This document shows positions 1 through 64,000 of a stretch of DNA of 64,000 nt, in pieces. The notes under the pieces are model-generated. The model was given only the letters and a program-made list of their open reading frames with translations, was not told the DNA's origin and ran no database searches. Numbering within the stretch: position 1 is the first letter of the stretch; each line of letters opens with the position of its first letter. The translations under genes were made by a program, and so were the position numbers. Source of the stretch: Bryoerythrophyllum caledonicum (Eukaryota; Streptophyta; Bryopsida; Pottiales; Pottiaceae); NCBI GenBank assembly GCA_963971425.1, contig OZ020521.1, positions 2,606,501 to 2,670,500 of the forward strand. Reading direction: 5' to 3'.

Positions 1-567
1 CTTTAGTCCAAATAAGCACTTTACTCTTATAATCTTATATTACATGGAGATTGTATGAAGTACAAAACATAATTTCTTCATTTAAATTTAATGCAAATTT
101 TTATACCAACCATGATTATAAGTTAGTTGAGAAGTTTACTGATGTTATAAATTAGCCGAATAATAACTCCTGAGAGGTATAAATTATGTGATATATGGGT
201 GCAAATGATGTAAGACACATGTGTACAAAATTGGTGCTATAACATAATAGTTGTTTTATAATTTATTTTGGTAGCAACATAATACCTAGGTTTGATCATT
301 TATGGAAATAATTAAAGCTCTACCTATAAATAAATGACTATTCATAACAAATAAAAATAAAAATATAATTTGAATAAAAAATGAATTGATGTTGTCTTCC
401 ATGTTTATTGATATAGAGATAATAAGTCAAAAGTATGTAAAACAGTAGTATATTAAAAACCACATAGAGTATAAAGTAATACTCACACTAGAAATATTCT
501 ATAAGTATCCTAGAAATATACTAGAAATAGACTATATATATACCAAAACTATACTACAAATATTTAT
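1..567. other. AT-rich flank, no gene seen
   Basis: This stretch is very AT-rich and holds no convincing coding sequence. It lies downstream of the piggyBac reading frame and presumably contains that element's 3' end. I looked for a CCC-type terminal repeat next to a TTAA target site and could not place one. Confidence 0.5.
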
Positions 568-2212
568 TTAACTATTAAGCCGTTCGTGGAATGTATAGAA
601 ACAACCCTTTTGGAAACACATAGGTTGGTTTTCACATATAGGACAATAGCACCGAGGCCTACTTATGTTGCAGACAACACAAATTCCACGAGGGCTCTCC
701 GCGAATATTGGATAACAAACATTTTGTGGGCGATGAATGGCTTCTTCTCTTCGGAGCCAATTGTTTGTCAACGCCTTGCACAATTCCACTCGGAATTCTA
801 AATGTCTCAATGGAATTCTAGGTGGAGAACAAGCTTTGCATTTTTCAACATAGAAAATGAACATATTTACTATAGTCATATCCAAAAGGAAGAAAAAAAC
901 TCTATGCCACCATTTGTGAGTCCGATTTTGAGTAGAATAAGATGCACGAAGTTGGTCGGCGGCGTCCACACCCCTCATGTATGTTGTATATTCCAAATGA
1001 ATCGGTGAAGTAATAATATTTTCACGAACGGCTCCATTACGTCGAGGTACGGTATCTACGGGAAATACTGGGAGACTCCTTGGCATTGCATGAGTAGAAA
1101 GTAGAACAACCGGTTTTTTGTCTTTCCATATGACACTAGAATTTTTTTGAGATGTATGCATTCTCCATTCATATTTCCCTTGCGGTTCCTTTGCAAATGC
1201 TTTTGTATTCTTACATATAGCGGGTATTCCCACTCTATTGGTACGAATTGTACCTGTGGCATATATGCCACGATTCAATAAATCTAGAAAAAGCCCAACA
1301 CTTGTAAAATAGTTGTCCATTACCATAACATGTCCTTTATGTCCAATATTTTGAACTAAATCTATAACCACATTGTGAGCTAATCTTGGCTCTCCTCGTG
1401 AAGTAGATGATGAAGGTTCAATATTTTGTGTTTTCCCACAATAAATCTTAAAATTCCATACATACTACTTAGTAATTGAGCATGCAAGGCACCAAATTTT
1501 AATGCCCGACTTTTGCGGCTTTTGAGGCATATATTGCCGCAAAGGACAATAAGTTCCTTTATATCTAACCATCATCTCATCAACCGTGCAATATTTTTTT
1601 TAATTCCAAACATTCATGCATTTCTCACGAATGGCATCTATGAGCCATCTAACTTGTCCCAATTTATCATATCCGGGTAGTGTTTTGTCGTTTACATAGT
1701 TTTCTGGATTAGTAATATGAAGACACCTCAAAATGCTCAAAAATCGATCCCTTCGCATAAGTTGTGAAATAATTGGGCAATGGAAAATGGTGCCTTCATT
1801 GTTCCAATAAGACTTCATGTTCGGTTGTCTTTTCATACCCATATATAAACAAATTGCAAAAAAGACTTGCAAACTTGAAATAGTAACGTCCTCCCAATTA
1901 CGACCACCAATTGTCTTTCCCGAAGAGTCCACATGTCTAGCATACCGATTGGTTTCAAGTACAATATTGTTCAATAATACTTCGGGCCAAAATAAGTGAA
2001 AAAGTTGCATAATGGATAGAAAGAATCGCCAAAATTTTGTAGGGCCAGATGGTCCAGTAAACTCCATAGGTGTAGGATTATATGTTGAGTATTGAGTTTG
2101 CCATGTTGACTCTCGATACAAATACTTGATGCTTTCATGATTCTCATTGTCGTCACTAGAAGAAAAATGATCTTCTACTTCATCAATATCTCTTGGTTGC
2201 GTAATATTCTCA

Positions 2213-2412
2213 NNNNNNNNNNNNNNNNNNNNNNNNNNNNNNNNNNNNNNNNNNNNNNNNNNNNNNNNNNNNNNNNNNNNNNNNNNNNNNNNNNNNNNNN
2301 NNNNNNNNNNNNNNNNNNNNNNNNNNNNNNNNNNNNNNNNNNNNNNNNNNNNNNNNNNNNNNNNNNNNNNNNNNNNNNNNNNNNNNNNNNNNNNNNNNNN
2401 NNNNNNNNNNNN
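2213..2412. other. Assembly gap of 200 N
   Basis: Exactly 200 unknown bases, probably a standard-size scaffold gap. It abuts a GC-rich tandem repeat inside the piggyBac N-terminal region, so the gap was most likely caused by that repeat. The true missing length is unknown. Confidence 0.95.
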
Positions 2413-2600
2413 CGCCCTGTTGGCAGGCGGTGCCAGCGGGCCCGCCCTGGAATGCGGAGCCTGGGAGCCTGCCCTGCTGGCAGCCAGCGGGCCCGCCCTA
2501 GGACTCCCACTCATTCCTTCAACCCCACCATGACACCGCCCAGCCCCGGTCTCCAGCTGGACCTGGCCTAGGTTTTGGCCCTGGCCCTGTGATGCCCCGG
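2413..2600. repeat. GC-rich minisatellite next to the gap
   Basis: A GC-rich island in an AT-rich element. The block CCAGCGGGCCCGCCCT occurs twice about 55 bp apart, each preceded by a GCCCTG(T/C)TGGCAG-like block. On the minus strand it reads as an Ala/Gly/Pro-rich segment absent from normal piggyBac transposases, so it is probably an expanded tandem repeat running into the gap. Confidence 0.6.
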
Positions 2601-2828
2601 TTTCCAACAGGCCAACAACGACTTCAAATTCCTCTCTTCTCCATGATTCCTCTCTGTGTTGCAAATTTGCTATATTTTCCGTATCCATAAAACTAAAATC
2701 ACTTCTTTCACCACTCTCAAAAATTCCAATTCATCACAACTTGATTCACGGCCTCCCATAATATGTTCTTGAGTTTGCAAAAAAGGAATGTTGTCATAAG
2801 TATTCTCTTCAACCAACAAAGAGTGATG

Positions 2829-2967
2829 TGTATGTGGAGGTGAAGGTGGAGAAGGTGAATGTGAAGGTAGAGAAGGTAAAGGTGAAGGTGGAGAAGGCGA
2901 AGGTGGAGGTGGAGAAGGCGAAGGTGGAGGTGGAGAAGGCGAAGGTGGAGGTGGAGAAGGTGAAGGT
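2829..2967. repeat. Coding minisatellite, Pro-Ser heptads
   Basis: Repeats of GAAGGCGAAGGTGGAGG-like units, mostly 21 bp, encode SPSPPPP heptads on the minus strand in the N-terminal part of the piggyBac gene. Unit copies are nearly identical at the centre and decay toward 2829. Confidence 0.75.
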
Positions 2968-3402
2968 GAAGACGGTGTCGTAGAAACATTAGAACCTTGC
3001 AAGCGCATAGAATGTTGGTCATTTACGTCCATTGCTATGGCTTTGCCCTTCCAAAAAGAAGAAGACTTCCTAGGCATTTTGAAGAGTAATGCTAAAACAA
3101 ATGTGGAAGATGGTAAGTGAGTGAAGGAGGTTTGAATGAAGGTGTATGTATACATTGAAGGTGGGAGAGTTGCATAATTCAAGTCCAATTATTGAAAGTG
3201 GCATGATTATCTTTGAATTATTAAAGTTACATTATTGAAGTTGCATTATAGAAACTTATTACATTATTGAAGTTGCATAACAAAAGTGGCATCATTAGGG
3301 TAAATTTATTGAAGCTACATTATTGATGATGCAATAGTAGACACGTTTAAAACACTAACCCCTAAAGGCCTAAGCCAGTTTGAAAAAAGCCCTACTTTAA
3401 TG

Positions 3403-3690
3403 ATAAAAAAGTAAAGAGTATTGAGGTGTATTTGAGGTGTGCTTGAGGTGTTCTTGAAGTACACCTCAAGCACACTTCAACATGCTTTTATTTTTTTCAT
3501 TGGGTTTCAACCAAAAGTTTATAAAAAAAGTAAAAGCGTGTTGAGGTGTGCTTGAGGTGTATCTCAAGCACACCTCAACACGCTTTTACTTTTTTATTTG
3601 AATTTCAACCAAAAGTAAAAAGTAAAAGTGTGTTGAGGTGTGCTTGAGGTACACCTCAAGCACACCTCAACACACTTTTACTTTTCTCAT
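3403..3690. repeat. Three tandem long hairpins
   Basis: Three successive inverted repeats are spaced by about 100 bp and separated by a conserved TTTCAACCAAAAGT linker. The third has two perfect 33-bp arms (3618-3650 and 3653-3685) with a 2-bp spacer. The second has 33-bp arms (3524-3556 and 3563-3595) with a 6-bp spacer. The first, at about 3412-3490, is imperfect. All are built from TTGAGGTGTGCTTGAGGT. No coding potential. Such a block could give stable hairpin RNA or be a composite MITE. Confidence 0.9.
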
Positions 3691-4660
3691 TGAATTTCAA
3701 CCAAAAATGACTCTCAAACATTCAAATCAATGTGGGAGGGGCAACATACTAAAAATGCACTATGTACATTTTTTTGGTTATAATCTCACACTTCCTACTA
3801 AATTTTGTACTTAAAATAGGAGAGCATGACTATGGATTAAGGTAACAAGCTTTGAAATTGCACAGGCTCTGATATCATCCACCGTATTCAAATATATGTA
3901 GCTTTTATATGTAACAATCAATGTACATTTTTGAGGGTGGGCGATTTTAGAGGCTTTTGCCACTTCAACTTCAAAATTTAATATCTAATTTCAAAAAGCT
4001 CCAAAAAATATGAAACAACTTGAATTAGATGCCATTTCCTCTTGTCTTTCAAGGTAAATTTAGTGAAATATATTTCAAAACAATTCTCCTCTCCAAAATT
4101 TTGTTTTAGCTCTTATTATAGAAGAACTTTCCTTTCCAAAACAAAATTCTTCCCCTTCCTTCCCCTTCCCGCCTCCACACCTGCCATGGTGGCGTTGACT
4201 GAGTTTGCAGGGAGGAAAATGTCACCCTGCAAAGCTGCAATTTTTGCCCAGACCGGGAGGTGGATGGCGAGACGTGGCAGGGTGGAGTGAGGAGTGTGGA
4301 GCCGATTGGGGTGCTGCTAAACCGCCGGGCCAGCCAAGCGCTGTTGGTTGGAGCCGTTGGCGTGGCGACTGGGCTTGCTCTAATGATCTAAATCAAATCA
4401 TCATGTATTATTGGATCGGGCTCAACACAGAAAGAGTTGAAACTATTGTATAAACCAATTCTTACACCTTGTATGTCAAATACACATAAAACATCATGTT
4501 GCAACCCATATGCGATTTCTTGGATCTTTAAGAGTTATCATTGTCTAATTTTAATGGACAACATATTTATGTAGCAGGGTTGTCACCTATGATTTCATTT
4601 TTTTATTCTGTGTTTAAAGATTTTAACACATAAAGTTTGCATTTCAAATAACAAATCTAT

Positions 4661-4663
<3 letters not shown>
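3691..4663. other. Non-coding stretch
   Basis: AT-rich sequence with one more GC-rich patch (4140-4380). A small inverted pair, TTTGCAGGG and CCCTGCAAA, lies at 4204-4233. The short open frames there show no recognisable domain. Confidence 0.4.

Positions 4664-4694
<31 letters not shown>
4664..4694. repeat. (AT)n microsatellite
   Basis: About 31 bp of uninterrupted AT dinucleotide. Confidence 0.95.
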
Positions 4695-4697
<3 letters not shown>

Positions 4698-6930
4698 AAA
4701 TATTTATATATACTACGTTTCTAAATACTATATTACAATTTATTTAAAATATATTATGTATTACAAATTTTTGTTTAAAATATATTAAAAACAATGTCAA
4801 TTTTAAATTAAATTTGGGAGGAAATTATACTTCCAATTTGAAGGTCTAAAATTTTCTTGATTTATAAGAAACATTTCATAGAGGAAGGCTTTTTATTGAT
4901 ACCATGGGAATATGACCTAACCTTCAAGAAGTCATTCAGAGAATTTTTTCCTTTGGAGATTATTAGATTAAAGAAGAATGGAAAACAAAGTAAGTTAACA
5001 CATATACTAAGGTATACTATGGTAGATTGAAAGAAACTTAGTTAATCATAATTAAGATTTTATGTTAAAAAAATACTACAAAATGATAGAATTTTATAAA
5101 TCGGAGAGGACGAAAATCTACATATCCCGAGAAACTCCGAGATCCTCCTCCTTCTCTAGATGTGTGCGGAAATCGGATATGGCGAAGGGCTTGAAGATTG
5201 GACGATGACGATGGATCTGCAAATAAGTAAGCGCAGAAAGTAAGTCAGATGAGGCTGTCGTTGTTCATGATTGCGTTGCAGGTCACGAATCAGAGGCTGA
5301 GGAGTGTTGATTCAGAGCAGAGGAGGTTGATTGAGAGCGGAGCCGAAGCGGTAGCGGAGCAAGAGCGTGGGACGCTACGCGAACGAGAGAAAATGCGGGA
5401 GAATGAGGCTGCTCTGGATAGGGTTTGTCTGCCAACTTTGTGACTGGCCGGGTATCGTCTGGGTATCGGGCTCGACATTTTTTTCTCCCCGCAGCTGCCC
5501 GAGCAGCGACTCGGGAGCTCCGTAACGACCGTGTGGGTGGAATACGGTGATCCCTCTAAAGCTCTATATGTACGTAAAAATAAAATAACTTTTCCACTTG
5601 TACGGTTAAAATTATGATATCAATAAATGAAGTAATCAAAAAAAGAAAAAATGTAGGAGGTCAATTATTTTTTAAAGTTATTTTATATTATGAAGTACAT
5701 GTATTTCCCATTAATTTTATAGAGAATGAAATAGAAACAATGAATGTATAGGAAATAAAAGATATTGAGTATGAAATAGAAAAGGTGTAAACACAAAAAC
5801 AAATTAAGATATTCATAAATAATATTGAAGAAAGTATTATGAATATATTAAAATTGACATTATTAGTCCTCCAATAGTATCCAAGTGAAGTCATCATTTT
5901 AATAAATTCAAAATGTGAAATATACTGTTACATGATATCTTAAAAATTTGTTAGCATTTTCTGCTATTTATTCTTTTAAAAATTTAGCCAACCATAATCA
6001 TATATATTGTCAATAACATATATATTTCAATTTTATAAAGCTTAATGTGCAAACATGTGTTAATTGTAAAGTAGCATTACAATTAGTTGTACAGATGATT
6101 GTATATAATATTGTGAGAGTGTAACTATTTATTTTGTATAACTTGTTATACTAATACTTGTGTATTTATAGAAGTATTTCGTATGAATCTGTTTCAAAAA
6201 TTGCTTACGTGAATGCAGGCAATGAAACGTATGTATGATTTAGGAAGATGTTACATTTGTATATCGGTATTTAATTTTTTTTTATAATGACACATATTCT
6301 GAAAGAATATGTGAGCTCTAGTATTTGATTGGAACCTACATGATTACACTATTTATTCATTCTCTTCAGGAAACCACATTGGCATGCAAAATTGGTTAGT
6401 AAAAAACTGCAACAAATGCTATTGTTTACCCTCTGAAAAACAAAGTACTTTGTGAGGGTAAACACTACACTAAATACTGAAAATAGAGTGGATTCATTAT
6501 TGATGTTGATCAGCGACACTAGTTTTTATCAAAGCATGTGCATGTCAAGTTCTTATCGGGAATCATTGTCAAGCAAGTGTGTGTTAGTCAAAGATGGGAA
6601 ACAAATTTTCAATTCGTGTATGTATTTTGAAATAGTATGGTCCACAGTCTATTCCGTATTTAGTGTAGCATAAGTGGATGTATAGGGCTAAGTAGTATAA
6701 TTCAAAAAATAAGAATATCATTTTAGAAGTCCATGGTCTCTAAGTGGAATTGACAACTTTATCTTTGTGGTATGATAAATGTGACATTACTTGTAGATAA
6801 TGTTTCATTGAGAAAATGGTTTTGTGTTGATGATTATCATTACTTTTCTTATCAATATAACAAAACTAGTTGAAGCTAAATTTTGAAGCTAAAATAATGT
6901 TGAAGCTCAATTTATTTTTTTTAAAAGGAA
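4695..6930. other. Mostly empty; possible relic exon at 5250-5443
   Basis: AT-rich sequence without recognisable genes. The exception is a GC-richer patch (5100-5560) whose plus frame at 5249-5443 encodes a charged, Glu/Arg-rich helical stretch (VDSEQRRLIESGAEAVAEQE). A splice acceptor-like TTGCAG ends at 5281 and a GGTTTG donor candidate lies near 5420. It could be an internal exon of a decayed gene. I cannot name it. Confidence 0.3.
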
Positions 6931-6939
6931 AAAAAGAAA

Positions 6940-7110
6940 GAAAAAATAAGAAGGAGGGGTGGACATACAGCAGCTGATACCCACAGCTGAAACAGAAACA
7001 GAAAAAACAAAATTATGGAATTTTTTTTAAAAAAAAAAATAGTAAATAAATAAAGGGGGGTGGAGTCACAACAGCCGAGGACACCACACACAGAAACGAC
7101 GGAAAAAAAA
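6940..7110. repeat. Degenerate tandem duplication
   Basis: Two diverged copies of about 100 bp lie in tandem, each with a GGTGGA, ACA-CAGC, CCACA and poly-A block order. They are separated by a long A/T run at about 7021-7043. No gene is involved. Confidence 0.5.
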
Positions 7111-7792
7111 ACACGACTGAGCTACTCTGAGCTGCGCTGGAAAGCGTCCGCCCGGCCCAGCCCACGTTCTACCCGCCTTCCTGCGGGCCCCAGCGCCAAT
7201 AGATTTAGAATTGTTTTTTTTGTCCATGTCCCTTGGTCTTCGTTGGGTCTTCCCTTGCACTATTCTCTCCCATGATATGGGCTGCCCCAACCTTTCTCCA
7301 CTCTTTCTGCCCCACTTATTGCCCCTTTTTGATACTTGTATGTCATGGCTCGCAAGAGTGCCCAGGCTGCCCAGAGTCCCCACTTTTGGCTTTAAGTGGT
7401 ACTAACTTTCAACACACAAATCCAAAAAAAAATAAAAAAATATCTCCACAAAGCTCTCATCAAATTCTATCTTGAAAAAAAAGTTCAATTAAAAAGGATT
7501 TTTTTTCGAATTGTAGGTACATGCCCAAAATCCAAAATGACCCCGGGGGACGTTTGGTCCCATAGGGGTTAAAGGGCATTAAAGTATCGTATAACTACGT
7601 CATTAAGCAGAATATACAAAAATGGAATATTCCAGTGAATCTGTATGTACAGAGAATTCAAACTTGGCTGTTTAGTCAAGCGCTCACCTCTAATTTCTCC
7701 ATACTGTACTGGGCGTGGTGAAGAATGTATGAACAGTTTACACATGGAGTACATATTTTACTCTGGAGAATATAAGAAGTATGCTCATATGT

Positions 7793-8072
7793 CGATTTGA
7801 CAGGAAACCCCCCACGCTCAGACTTACCGGGTGGGGGAGGAGGTGGTGGGGCCAAAACTTGGCCCCTATTTTGTTTTTGGATGGGGACCTAAATTTAGCC
7901 AAAGGAGGACCTGTAGATTAAAATGGGGCCGTAGGTCCCAAATTTGTTAAAAAAAAGCCAAAAAAACCCTCTGACCCCCCCAAAATGGGAGGGCCAGAAA
8001 AATGAGCCCATGCAATTAAGACGGGGCCCCACCTCGGGTAAGCCCGAGCTTGGGGGGTTTCCTATCCGCGCC
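7793..8072 (+). mobile_element. Mutator-like MITE, copy 1 (280 bp)
   Basis: The 280-bp element has imperfect terminal inverted repeats. The left end reads CGATTTGACAGGAAACCCCC and the right end, reversed, GGCGCGGACAGGAAACCCCC. It is flanked by a 9-bp duplication, CTCATATGT at 7784-7792 and CTCATATAT at 8073-8081, with one mismatch. The 9-bp target size fits Mutator-like elements. The interior contains GGGGCC-rich blocks and no gene. A copy of the same length lies at 36087-36366. Confidence 0.85.
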
Positions 8073-8127
8073 CTCATATATAATCAGATTCTACGAGACA
8101 TGCATGTTCTGGAACCACCGTCTGCGA

Positions 8128-8406
8128 GCCCAGGGCAAACTGACCCCTCGTTCGTATTTATCCGAGGTGGGCCCCATCTTAATTGCATGGGGTCATTTTT
8201 CTGGCCCCCTTATTTTGGGGGTCTGAAGGCTTTTTTTGGAATTTGTTTTGATAAATTTGGGGTCAATGGGTATCGTATACCCCTCAGGAATGTTCATTGC
8301 TATAAATAGGGCCCCATCCAAAAACAAAATAGGGTCCAGGTTTGGCCCCATCACCTCGTGGCCCCCTCGGGTAAGTACCAACGAGGGGGTCAGTTTGCCT
8401 TGGGCC
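8128..8406 (-). mobile_element. Mutator-like MITE, diverged copy in inverse orientation
   Basis: The 279-bp element has inverted ends built on AGGGCAAACTGACCC and AAGGCAAACTGACCC. A 9-bp duplication flanks it (CGTCTGCGA at 8119-8127 and CATCTGCGA at 8407-8415, one mismatch). Read on the minus strand, the interior aligns with the MITE at 7793, for example GCCAGAAAAATGA and CCATGCAATTAAGA. It sits only 55 bp from copy 1, so transcripts across both could fold back. Confidence 0.8.
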
Positions 8407-8819
8407 CATCTGCGAACTGCGTTCTCCTCCTACAGTGCTACACTACAAATGGCTTTTCGTGTAGTGGACACAAAATACGAAACCATACACTAATTGTAAA
8501 GTTTACAATTAGTGTAGTGACCAAACTATACACTAAATGTCAACTACAACAATAAATGTCAATTCCAGTAAGTACGCTAAAGATGGCTTTTAGTGTAATG
8601 GTACAAAATAGTGTAGTTACCCTTGTACACTATTTGTTAACAAGTTGGCAATTAGTGTTAGCCGCCATTCCCATGAATATTATCCCTTAATTGTCCACCT
8701 ACCCTAGAACCCTTAGTATTAGCCCCCAATCAACCACCTACCCTAGCACAATAATTTGTTAACAAGTTGATAAATATTGTTAGCCTCCAATCAACCGCCT
8801 AGCGGCCACCATGCATTTA

Positions 8820-10463
8820 CAGTGGCAAGCACAAGTATTCGGACAGAGAGGCATCTTTCATAAATATGTCCATTGTAGCGTAATTAATGAGTTGGTAAGA
8901 TATTTTTTGGGCTTGCTTTAATTAACACACCACATGACACCTAATTAACATTGATTCGTTTAAAATTTGACACTTGTAGAGATTACACATGCAAAGATCA
9001 TGAAGAGGTGTGTACGACTTATTATGCTCACAAGATGTGCACACCACAATCTTCTCATTACATGTCCATTTATAAAGCTTTATGTTGTGAATTTTTTTGG
9101 TAAGATTTGGAGAGGCCCTTGGAGAGTAGCCATGGCTCCTAAAAGATTTGAGAATGATCATAGAACAATTCTTGAAATGTATGAGCGAGGGAACTCATAT
9201 AGAGAGATTTCAACAGTTTTGGGCATTCCTCAAAGCACTTGTTCTGACATAGTGCGAAGGTTTCGTGAGAGAAAGACCTTGAAAGACAAAGCTTCTCCTC
9301 GTAGACCTAGAATTCTTGATGAACGTGGTGACCGTGACGTTGTGAGGAGGTTAAATGATCCACATTCTAGTATAGCTGTAGCTGTAGGACGTGCATTTCG
9401 ATCTGAGGGTTTGCGATTGAGTGATGATACGGTGAAAAGAAGTCTTCGGAGGCAAGGGCTGAGAGCATGTGTGAAGACCAAGAAGCCACTTTTGACAAAG
9501 AAGCATCGAGCTTGTCGTTTGCAGTGGGCAAAGAAGTGCAAACATGCAACTTGGGAAATTTGGAGTCATGTCATTTTTTCTGATGAGTCCAAATTCAATC
9601 TTTTTGGCTCGGATGGACATCAATATTGTTGGAGAAAGTGTGGAGAGCGTCTTTTAGATCAGCAGGTACAACCTACAGTTAAATATGGGGGATGAAGCAT
9701 CATGGTTTGGGGTTGTATGAGTTGGGAAGGAGTTGGCAAACTTCATTTGATTGGAGGGAAGATGGATAAATTTGTATATAACAATATTTTAGAGACATAA
9801 CTTATGGGCACTATAAAAATGCAAGATTTAGAAGAAGATCATGTTTTTTTTCAACACGACAATGACCCAAAACACACTGCACATTATGTTGTAGATTGGT
9901 TGTGTGCTCAAAAGTTTATCACTATTGGGCATCCTCGACAATCACCTGACCTCAATCCAATAGAACATCTTTGGAATGAAGTAGATCGTCGTATGAGAAG
10001 GTCTGAGAGGAAACCTACTAGCAAAAGTGACTTGTGGGAGAAGATTCAAGAGATTTTGTACAACATAGAGGTTGATGTTGTTAGGAAGTTGATATGCTCT
10101 ATGCCTCAAAGAGCTCTTGATGTCTACCAAGCAAAAGGTGGATATACACGGTGGTAGTGCTTGTGAGTACTTAAGAGCTAAATCATTGAGTAATAAAGTT
10201 ATATTCTAACTTAATATCTTGTTTTCTATAGCTGATATACAATAAAAAGAATTCGTGCATAAAGAGTTGGACAAGCTTGTTGCACATACGAATTATTGTG
10301 TGTTTTTCTAGTTCATACTTTCATTGAAAACTTTGTGTTTTATATTTGTTGCATCTATATGCTCTGGTGGTTATATTCTTGCTATTTTATGACAATTCAT
10401 GTGGATGTGGTAGCTAATTTTCTAAAGAAGCTTCTCTTGTACGACTATTTATGCTTGCCACTG
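8820..10463 (+). mobile_element. Tc1-type element, 1644 bp
   Basis: Terminal inverted repeats are CAGTGGCAAGCACAAGTATT and, reversed from the right, CAGTGGCAAGCATAAATAGT, with TA at 8818-8819 and 10464-10465. The related sequences at 13.97 and 15.63 kb preserve the empty site (CATGCATTTATTCTC-like, reversed), which proves a TA duplication on insertion. It contains one transposase gene. The element is younger than the repeat it landed in. Confidence 0.92.
9132..10157 (+). pseudogene. Tc1-family DD34E transposase, two stops
   Basis: About 340 codons in a single frame from MAPKRFENDHR to GGYTRW. An N-terminal helix-turn-helix (REISTVLGIPQSTCSDIVRR) binds the ends. The catalytic core has D in VIFSDESKF, D in FFQHDNDPKHT and E in NPIEHLW, with 34 residues between the last two. 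SIMVWGCMSWEGVG is a classic Tc1 block. Two in-frame stops (9693-9695 and 9797-9799) are the only lesions seen, so the copy is fairly recent. DD34E Tc1 proteins are typical of animals, fungi and oomycetes and unusual in plants, where DD39D mariner-like elements dominate. Confidence 0.93.
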
Positions 10464-11411
10464 TATTCTCCCCATCTCATTCTCAACCTCACCTCCTTAT
10501 CCTTCTATTCCCAACTATTCCAATTCACATCTCTTGCATTCCTTGAATTTTTTAATGAATCTCTTTTGAATATTTCATGTGTATTAATATATTTAATAAA
10601 AATTAATCAATTTCCAATGAACGTTTAAAGAACATTTAAAGAAAACTTAAATAATATTTTATGAATCCTTAGAGTTTTAGATGTATATTTTATGACGATT
10701 TAATGTATATTTGTATATTTAACAATTTTTAATGAATACCTAATGCATATTTAATGTATACTAAATGCATATTTATGCATATTTAGTGAATATCTAATGA
10801 ATATTTAATGTATATTTCTATATTTATTGTATACTCATGTTTTTTTCCTTTTCCAATATTCCTCTCTTTTCTCACTTTCCTTCTAAATCAAAGTTCTTAT
10901 TTTTCCAATCTTGTACTTGTCGTTTTATTTTCCCTCCATATGTACATTCTTCTTTGTCCAATTTTTGGGATTTTCCTTTTGTTCCATATCTACGTTCTAT
11001 TTTTCCAAATATTTCTCTTGAATTTTTTTGATTTACTACACGCACTAAACTATACTAAATGTCAACTACTACGCTAAATGTCAATTCTAGTGAATAGTGG
11101 AACACAAGGTTTTTTACTTGTGGACATGTAGTGTAAGAAACTTAGAAAATGATTATGTGTACATTTTGAGCATCAAAGTAAAGACGATTTTGAGTGCATT
11201 TAAAAGAACAACAATTTGCAAGAGAAAGATTGGAAAAAATAGAACGTAGATATAGAACAAAAGGAAAATCCCAAAAATTGGATAAAGTAGAAAGTACATA
11301 TGGAGGGAAAATAAAAATATGCATGACGTGTTCATTAGATATACATTAAAACTTCATTAAATATAAAATAAAAAGTCATAGAATATTAGTTTAAAATGTA
11401 AAATAGTCATA

Positions 11412-11560
11412 AAATATGTAAAATATGTAAATATGTAAAATATGTAAAATATGTAAAATATGTAAAATATGTAAAATATGTAAAATATGTAAAATATGTA
11501 AAATATGTAAAATATGTAAAATATTTAAAATTTGTAAAATATGTAAAATATGTAAAATAG
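11412..11560. repeat. 9-bp satellite, GTAAAATAT
   Basis: About 16 head-to-tail copies of GTAAAATAT, nearly perfect in the middle. It belongs to the AT-rich subterminal zone of the pogo-type element. A looser version built on ATACATTAAAT continues to about 11760. Confidence 0.9.
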
Positions 11561-11821
11561 TCATAAAACATTTTAAACAATCATAAAATATTCATAATAT
11601 TTACATTAAAAGCTCATTATAACTTTATAAAATATATAAATATACATTAAATATACATTAAAAATACATTACATATTATTTACATATGTACATCAAATAC
11701 ACATCAAACACACATGAATATACATCACATATACATCAATTATACATTAATTATAAAAATGTACAAGAAAAACGAAATTGTAAGTTTATAATAAGAAATT
11801 AAGAAATATACAATAAATTAT

Positions 11822-13331
11822 TTACGGAATATTTGGTACTTCTAAACCTTCAAAATATTGATAGTGTTTTGCTATAATACCTTGAAGATGTGGAAATAAT
11901 TTGTTCGTATTCCACGTGCCATCTACGCCTAAAGCTAAACCACATCTAATCATGGATTTTCTAGTATAAGTCATATTATCGCAATCCACTAAACAATTAA
12001 CATCTTCAATTGAATCGGCTGCTAATTGAAGAAAAAAGCTTTTACCCGGATTAGTAAGTTTGCCAGAAAATTGACTGTCACCACAGGGTTATTTTGCCAA
12101 GCATTTTGTTGAATGAGCTCCAATTTTTTTGTCTCCCACCGTTTTCTCCATGCATCCTTGATTTTTGAAATTATGAAAGTATCCGCCGGTCGACAAAGGT
12201 GAGTGGCACATGGGGTAGATATTTTAATATGGTTCTTTTTTGAGCTAATACAACCGCTAATGTAGGGGTCATATTGTGGCCCGAACAATTATCTACAAAA
12301 ACGTATTTTGTACGGTTATGTATATCCGGTTGATATGCCTTAGGTTCTTCAAAATATTGCGGAAAGATGGATTGGTCCATCCATCCCTTGGGGCTCGTAC
12401 GATGACATACTCCGGGAATGGAATCTTCCAAACCACCAATGGGATAGTTACTATTGTCATTACTAAAGATTCACTTAGGGGTTTCTATAATTGCTCTACG
12501 GCCTCCCGAGATTCTCACAACCATGGTTATTGCCTCTCCCCCGGCAACAACATCGGCGTATTTTACTGTGGTAACTCCACAAAAGCCTAAAGTTCTACTG
12601 TTATTCATATTAATGGTAAAATGTGTTTCATCTATGTTTTCAATGAGATTCTCATCGAAAACCCCCAATTGAAACCCTCTTTGCAAAAGTCCCAAATGAT
12701 AAGCCGTATTAATTTCAATTTGGGTTTTTTTTGGACTACAAGTTAAACGGCCGCGTTGTGATAGTAAAACTATGTTGTTAGCGTCCATAAAATGACATAT
12801 CTATGAGTGGTTGATTTTTTTGGTTAAAAGCCTATCATCTTTAGGGTCCCTAGATTGAGCGATACAGGGTGAATTGGGGGATAGAAGCATGGGGAGTGCT
12901 AATTCAATGAGGAGAGCGGAAGAAAATTTTACCTCTGAAGTTTTGTACACCTCGAATGATTGGAGTAGTCTTGGGTGGAACCAACGGACCCACTCTGATG
13001 TCTTTGGGCCCCTTCTGGTCGTTGCCTTGCTAAGCACCCGTTTTTGCTTGTTAAAGTTACTCCGCGTGAATGATATGGCCGTAGTCGGATCGAGTGTTAC
13101 TTGAGGTAATAGTGTGTCTCGAAGTGCCCACCAGCGTTGAGCTCAAACAATATTGGTGGAACGTAGTGCTCTGAAGTGTTCTAGAAATGCGGCTACAATC
13201 CTAGCATATAGCCCGCGGTTGCCATGGAGGCTCTCATCTTCTACCATCTAAGCCACCACGTTCTGGCGGGTCTGGATCGTAGAGACCTGCTGCAATGAGC
13301 GTGGACGACGTTCGTTTAGGATTGGCTCCAT
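11822..13331 (-). pseudogene. pogo-like transposase, oomycete type, broken
   Basis: DDE transposase of the pogo group, closest in my memory to proteins common in Phytophthora. From M at 13331 it shows an N-terminal DNA-binding part, then SQRGRLTCSPKKTQ, ENIDETHFTIN (first D), GGEAITMVVRISGGRR, YVFVDNCSGHN (second D), CRPADTFIISKIKDAW (third D), KLTNPGKSFFLQLAADSIED, and a natural end at EGLEVPNIP. Several in-frame stops and one frameshift near 12230-12288 disable it; two stops sit where relatives have Trp. It is the resident gene of the element at 8441-14220, because similar ends without the gene occur next door. Confidence 0.88.
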
Positions 13332-13890
13332 CCCTCCACCAATGAAAGTTTGTATTAACTGTAGGCCATGTAACTGAGGATGACATATGTTCATCCTTGA
13401 ACTGCGTACGTGTGTGGACATGCTTGGCTGGGTGGGTCCTGTCAGCTGGCTAGCGGGCTGGGGTTTAAACATCGGGGCGTCCGATTTTGACCTAGAGTGC
13501 ACTCTCGTACTGGTTGACCGTACTCACGAGTGCGAGTGCGTTACTGTATCGCTGATGACTGATACAATACGGTGCAAGTACGCTGCAGCTGCCACGAGTG
13601 CAATATCCCATACGGGTTGGTTGAAAAATCCTGACCCGCAGAGTATATAAGCCCCCCTTCGTTGAGAGAAGCACTTCCAGAAAATAAACGCGCGACAAGG
13701 AATTAGACTACTAACTCGGGAGAGTGTACTTCAGCAAATAAACCAGATGTTAGTCCACCATATGCTGGTCCAGCAAACTAAACCACGCTGCAAGCTGGCC
13801 AGAAACAAACCCCGCACAAGTTGGGAAAAAAAAACCCGCATCAGCTGGTGCAAGAAAGTATGCTGCAGGAGAGTATACTTCACAACTCAT
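13332..13890 (+). promoter_or_regulatory. TATA-like region with no gene behind it
   Basis: GC-richer stretch upstream of the minus-strand transposase. It contains GAGTATATAAGCC at about 13635-13647 on the plus strand, followed by a leader-like segment with repeated AGCTGG/AAGTTGG blocks and two near-copies of GAGAGTGTACTTC/GAGAGTATACTTC (about 13721 and 13870). No plus-strand reading frame follows. It may be the outward promoter of the element or a remnant of something else. Confidence 0.3.
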
Positions 13891-14258
13891 TTAAGGAATG
13901 CATGAGGTGGGAATGGGAAGATAAGGGGATGTGGTTGAGGATGAGACGGGGAGAATAAATGCATGGCGGTCGGTAGGCGGTTGACTGGGGGCCAACACTA
14001 TTTATCAACTTGTTAACAATTTTTTGTGCTAGAGTAGGCGGTTGATTGGGGGCTAATATTAATTGTAAACCTTTTTACAAATAATGTACTAGGATAGATG
14101 GATGATTGAGGCATAATATTCATGACAATGGCGGCTAACACTAATTGCCAACTTGTTAAGAAATAGTGTACTAGGGTAACTACACTATTTGTACTATTAC
14201 AATAAAAGCCATCTTTAGTGTAGTAACATAACTATAACCAACCACCCAAAAAACACTA

Positions 14259-15870
14259 CACTAAAGATGACATTCAGTAGAGTGGACACTAAATGCAAAT
14301 CCATACACAAATTATAAAGTTTGCAATTAGTGTAGTGATAAATTTATACATTAAATGTCAACTACTACACTAAATGTCAATTCCCGTAAATAGTGGAACA
14401 TAAGGTTTTTTTACTTGTGGACATTTAGCATATGAAATCTAGAAAATTATTATGTGTACATTTTGAGCATCAAAGTATAGAAGATTTTGAGTGCATTTTG
14501 AAAAACAACAATTTGCAAGAGAAAGATTGTAAAAAATAGAGCGTAGATATGGTACGAAAGGAAAATCCCCAAAATTGGACAAAGAAGAATGTAAGAAGAA
14601 GAAGAACGCTGGTCCTTGAAGGGGGCCGGCGTGAGTAAAGTGTCCGTTCATTCCACCACTAAGTCCATGTCCACCGGGCATGGGTTAGTAGTATGGAACT
14701 ACTTCCCCCTTTCGAGGGTGGACACTATGTATCCAGTAACAAGTAACCAATATCGAAGGACCCTAGGTCCCAAAAAGTCCCAACAGAGGGAGGGCAAGTA
14801 CGGTGAGATGCAAATGCAAGTGTAGATCTATGGGGGGGGGTTCGAAGCATCAGGAAGGAGTTGGTTGTTTTCAAGTTTACGTTTATATAAGAGTATCGAC
14901 ATAGCATGTTGAATTGCAATAATGTTAATATTTGAAAAAGTGGTTTTGATTGAGGTGATGGGGATTTTAAATGTTTCTTCAAGGGTTGTCATTGAGGGAA
15001 TGAAGGTGGTGGCTCTAGCACCCGCGGTGATGACAATGAGGGGGTCTACTTTCCATCCTAGTGCTTGAATGTCGTCAAGTAAGAAGAATGTACATACGGA
15101 GGGAAAATGAAACTACAAGTACAAGATTGGAAAAATAAGAACTTTGATTTAGAAGGAAAGTGAGAAGAGAAAGGAATATTGGAAAAGGATTAAAAACATA
15201 AATATACAATAAATACACAATAAATACACAATAATATTCAATAAATATAGAAATGTTTATTAAATATTCATTAGATATTCATTCAACATGCATTAAACAT
15301 TCATTAAAAATTCATTAAATATTCAAATATACATGAAATCATCATAAAGTATACATTTAAAATTCATTAAAAATTATTTAAATATTATTTAAATATTATT
15401 TAAATATATAAATATACATTATATATAAATATGCTTTAAATATATAAATACACTTTAAATATTCTTTAAATATTCTTTAAACATTCATTAAATTTTCATT
15501 AAATTTTCATTACACATATAAATATACATTAAATATTCATTGAATTTTAAAGAATGCAAGAGATGTGAATGGGAATAGTTGGGAATGGGAGAATAAGGAG
15601 TTGAGGTTGAGGATGAGACAAGGAGAATAAAGCATGGTGGCCGATAGGCGGTTGATTAAGGACTAACACTACTTATCAACTTGTTAACAAATTTTTGTGC
15701 TAGGGTAGGTGGTTGTTTTGGGGGCTAATACTAAGGGTACTGAGTAGGTGGATGATTGAGGGATAATATTCATGACAATGGCGGCTAATACTAACTGCCA
15801 ACTTGTTAACAAATAGTGTACTAGGGTAACTACACTATTTGTACCATTACACTAAAAGAGGTTTTTAGTG
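14259..15870 (+). mobile_element. Non-autonomous pogo relative
   Basis: Ends CACTAAAGATGACATTC and, reversed, CACTAAAAACCTCTTTT, each next to TA (14257-14258 and 15871-15872). Its interior shares both arms with the gene-bearing element at 8441-14220 but has no transposase. It lies 38 bp beyond that element, so the two are almost in tandem. A LINE fragment is inserted in it. Confidence 0.75.
14594..15080 (-). mobile_element. 5'-truncated LINE, 3' end of reverse transcriptase ORF
   Basis: On the minus strand a frame of about 95 codons reads the C-terminal part of a LINE pol protein: LDDIQALGWKVDPLIVITAG, ARATTFIPSM, IAIQHAMSILLYKRKLENN. It is followed by a 3' UTR and a short (TTC)n tail. A 12-bp duplication AAGAAGAATGTA (14582-14593 and 15081-15092) flanks it exactly, and the sequence across the junction is continuous in the related copy at 10.8-11.0 kb. 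Truncation at the 5' side and a variable-length duplication are typical of target-primed insertion. Confidence 0.85.
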
Positions 15871-16900
15871 TAGTCTTCCAATACATGAGCTTTGACTAAT
15901 TAAGTTGTTAATCACCCATGAGTTAGAAGTTTGTCAGTTAGTGGCGGTACATTGATAATAGCCCAAGCAATGTCTCAAGCTACAAATCATCCAACATTGT
16001 CCAAATAAAGCATGCGGCATATGTTTTGACATCTGCATTTTCTATAGATGTCGAAAAACATCTCATCTGTTCAATTCGGGCATTTCATGAGTGAGACATG
16101 GCCATCAGAAGATTGTTAATAAAGAAATTGAACAATAGTGTATAAATAGTTGGTGTATTTGATTGGCGGCCAGCTTAGCATCCCCTTATTGATGGCTTAT
16201 ATTATTCATCAACTTATTTGCAAATAGTGTGTTAGGATGGTAATGAAATTGAGGTGAAGTTACCTAGTCCTCTATCAAAGCTATCACTAATTTTTGACCT
16301 TTACCAACTTGTAGGGATCGGCGCATAGGGTTTAGAGTTTAAGGGTTTAGGGTTTAAGGGTTTAAGGTTTAGGGTTACAGGGGTGACCCTTATCTTTTTG
16401 ACTTAGGTTTTTGGAAGTTTTGAGGTGACATATCCTCCCTAAATCAACCATTGCGGTTCCCAATTTGAAGTGAAAAGCTAAAAAAAACACTTCGTTTAGA
16501 AGTTACTAGCGAGTTGACCAGCGTTGACTTTTTGAGCTGACTATTTCATGAGGTCGACTTTTTGAGTTTTGACTTCACCTCGGGCTTGGGCTCGATTGTA
16601 GCTTCCGGGAAAGGTATGGGGCGTTCCAATCGGACCTTTATCGGTGGTGTTACAAGCGGATGAAATGTGGTGTTTTGAAACTTCATCCATGAATATCTTC
16701 TGCTTTATAGGTCCGATTTGGATGTTTGTTAGATGTGTTTAAAAAGGGGCTATGATGTGGCGCAATGCTCGGGTAAATATTTTTTGCTTTTGAAAGGTTA
16801 AATTTGGACTTGACTATTTTTAGGAATTTAGTTTTGGATTTTTAGTACAACGTCAATGTTTATCACAGTAATGCCTTTCTAAATTGATATCACATCACCA
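15871..16900. other. Intergenic, telomere-like repeats inside
   Basis: AT-rich sequence with no gene recognised. It includes 16328-16377, where GGGTTTA-type units are repeated about seven times in a degenerate form. The text after that repeat (GTGACC, TTTTGAGGTGAC) resembles the text after a second telomere-like patch at 16905-16934, so a segment was duplicated. Confidence 0.5.
16328..16377. repeat. Interstitial TTTAGGG-type repeat
   Basis: Degenerate GGGTTTA units with some AAGGGTTTA spacing variants. A shorter second patch lies at 16905-16934. The unit matches the canonical plant telomere repeat, supporting a plant origin. Confidence 0.8.
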
Positions 16901-17039
16901 AATAAGGGTTTAGGGTTTAGAATTTAGGGTTACATGTGTGTCCCCAAAAAAGTGACATATTTTTTTTATTGTTTTGAGGTGACCAATCCCCCCATTTTGG
17001 ATAGTTGTGAATCCGAGTATGTAATAAAATCTAATTATC

Positions 17040-17424
17040 CTATCACGGTTTGGGAGATATAGGTAGTTTGACTTTCCAAATTTGAGTTGACTTTTTGGAC
17101 AATTATGGGCACAATTTAATTTCGGTGATTTGAGTAGTTTCACTTGCCGTGGGTTCTTGATGAGATTTGTAGGGACAGATGCCACAAGCAACTTACTAGA
17201 AAGGAAAAAAACCGGCGTTGTATCGTGATCTGATACAGTTTTATATTCCATATCATCAGGTCGACTAAAAATTGCTTGGATTTTGCCGCAACGGCTCCCA
17301 GTCCTAAAGTATGCTTCGTTAGTTGAAAAAGATAAATCATCACCCACAAGAATGGCTTACATGGCTCCAGTTCTGCAATCCACCTGCCGTGGCTCTCCCA
17401 ATCTTTGTCAATGTTAGGTGCCAT
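17040..17424 (-). pseudogene. Fragment related to the RGR-repeat protein at 49.4-51.3 kb
   Basis: From an ATG at 17424 the minus strand reads MAPNIDKDWESHGRWIAELE, then after a frameshift near 17340 DDLSFSTNEAYFRTG, SRPDDMEYKTV, FLSSKLLVASVPTNLIKNPR. Every block aligns in order with the N-terminus of the protein starting at 51256 (MAPPLPIERRWEEYGWWIA, RPDDMVYAV, LSKKLLLAPVPTDLLQNSRR). Only about 110 codons remain. A CpG-rich 21-bp array lies 400 bp upstream. Function unknown. Confidence 0.75.
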
Positions 17425-17820
17425 AATGCCGTGACATTCTAAAAAGCTAAATGTCATTACCATACAATAGTAACTGTTTACATGGTATAAAATTACTTCT
17501 TGAGACTTGCTTGTTTAGTTTTCTAATCTAAAAGATAATCAATCAACATCAAAAGATGATTCTTTAACGTTGCGATACAATGTGTATGATTTCTAATTAA
17601 ACTTCAATTTTATCAAAAATTGCACAATTTCCTAATTCTAAAGTTAGTATACATGCCATCCAGATGAAATGACCTCCAAATGAAAGATGACCGCTAGGTG
17701 AAATCAGGGTTGTTCCGGCATCCGTCCGTCCGGTAGTAACCGTCCGTTCCATAAAGGTCAACGCTGGTTTGACCATGACTAGAGGTAAATCAATGTACCC
17801 ACTACCACGAAGGCAACTAC

Positions 17821-18170
17821 GTGGCAGACACGGCGACTACAAGGTCGCGCGCCTGCAAAGTGAGGGCGGACGTGTGTAGGGGGCGGGCGCTTACGAAGAT
17901 GGGTCGGGCGCATACTGGGAAGAGCCGGGCGCATATAGAGAGGGACCGGGCGCGTACCGTAAGGGCCGGGCGCATACAGGGAGGAACCGGACGCGTACCG
18001 TAAAGGGCCGGGCGCATACCGTGAGGGGCTGGGCGCGTCCGAATAAAGTCGCGCGCGTGTTAAGGGTTGGACGCATTCATGGAGGGGGCTGGGCCGGGCG
18101 CGTGGCGTCTGGGGGCGCGCGCGTACGGGTATGAGATTCAGGGGTCGCGCACGCTCTTGACGGCTTAACA
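17821..18170 (-). promoter_or_regulatory. 21-bp array 1, pointing to the minus strand
   Basis: At least eight consecutive units are exactly 21 bp long, each with a core G(G/A)CCGGGCGC(A/G)T followed by 10 variable bases. Degenerate units extend to about 18165. On the minus strand the core reads GCGCCCGG. It lies between the 3' end of the kinase gene and the start of the minus-strand fragment at 17424, so by orientation it belongs to the latter. It is strongly CpG-rich in an AT-rich setting. The minus strand stays open through it (heptads such as YAPGP), but the same openness occurs in several frames. Confidence 0.7.
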
Positions 18171-18279
18171 TGCATGAACTTCATATCGCAATGTGTATGA
18201 AAAATGTTATTCTTTTATTTATCAAGAGATCGGCAAAACACACCGTTACATCACAATGCTAGTACATATTGCAAAAGGA

Positions 18280-19907
18280 TCAAAAATTTACCTTGACAGT
18301 CAAAATACTAAGCCAAAATTGCGATATCTCATAGTGGAAGCAAGCGTCCGGAACGTCAAAGTTGAATGGTTTTGCCATTAGCTCGTCAATCACTTTGGAG
18401 GCTGTCAGACGTTTGATTGGATCTCGCTCCAGTAATTTGTCGATCTTCACTTGAAAAGCTGCGTAGTTGACGGTTGATTTGAAGAATGCTGAGTCAGATT
18501 CTTTTGCCCAAAGCGCTCTAGCTATCCATCCAACAGAGTATGAATCGGCGAGCTGGGTGTATTGGTATTGCCGTTGCATCACATCCAAGGCCGTTTCCGA
18601 ATTTTGTGGGCCGAATTTGTAAAACAACTCTGGAGCTACCCAATGTCGTTTACGACGTTGATTGTCAAGCTCCGTCTCAGTCCGGAATCCATATTTTGAT
18701 GGCTCTTCGTGTGACACTCGGCTCGCAATTTCCCAGTGACAAACGCCGATGAAGACGGACCCTGGTTCCCTGGAGGAAAGTGGAGAAGCACGTTTGTGGG
18801 AGCAATGTCATTGTGAATGACATTTGTCTTGTGGACTTGGGCCATGGTGCACATCAAAGCCCAAGCAAGTCTTGCTTTATTCTTCCGAAAGGCTAAAATT
18901 TGTACAGTATCGTCGGCCGAAATGTATGAAGCTGAAAGGACTGAGTTGCTCGAAGCCACGGGATTTGCCTTTGAATCGACGGTTTTAAAATGGGCCCAGC
19001 TACCACCATTCCACCACAATGTGTACGCCTCCATATTCTTTGTATTCACCGCCCAAAACTTTATAACTCTTGGCTGTGCAACAATACATATCATGACCTA
19101 GTGAGACCGTTGTCTAAATTTCTCCTTTGAATGAGACGCCGTTGGCATTTTCCCAGCAAACTCCATGTATGCCGAAATGGCTCTCACACCCACGATGCGG
19201 ACCTTTTGGACCTTTCCGTATCCACCAACGGCATCAAATCCGGAAAGTCTATAGACTCCAATATCTTCTGGAAGGAATTGCACGCTGTGCAACATATGCA
19301 TCTCCATGGCCGACTTCATTGCTTGTTCATTCCAAGGCATGCCTCTCGTACAAGAACTTGAAAACTTGCCGATTGTACTCTTTACATCTTCAAGGAACTT
19401 GCGGAGTTCCAAGTCTTCAAGCAGATGCTGGCTTCGACAAGGTTTTTTCACCTCGCAATCGAATACATGCGATGCATTACTCGTGCATTGAGTGATTACT
19501 CTCTCCATGAATGAAGCATAGTGGTACATAGCATATGCATCCTTGTACAATTCAGAACTCTCCAAAGCGCGCTCGAATTTTAACTGGAGGCCGGCTTGTA
19601 GGCGCATGATTCCTGGCTCTCCCTTCTCCAAATAAACTTGACGGAATCGCACCACGTCAGTTTCACACCACCGACGATAATATTGTATTGCTACACCTCG
19701 AAGAAATGCGGTATACTCCTGTGGTAGATAACCCGCATCCTTCTCGTAGGGAGACATTTTTTGATTCGCCCTCTTGGACGGTGCCTTCGGTTCATCGGAA
19801 GGATTGCGGCTTGACTCTACAACGTTAGTAGGTGGAAGATCAGATGCATCTGGAGCATCTAAATCAACATACGCGGGCCGCTTTCCAGTATTAGGATCAA
19901 TGGCCAT
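18280..19907 (-). pseudogene. Protein-kinase-like gene, broken
   Basis: About 540 codons from MAIDPNTGKRPAYVDL to the stop at 18280. The first 220 residues are an unassigned N-terminal domain. The kinase fold follows: Gly loop GGYGK (about residues 228-232), EFAGK (candidate ATP-binding Lys), catalytic loop VIHNDIAPTNVLL with the catalytic Asp and metal-binding Asn present, WVAPELF for APE, and RLTASKVIDELM near the end. The DFG position reads HWE, so the metal-binding Asp is lost. One in-frame stop (19098-19100) and one frameshift (about 18765) break it. Minus-strand TATAAAG at 20077-20071 lies 164 bp upstream of the start. HNDxxPxN kinases form expanded families in non-seed plants as I recall. 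Confidence 0.8.
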
Positions 19908-20070
19908 TGCAATAATTGCAACCCTACACAAACTAGAATTTAAAAAAAAAAGGCAAAACCTCCCCCCATGTGTGGTGGCTCCACTCTTAGTTCCTAGCAA
20001 AGTACGAATAGTACTAGGACAAGGAGCAACTTGAGAGGAGCCTATGTGAATTGAGAATATAATCTGTCCC

Positions 20071-20591
20071 CTTTATAGTCGTTTGATTAAACCAACCTGT
20101 CGCATGCGCGCGCGGATGCGCTTGACCGTTGAATCCCATACCCGTACGCGTGCCCTCCCAGATGTCACGTGCCCAGCCCAGATTGGCAGGCGCTCGGCCC
20201 AGATTGGCACGCAACCGACAAAGACTGCCACGCGCACGCCATGGATAATGACGCGTTCGGCCCAAAGTTCCCACGCGCCTGCCCTACATCAGTACACGCC
20301 CGGCCTACACCAATACGCGTCGATTCCGGATTGGAACGCGCTTGTCCTACACCAGTATGCGCCCGGCCCGTATTGGGACGCGCCCGCCCTGTCTAATGAC
20401 GCGCCCGGCCCCACGCCAAGCGCAGACCCTCCCTTATCCACGCGCTCGACCGCCATGTGTGCGCGCAGCCTTAGATTCCATGCGCCCGACCCTAAATCGT
20501 ATGTAGGTGATCTCCAGCAAATGCGCCTGGTCTCCATACGACATGTGCCTAATCTCCATGCCGCATGCACCCTTGCCCATCGGTATAAATA
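20071..20591. promoter_or_regulatory. 21-bp array 2 between two divergent TATA boxes
   Basis: Minus-strand TATAAAG (20077-20071) faces the kinase gene, and plus-strand TATAAATA (20584-20591) faces the RING-family gene. Almost everything between them is one array of roughly 20 units of about 21 bp. The core is (A/T)(C/T)GCGCCCGGCC and the remaining bases vary. The last units keep only an ATGCGCC/ATGTGCC/ATGCACC core and run right up to the plus TATA box. Core orientation matches the plus-strand gene. The layout reads as a bidirectional promoter with helically phased binding sites. Confidence 0.75.
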
Positions 20592-20864
20592 GTCGGTCGC
20601 GCCCAACCCATCTCACTAAACTCCATTTGGAAATCGTGGCTTTCAACTATCCTTTTAAGATGGCTGATTGCGTAATCTTTGATTGGGGCTCCAGATTTGC
20701 ACACTAATGACGTATTGCATTACCTTTGTTTAGGGTTTGTAATAATTAATATCACTACCTTGGATTATTTTGAAATCCAACGTGGTAATTTTCTTTTGCT
20801 TTTTTTGAACCAGAGCTTAGCGTAGTTAATGGATATTTTGGTAGATTTTTTTAATATTCGCACC

Positions 20865-22838
20865 ATGGAAAGTGAGAGTGAGCCAGAAGCCCAGCAGCAG
20901 CCACCAATGTCTTGCGCGCAGAGGAAGAGGGAGAAAGACAAGGATAGGCCGAGGCACGGGAAACTCCAAAAGAAGCGGATGCACGTGTTCAACAATCCAA
21001 CGAAAGTTGCATTCCAAGGTTGGGAAGATGAGCCATCGCCATGGTCTCTCCTCACTTGTGATGATTACAACAAGTGGTGCTACTTGTCAAAATTGTTTGC
21101 TCCACACTTCCATTTGATAAATCGTCGCACAAACAAGGGAAACTTGAAGTATTTCTCCAACGAGCAGTTCCGAACTCGTGCCCTCCAAGCGCACCAATAC
21201 TTATACAAGCTTGAATTCATGGCCCGCAATGACTGTCCCCTCCATGTTGCTTGCATGGTATATGCTGAGGTCATTCTCAATAAGCAAGTGGATTGGAAGA
21301 TTGTGCGGAAAACTCCGAAAATGCCAAGGGTGTGGATGCATTCCAATATGCCTAGGGAACAACATCGAAGGTTTTCGTTTACGGCACTAGGGCTACAGAA
21401 AGCGGATGGACTAAAAGAAGTACCTCTAGTAGAATCAGATTCATCACCTGATTTAGACTCTGATGGATCGGTTGGTCGACGTTCACCAATTACTGCAGTG
21501 GCGCGTGCTTCACGAAAAAAGCGGCAACGAGTAAAGCTCCATCAAACAACACTTGCGATGGTTCAAGGAGGTGGCCAAGAAGATTTACCAATCGTAAATC
21601 CTGCTGGCAATGATGAACCCATAGTCCGCCTTGCGGGTGTTGGAGATAAGAATCCATCTATGTTATGGATGAAATGTCAATATTGGATGTTATAGTCACC
21701 ACTTTCAACTTGAGGCATGTAACATCAGGGTCCGGAAGTACGGTTGTCGATGCTCACCGAGAATTATTGGACACTATAAGCTTGAAGGATGAGATAACTT
21801 AACGTCTCCAAGTAGAGATTGAAAACCTCAAGCTGCAATCCACTGTAAAGGCTGATATTATCACCAAGCAAATAGCCGAGATAAAAGAGCTGCGTCATCA
21901 CGATGACCACACTTATCGTGAGCAAAGCTTAGAAGGAGCTCCAAATGTTCGTGGTCATTCTCAAACTGTTGCGAGTCAAAGTAATATTGGCGGTATTGCT
22001 CAAAGTCTGAATGACACAATTCTCGACACTCTAGTTGGCAACATCACTAGCTGTTTGCTAGAGACCTCGCCGAGACCACAACGTCAACGCTTCGCTAGTC
22101 GTCCATCTGTTTTTCCACCACCGGTGATTGTAATAGCGCTGCCATTTGTGGATCCCATCGGTATTGAGGATTCTCTATCATTTTTCTCATTCAATCCAAG
22201 CATGGAACTAGTTTAGCTTCGCACTGCAAACGAAATCCTTCGAAAAATGATTGGATCAATGGGCAAGCAATACTATCAATGGAAGGTGGCATGCATCTTG
22301 AATATTGACCGTGCGAGACAAATGGCTATAGAGTTCAAGAAGATTGACAACAATTACATGACGTCAAATATGCGTTGTGACTTTGGACTCACATCTTAGG
22401 CACACATTGATGAGATGTTTCCAAGTGAATTGCTAGTGCGTGATGGTAGATCTATTGACTAGGCAAAGTGGGGGTGGAACCACACAGAGGCTATGTCTTC
22501 TCATGCCCTTCAACCAAGCGGAGACGTGGAAGCACGCAAGTTATAGCCAACACCAGCAAGCTTCACGCAAAACGGAGATGATTGCTCAGTTTGTTTAAAT
22601 CCTTTCGGGCCAGAAGGTGCATATGCTCTTGGCACATGCCGGTGTTTATACCATCCAATGTGCTTCCTAGGTGGTCTCTTGACACGTAAATTTTGCGCAA
22701 AGTGTAGAGCACCATTTCATGAGCGCTTATATGATTTGTTTGGCCTCACCACCTACATGCCACCTAGTTGGGAGTTGAACCCGGAGATTGTACTTGGGGA
22801 GGCCTATGCTCAAAAGTGGGGAGAAGATTTGGTGTGAA
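20865..22838 (+). pseudogene. Unrecognised family, copy A: coiled coil plus RING-like finger
   Basis: Begins at CACCATGG (20865). The N-terminal domain (KLQKKRMHVF, WSLLTCDDYNKWCYL, NLKYFSNEQFRTRALQAHQYLY, VYAEVILNKQVDW) is shared with copies B and C. A coiled coil follows (RLQVEIENLKLQSTVKADII), then a C-terminal zinc finger at about 22580-22690 with CSVC, CRCLYHPMC and CAKC, a RING-like spacing. A frameshift near 21.67 kb and five in-frame stops (21800, 22214, 22397, 22460, 22544) make it a pseudogene. Four of the stops are TAG. A related frame may continue to 23199. The finger suggests a ubiquitin-ligase-like role, which is inference only. Confidence 0.7.
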
Positions 22839-23544
22839 ATTAGCGTGCAGGGTGCCACCAGCTAGACCAGTCAAGTGTAAGCACGCAAATTGGTTGGGAA
22901 AATGACCACAAAGAAATTGTACGAGTTTGCAAAAAGCTGCGGCGGATGTTGATGAGCGAAGCTTCTTCTACCGAGTTGTGGGCGGTCATGGAGTGCTAAA
23001 CGCAAGCTATTCCAATTTAGGCGACATCCAGATGGGAAACTATGAAATCACCAGGGACGTGTGGTATCAGAATTGGGAGAGGCCATTGATCCTGACCTTC
23101 GCAATGCCTTGCAATGGGAAGAACTCTAATGAAAGGAAATTTGGAAGGAGGAAGCAATTGACTTCCTTCTTGAGGAACTATGTAGTCCGGCGACTATGAA
23201 GACTCTCAAAGTACTTTGGAATTCATTCATGTTACGTACTCTAATAGACTCGGATGGGCCTCACTAGAGGACGCGAGCGGCTCATAAATTGCTTGATGAT
23301 GGGGCTGGAACAAGTGGTGAACCTAGTGGAGCTGATGCGTGATGAAGTGGAGCATAGGCAAATAGAATGCAGATGAAGGCGTAGCATTCATAAACATTTT
23401 GTATGTTGCGGCATTGTCAAAGGCAATATAAGGACATGTTTAAAGCGGTTATCCAATTCGAGTAGTTGACTTTGAAACACTAAAATGATTTTGTAACATT
23501 TAATTTCCTCAATTTGCAAGAACTCAACTTTACATAGATATCAC

Positions 23545-23865
23545 ACGCCCGACCCAAAGGCGCGCGCATACGTACGCACCCAATCCTGGGTTGAGCGCAT
23601 GCGTCCGCGCCCGACCGTGTCTGTTTGCGCGTGCGACCCATACATCACGCGTACGAATCAAAGACGGCACGCGCCCAACCCTTGTTCGCTCGCGCCCGGC
23701 CACAGACTCGACGCGCTCGGCCTCCGTTCGTACGCGCCCGACCCCGTTCATACGCGCCCAACCATGATCTGTACGCGCTCGGCCACAATAAATGTACGCG
23801 CCGGATCATGATTGGTACGCGCCCGTCCCAGCTCGTTCGAGTGCGGCCTAGGATCGCATGCGCAT
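23545..23865 (+). promoter_or_regulatory. 21-bp array 3, upstream of copy B
   Basis: About 15 units, mostly 20-22 bp, with core CGCGCCCGACC or CGCGCTCGGCC on the plus strand. Copy B starts 170 bp further on. The DNA between array and ATG aligns with the same region of copy C (CTTTGGCCTGCA, GGGAAGTGTTT, ACGGTGTCTATTGACACC), so promoter and leader were duplicated along with the gene. The TATA box seen in copy C is not preserved here. Confidence 0.75.
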
Positions 23866-24417
23866 CTACCATAAGTTTGAGAATTGAACGACAATGGGCC
23901 CACTTTCCAGGCGCTTTGGCCTGCAACTGCTATGTGGCGGCTGCTTGCTTCGTACTATAGTCTATTGGGAAGTGTTTTACGGTGTCTATTGACACCCTTT
24001 TACTCACGGCACCGCTTCACGTTGGTTCTAAGTATGAATTCAAGTGGTCATTTTGAGATTCGGAATACCGAGAAGAGAATGAAGAACGACTGAGTAATGC
24101 GGGTCGGGTACGCAACCACAAGCAGAAGAAACGCCTTCACATATTCATCGATGATGAGTTGAAAGCATTCGAGGCTGGGGAGATAAACCAAGTCCGTGGA
24201 CATTTATAGAGTGTGCAAAGTATATTGTCTGGTGTCATTTGGGACCAATGTGGCCGCATTCGCAGTATTCGCAGTATTCGCAACTTTGGCGGTACGACAA
24301 GGGTAACTTAAATTACTGTACCAATGAAGTGTTCAAAGAGCGGTGTATCCAAGCGAACCAACACATCTACAACAAGGCAAAGGTTCATCACAACAAGGTG
24401 AATCTATCCATTATAGA

Positions 24418-26127
24418 ATTCTTCTGCAAACCTCTTGGATATTCTAGAACAGAATTCAGGGACAGAAAGAGCCTTGACCTAGAATGAAGATACCTGCTTC
24501 TTAAGCTCTTCTTGCCACCATTTGTGGTGCGCTCATTACGTTGTCGTGGAGAGAGAATTTGCCTTGGGAAAACACCGGGTTCTTGGCTGCTACCAACTTT
24601 GGTCAAAATATTAGGGAGGTGCTACAACTTTAAACTTCATCAATAAATAAAGATAGATAAGCCCTGATCTTCATCAAAATTCAAAATCTTGGTTCATCTT
24701 GATTAACTCTTGCAAGTAGTCAAACATACTAGTTGTATTAAATTAGGACAATAAAACCCCTCCTCACTAAAACAGACTCTTCTACCTCATCAATAGTTAT
24801 ATACTAATATGCAATAGCTTTCTAAAAAGCTAATATAGTAAGGCTTATATATCCAAAGTTTCAAAATCAAAATATCTTTACAACTATTCCTATAAAGAGT
24901 CAAAGTCACTACTCTAAATTGCTCAAGGTAGCCCGACCATTCCCCACTCAGACTAGCATAACTTTTGCAATAAAATTTGAAATCAAGTTTGTAACAGCTT
25001 TCTGTAAAGCTTAAAACAAGATAAACAAATAATCAAGTTTCAACTCTACTGGCTCTATATATAATGAACTATGGTTGCTCAAAGTTACTGATTGAAACTT
25101 GTGAGAAAAAAACCGCTCCTCCGAGAACACTACTTCAATCGATCAAGTGCCAAGGTTCCATAACAACTCGGATTTGAGCTTGTAATGGCTCATTGAAAAG
25201 CTTATACAATCACCTTTATACATATAAAGTTTCACTATCTCAATCTTTGTATACAAATTTCTACATAGAATGAAAGTTACTGCTCTCGAAAACTCATGGC
25301 AGCAATACCCTCTTTATTCAAATCCACACCACAGCTTCTGTATAACTCTGATTGGAAGGTGTGATAGCTTGTTGAAAAGCTATTAACAAGATCTATGACA
25401 CTCTAAAAACTGACATCAAAACTCAAAAAACTCTACATGTCCCTCTAGAAAATCCGAGCCTCTTTTTATACTAAAGGGAGGAGGCTTTGGCCGAGGGAGG
25501 AAGGAAGAAAAATCAAGGGCCTAAATCAACCCATTCCTCTCTAGCCTTCTGTTTTACTCAACTTGGTCACCAAAGCCCATTTACCTTCAAATCTCATCCA
25601 TAGCTTCCCACATAAGCCTAGTTTGACTTTAATTTCCTAACCTATAACTCTACTACAAGTTGGTACTGTATTTCTATCCCTAAACTAACCCCCAAACTTT
25701 ACAGTTTTTATTTATACTACAAACTATAATACCATAGCACTCTGTTTAAGTTTTTGATCTTAGAAGAGTTAGAGAATGGCTTAAATATCATTAGAGCCCA
25801 CGTATTGTCATCGACCGCGACTTGGTTCGATTGGCTGAGCATTTCGTTGCACCTTGCCGGTCCGAGTTCGATTCCTTGGCTTGTTTGAGCGGCTGGCGCT
25901 CGCGCAGTTAAGGGACTGCTGGAATCAACACGAAAATCAACTGGTGGACGCTCCTAAACCCTGAGCTAGTCACAAGATGTAGTAAAGATCCTCTAAGATA
26001 AGCTTCTGGTCTAGTAAAGTAATTGAGGATAAAGCCGTTTATTCTCCACAATTACCTTAACCAGCTACATTCCCCACTTTTCTTCTCAATCTTATTTTTT
26101 TATATTATGAATTGTATCACATCACAA
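24418..26127. mobile_element. Non-coding insertion of about 1.7 kb in copy B
   Basis: Copy C is continuous where copy B is interrupted, so this block is an insertion. It has no coding capacity. A motif of the form AGCTTnnTGnAAAGCTn recurs about every 160-180 bp (near 24815, 24993, 25185, 25367), which gives it a repetitive texture seen in some plant LTRs. It could be a solo LTR or a small non-autonomous retroelement. I could not define terminal repeats. The end near 26.1 kb is an approximate breakpoint. Confidence 0.45.
25800..26105 (+). mobile_element. Possible tRNA-derived SINE
   Basis: GGTCCGAGTTCGATTCC at about 25858 is an excellent Pol III B box, and TTGGCTGAGC about 30 bp upstream is a fair A box. 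A unique body follows and the segment ends in a T-rich tract near 26100. It lies inside the larger insertion in copy B. No target duplication was identified, so the call is tentative. Confidence 0.35.
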
Positions 26128-26700
26128 CAACGTATGGTGTGCTCGAAAGTTATACTTGGAGTAGTAGTCGATTAGAGGACAATGGAAATACAGCCAAACT
26201 CCAAGATGACACCAGTATCCACGACGACACTATCAATAGAGCGCAAGTTTCCAGGCGAAGCTTTAGGAAAAAAGACAAACGAGGTTGAAGTTCCAAACGA
26301 GGAAGTTGTGTGGTCTAACACTTCCAGTGACGACTCGGACACTGGATGCGACCCATCTTATTGCAAGCAGATTGAAGGCTTTATTGAATGCCAATGGCTC
26401 AATTCTGCCCTCTAAGAAACACCGACAATTGGAGAAGAATCCGGCAAGGAAGAAGATGCGGCTGAGATGGACGCCGTTGCATACGAGAACATCAATGAAA
26501 ACCTAGAGTCTTCGGATGATGTTCCAATTGGCCGCGAGGTTCATCTTGAACTTCTTGCTAAATATGAGCAGAGTTTACAGAGAAAAAAAAATCTAGTAGA
26601 TGAAGCCAGCCACAACAAATAAGAACTTTGAAAATTACGCGCACAACTCCAAGGATAAGGACGATCAAATTTAGGAATATGCGAAGTTGGTGTTTACTTT

Positions 26701-27940
26701 AAAGTTGTAGAATTTGATAGCAATGGAAATAGTGCCATGAATGATAAATGGGCAATTTTGTAATATTTAGAAATTATAGACCTCGAGAATTTTGTAATTC
26801 GCACTTCATTTGTAAATGGCTTGAGTTCAAAACAATGTTGTTTATCTATGATGTTAATCAAGTTTTTATGGTTCAACATGTTTTGGAATTTGAAACATGT
26901 AATAAAGTGAATGTTGTGTAAAATCTTGTATACGTTTAAATTAAATATTTGATGACTATATATTGATCTTCCATGATTGTACAACTTCATGCACTCCAAT
27001 CAATAAATTCACTTTTGTCTATTATTATTTATTCAATTCACTATTGTCATAATATGAGATTGCCGTTAAATTTGAAAATCCACTAGTGACTACAGTAGAA
27101 TAATTGAGAATTTTTTTGTAGTGGAATTTATATGATGTGTGGTAGAATAAAACTTCAATTTTGTCTCAAACATGCATGATTTGTACGTTTCATTGTGAAG
27201 ATAATTGATCATTGAAGACTAAACAATAAAAATCATGTTACTTACTTGCATAATAAATGATTTGTGATGTATCAAATTCCCCAATATTAATGCAACATTA
27301 TTATTCTTGGTTGAATATTAGATTATATGTAAATAATTGCTACGGCCTTCCAAAATGATAAGTGATGGCATTCTACCATACAAATTATCCATCTTATATC
27401 TAAATATGAGTATAAGTTTGTCATACAAATCAATTTCCATGCTAATTGAAGGTACCGACTCTCAAAAAAAAATCGGTAAGAAAGTATAAGTATTGTGTTT
27501 ATAACATTTTTAGAAGATGTTTTAAAAACATTATAGTGTTTGACTACTTTCCTTGAACATTTCAAAAATATTGGATTGTTAATGTTTTATTTGTACATAA
27601 ATCAAATTTTCACTACATGCTCAAAGATTTTTGGAAGATAAAAGTCAATTCATTTGAGCCAACCAAACAAATTCACTAAATTGTAAAAGTGCCAAATATG
27701 TTATTATATATCGTAACAGAAATGAAAATTTTCACATACAAATACCAATCTACCCACTCTATGCAATTTTTACTTTTATAGAATTCATGGGTACTGCAAA
27801 TTAGTTTGGATATTTAGATGACCCGTCATGTAAACTTGATTGCTGTTGACATTGACATTTCTACTTGTTGGAAATGGAATTTTTGAATTTAGTTTACATC
27901 AAGTTCTCCCCACTATGCTCGTGCTTGACACAAAAATGTG
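26701..27940. other. AT-rich intergenic DNA
   Basis: No gene, repeat array or element end recognised. Short open frames here are leucine- and isoleucine-poor shadows of AT-rich sequence. Confidence 0.5.
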
Positions 27941-27944
27941 CACG

Positions 27945-28081
27945 CCCGACCCTGCTCGAACGCGCCCGACGAGTCTCGTCTCATACGCGTGCGGCCGGAT
28001 TGCGTACCCGCGCAGGCATCTCGTATACGCGCGCCTCTAGGTTGTATGCGCCTACCATAGGTCACTGGTTTTCTATAAATA
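27945..28081 (+). promoter_or_regulatory. 21-bp array 4 plus TATA box, upstream of copy C
   Basis: Six to seven units with core CGCGCCCGAC, CGCGTGCGGCC or CGCGCGCCTCTAGG, spaced 19-25 bp, end about 20 bp before TATAAATA (28074-28081). The start codon of copy C follows 150 bp later. The arrangement mirrors that at 20.1-20.6 kb. Confidence 0.7.
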
Positions 28082-28230
28082 TGCGCTTTCCTAATTTTGG
28101 TCCCCACTTCCTATGCACTTTGGCCTGCAGCTGCCACTTGGTGGCTGCTTACTTGGCACTTTTGGGAAGTGTTTCACGGTGTCTATTGACACCTTTGTAT
28201 TCCCTCCACCTCGTCATGCCAATTTAAACC

Positions 28231-29163
28231 ATGGATCCTGGAGAGCCATCTACCACTCGCAATTCACTCGAAAAACAACAACGTGATAAACATCACGCAC
28301 GCAAAAAGCAGAAGAAGCGTCTTCACGTATTGATTAATGAAGAGCTGAAGGCATTTTCTGGTTTGGAGGTTGTTCCAAAACCGTGGACATTTGCACAATG
28401 TGCAAAGTATATTTGATGTTGTCATTTGGGGCACCTATGGCCATACTCGCGATATTCACTAATGCTGCGTACAAATAGGGCCGACTTAGGCTACTACACC
28501 AATGAGATCTTCAAGGAGCGTTGCATCCAAGTGTACCAACATATTTATGACGAGGCCAAAGTGCGTTGCAACTCGGTAAAATTTTCTATTTTATGGTTGG
28601 TTCATGCGGAGGTGGTACTTGGCATACCGGTTGATTGGAGGACAATGGAAATCCAAACATTCCAAGATGGCGCCAGTCATTGGATTGACAATACCGTATG
28701 TGCAGAAGTTTCCAGGAGAAGGTCTCGGGAGAACCATGGAAGTTGAACCTTTGAATGACAAAGTCAAGTGGTCTGAAACTTCAACTGACGACTCGGATAC
28801 TGGATGTGATCCTTCTGTGCGTAGGCAAAAAGAGTTATCCTTCAAATCAGGCTTGAGCAAAGAGCCGTCGATTTCGGAACAAGATGGTAAAGAAGGGGAT
28901 GCCTCAAAGACGGATGCGGTACCTGAGGAGGGCGTGGATACAAACAAAGAATCTCTGGAGGGTGACTTGGTAAACCGTGACAATTATCTTCGAGTTCTAA
29001 ATTGACTTCAGCAAAGTTTGAAGATAATTGAGGATCTAAGAGAAAAAGTTCAAGAAAAAGAAAAAGAAATTCTGGAATGCCATGAAGATATTCAAGAACT
29101 GAAGGAACAAGTTCGGGACAAGGACCGTCTTCTTGCATTTCTGACTGGCTATAGTGGAGTTTA
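28231..29163 (+). pseudogene. Same family, copy C, nearly intact
   Basis: Starts at ACCATGG (28231). N-terminal domain KKQKKRLHVLINEELKAF, WTFAQCAKYI, DLGYYTNEIFKERCIQVYQH, VHAEVVLGIPVDWRTM matches copy A. Lesions are a TGA where copy A has a Trp codon (28414-28416), a frameshift near 28450, a change of frame near 28660 and a TGA at 29003. The end (LREKVQEKEKEILECHEDI, ELKEQVRDKDRLL) is a strong coiled coil closing at 29163. There is no RING-like finger, so copies B and C are either shorter members or have lost it. Function unknown. Confidence 0.7.
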
Positions 29164-29467
29164 GAACTACAATAGTGCTAGAAATGTATATAGAGCAATG
29201 TTGAAACATTTTGGAACAAGAGCCTTCGGCAATTTTGTAACTGCCACTAAACATTGAGTGAAATTTTGTAGGTTCAATTAAACCTTGTATATTGAGTGAC
29301 ATCTTAGAAAATTGCGGATCAAAATTTACCCTATACCTTGTATATTTTGTGGAATTTTATAAGATTTTTGATATATCAAAATGTTAAGTGTTGCAATGTT
29401 TCAATTAATCGACGAACTAGTGCAAACCTTGAAGTATTTTGGAAGAATCTAAAACCGCGTGGGCTCA

Positions 29468-29610
29468 ACCTTTAGGGTACGCGCCCGACCCCACATTGTG
29501 CATGCCCGACCAAACATAGAACGCACCCGACCTCACATTGTGTGCACCCGGCCACACAGAGAACGCGCCCGACCCCACAGCGTGCGCGCCTGGCCCCACA
29601 CGCTCCTGCT
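29468..29610 (+). promoter_or_regulatory. 21-bp array 5, upstream of the hAT gene
   Basis: Six consecutive units of 21 bp: core CGCGCCCGACC, CATGCCCGACC, CGCACCCGACC, TGCACCCGGCC, then 10 variable bases that alternate between CACATTGTG-like and ACAGAGAA-like. The period is almost exact. It lies about 200 bp upstream of the hAT start, in the same orientation relation as the other arrays. No clean TATA box follows. Confidence 0.75.
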
Positions 29611-29806
29611 CTAGCACTATGTAAGAACCATATGCGATGTGCTTGACCCCCCTCACATCTTTGGCTTCGTGTCCTAGAACTCCTTATTGGGCTCTTTGCA
29701 CGAATCTACAAGTTTGTGAGTGACCTTTAGGTCCACATTTTCTATCAGCACATAATTTCCTATTACTTTTGGTGAACTGTTTTTGGCACAATATTTTACC
29801 GATTTT

Positions 29807-30965
29807 ATGGTGATGTCGTCCCAACAAATGGCTCAAACAAAGGAGAGGGCCCCATGGTTCACATTTAACAAGAAGGATCAAGTGACATGTGTTTGGTGCA
29901 ATTACACATTTGCATACAAACGTGGGAGGTGCATGTCACACTATGGGCATCCACAATGGACAAAGACTTTGTGCACTAAGGCCCCAACAGCTGTTAAGCC
30001 CTGTTTTAAAAGATGCGATAATATTATTCCTACTAGGATTACCGAGGCGGAGATCATTGGCCTTCCTAACGCACCAGCAACATGTTCCACTGAACCTTGT
30101 CTTAGCCAATCGATCCAATAAGGTAGTTTTTGGAAACTCGAAATGAGGAGAACGCGCAATCTACAAATCCTCCAAGCCAAGCAGCATCATCGACGCCAAG
30201 ATTTGTACGACAACGGAGCTTCCTGGAGGCTTACCAACTTGAAAAACGAAAAGAGTTGGACGAATTATAGGCACAATTTTTTTATGAAGCAAACGTTGCA
30301 TTCAACGTGGTTAGACATCCGACCTTCATTTAGGCCACACTCTCAACGTCAAAGGCGGGTTTTGATTATTCACCGCCATCATACAATGCCATGAGGACGA
30401 CATACATTGAGCCCCTATAAAAAAAGTGAAAGACCTTGTTGACAAGAAGACCGGTGTAGATATTGCCAAGTATGGGGCAACAATATGCTCAGACAAATGG
30501 GACAATGTTATCCGTCATAACATGAATATCATGCTCGTATGTCCAATGGGTGATATCTTCTTGGGGTCTATTGACACCACGGGTATGAAGAAATCTAACA
30601 CATATATAGGGGACCAATTGAAATTTTTTTATTCAAAAGCTTGGACCATTGAATGTGGTCCAAGTGTGCACCGATAATGTTTCAAACATGTTGGTGGCAA
30701 TGAAGAAGGTCACCGAGGAGTACCCGCACATATATACTCAAGGATGTTGCGCACATATTTTGGACCTCCTCCTCGAGGACTGGGGGAAGGAAGACATATT
30801 TGCAGACCTCGTCCAGAAGGCGAAAGAGATTGCATTGTATATCCCGAACCACCATGTGCCCATGACTCTTTTTCGACGATTTTCGCCAAAATTGTCTCTG
30901 TTGTGGCCGGCAGCAACAAGGTTTGCATGCAATTACATAATGATCCATTGACTCTTGGAAGTGGA
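29807..30965 (+). pseudogene. hAT-family transposase (BED finger, DUF659), broken
   Basis: MAQTKERAPWFTFNKKDQVT, CVWCNYTFAYKRGRCMSHYG is a partial BED-type zinc finger that would bind transposon ends. Then FFYEANVAFNVVRHPTFI, DYSPPSYNAMRTTYIEPL and the DUF659 core ICSDKWDN, FLGSIDTTG, VCTDNVSNM, CCAHILDLLLEDW, ending near TRFACNYIMIH where the dimerisation region would follow. It is split over at least three frames with several stops, and the C-terminal dimerisation domain is missing. Its promoter carries the same array as the kinase/RING-family genes, which is odd for a hAT element. Confidence 0.8.
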
Positions 30966-32481
30966 GAATGCCCTGGATATGGTTGTGCTAGACCTAGCAT
31001 AGATACCTATGTATCCTCTCTTTTCAAACTGTAGTGCAAAGAAGTTGCCGTAGAAGGTGGTCGAAGTTTGTTGAAAGTGTTTAGTAAGATCTTAGAGAGA
31101 GTTTATGTCTCACTTCAAAGGTTGATACCTTTCAATCTTTGTGGTCAAACTAAACAAAAAAATTATCACACACACTTGTACAATCCTAGTAGAAGATCCT
31201 ATGGTTAGATATGTAAAAACTTTGTTTATTTTCATTTTGTGTTGAATGCATTGAAACTAGTAGTTTTCAGTGAGTTTGGTTGCTAAAGTGTTGCGGCCCT
31301 TTAGGGGTTCATCTTTTCATCTTTATACATGTAGTTCCAATTAATAAAGTCATTTGATGTATACTTGTATGGCATATGCCTCAACCTCCTCCATCTCTCA
31401 TTTTCTTTATATTCTTGCAATAAGTTGTCTGGAATGTGACACATGTCTCACTTCCCTCCCTTTCCTAATAACAAATAATAGTGAAGGAGGGTAGGAACAT
31501 GCCTATCTCTCTACTATTAAATTGTTTAATGATTTTGTGGTGATTAAGAGCCTGGGAGGAAAGTAGGAACATGCCTATACCTTCAATCTCCTCAATGTTT
31601 TATAGTTTACGGTTACAAAGTGAGAGGTAGGCACTCGCCAGCCACTTCTACCCATATTTTGACAATGTTTTATTGTTTTGTGGTTACATGGAAGGGGTAA
31701 TACCTCCTTCACTATTTTTTTGAGTTTACATAGGAGAGAGTAGGCACTCACAATATTTCAAGATTATCAAATGTTTTTGGATCCAAGAAGAATGTTTTAG
31801 AAATGTAGCTTTCTCCCCCTATCAATGACTATTTTCCACACAAGATTATAAGAATTTAACCACGATGTCTACTTCCCTAAACTAGTGTTTTATAAGAGTT
31901 TTTTTCAACATTGTGTTTACATTGGAATAAGAATAGAGATATTTTGGAATGACCAAAATTTCTAAATTATTAAGGTGGATAGTACAAAAGTTTGTTTAAC
32001 ACAAAAAAAAAATCATGGATTATAGTCTTACAGAATGGTGTGTATTGGTTTATAATCTGCACATATCAACCATGGAGGAGTGCATGAAAAAGCTATCACA
32101 TATGGTGTTGTCGGTGGTTTATGTACACTCCACACAAGAGTGGATGGTCATAAAGAAAATGAGAGTGGTATCAGCAAGGCAAAAGGTTGTCCAATTCCAC
32201 CAGTGACTTTGCAAATAAGTAATGTACTTTACAAGGTTATTCTTAGGGTCCTTCATACTACAGGCTAAGTCCAAAAGTAGTGGCTGATCAAATTGCCTAG
32301 TACATGGTAACATTTTTTTAAGAGCCCTTGCATCAAGACAACAACCTCATGAGTCATAATGGAGTAAGTTCATTCAAACAAGAGTGGAAACCCAAAATCC
32401 CTCTGGCAAGCCATTTATAATTCAAAAGTAAAATGAGGCTCTTGGATTAGAAAGCGCTAGTCGTGCTCTAGAATATTTTAA
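30966..32481. other. AT-rich, no gene recognised
   Basis: Between 31440 and 31770 there are several degenerate copies of a unit containing GTAGGAACATGCCTAT or AGTAGGCACTC and a TTTTGTGGTTA block, about 100 bp apart. A short plus frame near 32080 (EKAITYGVVGGLCTLHTRVD) is not assignable. Confidence 0.35.
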
Positions 32482-32652
32482 TCTCTCTATATAATAAAAG
32501 GCCTATGGGTATTACCTAGGTATCACGCCATAGGACGCGGCAATATGTGGCATTTACTTTTATTATATTTAATTTTACTTTAAATTTTAACAATTTTAGT
32601 CACCTTACCTAAACTTACACCGCCTGTTGGGGACAACGGGGCGATGCACTAG
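32482..32652 (+). mobile_element. Mini-Helitron, 171 bp
   Basis: Starts TCTCTCTATATAATAAAAGG after an A and ends GCACTAG before a T, the A/T insertion site of Helitrons. A GC-rich imperfect hairpin (CGCCTGTTG with CAACGGGGCG) precedes the CTAG by 5 bp. No coding sequence. The ends are those of plant Helitrons; the hairpin spacing is a little short. Confidence 0.6.
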
Positions 32653-33393
32653 TACAATCAAACCTTGATAAGATCACACCTTCAACTTCACCAAAAATTG
32701 TGATATAAACAAGGTGTGACATATTTGATAATATCTTATTTGGTGGGTTCATGCATAATGTGATACTGTAAAAAAATTAATTTTAAAAATTAATTAAAAA
32801 ATAAAATAACAAGCTCTCAAAAGTAATATTTTGCAACCTAGATCAATCACCATCAAATGGCCATCACTCACAAAAAATAAAAGAATATGAATCACCATCA
32901 ATCCTCAACAACAAAGATTTTGCAATATGCATCCATCATATTGGATGACCATCCCACACGAAAACAAATCACCATCAATCTTGAATGGGCATGATTTTAC
33001 AATATACATTTATTACCATGACCACCAAAATAGATCACCAATGACCAATTCATATCACCAACAATGACTAGTCTCCTTCCCTCACAAGACCATATCACAA
33101 GCATCCAAGAACCCAACAAACTCTCAGTCTCTCACAAAAATTGAAGGTAAATTTCACATGATATAAGTCACTACTGAACATACCTCACGCCGGGCAATGA
33201 AAAAAATAATCAATGAAGATGCACAAAACAAAATAGGATGGCAACTGTAGGAGACGGAAATCGCGTCTAAACTAAGACCAAAGCCATGCATTGTAAAGGC
33301 AATCCAGATGCTCTATGACGGGACAATAAGGGGCTCTAATGGGACAACGACCAAGGAACATTGAGTTGAAAAGAGGGCAAATTTGGCAATATG
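32653..33393. other. No feature seen
   Basis: AT-rich DNA with repeated ATCACCATCAAT-type words between about 32840 and 33070, too loose to call a satellite. Confidence 0.4.
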
Positions 33394-35591
33394 GTCAACC
33401 CTCTTTAAATGTTAATGATTGGGAGTAGAAAAAAATCATAACACTTATGAAAAATAACACATATCAAAAACATCATTTATAAGACTTCAAAAATAAGTTT
33501 ATAACAATCATAAAAAATAACACTTACAAAAACTTCCAAAATACATTCATAACACATATTAAAAATCACATTTTTAAGACTTCAAAAATGATATTATAAC
33601 GTTTACAAAAGTAAATGATGAAAATAAAATAATATATGAATAATTCAACTAAGCTAATTCAAAGAAAGAATTTTTTGTGGTTGACAAGATTTCTTCACAC
33701 GCTAACAACAAACTTCATTTTGAAGTACTCGAATGCTCTTAACGTGTGAAAGAACGTCATCTAGTCTTTATCTAAAAATATTCTTCAAAGGCTAAAGTGC
33801 ACAATCTGCACCATTAAATCCTATAACCTCTTCTATCATATCATCATCTACCATAACCTCATCTAGATCACATTCTTGATATTCAGAGGGCAACGAATCC
33901 ATAATATCCTCATCAGTAGGTTCATAAGGATTATTCAAATCAAACTTGTAATTGGTAAACTCATGAGCCTCCATGGTGTCATTTTCCTTAGTGTGAGATG
34001 ATAACAATGTAAGCTCATTCAGTAAAGCAACAACGTCATCAACCTCATTTAGATGCCTAGTTTCTTTCCTCTCATTTTCAACAAGACATGGAAGAATATT
34101 TGAATGTCTCTGACAATTTTGAATTGTTGATACAGAAACTCCAATATGCCATGCTCTTTCAACCATTTTCTCAGCTTGATACACAACAATTGCAAAATCT
34201 TTTTTTTGCCATGATACAATCTATTTGATGTTGAATCACCAACTTCCGGTTATGGATTTTGAATGATGCATTCATAGCTTGAAAGCGAGTGGTGGTATGT
34301 GGAGGTAAGAGTAATGATTGTGTCACCCTCAACCATGACCTGCATTTGGCACTTGATGTCGAAAAAAAATATCAATGAGCAAGAGTACTTTCTCTTTCTG
34401 TGCCAAAACCATCCTCCTCTTAAAATCTAATGTGGACTACTCAAAAATCTCTATAGTCATCCATGCTTTCTAATTAGTGGCCTACATAACCCAAATTCTC
34501 CGGATTCTAAATGTACCTGAAAGTAAAAGCTCGAGGCTTTAGATACTGATTTATAACCAATGGAGGAAGGCAAATGCTTCCATCACCATTCGCAGAGAGT
34601 GCAATTGTTATACGCTCCTTTTGCTTCTTCTCAAATACTTGTTTTGTAGCTAAAGTACAATATGGTTCTAACCTGTAGAAGAGACCAATCTCGCCCATGC
34701 TAAAACATCATCAATGTGGCACTGAGATACTATGGCCTTAATATCCTCCATTTGCTTCAAAACCACTGCTAAACTATTTGGTGATGCATCTTTTCAATGG
34801 CAAACATAACCCTTAATTTAAAACCTCTTCTTATATTTCTCTATCCACCCATTCAAAAATTGAAGCTCCTTCTCACTTGCATCTCTCCGTAACAACGCAT
34901 ATAATTTTTTCTCCACAAGTGTACAAGATCATCAGATAAAACAACCCTCTTTTTTTGCATTCTAGTGAACCAAGTGAAAGTAGTTGCCTCCTTTTTGGTC
35001 ATTGAGCCTTCTCATGCGCTTCAAACCGCCCAAGTTACCCACACCAACGACTGTAGTAATCGATCCCTTCCATTTCAACAATCTATCAATAATCATCTGA
35101 GAAGTTGAGGCATTAAACTAAGCATTTTCCCACTCAAACAAAGCCTTGTTGATAATCTTGTGGCTTGCAGCCTATACCTTCTCATGAAGAGGAATAATTT
35201 CTTGTTGCTCCTGCAATGTGAATTCCCGACCTTTGCCCATTGCAACCCTTGACCGAGGCCCAACAATTGTAACAAGGAAACTCATATTTGAAACATTGTT
35301 CCAACTCCCTCTCCCACTTCATTTTAAATTGAAAATGCAAACAAATTAAGTGCAAAAGATATGGTTTGTTAGATAAAGGAGCATCAAAACTTGTGGCTCC
35401 AATGTACTACATGTATAATGTTTTATTTCAATTTTAATGTTCATATTGGCAAATTTAACAAAGGAGGGAGCAGAGAATGTTATTACACTTAACACATAAC
35501 AATTAGTAGTGTTGATTTTTAGGGAGCAAAAAATTTCATAACATTTATCGAATTATAACATGTAAAGTCGTAGCATTCAAAGAGGGTTGAC
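33394..35591 (-). mobile_element. Tigger/pogo element, about 2.2 kb
   Basis: Terminal inverted repeats begin GTCAACCCTCTTTAAATG on the left and, reversed, GTCAACCCTCTTTGAATG on the right (19 of 21 match). Subterminal ATAACAC words occur on both sides. The interior holds one minus-strand transposase. A clean TA duplication could not be confirmed. Confidence 0.75.
33792..35285 (-). pseudogene. Tigger-like transposase, broken
   Basis: Pogo-group transposase of the plant Tigger kind. Visible blocks: N-terminal FTLQEQQEII, ALFEWENA and a WKGSIT helix-turn-helix zone; GLFYRLEPYCTLATKQ, ERITIALSANGDGS, LPPLVINQYLKPR (core after the first catalytic residue); LPPHTTTRFQAMNASFKIHN, where relatives have an Asp instead of the Asn; and an acidic tail with ILPCLVEN. 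The gene runs from about 35285 to 33792 across several frames with stops, so it is inactive. It uses the element ends at 33394 and 35591. Confidence 0.8.
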
Positions 35592-36086
35592 TCTTCGGGA
35601 TTTCATGAGAGGGCACAATGACGACAGAGGGTTTTGGGACATGGGGGTTTGACGACGGATAGGGCAAGTGCGACATGCGGATTCGGGACAGGGCCGAGGG
35701 CCAACTCATGGGCGAACGTGCTGTGAACAAGTTTGACCCTAAACCATCCTACTAGAGGAGCCTGCGAGGAGAAGCGAGTCTACAAGGCTATGTTGCTAGG
35801 GGAGGCAAGGGCCTGCCCAATTTTCAGCCACCGATTTTGATGATTCTGTATAGTATGGGTGATTCTGACCTCTATGTACAATATTGTTCCAAAATTCTGA
35901 TTCAATTCTCGACTAAAATCTTGGGCAATGCTTGGCAAGGATTTGAACCCTACAGTCTAAGGGCGATGGGACATGTGACCAAAATGACTTTCATCTGACA
36001 CTTATTCATCTCTGCAACTTCTTATTGTCACTTACACTATGGATTTTGAAGAAAACAAAAGTGATATCATCAGGGGTGATAGGGAT
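35592..36086. other. Intergenic; a possible B-box relic
   Basis: The minus strand at about 35945-35975 reads TAGGGTTCAAATCCTTGCC, a good Pol III B box without a convincing A box or tRNA fold. It may be a SINE relic. Nothing else recognised. Confidence 0.3.
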
Positions 36087-36366
36087 CGATTTGACAGGAA
36101 ACCCCCCATGCTCAGACTTACCAGGTGGGGGAGGAGGTGGTGGGGCCAAAACCTGGCCCCTATTTTGTTTTTGGATGGGGCCCTAAATTTAGCCAAAGGG
36201 GGATCTATGGACTAAATTGGGGCCGTAGGCCTCATTTTCGTAAAAAAAAAGCCAAAAAAAGCCTCTGACCCCCCCGAAATGGGAGGGCCAGAAAAATGAG
36301 CCCATGCAATTAAGACGGGGCCCCACCTCGGGTAAGCCCGAGCTTGGGGGGTTTCCTGTCCGCGCC
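36087..36366 (+). mobile_element. Mutator-like MITE, copy 2 (280 bp)
   Basis: Same length and ends as the element at 7793-8072 and roughly 90% identical by eye. It is flanked by a perfect 9-bp duplication, GATAGGGAT (36078-36086 and 36367-36375). The perfect duplication implies it is younger than copy 1. Confidence 0.9.
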
Positions 36367-38100
36367 GATAGGGATATTGACAAGGGAGTTTTGAAGTCGG
36401 AAAATCGGTTTCAAGGTTTTGGGTGACAATATCAAGGTGTTCTATCAACAAGTGTGATATTACCAAGATTAGATTGTATTTAATAATTGAATAATGCTAA
36501 ACAAAGACAGGACAATTTTTTTACTTGGCTATAGCTTTTCATACAATGAATTCATTGCTAAAAATATTCTCCAATATTCATCAGTACTTTTAGCACCCTA
36601 TTCCATTTCTTCTGTTTTATTTCAAAAGATTTATTTTGAGGACTCTCTAAAGAGAAAGTTTTGTTTAACTAAAATATAGTTCCTTTTGCATGATTAGAAT
36701 CATATGACTGTTAAGGACATTAAAAGACTTTAGAAATTGTAGAAAATAGAATCTGTCAGCTGAATAAATACAAAAAAAACATCGGATAGAACTAGCTACA
36801 GTCACAGTATGGGTTACTAAAAGGATTGTCAAAGGGAAGTCCTAGTGAATAAGGAACTTGGAAGGAAAGGAAAGCAATAATTTGTAAGGCTTGGCATTTT
36901 ATACACAAGACTCCTTACATGCACAAAACTAAAATATCATACACCAAAGCCATGAATCATATCTTTTGACGTGTCACATGTTATGATCAATTTAAACATT
37001 CCTTTGAATCCTTCCCTTGGTGTTAAGTACATACCCATATCGTGACTATGACCAACCATGTTTTTCTGATTTATATCTTATTAGTATTCTTCAAATTGAA
37101 TATATCATTCCCTTCTCTCCTTCCACCTCACATCTGACAACCTTTGGATCATGAAGATTAGGGGTTGTGATGTAAAATGAATGTCAACTGGTTATGTATG
37201 ATATTGAACCTACTCGCCGATAGCATGGCTTGTCCATTGTCTGTTTTTTATCTTTGCACTCTCATCCCTTGGAAAAGTCGGTGGGCTCGTTCAGACCAAA
37301 CACCCATGCACCTGTTGGACATTCACAAACTCGAATCAGATGTCAAATGTTATTAAATCCCTGCTAAAATGTTCAAGTTAATTGTAAAGTCGTCCGAAGT
37401 TGGAACATGATACCCTCCTTTTCTTTCATTTTTTAATAAATCAAAATTACCTCTAGATAGTTCTCAAGTCAAAGATGGGCAAGGTGGAGCCTAACTTTCA
37501 TGCACACTCTATCTTCACTAGAGCTGCTTTGACTTAAGTTTAGCGACCATCATGTTTATCTATTTGATCTAAATCAACCAAAACCCATAACTAACACCTA
37601 TAAACTTGGGGTATATTCAACCCACTTCCATCTCATTACCACCCATTCACCCATCCAAATGGAGGTTTACTATTAGTCAAGGTCCCTTACTTTTGATCGA
37701 CACTTATAGGGGGTAACTATTGGCGGCCACCGGCTAAACATGACAACACACTTGATAAAAACTTTATAACTAATTCACACTTCAATGAAAAAATATGAAA
37801 TCACTTGGATTAAATTACAATTCTATACGCTGTAACTGAAGAAAAAAAAAAAAAAAACAAGTATTATACTTTCTTCTCCCCATACATGCACATTGTTTAA
37901 CTTGTTGATAATGCACGATTTTACTTTAATAACTATTTAGAGTGAAAAAAGAACAATACAATAAAATAGACAAAGGGGGTATCTAATTCAAACTTTGGGT
38001 GACTTTACATTAGTACAAATGGGGTTGTTTTCAACACTCTAAATTCGACATTGTTATGCCAAACAGTCAGCTCCTTTTACAACAACATTTGTTACAACAG
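36367..38100. other. AT-rich intergenic DNA
   Basis: No coding sequence or element recognised. A poly-A run lies near 37842-37858. Confidence 0.5.
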
Positions 38101-38101
38101 C

Positions 38102-38158
38102 AGCTCCCTCTACAAGACCGGGTTGTTTTAACAAACCAGGACTGTTGTAGAGGGAGCT
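38102..38158. repeat. Hairpin at the 3' end of the transporter gene
   Basis: Perfect 14-bp arms AGCTCCCTCTACAA (38102-38115) and TTGTAGAGGGAGCT (38145-38158) surround a 29-bp loop with a smaller inner pair (TTGTTT/AACAA). It overlaps the transporter stop codon region (38128). It may be a MITE end or an RNA hairpin acting in 3' end formation. Confidence 0.7.
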
Positions 38159-40763
38159 AACTGTACAATTTTTTCAATCACCTTGCCAAAAAGTGCTGTC
38201 AAAAACAGCCCCATTTGTACAGATGTTACAGATAGTTTAGAAGGATGTGTCTCAAGTTCAGAGGAAGAGGCTTTCATACCAAGAGTGGGAGTGAGCAGCG
38301 CCAGAAAAGCGACACCGACAAGTTTCATGAGGAAGCCCGGCAAGACCATGTCCACCGGTTTGGTGTAGCCAGTGGAATGCGCGATGGCATTCGGCGGCGT
38401 TGCAATGGGCAGAATGAAGGAGTAGTTGCAGGAGAACGTGGCGGGGATCATGAGCAGGAGCGGGTGCTGCCCAATCGAAACCGCCACCTCGGCCACAATC
38501 GGAAGAAAGAGAGTCGCAGCCGCAACGTTGGCCACGAACTCGGTCGTGATGTTCACAATCAGTGCTACCACAGGGATGAGGAGGTAGTAGGGCACCGATT
38601 TCAGCACCTGCATGTGGCTGCCCAGCCAGATGTCCAGTCCCGTCTTGACGATGCCAGCGGAAAGTGCAAAACCTGATTCAACCAAAAATATCATCCCATA
38701 CTCAGAATGAGGAGCAAGGACGTCGTGTTTTTATGCCAAGACTGCTGGACTTGTCCCCAACGGACCAACAAACGATCCCCAGACGTATTCATCAAACGAT
38801 CCCAGACGTATCCACCGAGGGGCAAGGCCAGTGCCGTATCTGCCACTCCCATATCTGCTAGTAACTCCTTGGAAACGCTGCCCAGCGATCTCTAGGTGGC
38901 TTCCCCGAGTTTCAACCCACTGGCACCGGGCTTCATGACCTGTGTTCATTTATTATAAGAGAAGAAAGGAAATGTAGACGAAGTGTACCTCCTCCGAGAA
39001 GAATCAGAACATCCCAGTGTAACTTCTTCGCTGTGGCCCAGTCCAGGATCTTCTGGCCTTCCTCCTGTCCACTTGGTACAATGAAGAAGACGATTGCGAC
39101 CATGATCTGCACATCAAAAATCATGTCTTATGTCCTTCGTCCCAAAAGTTGTACTTCATAATGGAGGATGCTTATTTTTGCTCATATCATACGTTTCAGA
39201 ATGCTTACATACTATTTGAAAAGCGTACATGGAAAGAATGATCTAGAACACAATATGCATGCACAAGATGACTTACAGCGACAGTGCCTTCATCCGGGTA
39301 ACCACCAAGGAGATCACTCCACCCGGGAAATGCCCCAAATGTTCGAGTGCACCACAAAAGCACCAATATCTGCACAAGAGCACCATGCCCACGGTCACCA
39401 CATTTACATCCAAGGCAGTAGTGCACTGAAACTCACAAAATTCCTCAAGAGGCTTTCTTCTATCATCACAGAAGCCAACAATGATGATATTCATCACTTT
39501 GGTAGTTTCAAAATTACCACAACGAGGTGAATCTCACAAAACTGCTACAAGTGCCAATCTAATGAATTTACTTTCCAACCTGTCTGAAAATTCCATGTTC
39601 TAGAGTTTAGAGTTGGAAAATTGCTATCTGGGATGCTTTCGACATGCACTTAGAATCTAAACTGCCTGGCAAAGTAATGGGGTCGGAATCTCACCACAAA
39701 GGAGGTCGCCACGAATTTCTCAGCAAAGCTCATGATACCTGCAGACACAGACAGCAAACATGTTGATATGACTAAGTTGATCAAGTTGGTGGCCACAATA
39801 GTACTTACCCAAGCTTTGATACTCGCGCTCGACCAACTGGCGGCTGAAGCGCGCCTTGATGATCTCGACATTGGCGGGAGGGCAGTAGAAGTAGCACATC
39901 ATAAGCCACAGGCAGAGCAGATACGGCACCGCGATGGGGATGGCGAATAGCATCCACTGGAAGTAGCCCACGGGCGGCGCGTGTGGGAATCGTTCGCTGT
40001 AGATCCCGGGCAACACCAGGTTGGGTCCGCAACCAGTGATGGTGGCCAACCCGCCCACCGCGGTGCCATACACAATCGCCAGAATCACGCCCTTGCAGAA
40101 GTTTTTCTTGGCGTCCTTCTCGTCGGGGACGCCCAGGATCTGCTTCTGTGAGAACGTGCGCGAGCAGGAGCGGCAGAGCGAGGGCTCGTCGTCGTTCTCG
40201 ACGTCGAGGGGCTTGAGCACGCCGGTGGCCATGGGGATCATCATGATGGCGGCGGCGGTGTTGGACATCCACATGCTGACGAAGGCGGGGCCGGCGCAGA
40301 AGCCGAGGAGCACCAGGCGCGGGTCCATCGACTTGCCGCCACAGAAGAGCAGGATGCGGAGCGCGATGCGCTTGTGCAGGTTGAAGCGCTGGATAGCAAG
40401 CGCCAACATGAACGTGCCCAGCATGAGCGTGACGGTGTCGTTGGCGTACTGCTGCGCCACCTCCGTCGCGTGCATGATGCGCAGCGCCGGGAACAGCACC
40501 AGCGGCACCAGCGCCGTCACGCACAGCGGCACCGGCTCCAGGATCCACCACAGCCCCAGCCACACCAGCGCGCCCAGCATGTGCGTCGCCATTGGCCCCT
40601 CCTCGATCTTCACGAACGCCAGGATCAGCGCCATCGCCGCAGGCCCCGACACCACCACCAACTCCGTCCTCCAGCTCCCCCATCTCTGCCCCAAGAAACC
40701 ATCACTCCTCCTGCTCGTCGACGAGCTCCGCGACCCCAGCAGCGGACTCAGGCTGTCCGCCAT
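38128..40763 (-). CDS. SLC13-type dicarboxylate/sulfate transporter, five exons
   Basis: Membrane carrier of the divalent anion:Na+ symporter (SLC13) family; the plant member is the tonoplast dicarboxylate transporter for malate and related acids. Exons by GT-AG rules, in transcript order: 40763-39809, 39738-39695, 39369-39277, 39106-38989, 38672-38128. They join in frame to about 584 residues, normal for the family. Both signature hairpins are present: MWMSNTAAAIMMIPMA and TTEFVANVAAATLFLPI. Other blocks are WWILEPVPLCVTALVPLVLFP and LLGGGFALSAGIVKTG. About 11-12 hydrophobic segments follow a polar N-terminus of about 35 residues. The last dozen residues fall next to the hairpin at 38102 and may not be ancestral. 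No breaks seen. Confidence 0.9.
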
Positions 40764-42210
40764 GAACGCAACCTCAAAACCTCGCACCCACAACAACCCT
40801 AACACACTCACATCTACACAACTCCCAGACAAATCACAGTGTCAAAAAACACCTTCAAATCACAAACTGTATCTAAAATCGTCCACAAGTTGCAGAAACT
40901 TCAGCTCCACCAGTCCACCCTCCTTTCAATTTATCCTCCCTAATCCCAACTCTAGCGAACGCAACGCCAATCTTAAATTCTTCCTCAAACTAATGAGACT
41001 GTCTAAGAACACTCTCAAATCATCACTTTTCTTCTCATTTGACTGAATTTTCTGTGCTCACGTTGCAATCGTTGCTGCATCGGACATCCCAATCATGCAT
41101 ATTGTTCACATATCAGCAAAGCTGATAAGCATGGAATTGCAGAAAGTGAGCATCCGTGCACTTCAGCGTTGACAGTCAACTGGTTGTCATGTGAGATAAT
41201 ACTGTACGTTGATGGATCAAGAAGCTTGATGGAAGTTGCATTTTAGGAGCTGGAGTGGAATGAATGGCGGAATGTGAAGCTGTACCACTGCCACTGTTGC
41301 AGGAGCTCCGGAGGAACATTTGCTGAAAGCATGCGGCGATGCGAATTAGAATATGAACAAGTGTGCGTTCCACGCCACTCCCACGACGCTGGCCTTTCGT
41401 AGCAGCATTTACTGGGAATCAATCAGCAACAAGCAGGCGCACATGCCAGCCGTATGGCTGGATTTCGACCCCATCTGGTCCCTGGAATCCCGGATTTGGT
41501 CCTGGGTGACTGTATGGGTTCCGCCAAGGGGTCCAGGTCTAGGGCCATGTGTTCCTGTTTAATGTGTGTTCTGAGTACTAGATAAGTTTCTAAGTGCCGA
41601 TTCAAGGGTATATGTACGTGCTTTGATCAGACTTTTGTATTGACAAGGGAAGTACAAGGAGCTTTGTACTTGTCGTTGTGTGATGATACTAATATTCGGA
41701 TAATGTCTCATTTAAGTTTCTGATGTTCTTGCTATATTAAGGTACACCCCCCATGGCCGACAATTTAAGCAACGTGCATATAAGGAGAACCCAAGTAATA
41801 ATACATTTTTTTAAAGTGATAAGGTCCTATAGAATTACAATCTCAACCCAAGTGATTTCATATATTTCCAATGAGATGTGAATTAGTCATGAGTTTTTTA
41901 AGTGGTCAGCCATGTTTAGCCCATTTTTGCCACTAGGTGCCCCCATTAGCACCCTCCAAAAGTTAGGCGTCTTGACCAATAATAAGCCTTACTTCGGAGC
42001 TGACAAAGAGTGAATGGGTGGAAATGAGACCAAATATAGAGTGGCAGTGATAGGAGGTGGCTGTCATGGGGATATACCTCAGAGTTATCCGGAAAGACCT
42101 TCCAAAAGTGGAAAGAAAAGAAAATTTGAGAGTGTGATATAAATATAGAAAGAAAGAGAGCGTGCGGAATTTCATGTTTCCTTTTTCTACATACTTTCAC
42201 TTTCAGCTGC
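40764..42210. other. Intergenic between two divergent host genes
   Basis: Contains the promoter side of the transporter (minus) and of the alpha-crystallin-domain gene (plus), about 2.5 kb between start codons. The reading frames seen on the plus strand opposite the transporter's first exon are antisense shadows. No element recognised. Confidence 0.5.
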
Positions 42211-42482
42211 AATAAATTGACGGAACTGACCGAAGTTCTCGGAATGGGAACGGGAGGGAGAAACCGCGCGGGAACAGAGGGAACGCGAGGTGGGAAAACC
42301 GGAGGCAGGTACAGCAACCGAGCGGGCAACACCGAACAAGCGGCGACTCACACAATTGACGCACTGAGCAGTTGTGCGCACGCTTCCAAGCTCCATCGCC
42401 CTCCCTCGCTCCATCTGCACCTCCGTCTCGCGCAGCGATTCCTCCGGCTCCCTCTTCCCTCTCCCACACCCAATTCCTCCCT
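42211..42482 (+). other. Probable 5' non-coding exon of the alpha-crystallin-domain gene
   Basis: GC- and pyrimidine-rich leader ending in CTCCCT followed by GTAAGT (42483-42488), a consensus donor. The transcription start is not placed exactly. The following intron runs to the coding exon near 43.24 kb. Confidence 0.45.
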
Positions 42483-42499
42483 GTAAGTCAGTCAAACCT

Positions 42500-42935
42500 C
42501 CTTCTCTCTCTGCATGTCTCCATGACTCCTCTCTTCCCCAGACTCCCTCACCAAATCTCCGGAGATGAGAGAGAGATGGGAGAGATTTGATGTGGGTTTT
42601 TCTTTTTTCCTTGGGAGGGGGGTTAGGGTTTTGCAGATGTGGGTTTTTTTTCCTTGGGAGGGGGGATAGGGTCTTGTAAATGTGGGTTTTGTGGGATGGA
42701 GGTTTTTTTTGAAGTGGGTTCGAGGATTAGGTCAGGGATTGAGAGTTAGGTTAGGAACGTTAAGTCAAACCTTGTTCTCTGCATGTCTCCATGATCTTAC
42801 GTCGATGCAGAGTCCGGAGTCGAGAGATGGGTGAGATGGGAGAGATTTGGGAAGGGGGTTAGGGTTTTGTGGGACGGAGGTTTTTTGAAGTGGATTTTGA
42901 GGGTTAGGTTAGGGATTGAGTGAGAGTTTAAGAGT
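42500..42935. repeat. Tandem duplication in the leader intron
   Basis: Two diverged copies, about 42510-42760 and 42770-42935, share CTCTGCATGTCTCCATGA, GAGATGGGAGAGATTTG, GGGGGTTAGGGTTTTG and GGAGGTTTTTTGAAGTGG in the same order. The second copy is shorter. Confidence 0.75.
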
Positions 42936-43296
42936 TTCAGTTGGTGTGAGGTTATAAGTGGTGGAAGTGTCGGTGATTTTGCTACTGCGAGGATTTGAAT
43001 GGGCAGCACTTGCTGTTTGCATCTGGGACTCAGGTGCATATTGCAAATGCTGATCATGCAAACCCTGAGAGAGATGGTGGACGAGAAGTACCTGCATTTT
43101 CCGCCTGACCATGGTTATTGAGCTCATGATTGCTCTTATGCATCAGGAATGATGTTTATTTTGATTCTTCTTCCCCTCTTTTGTTTTTGTTTTTTGGGAT
43201 ATATGAATGACCTGGGATGGATATGTGCATCGGTAGACCGGGACGAATTCTCCACCTGCAAAGCTGGACGAATCAGGGGGCGAGGTGGTTGGCTTG

Positions 43297-45174
43297 ATGG
43301 AGGGGGATTTCACCATGATGGACAATCCTTCCCCTCCCTCGCAGGAGGACTGTTTCCCAGACCCTGTCAACTTGCCCAAGGCGCGCGTGGGCGCCTCCAC
43401 GAACGACCAACGCTTCCTCCTGGTTTTCATTCTCGGCACCTACTTCGGCCCCGACTTGCGAGAAGAAATCCCTCGCAAATCAGCTCTGCAGCGCGTCTGC
43501 GTAGGCCTGCCTCCATATTCCGCGGACGAGCTTGGAGGCTCCGTCTTCAAGCTCTCAGAAATCGAGAGCATCTACTACTTTGCCCTCAGGTGAGCATAGA
43601 TTTCACCTTCAAAGCATATCCTCAGATATCAAGGAGAATCACATAATGGAATTTTAACGTCTTCTCAATAGCACTCATAGGGTGGGTATAGGGGCTCCTT
43701 ATGATATGCAATTTCTCCATTGGATGATGATCAGGAACTCGCATCCCAGTGCACGAGTCAAGCTGCAATCATTGTACAAGTTTCTGCAGGGTCACCTGGC
43801 GCCTCCTGTGAAAGAGAATCTGGAGGATGTGCGGCAATTCACTGCCTTCTTTCCACCGCATTTGCACCGTCAGTCTCGGTACAAGGGGACGTACAAAGTG
43901 ATCGAGAGCATGGTGTTCATCGACGACCCGGACGTCACGTACATGAAGGAGGAGGACATTGAGCGGTTCAAGCGCCTCAGCGGGCTTCCGGACTTGGCAC
44001 TTGATCGAGAGGTGGCGCGGAATTATCAACACGGCCAGCGAAATGACCGAGACGATGAGAGACAGGTAAGTGTTCCATGTCCACTTTTTGCACCTCCCTT
44101 TTTCAAGCATTAGAAGGTGTTTTCAAATGATGAATCGTTCTCACAAGTGACTTATTGGCAATGAGCTCCTTCAACAACTTATATCAGATTTTGTTGCTAT
44201 ATTAGAGTTATTTGTACAGTCATCCTCAAACGTCAGGTGACTTTACAAATATCTCCAATTTTCTGCTGAAAAGTTTCTAGAGAAACACGACTTTCTAGAT
44301 GATTTCCTTGTCATGTTTCCAGGCACGCTTTCAAGCAATGGCAGTAGCGCAAGGCCACCTGCAAGACACAGGACCCAGGGCGCACCCCTTGGTAATCATG
44401 GACCCTTCCGTGGACAAGAGGAAGAGGAGGAAACGCGAGTCGCAGCTGGACGTGCTCTCGCTTCCCTCCCCTCTTCAGAAGGAAGAGAAACCCGAGTGGA
44501 CGCCGAGTGGCAAAGTAGGGCCTGCCATGCTGCTCCTCCCCTCTCTGCCCAGCATGGACCAGTGGAACACTGTGATCAACGCCACCAAGCCTGTCATCAC
44601 TTTCACTGGCACTGCGGCGGCTCGGAACGCGGGTCCCTTGATCGGTCTTGTGGACATTGGCATCAGTGAGGAGGCTTATCTCTTTCGAACTGCGTTGCCT
44701 GGTGTCCGGAAGGAAGAAGGTATGAGATTTCTACTGTTTTGTTTGCCTGGTGTCGGGAGATCTGTACCAGTTTGTGTTTTCTTTCTTTGTGTTTTTGTTT
44801 AGTTTTGTGTGTTTTTTGGCACACATTAGACCTGTAATGCTAGCCACCTTATTGACTTGAGACTTTAGGTTTTAAGGGAATATGTATATGTGACTGCAGG
44901 TGAATTTAAGTGTGAGGTGGAGTGCGATGGAAAAGTGATGATCAAGGGCACAACGACAACAGGGGAAGCTCGGATTATGAGGAACAACTCTGTTTTCCTT
45001 ATGCAAACCCAGTACTTGTGTCCCCCGGGTCCCTTCACCGTCTCCTTTGCTTTGCCAGGCCCTGTGGAGCCGAATCAGTTCACAGGCACTTTTGGCTCTG
45101 ATGGCATCCTGGAAGGCATCGTCATGAAACAAAGGCACAGAAGCGGTGCCGCAGCTTTGATATTCGAGCCTTGA
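43297..45174 (+). CDS. Alpha-crystallin-domain protein, IDM3-like, four coding exons
   Basis: HSP20-fold protein resembling Arabidopsis IDM3, which works with IDM1/IDM2 in the histone acetylation complex that guides active DNA demethylation. Exons 43297-43589, 43681-44065, 44323-44719 and 44900-45174 join in frame to about 449 residues. The N-terminal half ([22 protein letters not shown]-like [27 protein letters not shown]) is specific to this plant family. A basic KRKRRKR stretch may be a nuclear signal. The C-terminal alpha-crystallin domain has [39 protein letters not shown] and [17 protein letters not shown]. The start at 43297 (MEGDFTMM) is the first ATG in frame; an upstream coding exon cannot be excluded. 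The gene looks intact. Confidence 0.85.
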
Positions 45175-46000
45175 GTGTGAACTCCAAGGCTCGAATCACG
45201 GGGCAGCATGTACAGTACAGTACGGTAGGTATATTTCAAGTTTAGGAAACTACACAGACTATTGTATTTAGTACAAGATGGATTCGAATATTTTTTACAC
45301 AAAGTCTGCTTCAAGGTCTGCTTATGAAATATCGTCTGTCAATGTATTTTCTTTTTACCTCTCCGACCTCGCTGTGCCTGGACAGGAATCTGTATGCTCC
45401 GCAATTTTTCAATTAGTACTTTTTCTTATTAAAAGATTTATCCTTTTTCATATGTGGCCTCTCATAACTTGTATGGTTACAATTAAGGGGCACATTGAAA
45501 TTTGTTAAAACCAAACATTACTGTGGGTTTTTGACAAACGGAATTTCATAACTTTTAACCCCTAAATTTCCTTGACAATTTTACACCAAAGACCCTTCAA
45601 AACTTATAATTCTAGTGTAATGAGTATGAAAGGAAACAAAAACATCGAATTTCATGTTTAGACCGTACAATCTCATTTAACAATTAATAAATAATGTTCT
45701 CACAAAATTTCATCAACTTTGACCACATAGATTGAAAGATTTATAGTGTTTGAAGTAGAAAGTGGTTCATTTTCATCCATACGTTAAATGGATCAGCAGA
45801 CTTTGACTTCACTTGGTGTAAATTTTATTAAGTATACAAGGTCTAAATTTTATATTATCATGTTGATCATGATATTAACTCCTCCTACACCAATTTTTAA
45901 AGGTCAAGAAGAGGTGTTGCATATCCAACAACATTGTGCAAGGAAGTTCAAATAGTGCCAATTCATGTTTTATTTTTGGGGGAACAAAATATTTTTTAGA
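45175..46000. other. Intergenic
   Basis: 3' flank of the IDM3-like gene and 5' flank of the next large frame. At 45399-45424 a weak inverted match to the shared 31-bp motif (CGCAATTTTTCAATTAGTAC) occurs; it could be chance in AT-rich DNA. Confidence 0.35.
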
Positions 46001-48208
46001 ATGATAACTCGAACGGTCAATAAGAAGGTGTTTTACAACAAGGATGAGGAGAAGAGGTGGAAGGCTTTGGCACTGAAGAAGAACTTGGATCCGAATGCAG
46101 ATGTTCGACCGAGGCGGAAGCGGATGACCGGGCATTGGTTGAGGCCGCTTGGGAGACTTCCAGATTCGTACTATCTGGAGGTTGCAAAGGCATGTACAGC
46201 TAAGCCAGTAGGCGAGGATGGACGTAGACCTCGTCAAGCACTTTACTTCAACGGCGTTAAAGACCAAAATCCAAGGACTCGTACCCTTGCCGGTGTATGT
46301 GAGCGCATTATGAGACGAGAAGCGGTGATGAATACCATTCGGTGGTTGATGGTAGAGAACAAGGAATCTTCACCGAATTCCATGGAAGAGTTCTTTCGTA
46401 TATCTGTACGGAAGTATTTGCCAGGAGGCAAGGAGCAACTTGACAAATTTGCCGAGCTGTTGGATAGCAAAACAAGAACCAAATGGGGTGCGCCGCAGCG
46501 AGAGAAGGTGTCGAAGCTGAAAGACATAAGCGACCTCGTCCCTCCTTTCATCAAGGTACATTATCAGGTTGTTGCAGCAAAGGGGCAAGGCCAGAATGCA
46601 CCATCCGTACGTGAGGGAGTTGCAAACACTGCCAATTGGGAGTGGCAGTTGCATGTTCGGAGGCCAGGCCAGAACGACACACAGGATCCGCTTCTGATTC
46701 GGTGTAGAAGAGGACTATTTCGTTCAGAGTATGCGGAGTTGACACGACCATACCTGTGGATTATTGATTGTCGCCGTGGCGGTGGAAGGCATGGCAACGG
46801 TCATTGGGAAGATGAACAATTCACCAGAATCTTTGCACAACTGGCGTTATGGATGACGACCGTTGAACGATGGAACGTCATTTTCCTATTACCACCGGCT
46901 GTGTTCGCCACGGAAGAGCTGATTACGAAGTTGAAGCTCCCGGAGGGTTGCTCTCATCGGCGTGGATGTTGGGCGTTTGGTCAGACCTTGGTTGATCATC
47001 CTCTGAACTTTACAGAGGGAGGGCGCTTACAACAAACAGTTGAACCAATAGGCGATATCATTATTTGTCTCCAACATCCAGTTGGATTGTCTGTTGAGGC
47101 GAACTTTATTACTGGCCGCCGTCCACTTCCTCTTTTATTTGATGATAATCGTGGTGAAGCACGAGAGCCTTGTGTTGTTGATGCTCTCGAGAGATCTCCA
47201 TTAGAGTTATCAAGACTGGTGGGTTCGTACTTGCCTCGGCGGTGGAGTTTGGTGGTATGTAACATGTCAACAGCAATTCCGACTATACTACACTCGGATT
47301 TCCAGGGATCCGAGATCATTGTGATTGACGATTGCAGCGAGAGGATTTTGTTCTTGTACGGTGAGTTGTCCAACAACTTCCAAGGGCATTTGTTGATGTC
47401 TAACAACATCGATGGAACGGACAATGCTCCCACTAGTGTGGATGCTACCGAAGATGCGACTCCTTTACGAACGGAAGGTGACGATGATGTGGATTTCTAT
47501 ACTCATTTGAACGAAAGATTGCCACGTGAATATGGGACGGACGAATCTACGCCTGACAGCCGCTCGCCCGACTCGCAGCGAAGCAGTGAAGTAGAAGAAG
47601 GGGAAGACAAGGAGGACGATGAAGAGGAAGACGAAGGTGAAGATGGGGGAGCACCTAGGAGAGACGTGGTTCTAACAACGCTGCCGCCGCATGTGGGAGT
47701 TTGTGTACATGAGACACCTGTTGGAATGGGGGATGATACCAGGGTACTGGATGTTCCTTTAGAGGCACCAACAGATGGGATGAACATATCCATTTCTCAG
47801 CTGACAGAATCAGAGCAGTGTACGACCGATTCTCTCATGTTTTTTTCGGAGTTGAGTAGGGGAGGACGGTCTTTGGGGCCTGCTCCATCAGAGCTTGGAT
47901 CAGCAACACATGGGAGCGCTGAAGGTATTGGAGGTGGCACTGGACCAATATTGCCATCTGTTTCAAGACAGAGCGAACCGGAAGATGTTGCTGAATTTCG
48001 GGAGACCTTCACTGCACCGATGACATTTAGGGATGGCTTCTATTATGATGTAGATGGCGTAAGGCACACGCGGCACGGCGACCCTGGCAGCTACACATAT
48101 GAACAGTCTACATCAGTCAGTCTTGGAGATAGTCCGGTGCGAGAAGAGGAGTTGGCTGAAATGGTAAATACTACCATGGAACACGCTACGGGAGTAGTAT
48201 CGCCATAG
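46001..48208 (+). CDS. Large intronless protein with a degenerate methyltransferase-like layout
   Basis: One uninterrupted frame of about 735 codons from M at 46001 (an ATG at 45965 is also in frame). No family recognised with certainty. The segment WIIDCRRGGGRHGNGHWEDE to NVIFLLPPA (about residues 253-300) has the position and shape of motif IV of beta-class DNA methyltransferases, but DPPY is replaced by DCRR. Later, ERSPLELSRLVGSYLPRRWS, LVVCNMST and EIIVIDDC (about 400-440) match motifs X, I and II, with FxGxG replaced. A very acidic tract (EEGEDKEDDEEEDEGEDGG) lies near 550. If the fold is right, it is probably catalytically dead. It lies beside two other large orphan genes. Confidence 0.6.
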   Translation: MITRTVNKKVFYNKDEEKRWKALALKKNLDPNADVRPRRKRMTGHWLRPLGRLPDSYYLEVAKACTAKPVGEDGRRPRQALYFNGVKDQNPRTRTLAGVCERIMRREAVMNTIRWLMVENKESSPNSMEEFFRISVRKYLPGGKEQLDKFAELLDSKTRTKWGAPQREKVSKLKDISDLVPPFIKVHYQVVAAKGQGQNAPSVREGVANTANWEWQLHVRRPGQNDTQDPLLIRCRRGLFRSEYAELTRPYLWIIDCRRGGGRHGNGHWEDEQFTRIFAQLALWMTTVERWNVIFLLPPAVFATEELITKLKLPEGCSHRRGCWAFGQTLVDHPLNFTEGGRLQQTVEPIGDIIICLQHPVGLSVEANFITGRRPLPLLFDDNRGEAREPCVVDALERSPLELSRLVGSYLPRRWSLVVCNMSTAIPTILHSDFQGSEIIVIDDCSERILFLYGELSNNFQGHLLMSNNIDGTDNAPTSVDATEDATPLRTEGDDDVDFYTHLNERLPREYGTDESTPDSRSPDSQRSSEVEEGEDKEDDEEEDEGEDGGAPRRDVVLTTLPPHVGVCVHETPVGMGDDTRVLDVPLEAPTDGMNISISQLTESEQCTTDSLMFFSELSRGGRSLGPAPSELGSATHGSAEGIGGGTGPILPSVSRQSEPEDVAEFRETFTAPMTFRDGFYYDVDGVRHTRHGDPGSYTYEQSTSVSLGDSPVREEELAEMVNTTMEHATGVVSP

Positions 48209-49393
48209 GATGATGAAGACTCTGAGGTCATACCGTAGCTAAGCATACATGATGTTTAGGTGACTAGTACAGTGTGATTGGTATATTTGCTTTAGAGACG
48301 GTTTGTTTGATTGTAGTATATGATCTTTGTAGTATTTAATAGTTATATTATGTATGGTTTTATATATATGAAAAATATAGAGTTCTAAACCTCACACTTC
48401 ATCATTGTATTGGATGCTTTATCATTACATCTCCTACAAATTGTATTTGTAGCACGACACTAAAATTTATTTAAATTCATATAAAATTTATTTCATACAA
48501 CAAATTGTATATGAATAGTTTCTTATAAGTACATGGTCAATGTAATATTGTCAATGGAATAAAAATGAAATACCATAATCATATATTATGCATAATCTTA
48601 CCGAAATGGTGAAAATGATTTACTTATGTACACATTGAGAAACCAATATTCAATGAAATTATCACAAAAATATAGCAAAGAAAAAATATGGATTGTCGGA
48701 TTTTTTTTCCTTCCAAAAGACATTTCCGCTCAAAATCTTGTTGTTATTGAGCGCCAATTAGCGCACTTGGCCAAGTGCATAATTGCTTAATTGCGTGTTG
48801 TATGTATTTGTAGATATTTATCTTGGAATAGAAATGCGGATCGTATATGGCATTGGGTTTTCTTTTCCTATTATTATCTCTTCTCAAGATAAATTATAGA
48901 AAATGCATAATTTTTCTTACTTCATCTTGTTAATCCATAGTGGTTTATTTGTTTACCCCATTAACTCGGAAATGAAAAAAGTCCCGAGGTGGGCTTTTGC
49001 AAATCTTGGACACGTTCCCATGGTTGCAATTTTATTTTCATTACTTGAAATCTTGAATTGAGATGCAAGAAGACAAGAATTACGTGGGAGTATAATTCTC
49101 ATTAGAATTATAGAAAAAAATCATGCCATCATTAAAAAAAAATTGTCGAGTGCGCGCACGTCGGCAACTTCAAAAACATTTGGTAGGACACTCTAGTAAA
49201 TGTGAGATTTTCAATGCTAGCAAGTAATATTATTTCTATTCATGTTGTCAAAAAATAGTTATTGTCTTTAGTGAAAAAATGCATTTCATCCTAAGTCAAA
49301 GATTTTTACACATTGCTAGACATTGCCGGGCAAGGAACCAAAAAACATCTTCTTTCCCACATAAAATTTTGAGATCTTCATATTTTTCACTTT
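48209..49393. other. AT-rich flank with the shared motif
   Basis: 3' flank of the methyltransferase-like gene. It contains the perfect 16-bp palindrome GCACTTGGCCAAGTGC at 48763-48778 and the 31-bp shared sequence at 48769-48799. No genes. Confidence 0.6.
48769..48799 (+). repeat. 31-bp direct repeat, copy 1
   Basis: Begins GGCCAAGTGCATAATTGC and ends TTAATTGCGTGTT; identical to 58912-58942 over 31 bp. It lies 560 bp after the stop of the methyltransferase-like gene. Here it forms half of a perfect palindrome. Confidence 0.9.
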
Positions 49394-51256
49394 TTATTTT
49401 TCTATTACAAGACGTTGTGTAAACAAGAAGCCGTTTTCGTAGTCCTTGCTGACTTGAAGGGCAGCTTCAAAGCACTCATTGCTGGGATTCCAAGCATGCT
49501 TGGTTAGGTCCTCCATGACCTTTGCCAATGTGGACATTGTAATCTTGTTGTCATCTCTGTGAGGCAGTTTCCGCACGGCACTTGCTGCGCTCACCAGTTC
49601 GATAGCCTTACGTTCATCGTCCGCCCGAACCGAGCTATCAGGCCTACCTTACAGATCCCATATCTGTCGGAGCTTCACCAAATCCTCATTCATTGTGGAA
49701 AGTTGTTTTCTTTGCCACTCCGCATTATTGACCTGTACTGACTTGTTAATGTAAAGTCGTCGATCATCGTACACAACAAAGGTAGCCTCCCGCTCCTCAA
49801 ACGTCTTCTGATACTCAGACAGAGGGATGTTGCCGCTCATCCACTGCTCCTTCGCATACTTGGAAGCAGCTACGACGTGTTGCCCGTCCACAGGCTCCCA
49901 AATGATACGCTCTTGAAGCCAAGATAGTTGAGAGCCCGCAGTACCGTGTATAGAAGCACCCGCATGGCTTAAGAACATCCGTTCAAATTCTCGTGCTGCT
50001 CCAGTAACCGGGAAATCCACTCCCTCACGTTCAACCATGCCAGTGTCGGTAGTGATATCCACGAGGTACCGGATTGGACGAAGTACCAATTTACTCACTC
50101 CGGTCCTGTTCTGGGGATCTCGTAAGAAGTGATACACTTCTGATTTCCTCTTCTGTGACAGTATCCGATGGTTTGTCTCCGGATTCACCACTTCGACGAT
50201 GCGGTCAATGTGCGCCTTGAACACAATGTCGCCCCATATAGAACCTCTCGCAACTTCCTCCTTCGTAGGTACGGGCGCTTTCAAATGCCTAGAAGTTGGA
50301 ACGGTTGCTGGAATGTCTGCCTCCTCCTCCGAATCTCCCAATGACTGATCAGAATAGTTGTGCAAGTCGTCATCCATGGCCGATAAACTCATAGAGACAC
50401 CCGCTGTAGATGTTGAGGATCTACGATGAGTTTCGGCTTGTCCAGCTATCGATTCACGGCCCCTGCCACGCAATGGCGATGTCCTGCCCCGCGACGTCGA
50501 TGCCCTGCCACGCAATGTCGAGGCCCTGCCACGCGATGTCTCTGAGCGGCCACGCGATGTCTCCGAACGGCCACGCGACGGCCGTCCATCAGAATCTGGA
50601 GCTCTGTTGCCCTCTTCACGTCGTGGGCGCTTAGATGGACGACCACTTGTTGGTGCACGAACACGCGATGGTGGCAGTTCAGTGGACGGCCGCCAATCCA
50701 ACTGTGTCGGCCTTGCTAATGCGCGATAAATGGGCTCGGTCTCCTCTGGATCCGCTGGTAGACTTGCACGCTCAACACTTGCACGCTCTGGCTCCGTCCG
50801 CCGTAATGCCTCGTTCATGGTATGAACACTCATAAATCTTCTAGCGCGTGCCTCATCCTCTTCAGATAACGCCAAACATGCCAACACATGCTCATGCCTA
50901 GCAGTGCGCACCGCAAGATCCGTGCTGAGCCAAAACGTCTGTAACGAGGTTATGTTATTCACCCGCCTTGAATTTTGAAGGAGATCTGTAGGAACAGGTG
51001 CTAGGAGCAACTTCTTTGAAAGAGAAGTCTTTGATGCCGTTTGGCCAACCCCCGGTTCGCAAACTGCATAGACCATATCGTCTGGTCGAAGATTAATTGC
51101 ACGAAGTTCAGCGAAGGGCTTCCCCAATGCTGATGTGCGCATCCCTATTTGAAATGGATGTTCCGTGAGCCACAATACTGGCTTCGACTCCGCCTCTACT
51201 GCAATCCACCAACCATACTCCTCCCAGCGCCTTTCGATTGGAAGTGGTGGCGCCAT
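49394..51256 (-). pseudogene. Unrecognised RGR-repeat protein, one stop near its end
   Basis: From MAPPLPIERRWEEYGWWIA at 51256 one frame runs to 49649 (about 535 codons), and the same frame continues past a single TAA to 49394 (KLPHRDDNKITMSTLAKVME, RLVIEK). The N-terminal domain (SKPVLWLTEHPFQIG, LRPDDMVYAVCEPGVG, LLLAPVPTDLLQNSRR) might be a reader-type fold, but I cannot name it. The middle has heptads RGRSETS/RGRASTL from a 21-bp coding repeat, likely nucleic-acid binding. The C-terminal half (GSIWGDIVFKAHIDRIVEVV) is unassigned. A decayed relative with a promoter array lies at 17.0-17.4 kb. It could still be a working gene ending at 49649. Confidence 0.6.
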
Positions 51257-51589
51257 GATGTCACATACAAGAAACCTGATCATAATCACAAACAATATAC
51301 AATCGTCAATACGGTGTATGTTCATATACATCAATGCTTACACCTTCTAAGAAAAATACACAAAAGCATCATGTTACAACTCAAATGTGGCTTCCTTGAC
51401 TTGTAAAGGTAAACCCCTAATTTTTAAGACTCTACAAAATGTCAATTTTTAAAATCATTAGTCCGATTTTTTTTCTTTCACACTAGATGAAAACACACCT
51501 AAAAAGTTCAAATCTGAAGTTGGAATTCCAAAAAAATTATTATTTTGGAAGTTATTAACTCACTGTTAAGTGAATCTGCGGAAATTACA
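51257..51589. other. Upstream flank of the RGR-repeat gene
   Basis: AT-rich, no array of the 21-bp type, unlike its relative at 17.4 kb. No clear TATA box close to the start. Confidence 0.35.
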
Positions 51590-51800
51590 GTTTCATCCAC
51601 AAAAGATGAAAATCGTAGCACGGATGAAAACAGAGGATGACGATTCACAGCTGATGGAAAATCACAACGGATGAAATTTGTAAAAACAACGGATGAGGAG
51701 GCAAAAACATAGCGGATGAAAAGGCAAAAAATCAACGAATGAAATGCCAGTAAAGGAATGAAAACAGTGGATGAAAACTTGCGGATGAAATGCCAAAAAG
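51590..51800. repeat. Cluster of GGATGAAA words
   Basis: The octamer GGATGAAA or a one-base variant occurs about ten times in 210 bp at irregular spacing of 15-35 bp, always on the plus strand. It is 350-550 bp upstream of the RGR-repeat gene. The same word is frequent in the mini-Helitron at 60139-60436. It may be a cluster of protein-binding sites. Confidence 0.6.
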
Positions 51801-52735
51801 TGGCTTCCGCTCTAAATCTGAAATTAATATGCAATTAAAGAATTACGGACTTGGCTAATTTCAGCAAATAAACCACTAAAGTATGCCCGGACTTTTTTAC
51901 AAAATTTATACAAATTTTTTTGAATTGTTTTCAAATTTTTCATATTTTCAAATTGGAATGGAAAGTAGGCTTCATAAACTTCATTTCATTATTTGGACTC
52001 AAAATCACAAAATATCATGTTAATGACTCAAATTCAGATTTAGAGCTGGAGCCAGAATCTACGAAATCGGAAGAAATTCTGCAAATCTTCACTATGGTGA
52101 TTTCAGCGACCTTTGAGGATTTTTAGAAAAAAGAGAAAAAATCAAAAAAATCCGAAAAAAAATTGGGATGATACCTCCAGATTCAATCTACAAGGGAAAA
52201 AAAATTCAAGTTGTTTTGAATTGTTGAAAATTACTTATAGGCATTTCAGTTTCGTCCAAATCTATGGAAAAAAAACTTTTATTTTTATTTTTAATTTATT
52301 TTTAATTTATTTTTTATTTTTCCCCTTACAGCGATACAAGGTTTGACTGGGTATACGACTGGATCAGGGTATGACCGGTTATATGCCTAAACGATGGGTA
52401 TCAATGGACTCTGGAAGGGGTATCAACCAAGAGCAACGGCACGATTAAGAGCCCCCTGCGTACGCACAGGCCGTGAGAGAGTTGAGCCCGCTCGTCATTG
52501 CCGACGCCAAACCCTAGCCCGCCCACACTGCCAACGTCGCTCTGACCCTAGCTGTTGTCATCCTACCGACTTCGACACGCACAGCACATGGAGGAGAGAG
52601 AATGAGAGAGATGAGGGTGAAGTGAGGAGAGAGGACCAGTAGGTTAGTTAGGACGTTAGGAAGTTGGTGATGTTGCTTGCGAGTTGCTCATGTACCTTGT
52701 TGGTTTTTTGCACGTTCTTCACTCATCTACTCGCA
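51801..52735. other. No gene recognised
   Basis: AT-rich except a GC-richer patch at 52410-52640. The reading frames there have no recognisable domain. ATGCAATTAAAGAATTACGG at 51830-51849 is a weak inverted match to the 31-bp shared motif. Confidence 0.35.
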
Positions 52736-52850
52736 GGTTGTTCACACGAGTTGGAGCGTCACTCACTCACTCACAGGTTGTTCACGTAGCTTGGAGCATT
52801 ACTCACTCACTCACACGTTGTACACTCGCACCTTGTTCTCGAGGTGAAAC
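52736..52850. repeat. 40-bp tandem repeat
   Basis: Two full units and a partial third, each GGTTGTTCAC, then GAGTTGGAGC or AGCTTGGAGC, then ACTCACTCACTCACA. The short CACT microsatellite lies inside each unit. Confidence 0.8.
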
Positions 52851-55211
52851 CCTAAAACACCCTAGGAGAAACCCTAAGACACCCTAGCTGAAAACCTAAG
52901 ACACTAATCGAAAGCTAACGACACCCCCGCGTACGCACCCCCCTGAGGTGAGAAGTCCAGCCATGAAAATGGCGGCGCCGCCGAAATAAGGGTTCCAAAA
53001 ATTAGGGTTTCCAAATCGCCAACAAAGTTTAGATAATTAGGGTTTTCAGATGTAGTGTCTCAAGTTTTCCAATTAAGTAATGACCCACTCTTAAACCCTA
53101 AACTGAAGTTCACAGCATATAACACAAACAAAATCAAATTCTAAGTAGTTTAGAATGATTGTGCACCTGAGTAGTTTAGAAAGGACGTGCTACTCTGCGC
53201 TTTGAACCTGCAATCACATAAAAACCAGTGAACAACATGATAAGATGAAGTAGAAATCTTGACCATCTGAAAACATCTAAAAACATCTAAAAACATGATA
53301 TGTGGAGCTCACCTTTGGATGATTGTAAAAAAGAGACTCACTATTATGAAACGGCTGCCTTATATGGATTTCTAAACTTTGTGGTTAACTACTCTACTTT
53401 TATACGTGTACAAAATATTACCTTCTTTTAAGAATATTACCTTGTGGTCAAACACCCTACTATTATACATATAAAGAATATTATTTTATGGTCAAACAAT
53501 CTACTTTTATACATATAAATATTACCGTTTTTTTTCTTACCAAATTTTTTATTGTTTACTGTAAAAAGTACATTTTAACCCAAGTCGAACATTTTTAGAC
53601 ATTTTGAGGAAGGGGGAAAAAAACTTGTTTTCTACATAAAAACTAGAGATCTTCAAAGTCTTTGCCATTCTTTTTTTTTACCACAATATGTGGTGAAAAC
53701 ATTAGAATCAACCGTTTGGATTATCAAAGTATTCCATATTTGTGTTACAAAAATGGTAAAACGTGAATTGGTTATTTTTCATTTCTTTTCAATTAGACAT
53801 CAAAATTAGATGCTTTGCCACTTTTTAGTTCTGGTAGTTTTGGGGTGTTTCTTGATGGAAAAAGGCTTGGAAATTTAGGGGTTTGTTCCTTAAGGATACT
53901 TACGTTCATTGAAATTTTAATATAACAATGTCCTTCACAACAACTTTTTGGAGGTATTTAAATTATTGTATTTGGCTTGATGGCTTGAAAGTTAGTCCAT
54001 ACCTAATATTGGAACTTACAACTTTTGCTATTACTCTCTATTGCCATTAAGATTTTCGATACCCATAAAGGAAAATTAAGACTTTTAGAATGGACTAGAA
54101 AATAATTATTATATTTTGTGTGAATTTCTAATTGTATATAGATCTAAATCTGAGTCAAATGTTTTCAGGAAAATTATTGGAAAAAACCATACCTTCTATA
54201 GTAAAAAAAGCTTATAAATCTTCAAAGCATTCCCTTCTACTATTTTTGATATTTATTAGTGATAAATTTCTTCTTAACCGTTACAATTGTCATTCTAGAA
54301 CATATTATCATTTTCAAAGTAATATATCACGATGTAGCAAATAATGAATCTGTATTCATTGCACATTATTCTTGTAATACGCTTTTATTTTCTACCTCTT
54401 AAACTTGGTTCTAAAGAACTAACAAAAACTATTAACAAAACAATAGAATATTTAGACTTTCTTTAGTACAAAAATGAAATACAAAGTGAAGTCAAATTTG
54501 ATCCTATACCTTTAAAGTAGGGATGAGAATGAATCTTTTCCTCAACTTCAAACCTTATAATCTTTTAAGCTCTACGGCCAACATTTATGTCCTTTTGATA
54601 ATTATATTGATCAATGGATCATTGATGAGATGTAGTAATTAGGACATCAAATAAATGTTGTTGATTTCTAATTTACACTTTGGAGTAGGATCAACAATTA
54701 GTACTTATATTTAATGTAAAATTGTAAATGAATTTTAGGAGTTGATATACAAAGATTTCAGGTTGTTTTCATCATGTATAATATAATGACACTAATGTGT
54801 TTGTTATAGTCAGGTCGTAAAGATTTTGGAACGAAAAGAAGAGCACAAGTTTTAGCAACGAAGCCTGATTGGTGATATCGTCATATAGAGCGACGTTGAA
54901 CTCCGGTACCACGCCCTCTGATACTCACAATTAAAATCCAGGTCAGGAATACCTTCTTATACTGATATGATGGTTATTTGGATGTATCATATGTATTGTG
55001 TTTTACATTGGATCACTTGAAATTGCAATTTTGTCCAATTAGCTCTGCTTGTGAATCTTATAAATAATCAATCATTACATGTGAGAGTATAAGTATATGT
55101 CTATCAGTGAGTAGTCTATTGGATGGATGAATGATGATTTTGAATTGAAAAAATATATATATATTTTGACAATTTTTCCACTGTCGTGTCTATATTTGTC
55201 AAATAATATCG
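52851..55211. other. AT-rich, no gene recognised
   Basis: A CCCTAA-like degenerate run (AACCCTAAAACACCCTAG, AAACCCTAAGACACCCTAG) sits at 52848-52890. The remainder is AT-rich non-coding DNA leading to the DUF7869-like gene. Confidence 0.45.
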
Positions 55212-58200
55212 ATGGAAAGCGGAACATCCCAGATTCCTTTAGAACCTCCAAACATTCGCAGATCAAATATCCTTCCTAATAGTTCAGTGGGGGCTCGGTT
55301 GATACGAGCAGCACGGGCGCGCCAAATTCAAGAGAGATTGGTTGGGATAGGTGATTTTGAAGCTGGAAGGACTGTAAAATTGCTCTCCAAAATAGGCATT
55401 GTCGTGGGTTTGGGAAAAAGGGAGCATGCCTTTGAAAGTGGAATGGTATTGCATGGATGTAGAATGTTTCCATCTGAGGTGGCAGTGCGTGTAATTCGGG
55501 TTGACGATGCATTACATTGGACAGGAGAAGTTGTGGGTGAACGGCTTGGTTCATGTATGGACCTGACCATTCGTTGGAACCGGTCATTGCTTCGTGACTT
55601 GGCCACAACACCTAATTTCCCAAATGCCCATGGTGAAGATAGATCTCATATTTCACCTATACAGACAATGGCCCCAGGATTTGATGTTCAAGGGCGATCT
55701 ATCACCCCTGAATTGAATGAAAGATCTCCGTGGAGTAGCCAAACTTCAAACCCCGTTGATGAGAGTTCACCATTTTCTCAATGCACCCCCTCTAACATTC
55801 GAGATTTGCCCCATGTGGAGGGATTTGCTCACGTTAGAAGAGCGCGCCGACCTTATTCTATGCAGAATAGAAGAAGGATAGTTTCAAATGAGTCAAATGT
55901 GACAGGAACTGCAGCAAGTAAGGTATCTTTGGCAGGCGTGGTAAGGGCAATAGCACAGGGAGGATGCAAGCAAAATTGTTTGAGGGACATTCCAGCAAGG
56001 CATATTTTAGACATGCGATATAATGCTTGGGCACCAGAGTATTCAATCCGAAGTACATGGATAAGACAAATGCTGGTTTCTTTTTATACACGAACGGAAG
56101 GATTTCGTCGGGATAAATTTGAGACGAAGTTAGATGGCAGGCCTGTTTGCAATGCTTGCTACGCTCTTGGGGTTGGTTATTCGCAACGGCATTTTAAGGA
56201 GTTGAAGAAAGATTGTTTAATATACGGTAGAGTGACGGCAATCCACGGTAACACACTATCGAATCCGATTAGAGAGAGCACTAGAATGTCTGCTGCGGAG
56301 GCTTGCTTCAAATCATTTGTGGAAGAAGCTAGATGTCCTCAACCTCATCGTTCTATTTGCCGTAAAGATGACAACACAGTGGTGCCTCTCATTCTCCTTC
56401 CAATGAATACAATAAAATTTGACGTATTCAATTACGTGAATGAAGAGGTGAAGGGAATATGCAATGGAGATACCATTTCAATTAGCTCATTCCATAGAAT
56501 GTGGCGTTTGAGATATCCCCATGTCCAGGTTCCACCATTCTCAAGGTTCTCAAAGTGTTATCATTGTTGGGAATATAAATGTGCTATGGAGGGCACAACC
56601 AATGCCGATGCAAGGATTAGGATCAAAGAATTGTTTATGTTGCATCTACGCATCCAGATGGAGGAACGTAGGCATGATTGGATATTCAAGAGGTTGTGTT
56701 ATATCCACCCTGAGTTGTACATGTGCATCATTGTGGATGGCATGGACCAAAACACAACCATGGTACCAAGAATGCGTCAAACCGTAAAGAACATTGAACA
56801 CCGATTTGTGAAGACCCATCTATGCGGGGCTCTAGTACATGGAATCGGTTTGTATTGCGACGTATGGTTTGGAGCTCACCACAAACATGACAGCAACCAG
56901 GTCGTGAGCACGTTGTTGTATGTGATTGGAGACGTGTTGCGGAGGAAGGGATTTTTGCCACCAACATTGCGCATCCAAGCAGATAATTGCACCCGTGAGA
57001 ATAAAAACATCTATATGTTTGCTCTATGCGCATCCTTGATGGGATTGGGATTTTTTCAAGAGGTGGAACTCTCATTCCTTATAGTTGGCCATACACATGA
57101 AGATATTGATCAACGCTTCAGTTGTATATCAAGTACTTTGAAGAGATCGGACGTGGAATCTTTAAAAGAAATGCTTAACCTTATCGAACGGGGAACGTCT
57201 CCTACAGAGGCATTTGTCACGGCACGGTTGTTAGAGAATGTGTGGGATTGGAAATAGTTCATAACACCCCACCTACTAACAGGTCCGGATTCAATGGTTG
57301 GCATAACATTTCCACACCACATACGATTCTATATAGATGATAGAAATGGGACCCACGAGGTTCGAGTGCAACACAAACATTACTGCAATGATGCTTGGGG
57401 ACCGGAGAGCGGAACAAAGACTTTGAGGTCGCTGCCAAATAGAGATGAGCGACCAGCGTTCGCAAATGTGTTTGCAGCGGACGAACGGGAGCTAAAAGCG
57501 TTGGATGACTTCATTGCCTGTAAACAGAGGTGCATTGAAAGATTGCAACATGTGGAAAGGAACCGTGATGCTAAAGTGGAGGCCGAGAAATTGAAACTGT
57601 ACTTAGCCAAATTTCCACACAAAGACCGTAGCAACGAGCATCATTCTTTACCGTTTTGGCCTTCAGATGTGTCCAATACCGCAACTGCGGAACCTGTTTC
57701 ATTGGATGAAGTCAACGGCCCAGGCTACGAAAATCGCGAAGTAACCGTCGTGGACCAAATTGTGGCTATACTTCCAAATGCAGACTCTCGAGGATATTTT
57801 GGTCCGCGTAGAGGAAGACCATCGAATCAAGCAGTGCGTAGGGCGCAACGAACGGAACGCAACCATGAACGAATCGAACAAGGAGCAGGGGATGAAGTTA
57901 ATCACGACCCGTTTCCACCATTCAATCCACAATCAGATATTAATTGTGGACAATTTGTAGCCCTGAGTGTTGATAGAGCTGAGGTTGAAGGTGGTATACC
58001 ATTCTATGTAGGGAAGGTGATTGAAGATGGGAAAAATCAAAGGAGTCATAAAATGAAGGTTTGTTGGTATTGGCCCATCATGCAAAGAGAAAATGTTGAC
58101 AGAACAGGGTCCACCGCACAACGATATGCAAATTGCATGGATGCATTTTGGGAGCCCACGTGTGAGAGCCATAGTTGGGTAGAAAAAGAGGCATGCATCT

Positions 58201-58394
58201 TTTCGTGGATAGACGAACCTGAGAGAATAGAGGCTGGCGCTTTCCGGAGGAGAAAGCGAAATATATTCGGATCGCAAGTTGAAAGCAAGATTCGGATTTT
58301 TCAGTCGGCTAAGGCTCACATACTAGAATATATTGCAATGCAAACCGAAGCAATTGACAATGAGCGGTTGCAAGCAGCCTTGAATGATATGTAG
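55212..58394 (+). pseudogene. DUF7869-like protein with candidate DDE core, single stop
   Basis: One frame of about 1060 codons from MESGTSQIPLEPPNIRRSN, broken only by a TAG at 57255-57257. The middle matches the DUF7869 family: IIVDGMDQNTTMVPR (about residue 507), RIQADNCTRENKN (about 590), VGHTHEDIDQRFSCI (about 625). The acidic residues fit an RNase-H-like DDE/D nuclease, so I infer a transposase-like enzyme; this is not established. Before the core is a Cys/His-rich region (VCNACYALGVGYSQRHFKEL, FSKCYHCWEYKCA). After the stop the protein continues in good sequence to a BAH-like module (CGQFVALSVDRAEVEGGIPF, KVCWYWP, DAFWEP, about 905-1005). If termination is at 57257 the tail is lost. 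Confidence 0.75.
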
Positions 58395-59050
58395 TAAAGG
58401 AGTATACTACAATGAGTGTATGGTGATTGGCATGTAGGATATATGCAAGAGTAGTCTTCCACTTGGTTATGTAAGGCGTTTGGTAACAATTGACCAATAA
58501 ATCCGAGAGGTTTTTCCCATTGTTTGACTACATCACCAAGTGCAAGAATATATGCAATATGTTGATTTTCTTCTTCTTAAGTATCACGTTCCATGAGTAA
58601 TATATTCAAATCAATTGCCATTCATTGCGCAGTGTTTTAGTTTACATAATTGCATACTTTGTATAGTTACTTGACAAGCTTCTTTCCAAAAACATACTAT
58701 TAAGTATGAAACAAATATTTATCAAATTGTAACCAAGTTCCATATCAAATTTGTCAAAAATGCCAAAAAAAAACTTATTGAATTAACATTTTTGGTTATA
58801 TTGAAAATTGTTCTCAGATCCTAATTTTTTTTTTTTAAAATCAGGAAATGAAACAAAACTTAATTTGATCCAACGCATTGGCCGCCGCTGTCACTAAGTG
58901 CACTTTTAAAAGGCCAAGTGCATAATTGCTTAATTGCGTGTTATACTATACCATATAAGGGTATATGTAATTAATCATTGGTTGCCCTTCCATGCCCATA
59001 GGTGTTTGATTAAGTCTCTTTTAAGTTGATAATGGGCCTCCTCATCAATT
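58395..59050. other. AT-rich flank with the shared motif
   Basis: 3' flank of the DUF7869-like gene. It holds the second 31-bp repeat and then the decayed 3' end of the Harbinger transposase. Confidence 0.5.
58912..58942 (+). repeat. 31-bp direct repeat, copy 2
   Basis: Identical to 48769-48799. It lies 518 bp after the stop of the DUF7869-like gene. The palindrome is less perfect here: TGCACTT, then TTAAAA, then the GGCCAAGTGCA arm. Confidence 0.9.
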
Positions 59051-60138
59051 ATATTGGCCATCTCACTTGCATACTTCTTGACAAACAACAATTGCTCTAG
59101 CTGTTGGTGTTCTTTACGTTGGATGCTACCAATGAATTCCGAGGTGGAATCCCATAGGTAATCCTAGTTCAACTTAAGATACGGTTCCTCATCCTTGATA
59201 ATCATGTTGTGTAGAACTATACAGGCTATCCATATGGTTATTATCTCAGACTTCTTCTACTGTCGTGCAGGATTTCTTGAGATTCCCCACCGTTGCAATA
59301 AACTCCAAAAACATGTTTGATATCCTTCTAAGCGGCCTCCTGCTTCTTTGTATAATATTTGTACTTCTCACCTTCATGATCAGCTATGGCTTCCATGAAG
59401 ATACTCCAATTTGGATAGATCTCGTTTGCTACAAGGTAGCAATAGTTGTATTCAGGATTATTAACAATGAATTTAACTTGAGGTCCTTTACATTTAATAT
59501 TATTCATCAACAATGGATTCCTATCGATGACATTAATGTCGTTGTTTGAACCCAACATTCCAATAAAAATATAGCAAAACCAAAGATTTTGAGAGGCAAT
59601 TGCCTCCACAATGACGGATCTACTTCCATCTTTGTTCTGGTATTGTCTGTGCCAAGCGATAGGGCAATTCTTACAGTTCCAATGTGTGCAATCGATAAAA
59701 CCAAACATATTGGAAAAGCTCTAGAGCTTGTTAATATCCAATTGCTTCTGTATATCTTCATCCATGGGCTGCCACAAGCAATGACCCTCGAAAATCTTTA
59801 GAACATCGGTTACAAACCTCTTGAAACTCTTTTGGGCGGTTGACTCCGCTATGGCGCTATGCATACATATTCGTCGATGAAATCCACCGCTATGCCACCA
59901 CTCGAGATACGGAAGGCGGCCGTTATCTTTTGAATAGAAGATAATCTAAGCCGCCCCACAACATCTCTTTTTGCTTTAAGTATGGATCATAATCCACTAC
60001 AACGTCATGGTTTCGTAGAAAGAGGGGCTTGCGCATGCAAAAGCAATGCCGAAAAAATTCACATCATGCATGATTTGCTTATGGCTATGCCAAGTTGATG
60101 TAGGCAAACCAAAATGCATCCAAAAATCAATCAACACA
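59020..60138 (-). pseudogene. PIF/Harbinger transposase, broken
   Basis: DDE nuclease of the PIF/Harbinger superfamily. Minus-strand blocks in order: FACASPLFLRNHDVVVDYDP, WGGLDYLLFKR, AIAESTAQKSFKRFV, GFIDCTHWNCKNCPIAWHRQ (first D), GMLGSNNDINVIDRNPLL (second D), YYLV-like YCYLVANEIYPNW, KKQEAA, then a decayed end IVLHNMIIKDE. Several stops and frameshifts are present, and the Arg-Glu-rich terminal catalytic part is damaged. The N-terminal side is cut at 60139 by a Helitron. The partner Myb-like gene is at 61.0-61.6 kb on the same strand. Confidence 0.85.
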
Positions 60139-60436
60139 TCTATATCTATAAAAGAATACAGGATGACAAACGATCCTTTTGGATGAACGCGTCGATGGAT
60201 GCACGCGTAGATGAAAAACGCTTTTGGATGAAAAGCTAAACGTTAGGGTTTTGGATAAAAGGACGGGGCGGGGATGGGGGCGGGGATGGGGATGGGGACG
60301 GGGACGGGGACGGCGACGGGGGATGGGGGACGGGGGACGGGGGGACGATGGATTGGAGGGAAAGGGCTAGGGGACGGGGAGGTGGGGACTCAACACAAAA
60401 AAATGTTGTGTCTGGAGGACACAGGTAACACTCTAG
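60139..60436 (+). mobile_element. Mini-Helitron, 298 bp, with a G-rich core
   Basis: Starts TCTATATCTATAAAAG after an A and ends CACTCTAG before a T. A perfect 6-bp stem TGTGTC/GACACA with a 5-bp loop (60407-60423) lies 9 bp before CTAG. All three marks are those of Helitrons. It inserted into the Harbinger transposase region. No coding sequence. Confidence 0.8.
60262..60390 (+). repeat. G-rich minisatellite, GGGGAC/GGGGAT
   Basis: About 130 bp of GGGGA(C/T) hexamers and variants with more than 15 runs of four or more G on the plus strand. It is strongly predicted to form G-quadruplexes. It is located inside the mini-Helitron. Confidence 0.9.
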
Positions 60437-60999
60437 TATTTTTATAATTAGAATCTTTGAAATAGCGTCCAATAATATGGCAATTGTTTACCAAATTGCG
60501 TAATACATCAAAATTTTGAACACATGCCGTACTAAACAAAAATTTCTAATACGTGCCCAAGATAATTGAATAGGCAAATGTCCTTTGTATCTAAAAAATT
60601 AGCCAACAAAAGTGTTGTACATAGCGTGGTCAACATTCAGGCTTTAAGCTTTGTTAACATAACAAGAGAACAATAAATTCATAGAAAAGTGTAGGTGAAG
60701 ATGTTTGAGAAATCCTCAAACCTATTGCTAGGTCTAGCGCCTCCACCTCCAGATGTCAAGGGGCTGCCACTATGAGGTCAGGGGAGCCATCATCTTCTAT
60801 GCTTCCTAGACTCTGTACAATAATGTAGAAGTGAGTGAACATAGCCTATGCATTTTGAAGGCATTTCAAGTGTCTACAATAAATACATGATTGTAAAGGG
60901 TAAGAGATTGTACAAATTCTACCTCGAGTTCTGAATTGACAGAAACCATTAAAGTTCTATGGTTAGGGAGAGGGGTCGTGGAGTTGAAGTTGCACTTTG

Positions 61000-61620
61000 G
61001 GATGCTGTTTATTCTTCCATAGCTTGCTCATAGAGTAATGTGTAATATTTTGTGCCCTCAAGCGGCAAAGGAGGGGGGCATTGAAAAGAATTGCATATAT
61101 GTAGTCCTCTCCTACAAATCCACAACCTTCTCCATCATTGTCGTCCTCCTCTCATGCAATTCTACCATCTTTTTAGTAGCTTTCTTATATTCCTTGCTAA
61201 TATTCTTGATCTTCACGCCCACCTTTGAAACCGCCTTTGTTTTCTTATTTCCGGTCGGCTGCTCTAGAGGGTCCCCGGTAGGTCGCACCAAAGTCCCCTC
61301 CCTCTCTTGTGGTAGTGATGCAAATGTGGTCGTAGGTTTCCTCTTCCCATCATTAGTCAAACTCCTCCATTTCTCTTTGTCCTTGAGATACCTCTAGCAC
61401 TTCAAGTACCCAGAAGGTTTGGGCTTATTTCCACCTCCAAGACATAATTTGAAATATAGATCCTTCGTTTCGTCCATCGGTCCTCTTTGTTTGTTCTAGA
61501 TTTGTTCATGAGCTGTACTAGGCTGTAGAATCCGTTGAACTTTGTCACGTCCCTATTGATCTCCTGCCATTTAGTGTCCAAGCTCTACATCCGGCGTAAA
61601 GGAACGTTGTGTGGCTTCAT
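61000..61620 (-). pseudogene. Harbinger Myb/SANT-like partner protein, remnant
   Basis: From about 61620 the minus strand reads KPHNVPLRRM, then after a stop SLDTKWQEINRDVTKFNGFY and SLVQLMNKSRTN, typical of the Myb/SANT-like DNA-binding partner of Harbinger transposases in plants. Downstream frames keep EREGTLVRPTGDPLEQPTGN and a Lys-rich helix (KIKNISKEYKKATKKMVEL). Stops and frameshifts are frequent. Gene order and strand match the transposase at 59-60 kb, so both belong to one decayed element. Confidence 0.7.
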
Positions 61621-63249
61621 GTTCTTGTACGCCTCGTGAATCCTTTCCCCAAAAGGTATAAGTTTTTGTCCACTCCCTCTAATAGAATCCGCAGATGTTT
61701 GGATTGAGGCACGACAAAGAGACACGCACTCGGTGTCCAAAAGTTTGAGTCGCGGGCCGTTTTCACAGCACTACCAAAAGCCATAGTAGCAGATCTAATT
61801 TTGGAACGAGGCACCAATGAAGGAAGAACTAAAAATTCAATCTAAAACAATATAACTTTGGTTTCACTAGCAATGAAGGTACTAAACATGTGATTGGAAA
61901 GTAATATGAATAAATCTAGGAATGCAACACTTTAGATTTTTTCCTAAAAAAACTTATAATAAAAATCTATAGAAAAGGGGGAAAAAATTTCAAGTCAATT
62001 GTACCTTAGAATAAGTAAATAAAAGGAAAAAAACTAAATCTTAAATCACTCATAAGAATCAATTGGAGCAATGCATGTTCTTTGCTTATGAATATAGAGA
62101 CTGAACACTCTTCAACAAGAACTATTTATGTGCATGTGATATTATTTGAACCTAACATACAAAAGCACAAGTGAGTAAAAGAGAGTAAAAGTATTAGTTT
62201 ACCTTGACTGCAGGGTAGGTAAGATTGTTTGCAATTGCAATTGCAGGAGGCAAGGAACAAAATCCTCCGAGCTTCTTAATTGGTTTGTTGAAAAATAAGA
62301 TAAAATTAAACAATTTTTTTAAATTTTTAATAAGAAAAAAGTTACCACATTAAAATACACTCCTCTTTTAGAACTTGTATTGGACAGAGTAAGAGTAAAA
62401 TATGTGCTAGTATATACGATTAAAATTGGCGTTCACATGTTCATGATATGTAGATAGAAGAAACATAAAGAACGCACATGAAAACCTTCATGAATGCCTA
62501 TGTTTTGACACAATAGAGGAATTTTCAAATTTAAAAAACACAACCTTTACCTAAAAACAAAAGCAAGGAAAAATGATTTGCAACTACGTAAAACAAGAGC
62601 AGGAAATTGCACAACATGGAAAGAATAAACTTCATAAACTTGAGGAGGAAGATGATTTGTAGCAGCAAAGGAATGATGGGTGGCCGCACCTTTAGAAACT
62701 AGAGGAGGAAGAGGAAATAAGTGTGTATCTAAGGTAGAGGCACCCAATTCGGATCCGCCACCCAATTCCGATCAGTAGAGTATGGAAGGCATGGTGCATG
62801 AAAATGGCAAATGCTTGAAATGGTGCATGAAGTGACCTAAAACCGATAACCCAAAATCTGAAAACACTTGTCATTATTGGCATTGGGACATGATTTGTGC
62901 AATTTTGGATTGCTCCACCTCAATTGAGCTCTCATTGGTGGCCTTCCCTTGAAAGTTGAACAAGACCGATCAGTATTGGGTACCCTCCATGAGTTGATTA
63001 TCCATGGCATGTCTTCTCTCTTTTTACTCACTCTCACTTATTGGCATTGGGTGAAGGAGGGCACCAAATCTAACCTACTTTGTAATTTGATTATGGGTGT
63101 TGCGGTTCGTAGAGTCAGTATTCCTCCGGAATACACCTAATCGTCACTAAATGCTTCCAAAGTAACCGCTCCGGTTTTGTTCCCACAGAGACCTAATGTT
63201 CTTTTCCAAATACTCCCAATTACTAAACTACCACACCGGTCGTTTAAGG
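61621..63249. other. AT-rich, no gene recognised
   Basis: Likely includes the outer end of the Harbinger element. No terminal repeats could be placed. Short frames have no recognisable domain. Confidence 0.4.
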
Positions 63250-64000
63250 GTTAGCTAGTCTCTTTACTTATGTATTATAGACTCGGTTCCTGTCGGAGTC
63301 CGGATTTTGTACAACGGCTTCCGGAAATAGTTTCCGGAAGTCCGGAGGATAGTTTGATTTGTCTCTGTTCCTCCTCAGAGAGTCTTCTGGAGTTTTTAAG
63401 CAAGTGGGCGAAGTCCACTGATCCTGTTTTGTGTAAGTGGCTACATTTCTCACTGCCTTGTGACTTTAAGTGGCTAGACACCCACTGCTCGGAACTTATA
63501 GTAACCGGATACCACTCTCCCTACTCTGCTAACCGGTGATTTGATGGCTGCTACCGGACTTAGACTCTTACAACATCCGGATGGCCTTCCAGACACGGTC
63601 ACACAGAGACAAGTCTGGACTACAACGACATTCCGATAAGTGTGCTTGTGACTCTCCGGAGCGGATGTTACCATACGCCAGAAGTATTCTATCTAGACCT
63701 ACGCATCAGGTTTTTTCCTATCTTGGGGGAGAATTCTGGTTTTGACCGGAACCCAGGTTAACACGGATTCTTCCGTGTCCTAGAGATTACCAGGAACACC
63801 TCTGCAGTTCATCTCCTCCCCTCCTGGCTACTTCCGGACCCTGAGGCCTGGAGACTACTAGGCACACCTCTGCAATAGTCCTCCAACTCTCCCACGCGAT
63901 CTCCTAACACGGATCCGGACCAGTTTCTCTCTTAGCGAACTAGTTATCACGCCACTAGCGGAGGGTACTTACACAAACACACACACAAGAATGGATATGA
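63250..64000. repeat. TCCGGA-rich segment at the window edge
   Basis: GC content rises and the word TCCGGA or TTCCGGA occurs about ten times. Two related blocks, GAGATTACCAGGAACACCTCTGCA (63783-63806) and GAGACTACTAGGCACACCTCTGCA (63850-63873), are about 67 bp apart. The segment runs off the window, so its identity is open; a retroelement end is possible. Confidence 0.35.

Follow-up and report, generated by a model that had tools for sequence, protein, structure and literature searches.

The window, a stretch of 64,000 nucleotides from a streptophyte genome of 437 Mb, contains five arrays of a short sequence repeated about every 21 bp. An earlier note raised the question of whether these form a promoter module shared by unrelated genes or a mobile promoter. 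We found that the five arrays belong to a decayed, 3'-truncated copy (~17705–31025) of a large DNA transposon of the hAT superfamily. The anatomy of this transposon as a whole, with the window holding a dead copy of a five-gene, autonomous-type hAT element, is close to certain.

Ends and genes of the transposon

Two complete copies of the transposon, both defined by mapped ends, are 13,852 and 17,047 bp in length. A short terminal inverted repeat (TIR), CAGGGTTGT, is common to both ends. The target duplications are 8 bp, and 12 of 17 end pairs agree at seven or more of the eight letters (8 of them perfectly), as compared to 0 of 272 cross-paired ends used as a control; an eighteenth pair, L043, also has a perfect duplication. 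Among the matches listed on C1, 18 pairs of ends less than 25 kb apart are correctly oriented versus 2 that are wrongly oriented. The window is colinear with a copy on C1 along six long matching blocks (79–85% identity). Its left end (17705–17842, minus strand) is of type 2, as it matches the end of that type in L043 at 91%, both along 33 bp and along 111 bp, and consists of the TIR CAGGGTTGTT, GTCCGTCC repeats, and a conserved subterminal stretch. A candidate 8-bp target duplication, GGTGAAAT (17697–17704, no strand assigned), adjoins this end. Searches for the mate of GGTGAAAT and for the type-1 end of the window copy found neither; the mate is missing because the right end has been lost, and the match to the other copy stops near 31025.

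The transposase gene (29807–31025, plus strand) is broken and represented in the window by its 5' part only. A homologue at L036 matches DUF659 (E = 4e-35, 121 bits, cut-off 34.7) and Dimer_Tnp_hAT (E = 9.3e-06, 25.8 bits, cut-off 21.4). These hAT transposase domains, the short TIR CAGGGTTGT at either end, and the 8-bp target site duplication place the transposon in the hAT superfamily. The L036 piece gave no Pfam match at E ≤ 1 for an N-terminal BED-type zinc finger, although a CxxC stretch can be seen in the L041 and L045 pieces. The ends and the length of the duplication differ from the CACTA ends and 3-bp duplications of CACTA elements, and no Mutator family was detected in the ten pieces scanned.

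The genes of the transposon occur in a fixed order, consisting of a divergent kinase-like gene, gene B (RING-like), gene C, gene D, and the hAT transposase gene. Among the matches listed on C1, the kinase-like gene is opposite to and upstream of B for 21 of 23 neighbours less than 5 kb apart. Likewise, among the listed neighbours up to 6 kb apart, C follows B on its downstream side in all 17 cases, and the transposase promoter follows C in all 20. All of these genes are broken in the window. The kinase-like gene (18636–20000, minus strand) persists as ORFs at 18636–19094 and 19098–20000, with homology extending toward 18.3 kb; the window ORF scores 17.8 bits against Pkinase, under the cut-off of 31.7, and the homologue of this piece at L046 scores 38.2 bits. 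Gene B (approximately 20829–22840, plus strand) has an N-terminal domain common to B, C, and D, followed by a RING-like C-terminal part. For the L046 copy, the RING score is weak, at 16.0 bits against a cut-off of 27.3, and the best phmmer E-value against the PDB is 0.0015. Gene C (approximately 23990–26720, plus strand) includes ~1.8 kb (24416–26194) that is missing from the L046/L045 copy, and gene D (28231–29164, plus strand) is related to C and B.

The genes behind the arrays had been described as being of different kinds. Not all of them are, as the window pieces of C and D are 36–45% identical to B; all belong to one transposon. Scans of the B, C, and D pieces against Pfam yielded no family at a useful score, and fold prediction of their domain from four window rows gave low confidence (mean pLDDT 47.1). 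Values of dN/dS are 0.32–0.54 for the kinase, B, and C regions and 0.30–0.50 for the DUF659 part of the transposase, with no clear constraint for gene D (0.73) or the transposase C-terminus (0.50–0.83); in the frame control, 12 of 16 rows gave a lower value for the true frame than for either shifted frame, in many cases by a small margin.

Core arrays at ends and promoters

The arrays are composed of a 12-bp core at a spacing of two helical turns. Sites with at most two mismatches to ACGCGCCCGRCC number 11, 10, 9, 3, and 4 in arrays A through E, respectively, versus means of 0.14–0.54 in 200 control sequences matched for first-order base pattern. Within each array these sites all lie on a single strand; three opposite-strand sites appear at three mismatches (two in array B and one in array C). 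The counts bear out the positions, strands, and spacing (mostly 20–22 bp) given previously for the five arrays. Array A (17843–18154, minus strand; 15 core sites with at most three mismatches) is subterminal and faces outward to the transposon end. Array B (20116–20608, plus strand) has 16 sites on the plus and 2 on the minus strand at the same threshold and separates gene B from the divergent kinase-like gene; an ORF crosses this array. Array C (23543–23828, plus strand) has 12 plus sites and 1 minus site at this threshold, array D (27940–28051, plus strand) is weak, with 3 core sites, and array E (29479–29595, plus strand; 6 core sites with at most three mismatches) is the promoter array of the transposase. 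The proposal that the arrays lie upstream of genes and face them holds for B, C, D, and E. Array A, which had also been taken for a promoter array, faces the end at 17705 and lies past the kinase-like gene on its 3' side. Two arrays do adjoin a shared sequence, as had been noted: TATAAATA occurs on the plus strand at the end of array B (20584–20591) and downstream of array D (28074–28081). At 29618–29625 (plus strand) the window has TATGTAAG, and other copies have TATATAAG at the same place. No known structured RNA matched in Rfam at the gathering score in 17000–32000.

Across copies, the arrays close to the two ends point outward, and those just upstream of the core promoters of B, C, D, and the transposase point toward the gene. 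We examined 40 arrays, drawn from the window and from 20 loci, the latter being the first 20 places on C1 with a strict two-unit pattern. Based on downstream sequence, 33 of the 40 fall in five transposon contexts (type-1 end, 15; type-2 end, 6; transposase, 6; C/D, 4; and B, 2). The seven others comprise three inside the duplication-flanked L043, two in L035, an end array cut off right after itself (L045), and the remainder of a B array (L046). None of the 40 was recognised as preceding a host gene outside the transposon, with the two in L035 being unclassed. Core-to-core steps are 20 or 21 bp in 300 of 386 cases. Coding repeats were rejected as an explanation, as 116 of the 386 steps are not multiples of three. 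Conservation of the core is due in part to units having been selected by their core; spacer letters have a likeness of 0.56 within arrays and 0.39 between classes. CpG-specific decay of the core was not apparent, with C to T at 0.094 per site at CpG C and 0.113 at non-CpG C in the window, and 0.082 and 0.083, respectively, at the other loci.

As the arrays were classed by sequence downstream of the core, their orientation is partly built in, and we used genome-wide TATA counts and the strand of features beside strict array places as independent checks. Genome-wide, the core is oriented toward a TATA box in 181 cases and away in 3, with a backward control also giving 3. The bias toward gene starts that the earlier note had called for is therefore present, as measured by TATA orientation. 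It is largely due to a single transposase promoter, which accounts for 60 of the 62 matches listed with sequence (of the 181); these share descent, and the copies therefore do not constitute independent evidence. At 58 strict array places on C1, the downstream feature is on the same strand at 29 and on the opposite strand at 1. The listed anchors alone explain 29 of the 58, because C/D promoters and damaged ends are not among these, and by this test the other 29 stay unassigned. In the first 31 Mb of C1, a strict two-unit array lies near 19 of 45 exact type-1 ends; at the remaining ends, the arrays are lost, damaged, or unassembled, or the copies are array-free.

Possible roles of the arrays

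We give an even chance to the arrays serving as binding sites for a regulatory or anti-silencing protein that the transposon itself encodes, by analogy with VANC of VANDALs or TnpA of Spm. A DNA-binding protein encoded by the transposon, probably of the B/C/D family, would occupy the clustered, same-face sites. Bound at the ends and promoters together, it would activate the transposon's own genes and protect the transposon against silencing. The DNA-binding role for B/C/D is a guess, because these have no useful Pfam family and the fold prediction was unusable. The transposase itself would probably recognise the outer ~85 bp, which has GTCCGTC repeats.

A miniature family that has both ends and no array bears on this division of labor. 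It comprises 40 scored copies of full or nearly full length, in which 85 and 82 end bases are kept at 89–90%. The target duplication, readable in one copy, agrees at 5 of 8 letters. Two pairs of ends, at 472 and 479 bp, do not count as array-poor, as they contain runs of 200 N, which leaves the 267-bp copy as the only one taken as array-free. With only the outer ~85 bp kept in this family, the arrays therefore seem unnecessary in cis for transposition, provided that the family was moved by this transposase. The occurrence of the same core at promoters and both ends, along with array-free relatives in the same genome, makes sites to move and sites to control separable by test.

The same array-free family, if mobilized by this transposase, argues against the arrays being the transposase's own end sites, reused at promoters for self-regulation as in the TnpA-bound subterminal repeats of Spm/En. 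We regard this explanation as unlikely, even though arrays face outward at both ends and end 22 bp before the TATA box in four of the five transposase promoters examined. Spm also offers a precedent, with subterminal repeats to which a protein of the element binds that regulates the element as well (PMC2613891, PMC10398659). Less likely still is that the arrays are host transcription factor sites hijacked as an enhancer. The one-sided orientation toward TATA boxes (181 versus 3) would fit this, and the ACGCGC part of the core presumably matches the CAMTA-type CGCG box, but the longest arrays, which are at the ends and away from promoters, would be left without explanation. Passive tandem duplications lacking function in the noncoding parts of the transposon are improbable. 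Unit numbers do range widely (9–45 in type-1 end arrays), array B cannot be matched unit by unit between copies despite flanks that are 81–85% alike, and strict arrays are kept at fewer than half of the exact type-1 ends (19 of 45). However, one core is repeated in separate arrays whose spacers differ, at steps that are mostly 20 or 21 bp, and its orientation to TATA boxes is one-sided. A regulon, that is, a promoter module common to unrelated host genes, would account for the genome-wide orientation and distance bias but is scarcely credible, as 33 of 40 arrays are assigned to identified parts of a single transposon family, 5 more are in or at its copies, and the genes are a single conserved transposon unit in fixed order. 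The promoters are instead mobile, as the earlier note had alternatively suggested, since they move as components of a transposon.

Comparison with known transposons

Like Ac/Ds and other hATs, the transposon has hAT transposase domains, 8-bp duplications, and a short TIR. A hAT element typically spans a few kb and has one gene, whereas this one is ~14–17 kb and has five genes and arrays. No hAT transposon of such build was found by title or start of abstract in an open-access library.

VANDALs are Mutator-like elements, and one of their proteins binds the arrayed motif and takes away DNA methylation. They are multi-gene DNA transposons of Arabidopsis with anti-silencing VANC proteins and degenerated TIRs, and have the motif YAGTATTAY in dense, same-orientation, fast-changing tandem repeats in noncoding parts, including upstream of the transposase gene (PMC5735166, PMC10398659). 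The present transposon resembles them in being a multi-gene plant element whose noncoding DNA has a short motif arrayed in tandem and in one orientation, also before the transposase gene; L035 and L043, which have arrays with cores on both strands, are exceptions here. They differ in that the present transposon has a hAT transposase, 8-bp duplications, and a short shared TIR, in contrast to the Mutator-like nature and degenerated TIRs of VANDALs. Rather than YAGTATTAY, it has a GC-rich 12-bp core at 21 bp, with arrays at both ends and before four genes.

In Spm, an element-encoded protein binds the subterminal repeats and is also an activator of the element, with loss of DNA methylation (PMC2613891, PMC10398659). 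Spm/En has CACTA ends and 3-bp duplications, and its TNPA sites are cis-determinants of transposition (PMC2613891). The repeats are subterminal in both, with binding by an element protein known for Spm/En and inferred here. The CAGGGTTGT ends, 8-bp duplications, and array-free relatives set the present transposon apart from the CACTA ends and 3-bp duplications of Spm/En.

We consider it possible, at somewhat less than even chance, that a hAT lineage built its own regulatory system independently of VANDAL and Spm, with B/C/D and the kinase acting through 21-bp arrays at ends and promoters in activation and anti-silencing. If true, the hAT superfamily would join the few transposon groups, VANDAL and Spm, that have arrayed control sites and a protein that reads them, and would do so with a protein domain (that of B/C/D) lacking a Pfam match.

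Orientation and Spacing of the Core Arrays

The five ~21-bp core arrays at 17.8–29.6 kb (A through E) contain 11, 10, 9, 3, and 4 sites, respectively, that match ACGCGCCCGRCC with at most two mismatches, on a single strand in each array (means of 0.14–0.54 for 200 random sequences with the same first-order pattern). Opposite-strand core sites occur at three mismatches, two in array B and one in array C. Arrays B and D are also the location of TATAAATA. A second 21-bp repeat (50461–50578) lies inside a minus-strand ORF (49649–51334) whose coding frame contains RGR-type repeats, and appears by eye unrelated to the core.

A strict two-unit array pattern matched the genome (437,360,962 bases, 894 contigs) at 559 + 562 places, and at none when read backwards. 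This genome encodes the SAM domain of LEAFY (104 bits), a protein not known outside streptophytes, and is therefore taken to be that of a streptophyte plant. We fetched 10-kb loci around the first 20 places matching this pattern on one contig, C1. Downstream of the arrays in these loci is either a conserved stretch ending at the end of a large hAT-superfamily transposon or a promoter region and gene. The 40 arrays in the window and these 20 loci were classed by the sequence downstream of the core, so orientation is partly built into the counts: 15 type-1 ends, 6 type-2 ends, 6 transposase promoters, 4 C/D promoters, and 2 B promoters. The seven unclassed arrays are three inside locus L043, a cut-off end array (L045), a portion of a B array in L046, and a pair in L035, a locus that matches L043 in parts. 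Unlike other arrays, those in L035 (7001–7650) and L043 (6259–7968) have core sites on both strands. The terminal arrays point outward and those of promoters point toward their gene, and therefore array A of the window is a terminal array. The earlier note had placed each of the five arrays before a gene; the arrays are real, but this one was misread.

In a separate check of orientation on C1, a listed feature lay downstream of strict array places on the same strand in 29 of 58 cases and on the opposite strand in one. In the first 31 Mb of C1, a strict array was found close to 19 of 45 exact type-1 ends. The genome-wide orientation sought by the earlier note is seen toward TATAWAWG, which follows the core by 8–38 bases at 93 + 88 places, as compared with 1 + 2 in reverse orientation, the same number as in the control for that orientation. 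As 60 of the 62 matches printed with sequence are the transposase promoter, the bias is real, yet reflects copies of one promoter.

Steps of 21 or 20 bp, two helical turns, account for 300 of 386, which would place the cores on one face. The core is common to all classes; because array units were picked by their core, this choice leaves the spacer figures alone unaffected (likeness 0.560 within one array, 0.513 between copies of the same class, and 0.390 between classes). Runs of exactly 200 N occur in or beside the arrays of six loci (L086, L087, L088, L089, L032, and L040). Assembly gaps thus seem to cluster in the GC-rich array repeats, so that the true arrays are probably longer than measured.

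Ends, Gene Order, and Copies of the Transposon

The conserved stretch stops at ...GTCTATGTAGACAACCCTG in type-1 ends and at ...GGACGGCCGAACAACCCTG in type-2 ends, with the inverted terminus CAGGGTTGT common to both. At up to two mismatches, type-1 ends occur genome-wide at 453 + 463 places and type-2 ends at 288 + 286 (backward controls, 0). On C1 (54 type-2 and at least 100 type-1 places), 18 end pairs among the matches listed each bound one transposon, and two wrongly oriented pairs lie within 25 kb. The 8-bp flanks of 17 pairs are alike in at least seven letters in 12 (eight of these perfect) and in three to six in the other five, as compared with 0 of 272 cross-pair controls reaching seven. 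The eighteenth pair, L043, bounds a 2966-bp transposon with AGATCAAC on both sides, a perfect 8-bp duplication. Paired ends and 8-bp duplications are marks of a hAT transposon. Judging from its homologue in locus L036 (DUF659, 4e-35; Dimer_Tnp_hAT, 9.3e-06), the gene behind array E is the transposase of this transposon.

Between 17725 and 31025, the window runs colinear to a C1 copy (L046 and L045) over six long blocks (79–85% identity), with insertions on either side. About 1.8 kb within gene C of the window (24416–26194) is missing from the C1 copy and is probably a later insertion. Gene order was counted among listed C1 places (at least 56 kinase, 54 C, 56 B, and 62 transposase-promoter places). 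Of 23 neighbours less than 5 kb apart, 21 have the kinase-like gene on the opposite strand, 1.3–2.4 kb upstream of B. Within 6 kb, C lies after B in all 17 cases, as does the transposase promoter after C in all 20. At such places, the type-2 end is 2.0–3.5 kb from B (12/12), B and the transposase promoter share a strand (16/18), and the orientation from transposase promoter to type-1 end is correct in 14 of 16, at 4.13–4.15 kb in nine of the 14. Complete copies spanned by two end pairs measure 13,852 and 17,047 bp between mapped ends. The anatomy of the transposon is firmly established.

At least 150 scored matches were obtained with the kinase piece, at least 145 with C, and at least 105 with the transposase piece (97 candidates). 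In three transposase copies the frame is open over 1072, 1111, and 1119 amino acids, and stops are absent from the matched region. The window copy is dead: the frames of its kinase, C, D, and transposase genes are disrupted, and its type-1 end was looked for and not found. Contig C1 (65.18 Mb, 14.9% of the assembly) is enriched for the transposon, having 29 of 67 exact transposase-promoter matches and, among the scored matches listed, 56 of 150 for kinase and 54 of 145 for C. A sex chromosome or a heterochromatic chromosome are possible identities for C1.

Elsewhere in the window, an ORF at 55212–57257 (681 amino acids) matches DUF7869 (156.5 bits). By eye, we take 568–2688 (minus strand, including an N run) to be a piggyBac-like transposase and 8967–9695 a Tc1-like transposase fragment.

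Accessory Genes

Between the window and L046, dN/dS is 0.32–0.34 for kinase, 0.36–0.54 for B, 0.46–0.51 for C, 0.73 for D, and 0.30–0.50 and 0.50–0.83 for the DUF659 and C-terminal parts of the transposase. Shifted frames of the same alignments gave 0.36–1.47; the true frame was below both in 12 of the 16 rows, in many cases by a small margin. These values come from single pairs of partly dead genes and so weakly suggest that the accessory genes may be functional components of the transposon. The kinase piece of L046 scores 38.2 bits (Pfam cut-off, 31.7) and the window ORF 17.8, below it; the RING of B is likewise below its cut-off (16.0 versus 27.3 bits). B, C, and D have one domain in common, for which no Pfam family was found in the pieces scanned and whose predicted fold is unreliable.

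Array Function and Known Systems

A 267-bp relative, L085 (C1:61008858–61009124), has no array; all that it retains of the transposon is 85 bp from the type-2 end (89%) and 82 bp from the type-1 end (90%). Its family, with 1533 first-look candidates, fills 40 scored rows: L085 itself and 39 further copies (82–87%) of full or near-full length, on many contigs. The target duplication of this one copy, L085, is alike in five of eight letters, the three differences being transitions. If the same transposase moves this family, movement would not require arrays in cis, and better candidates for transposase sites would be the GTCCGTC repeats found in the outer ends.

The earlier note had proposed a promoter module shared by unrelated genes, either a regulon or a mobile promoter. 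A regulon is not supported; the mobile promoter is borne out in that the arrays belong to the promoters and ends of a transposon. The likeness of the spacers, the step lengths, and the array-free family guide the reading of array function. By analogy, and considering the array-free relatives, the arrays would most likely be sites of a transposon-encoded regulator.

In the VANDAL transposons of Arabidopsis, which encode anti-silencing VANC proteins, a short motif is densely arrayed in one orientation in non-coding tandem repeats, including upstream of the transposase gene (PMC5735166; PMC10398659). TnpA of Spm/En binds subterminal repeats; transposition requires it, and it also activates the element (PMC2613891; PMC10398659). 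The open-access literature, covered mostly as titles and the starts of abstracts, yielded no five-gene hAT transposon carrying arrays of this kind. Both the VANDAL transposons and Spm/En (CACTA) resemble this transposon in build, yet it is a hAT transposon without the defining marks of either group. Given this combination, we propose that it may work like VANDAL and Spm/En while being separate in kind, belonging to neither.
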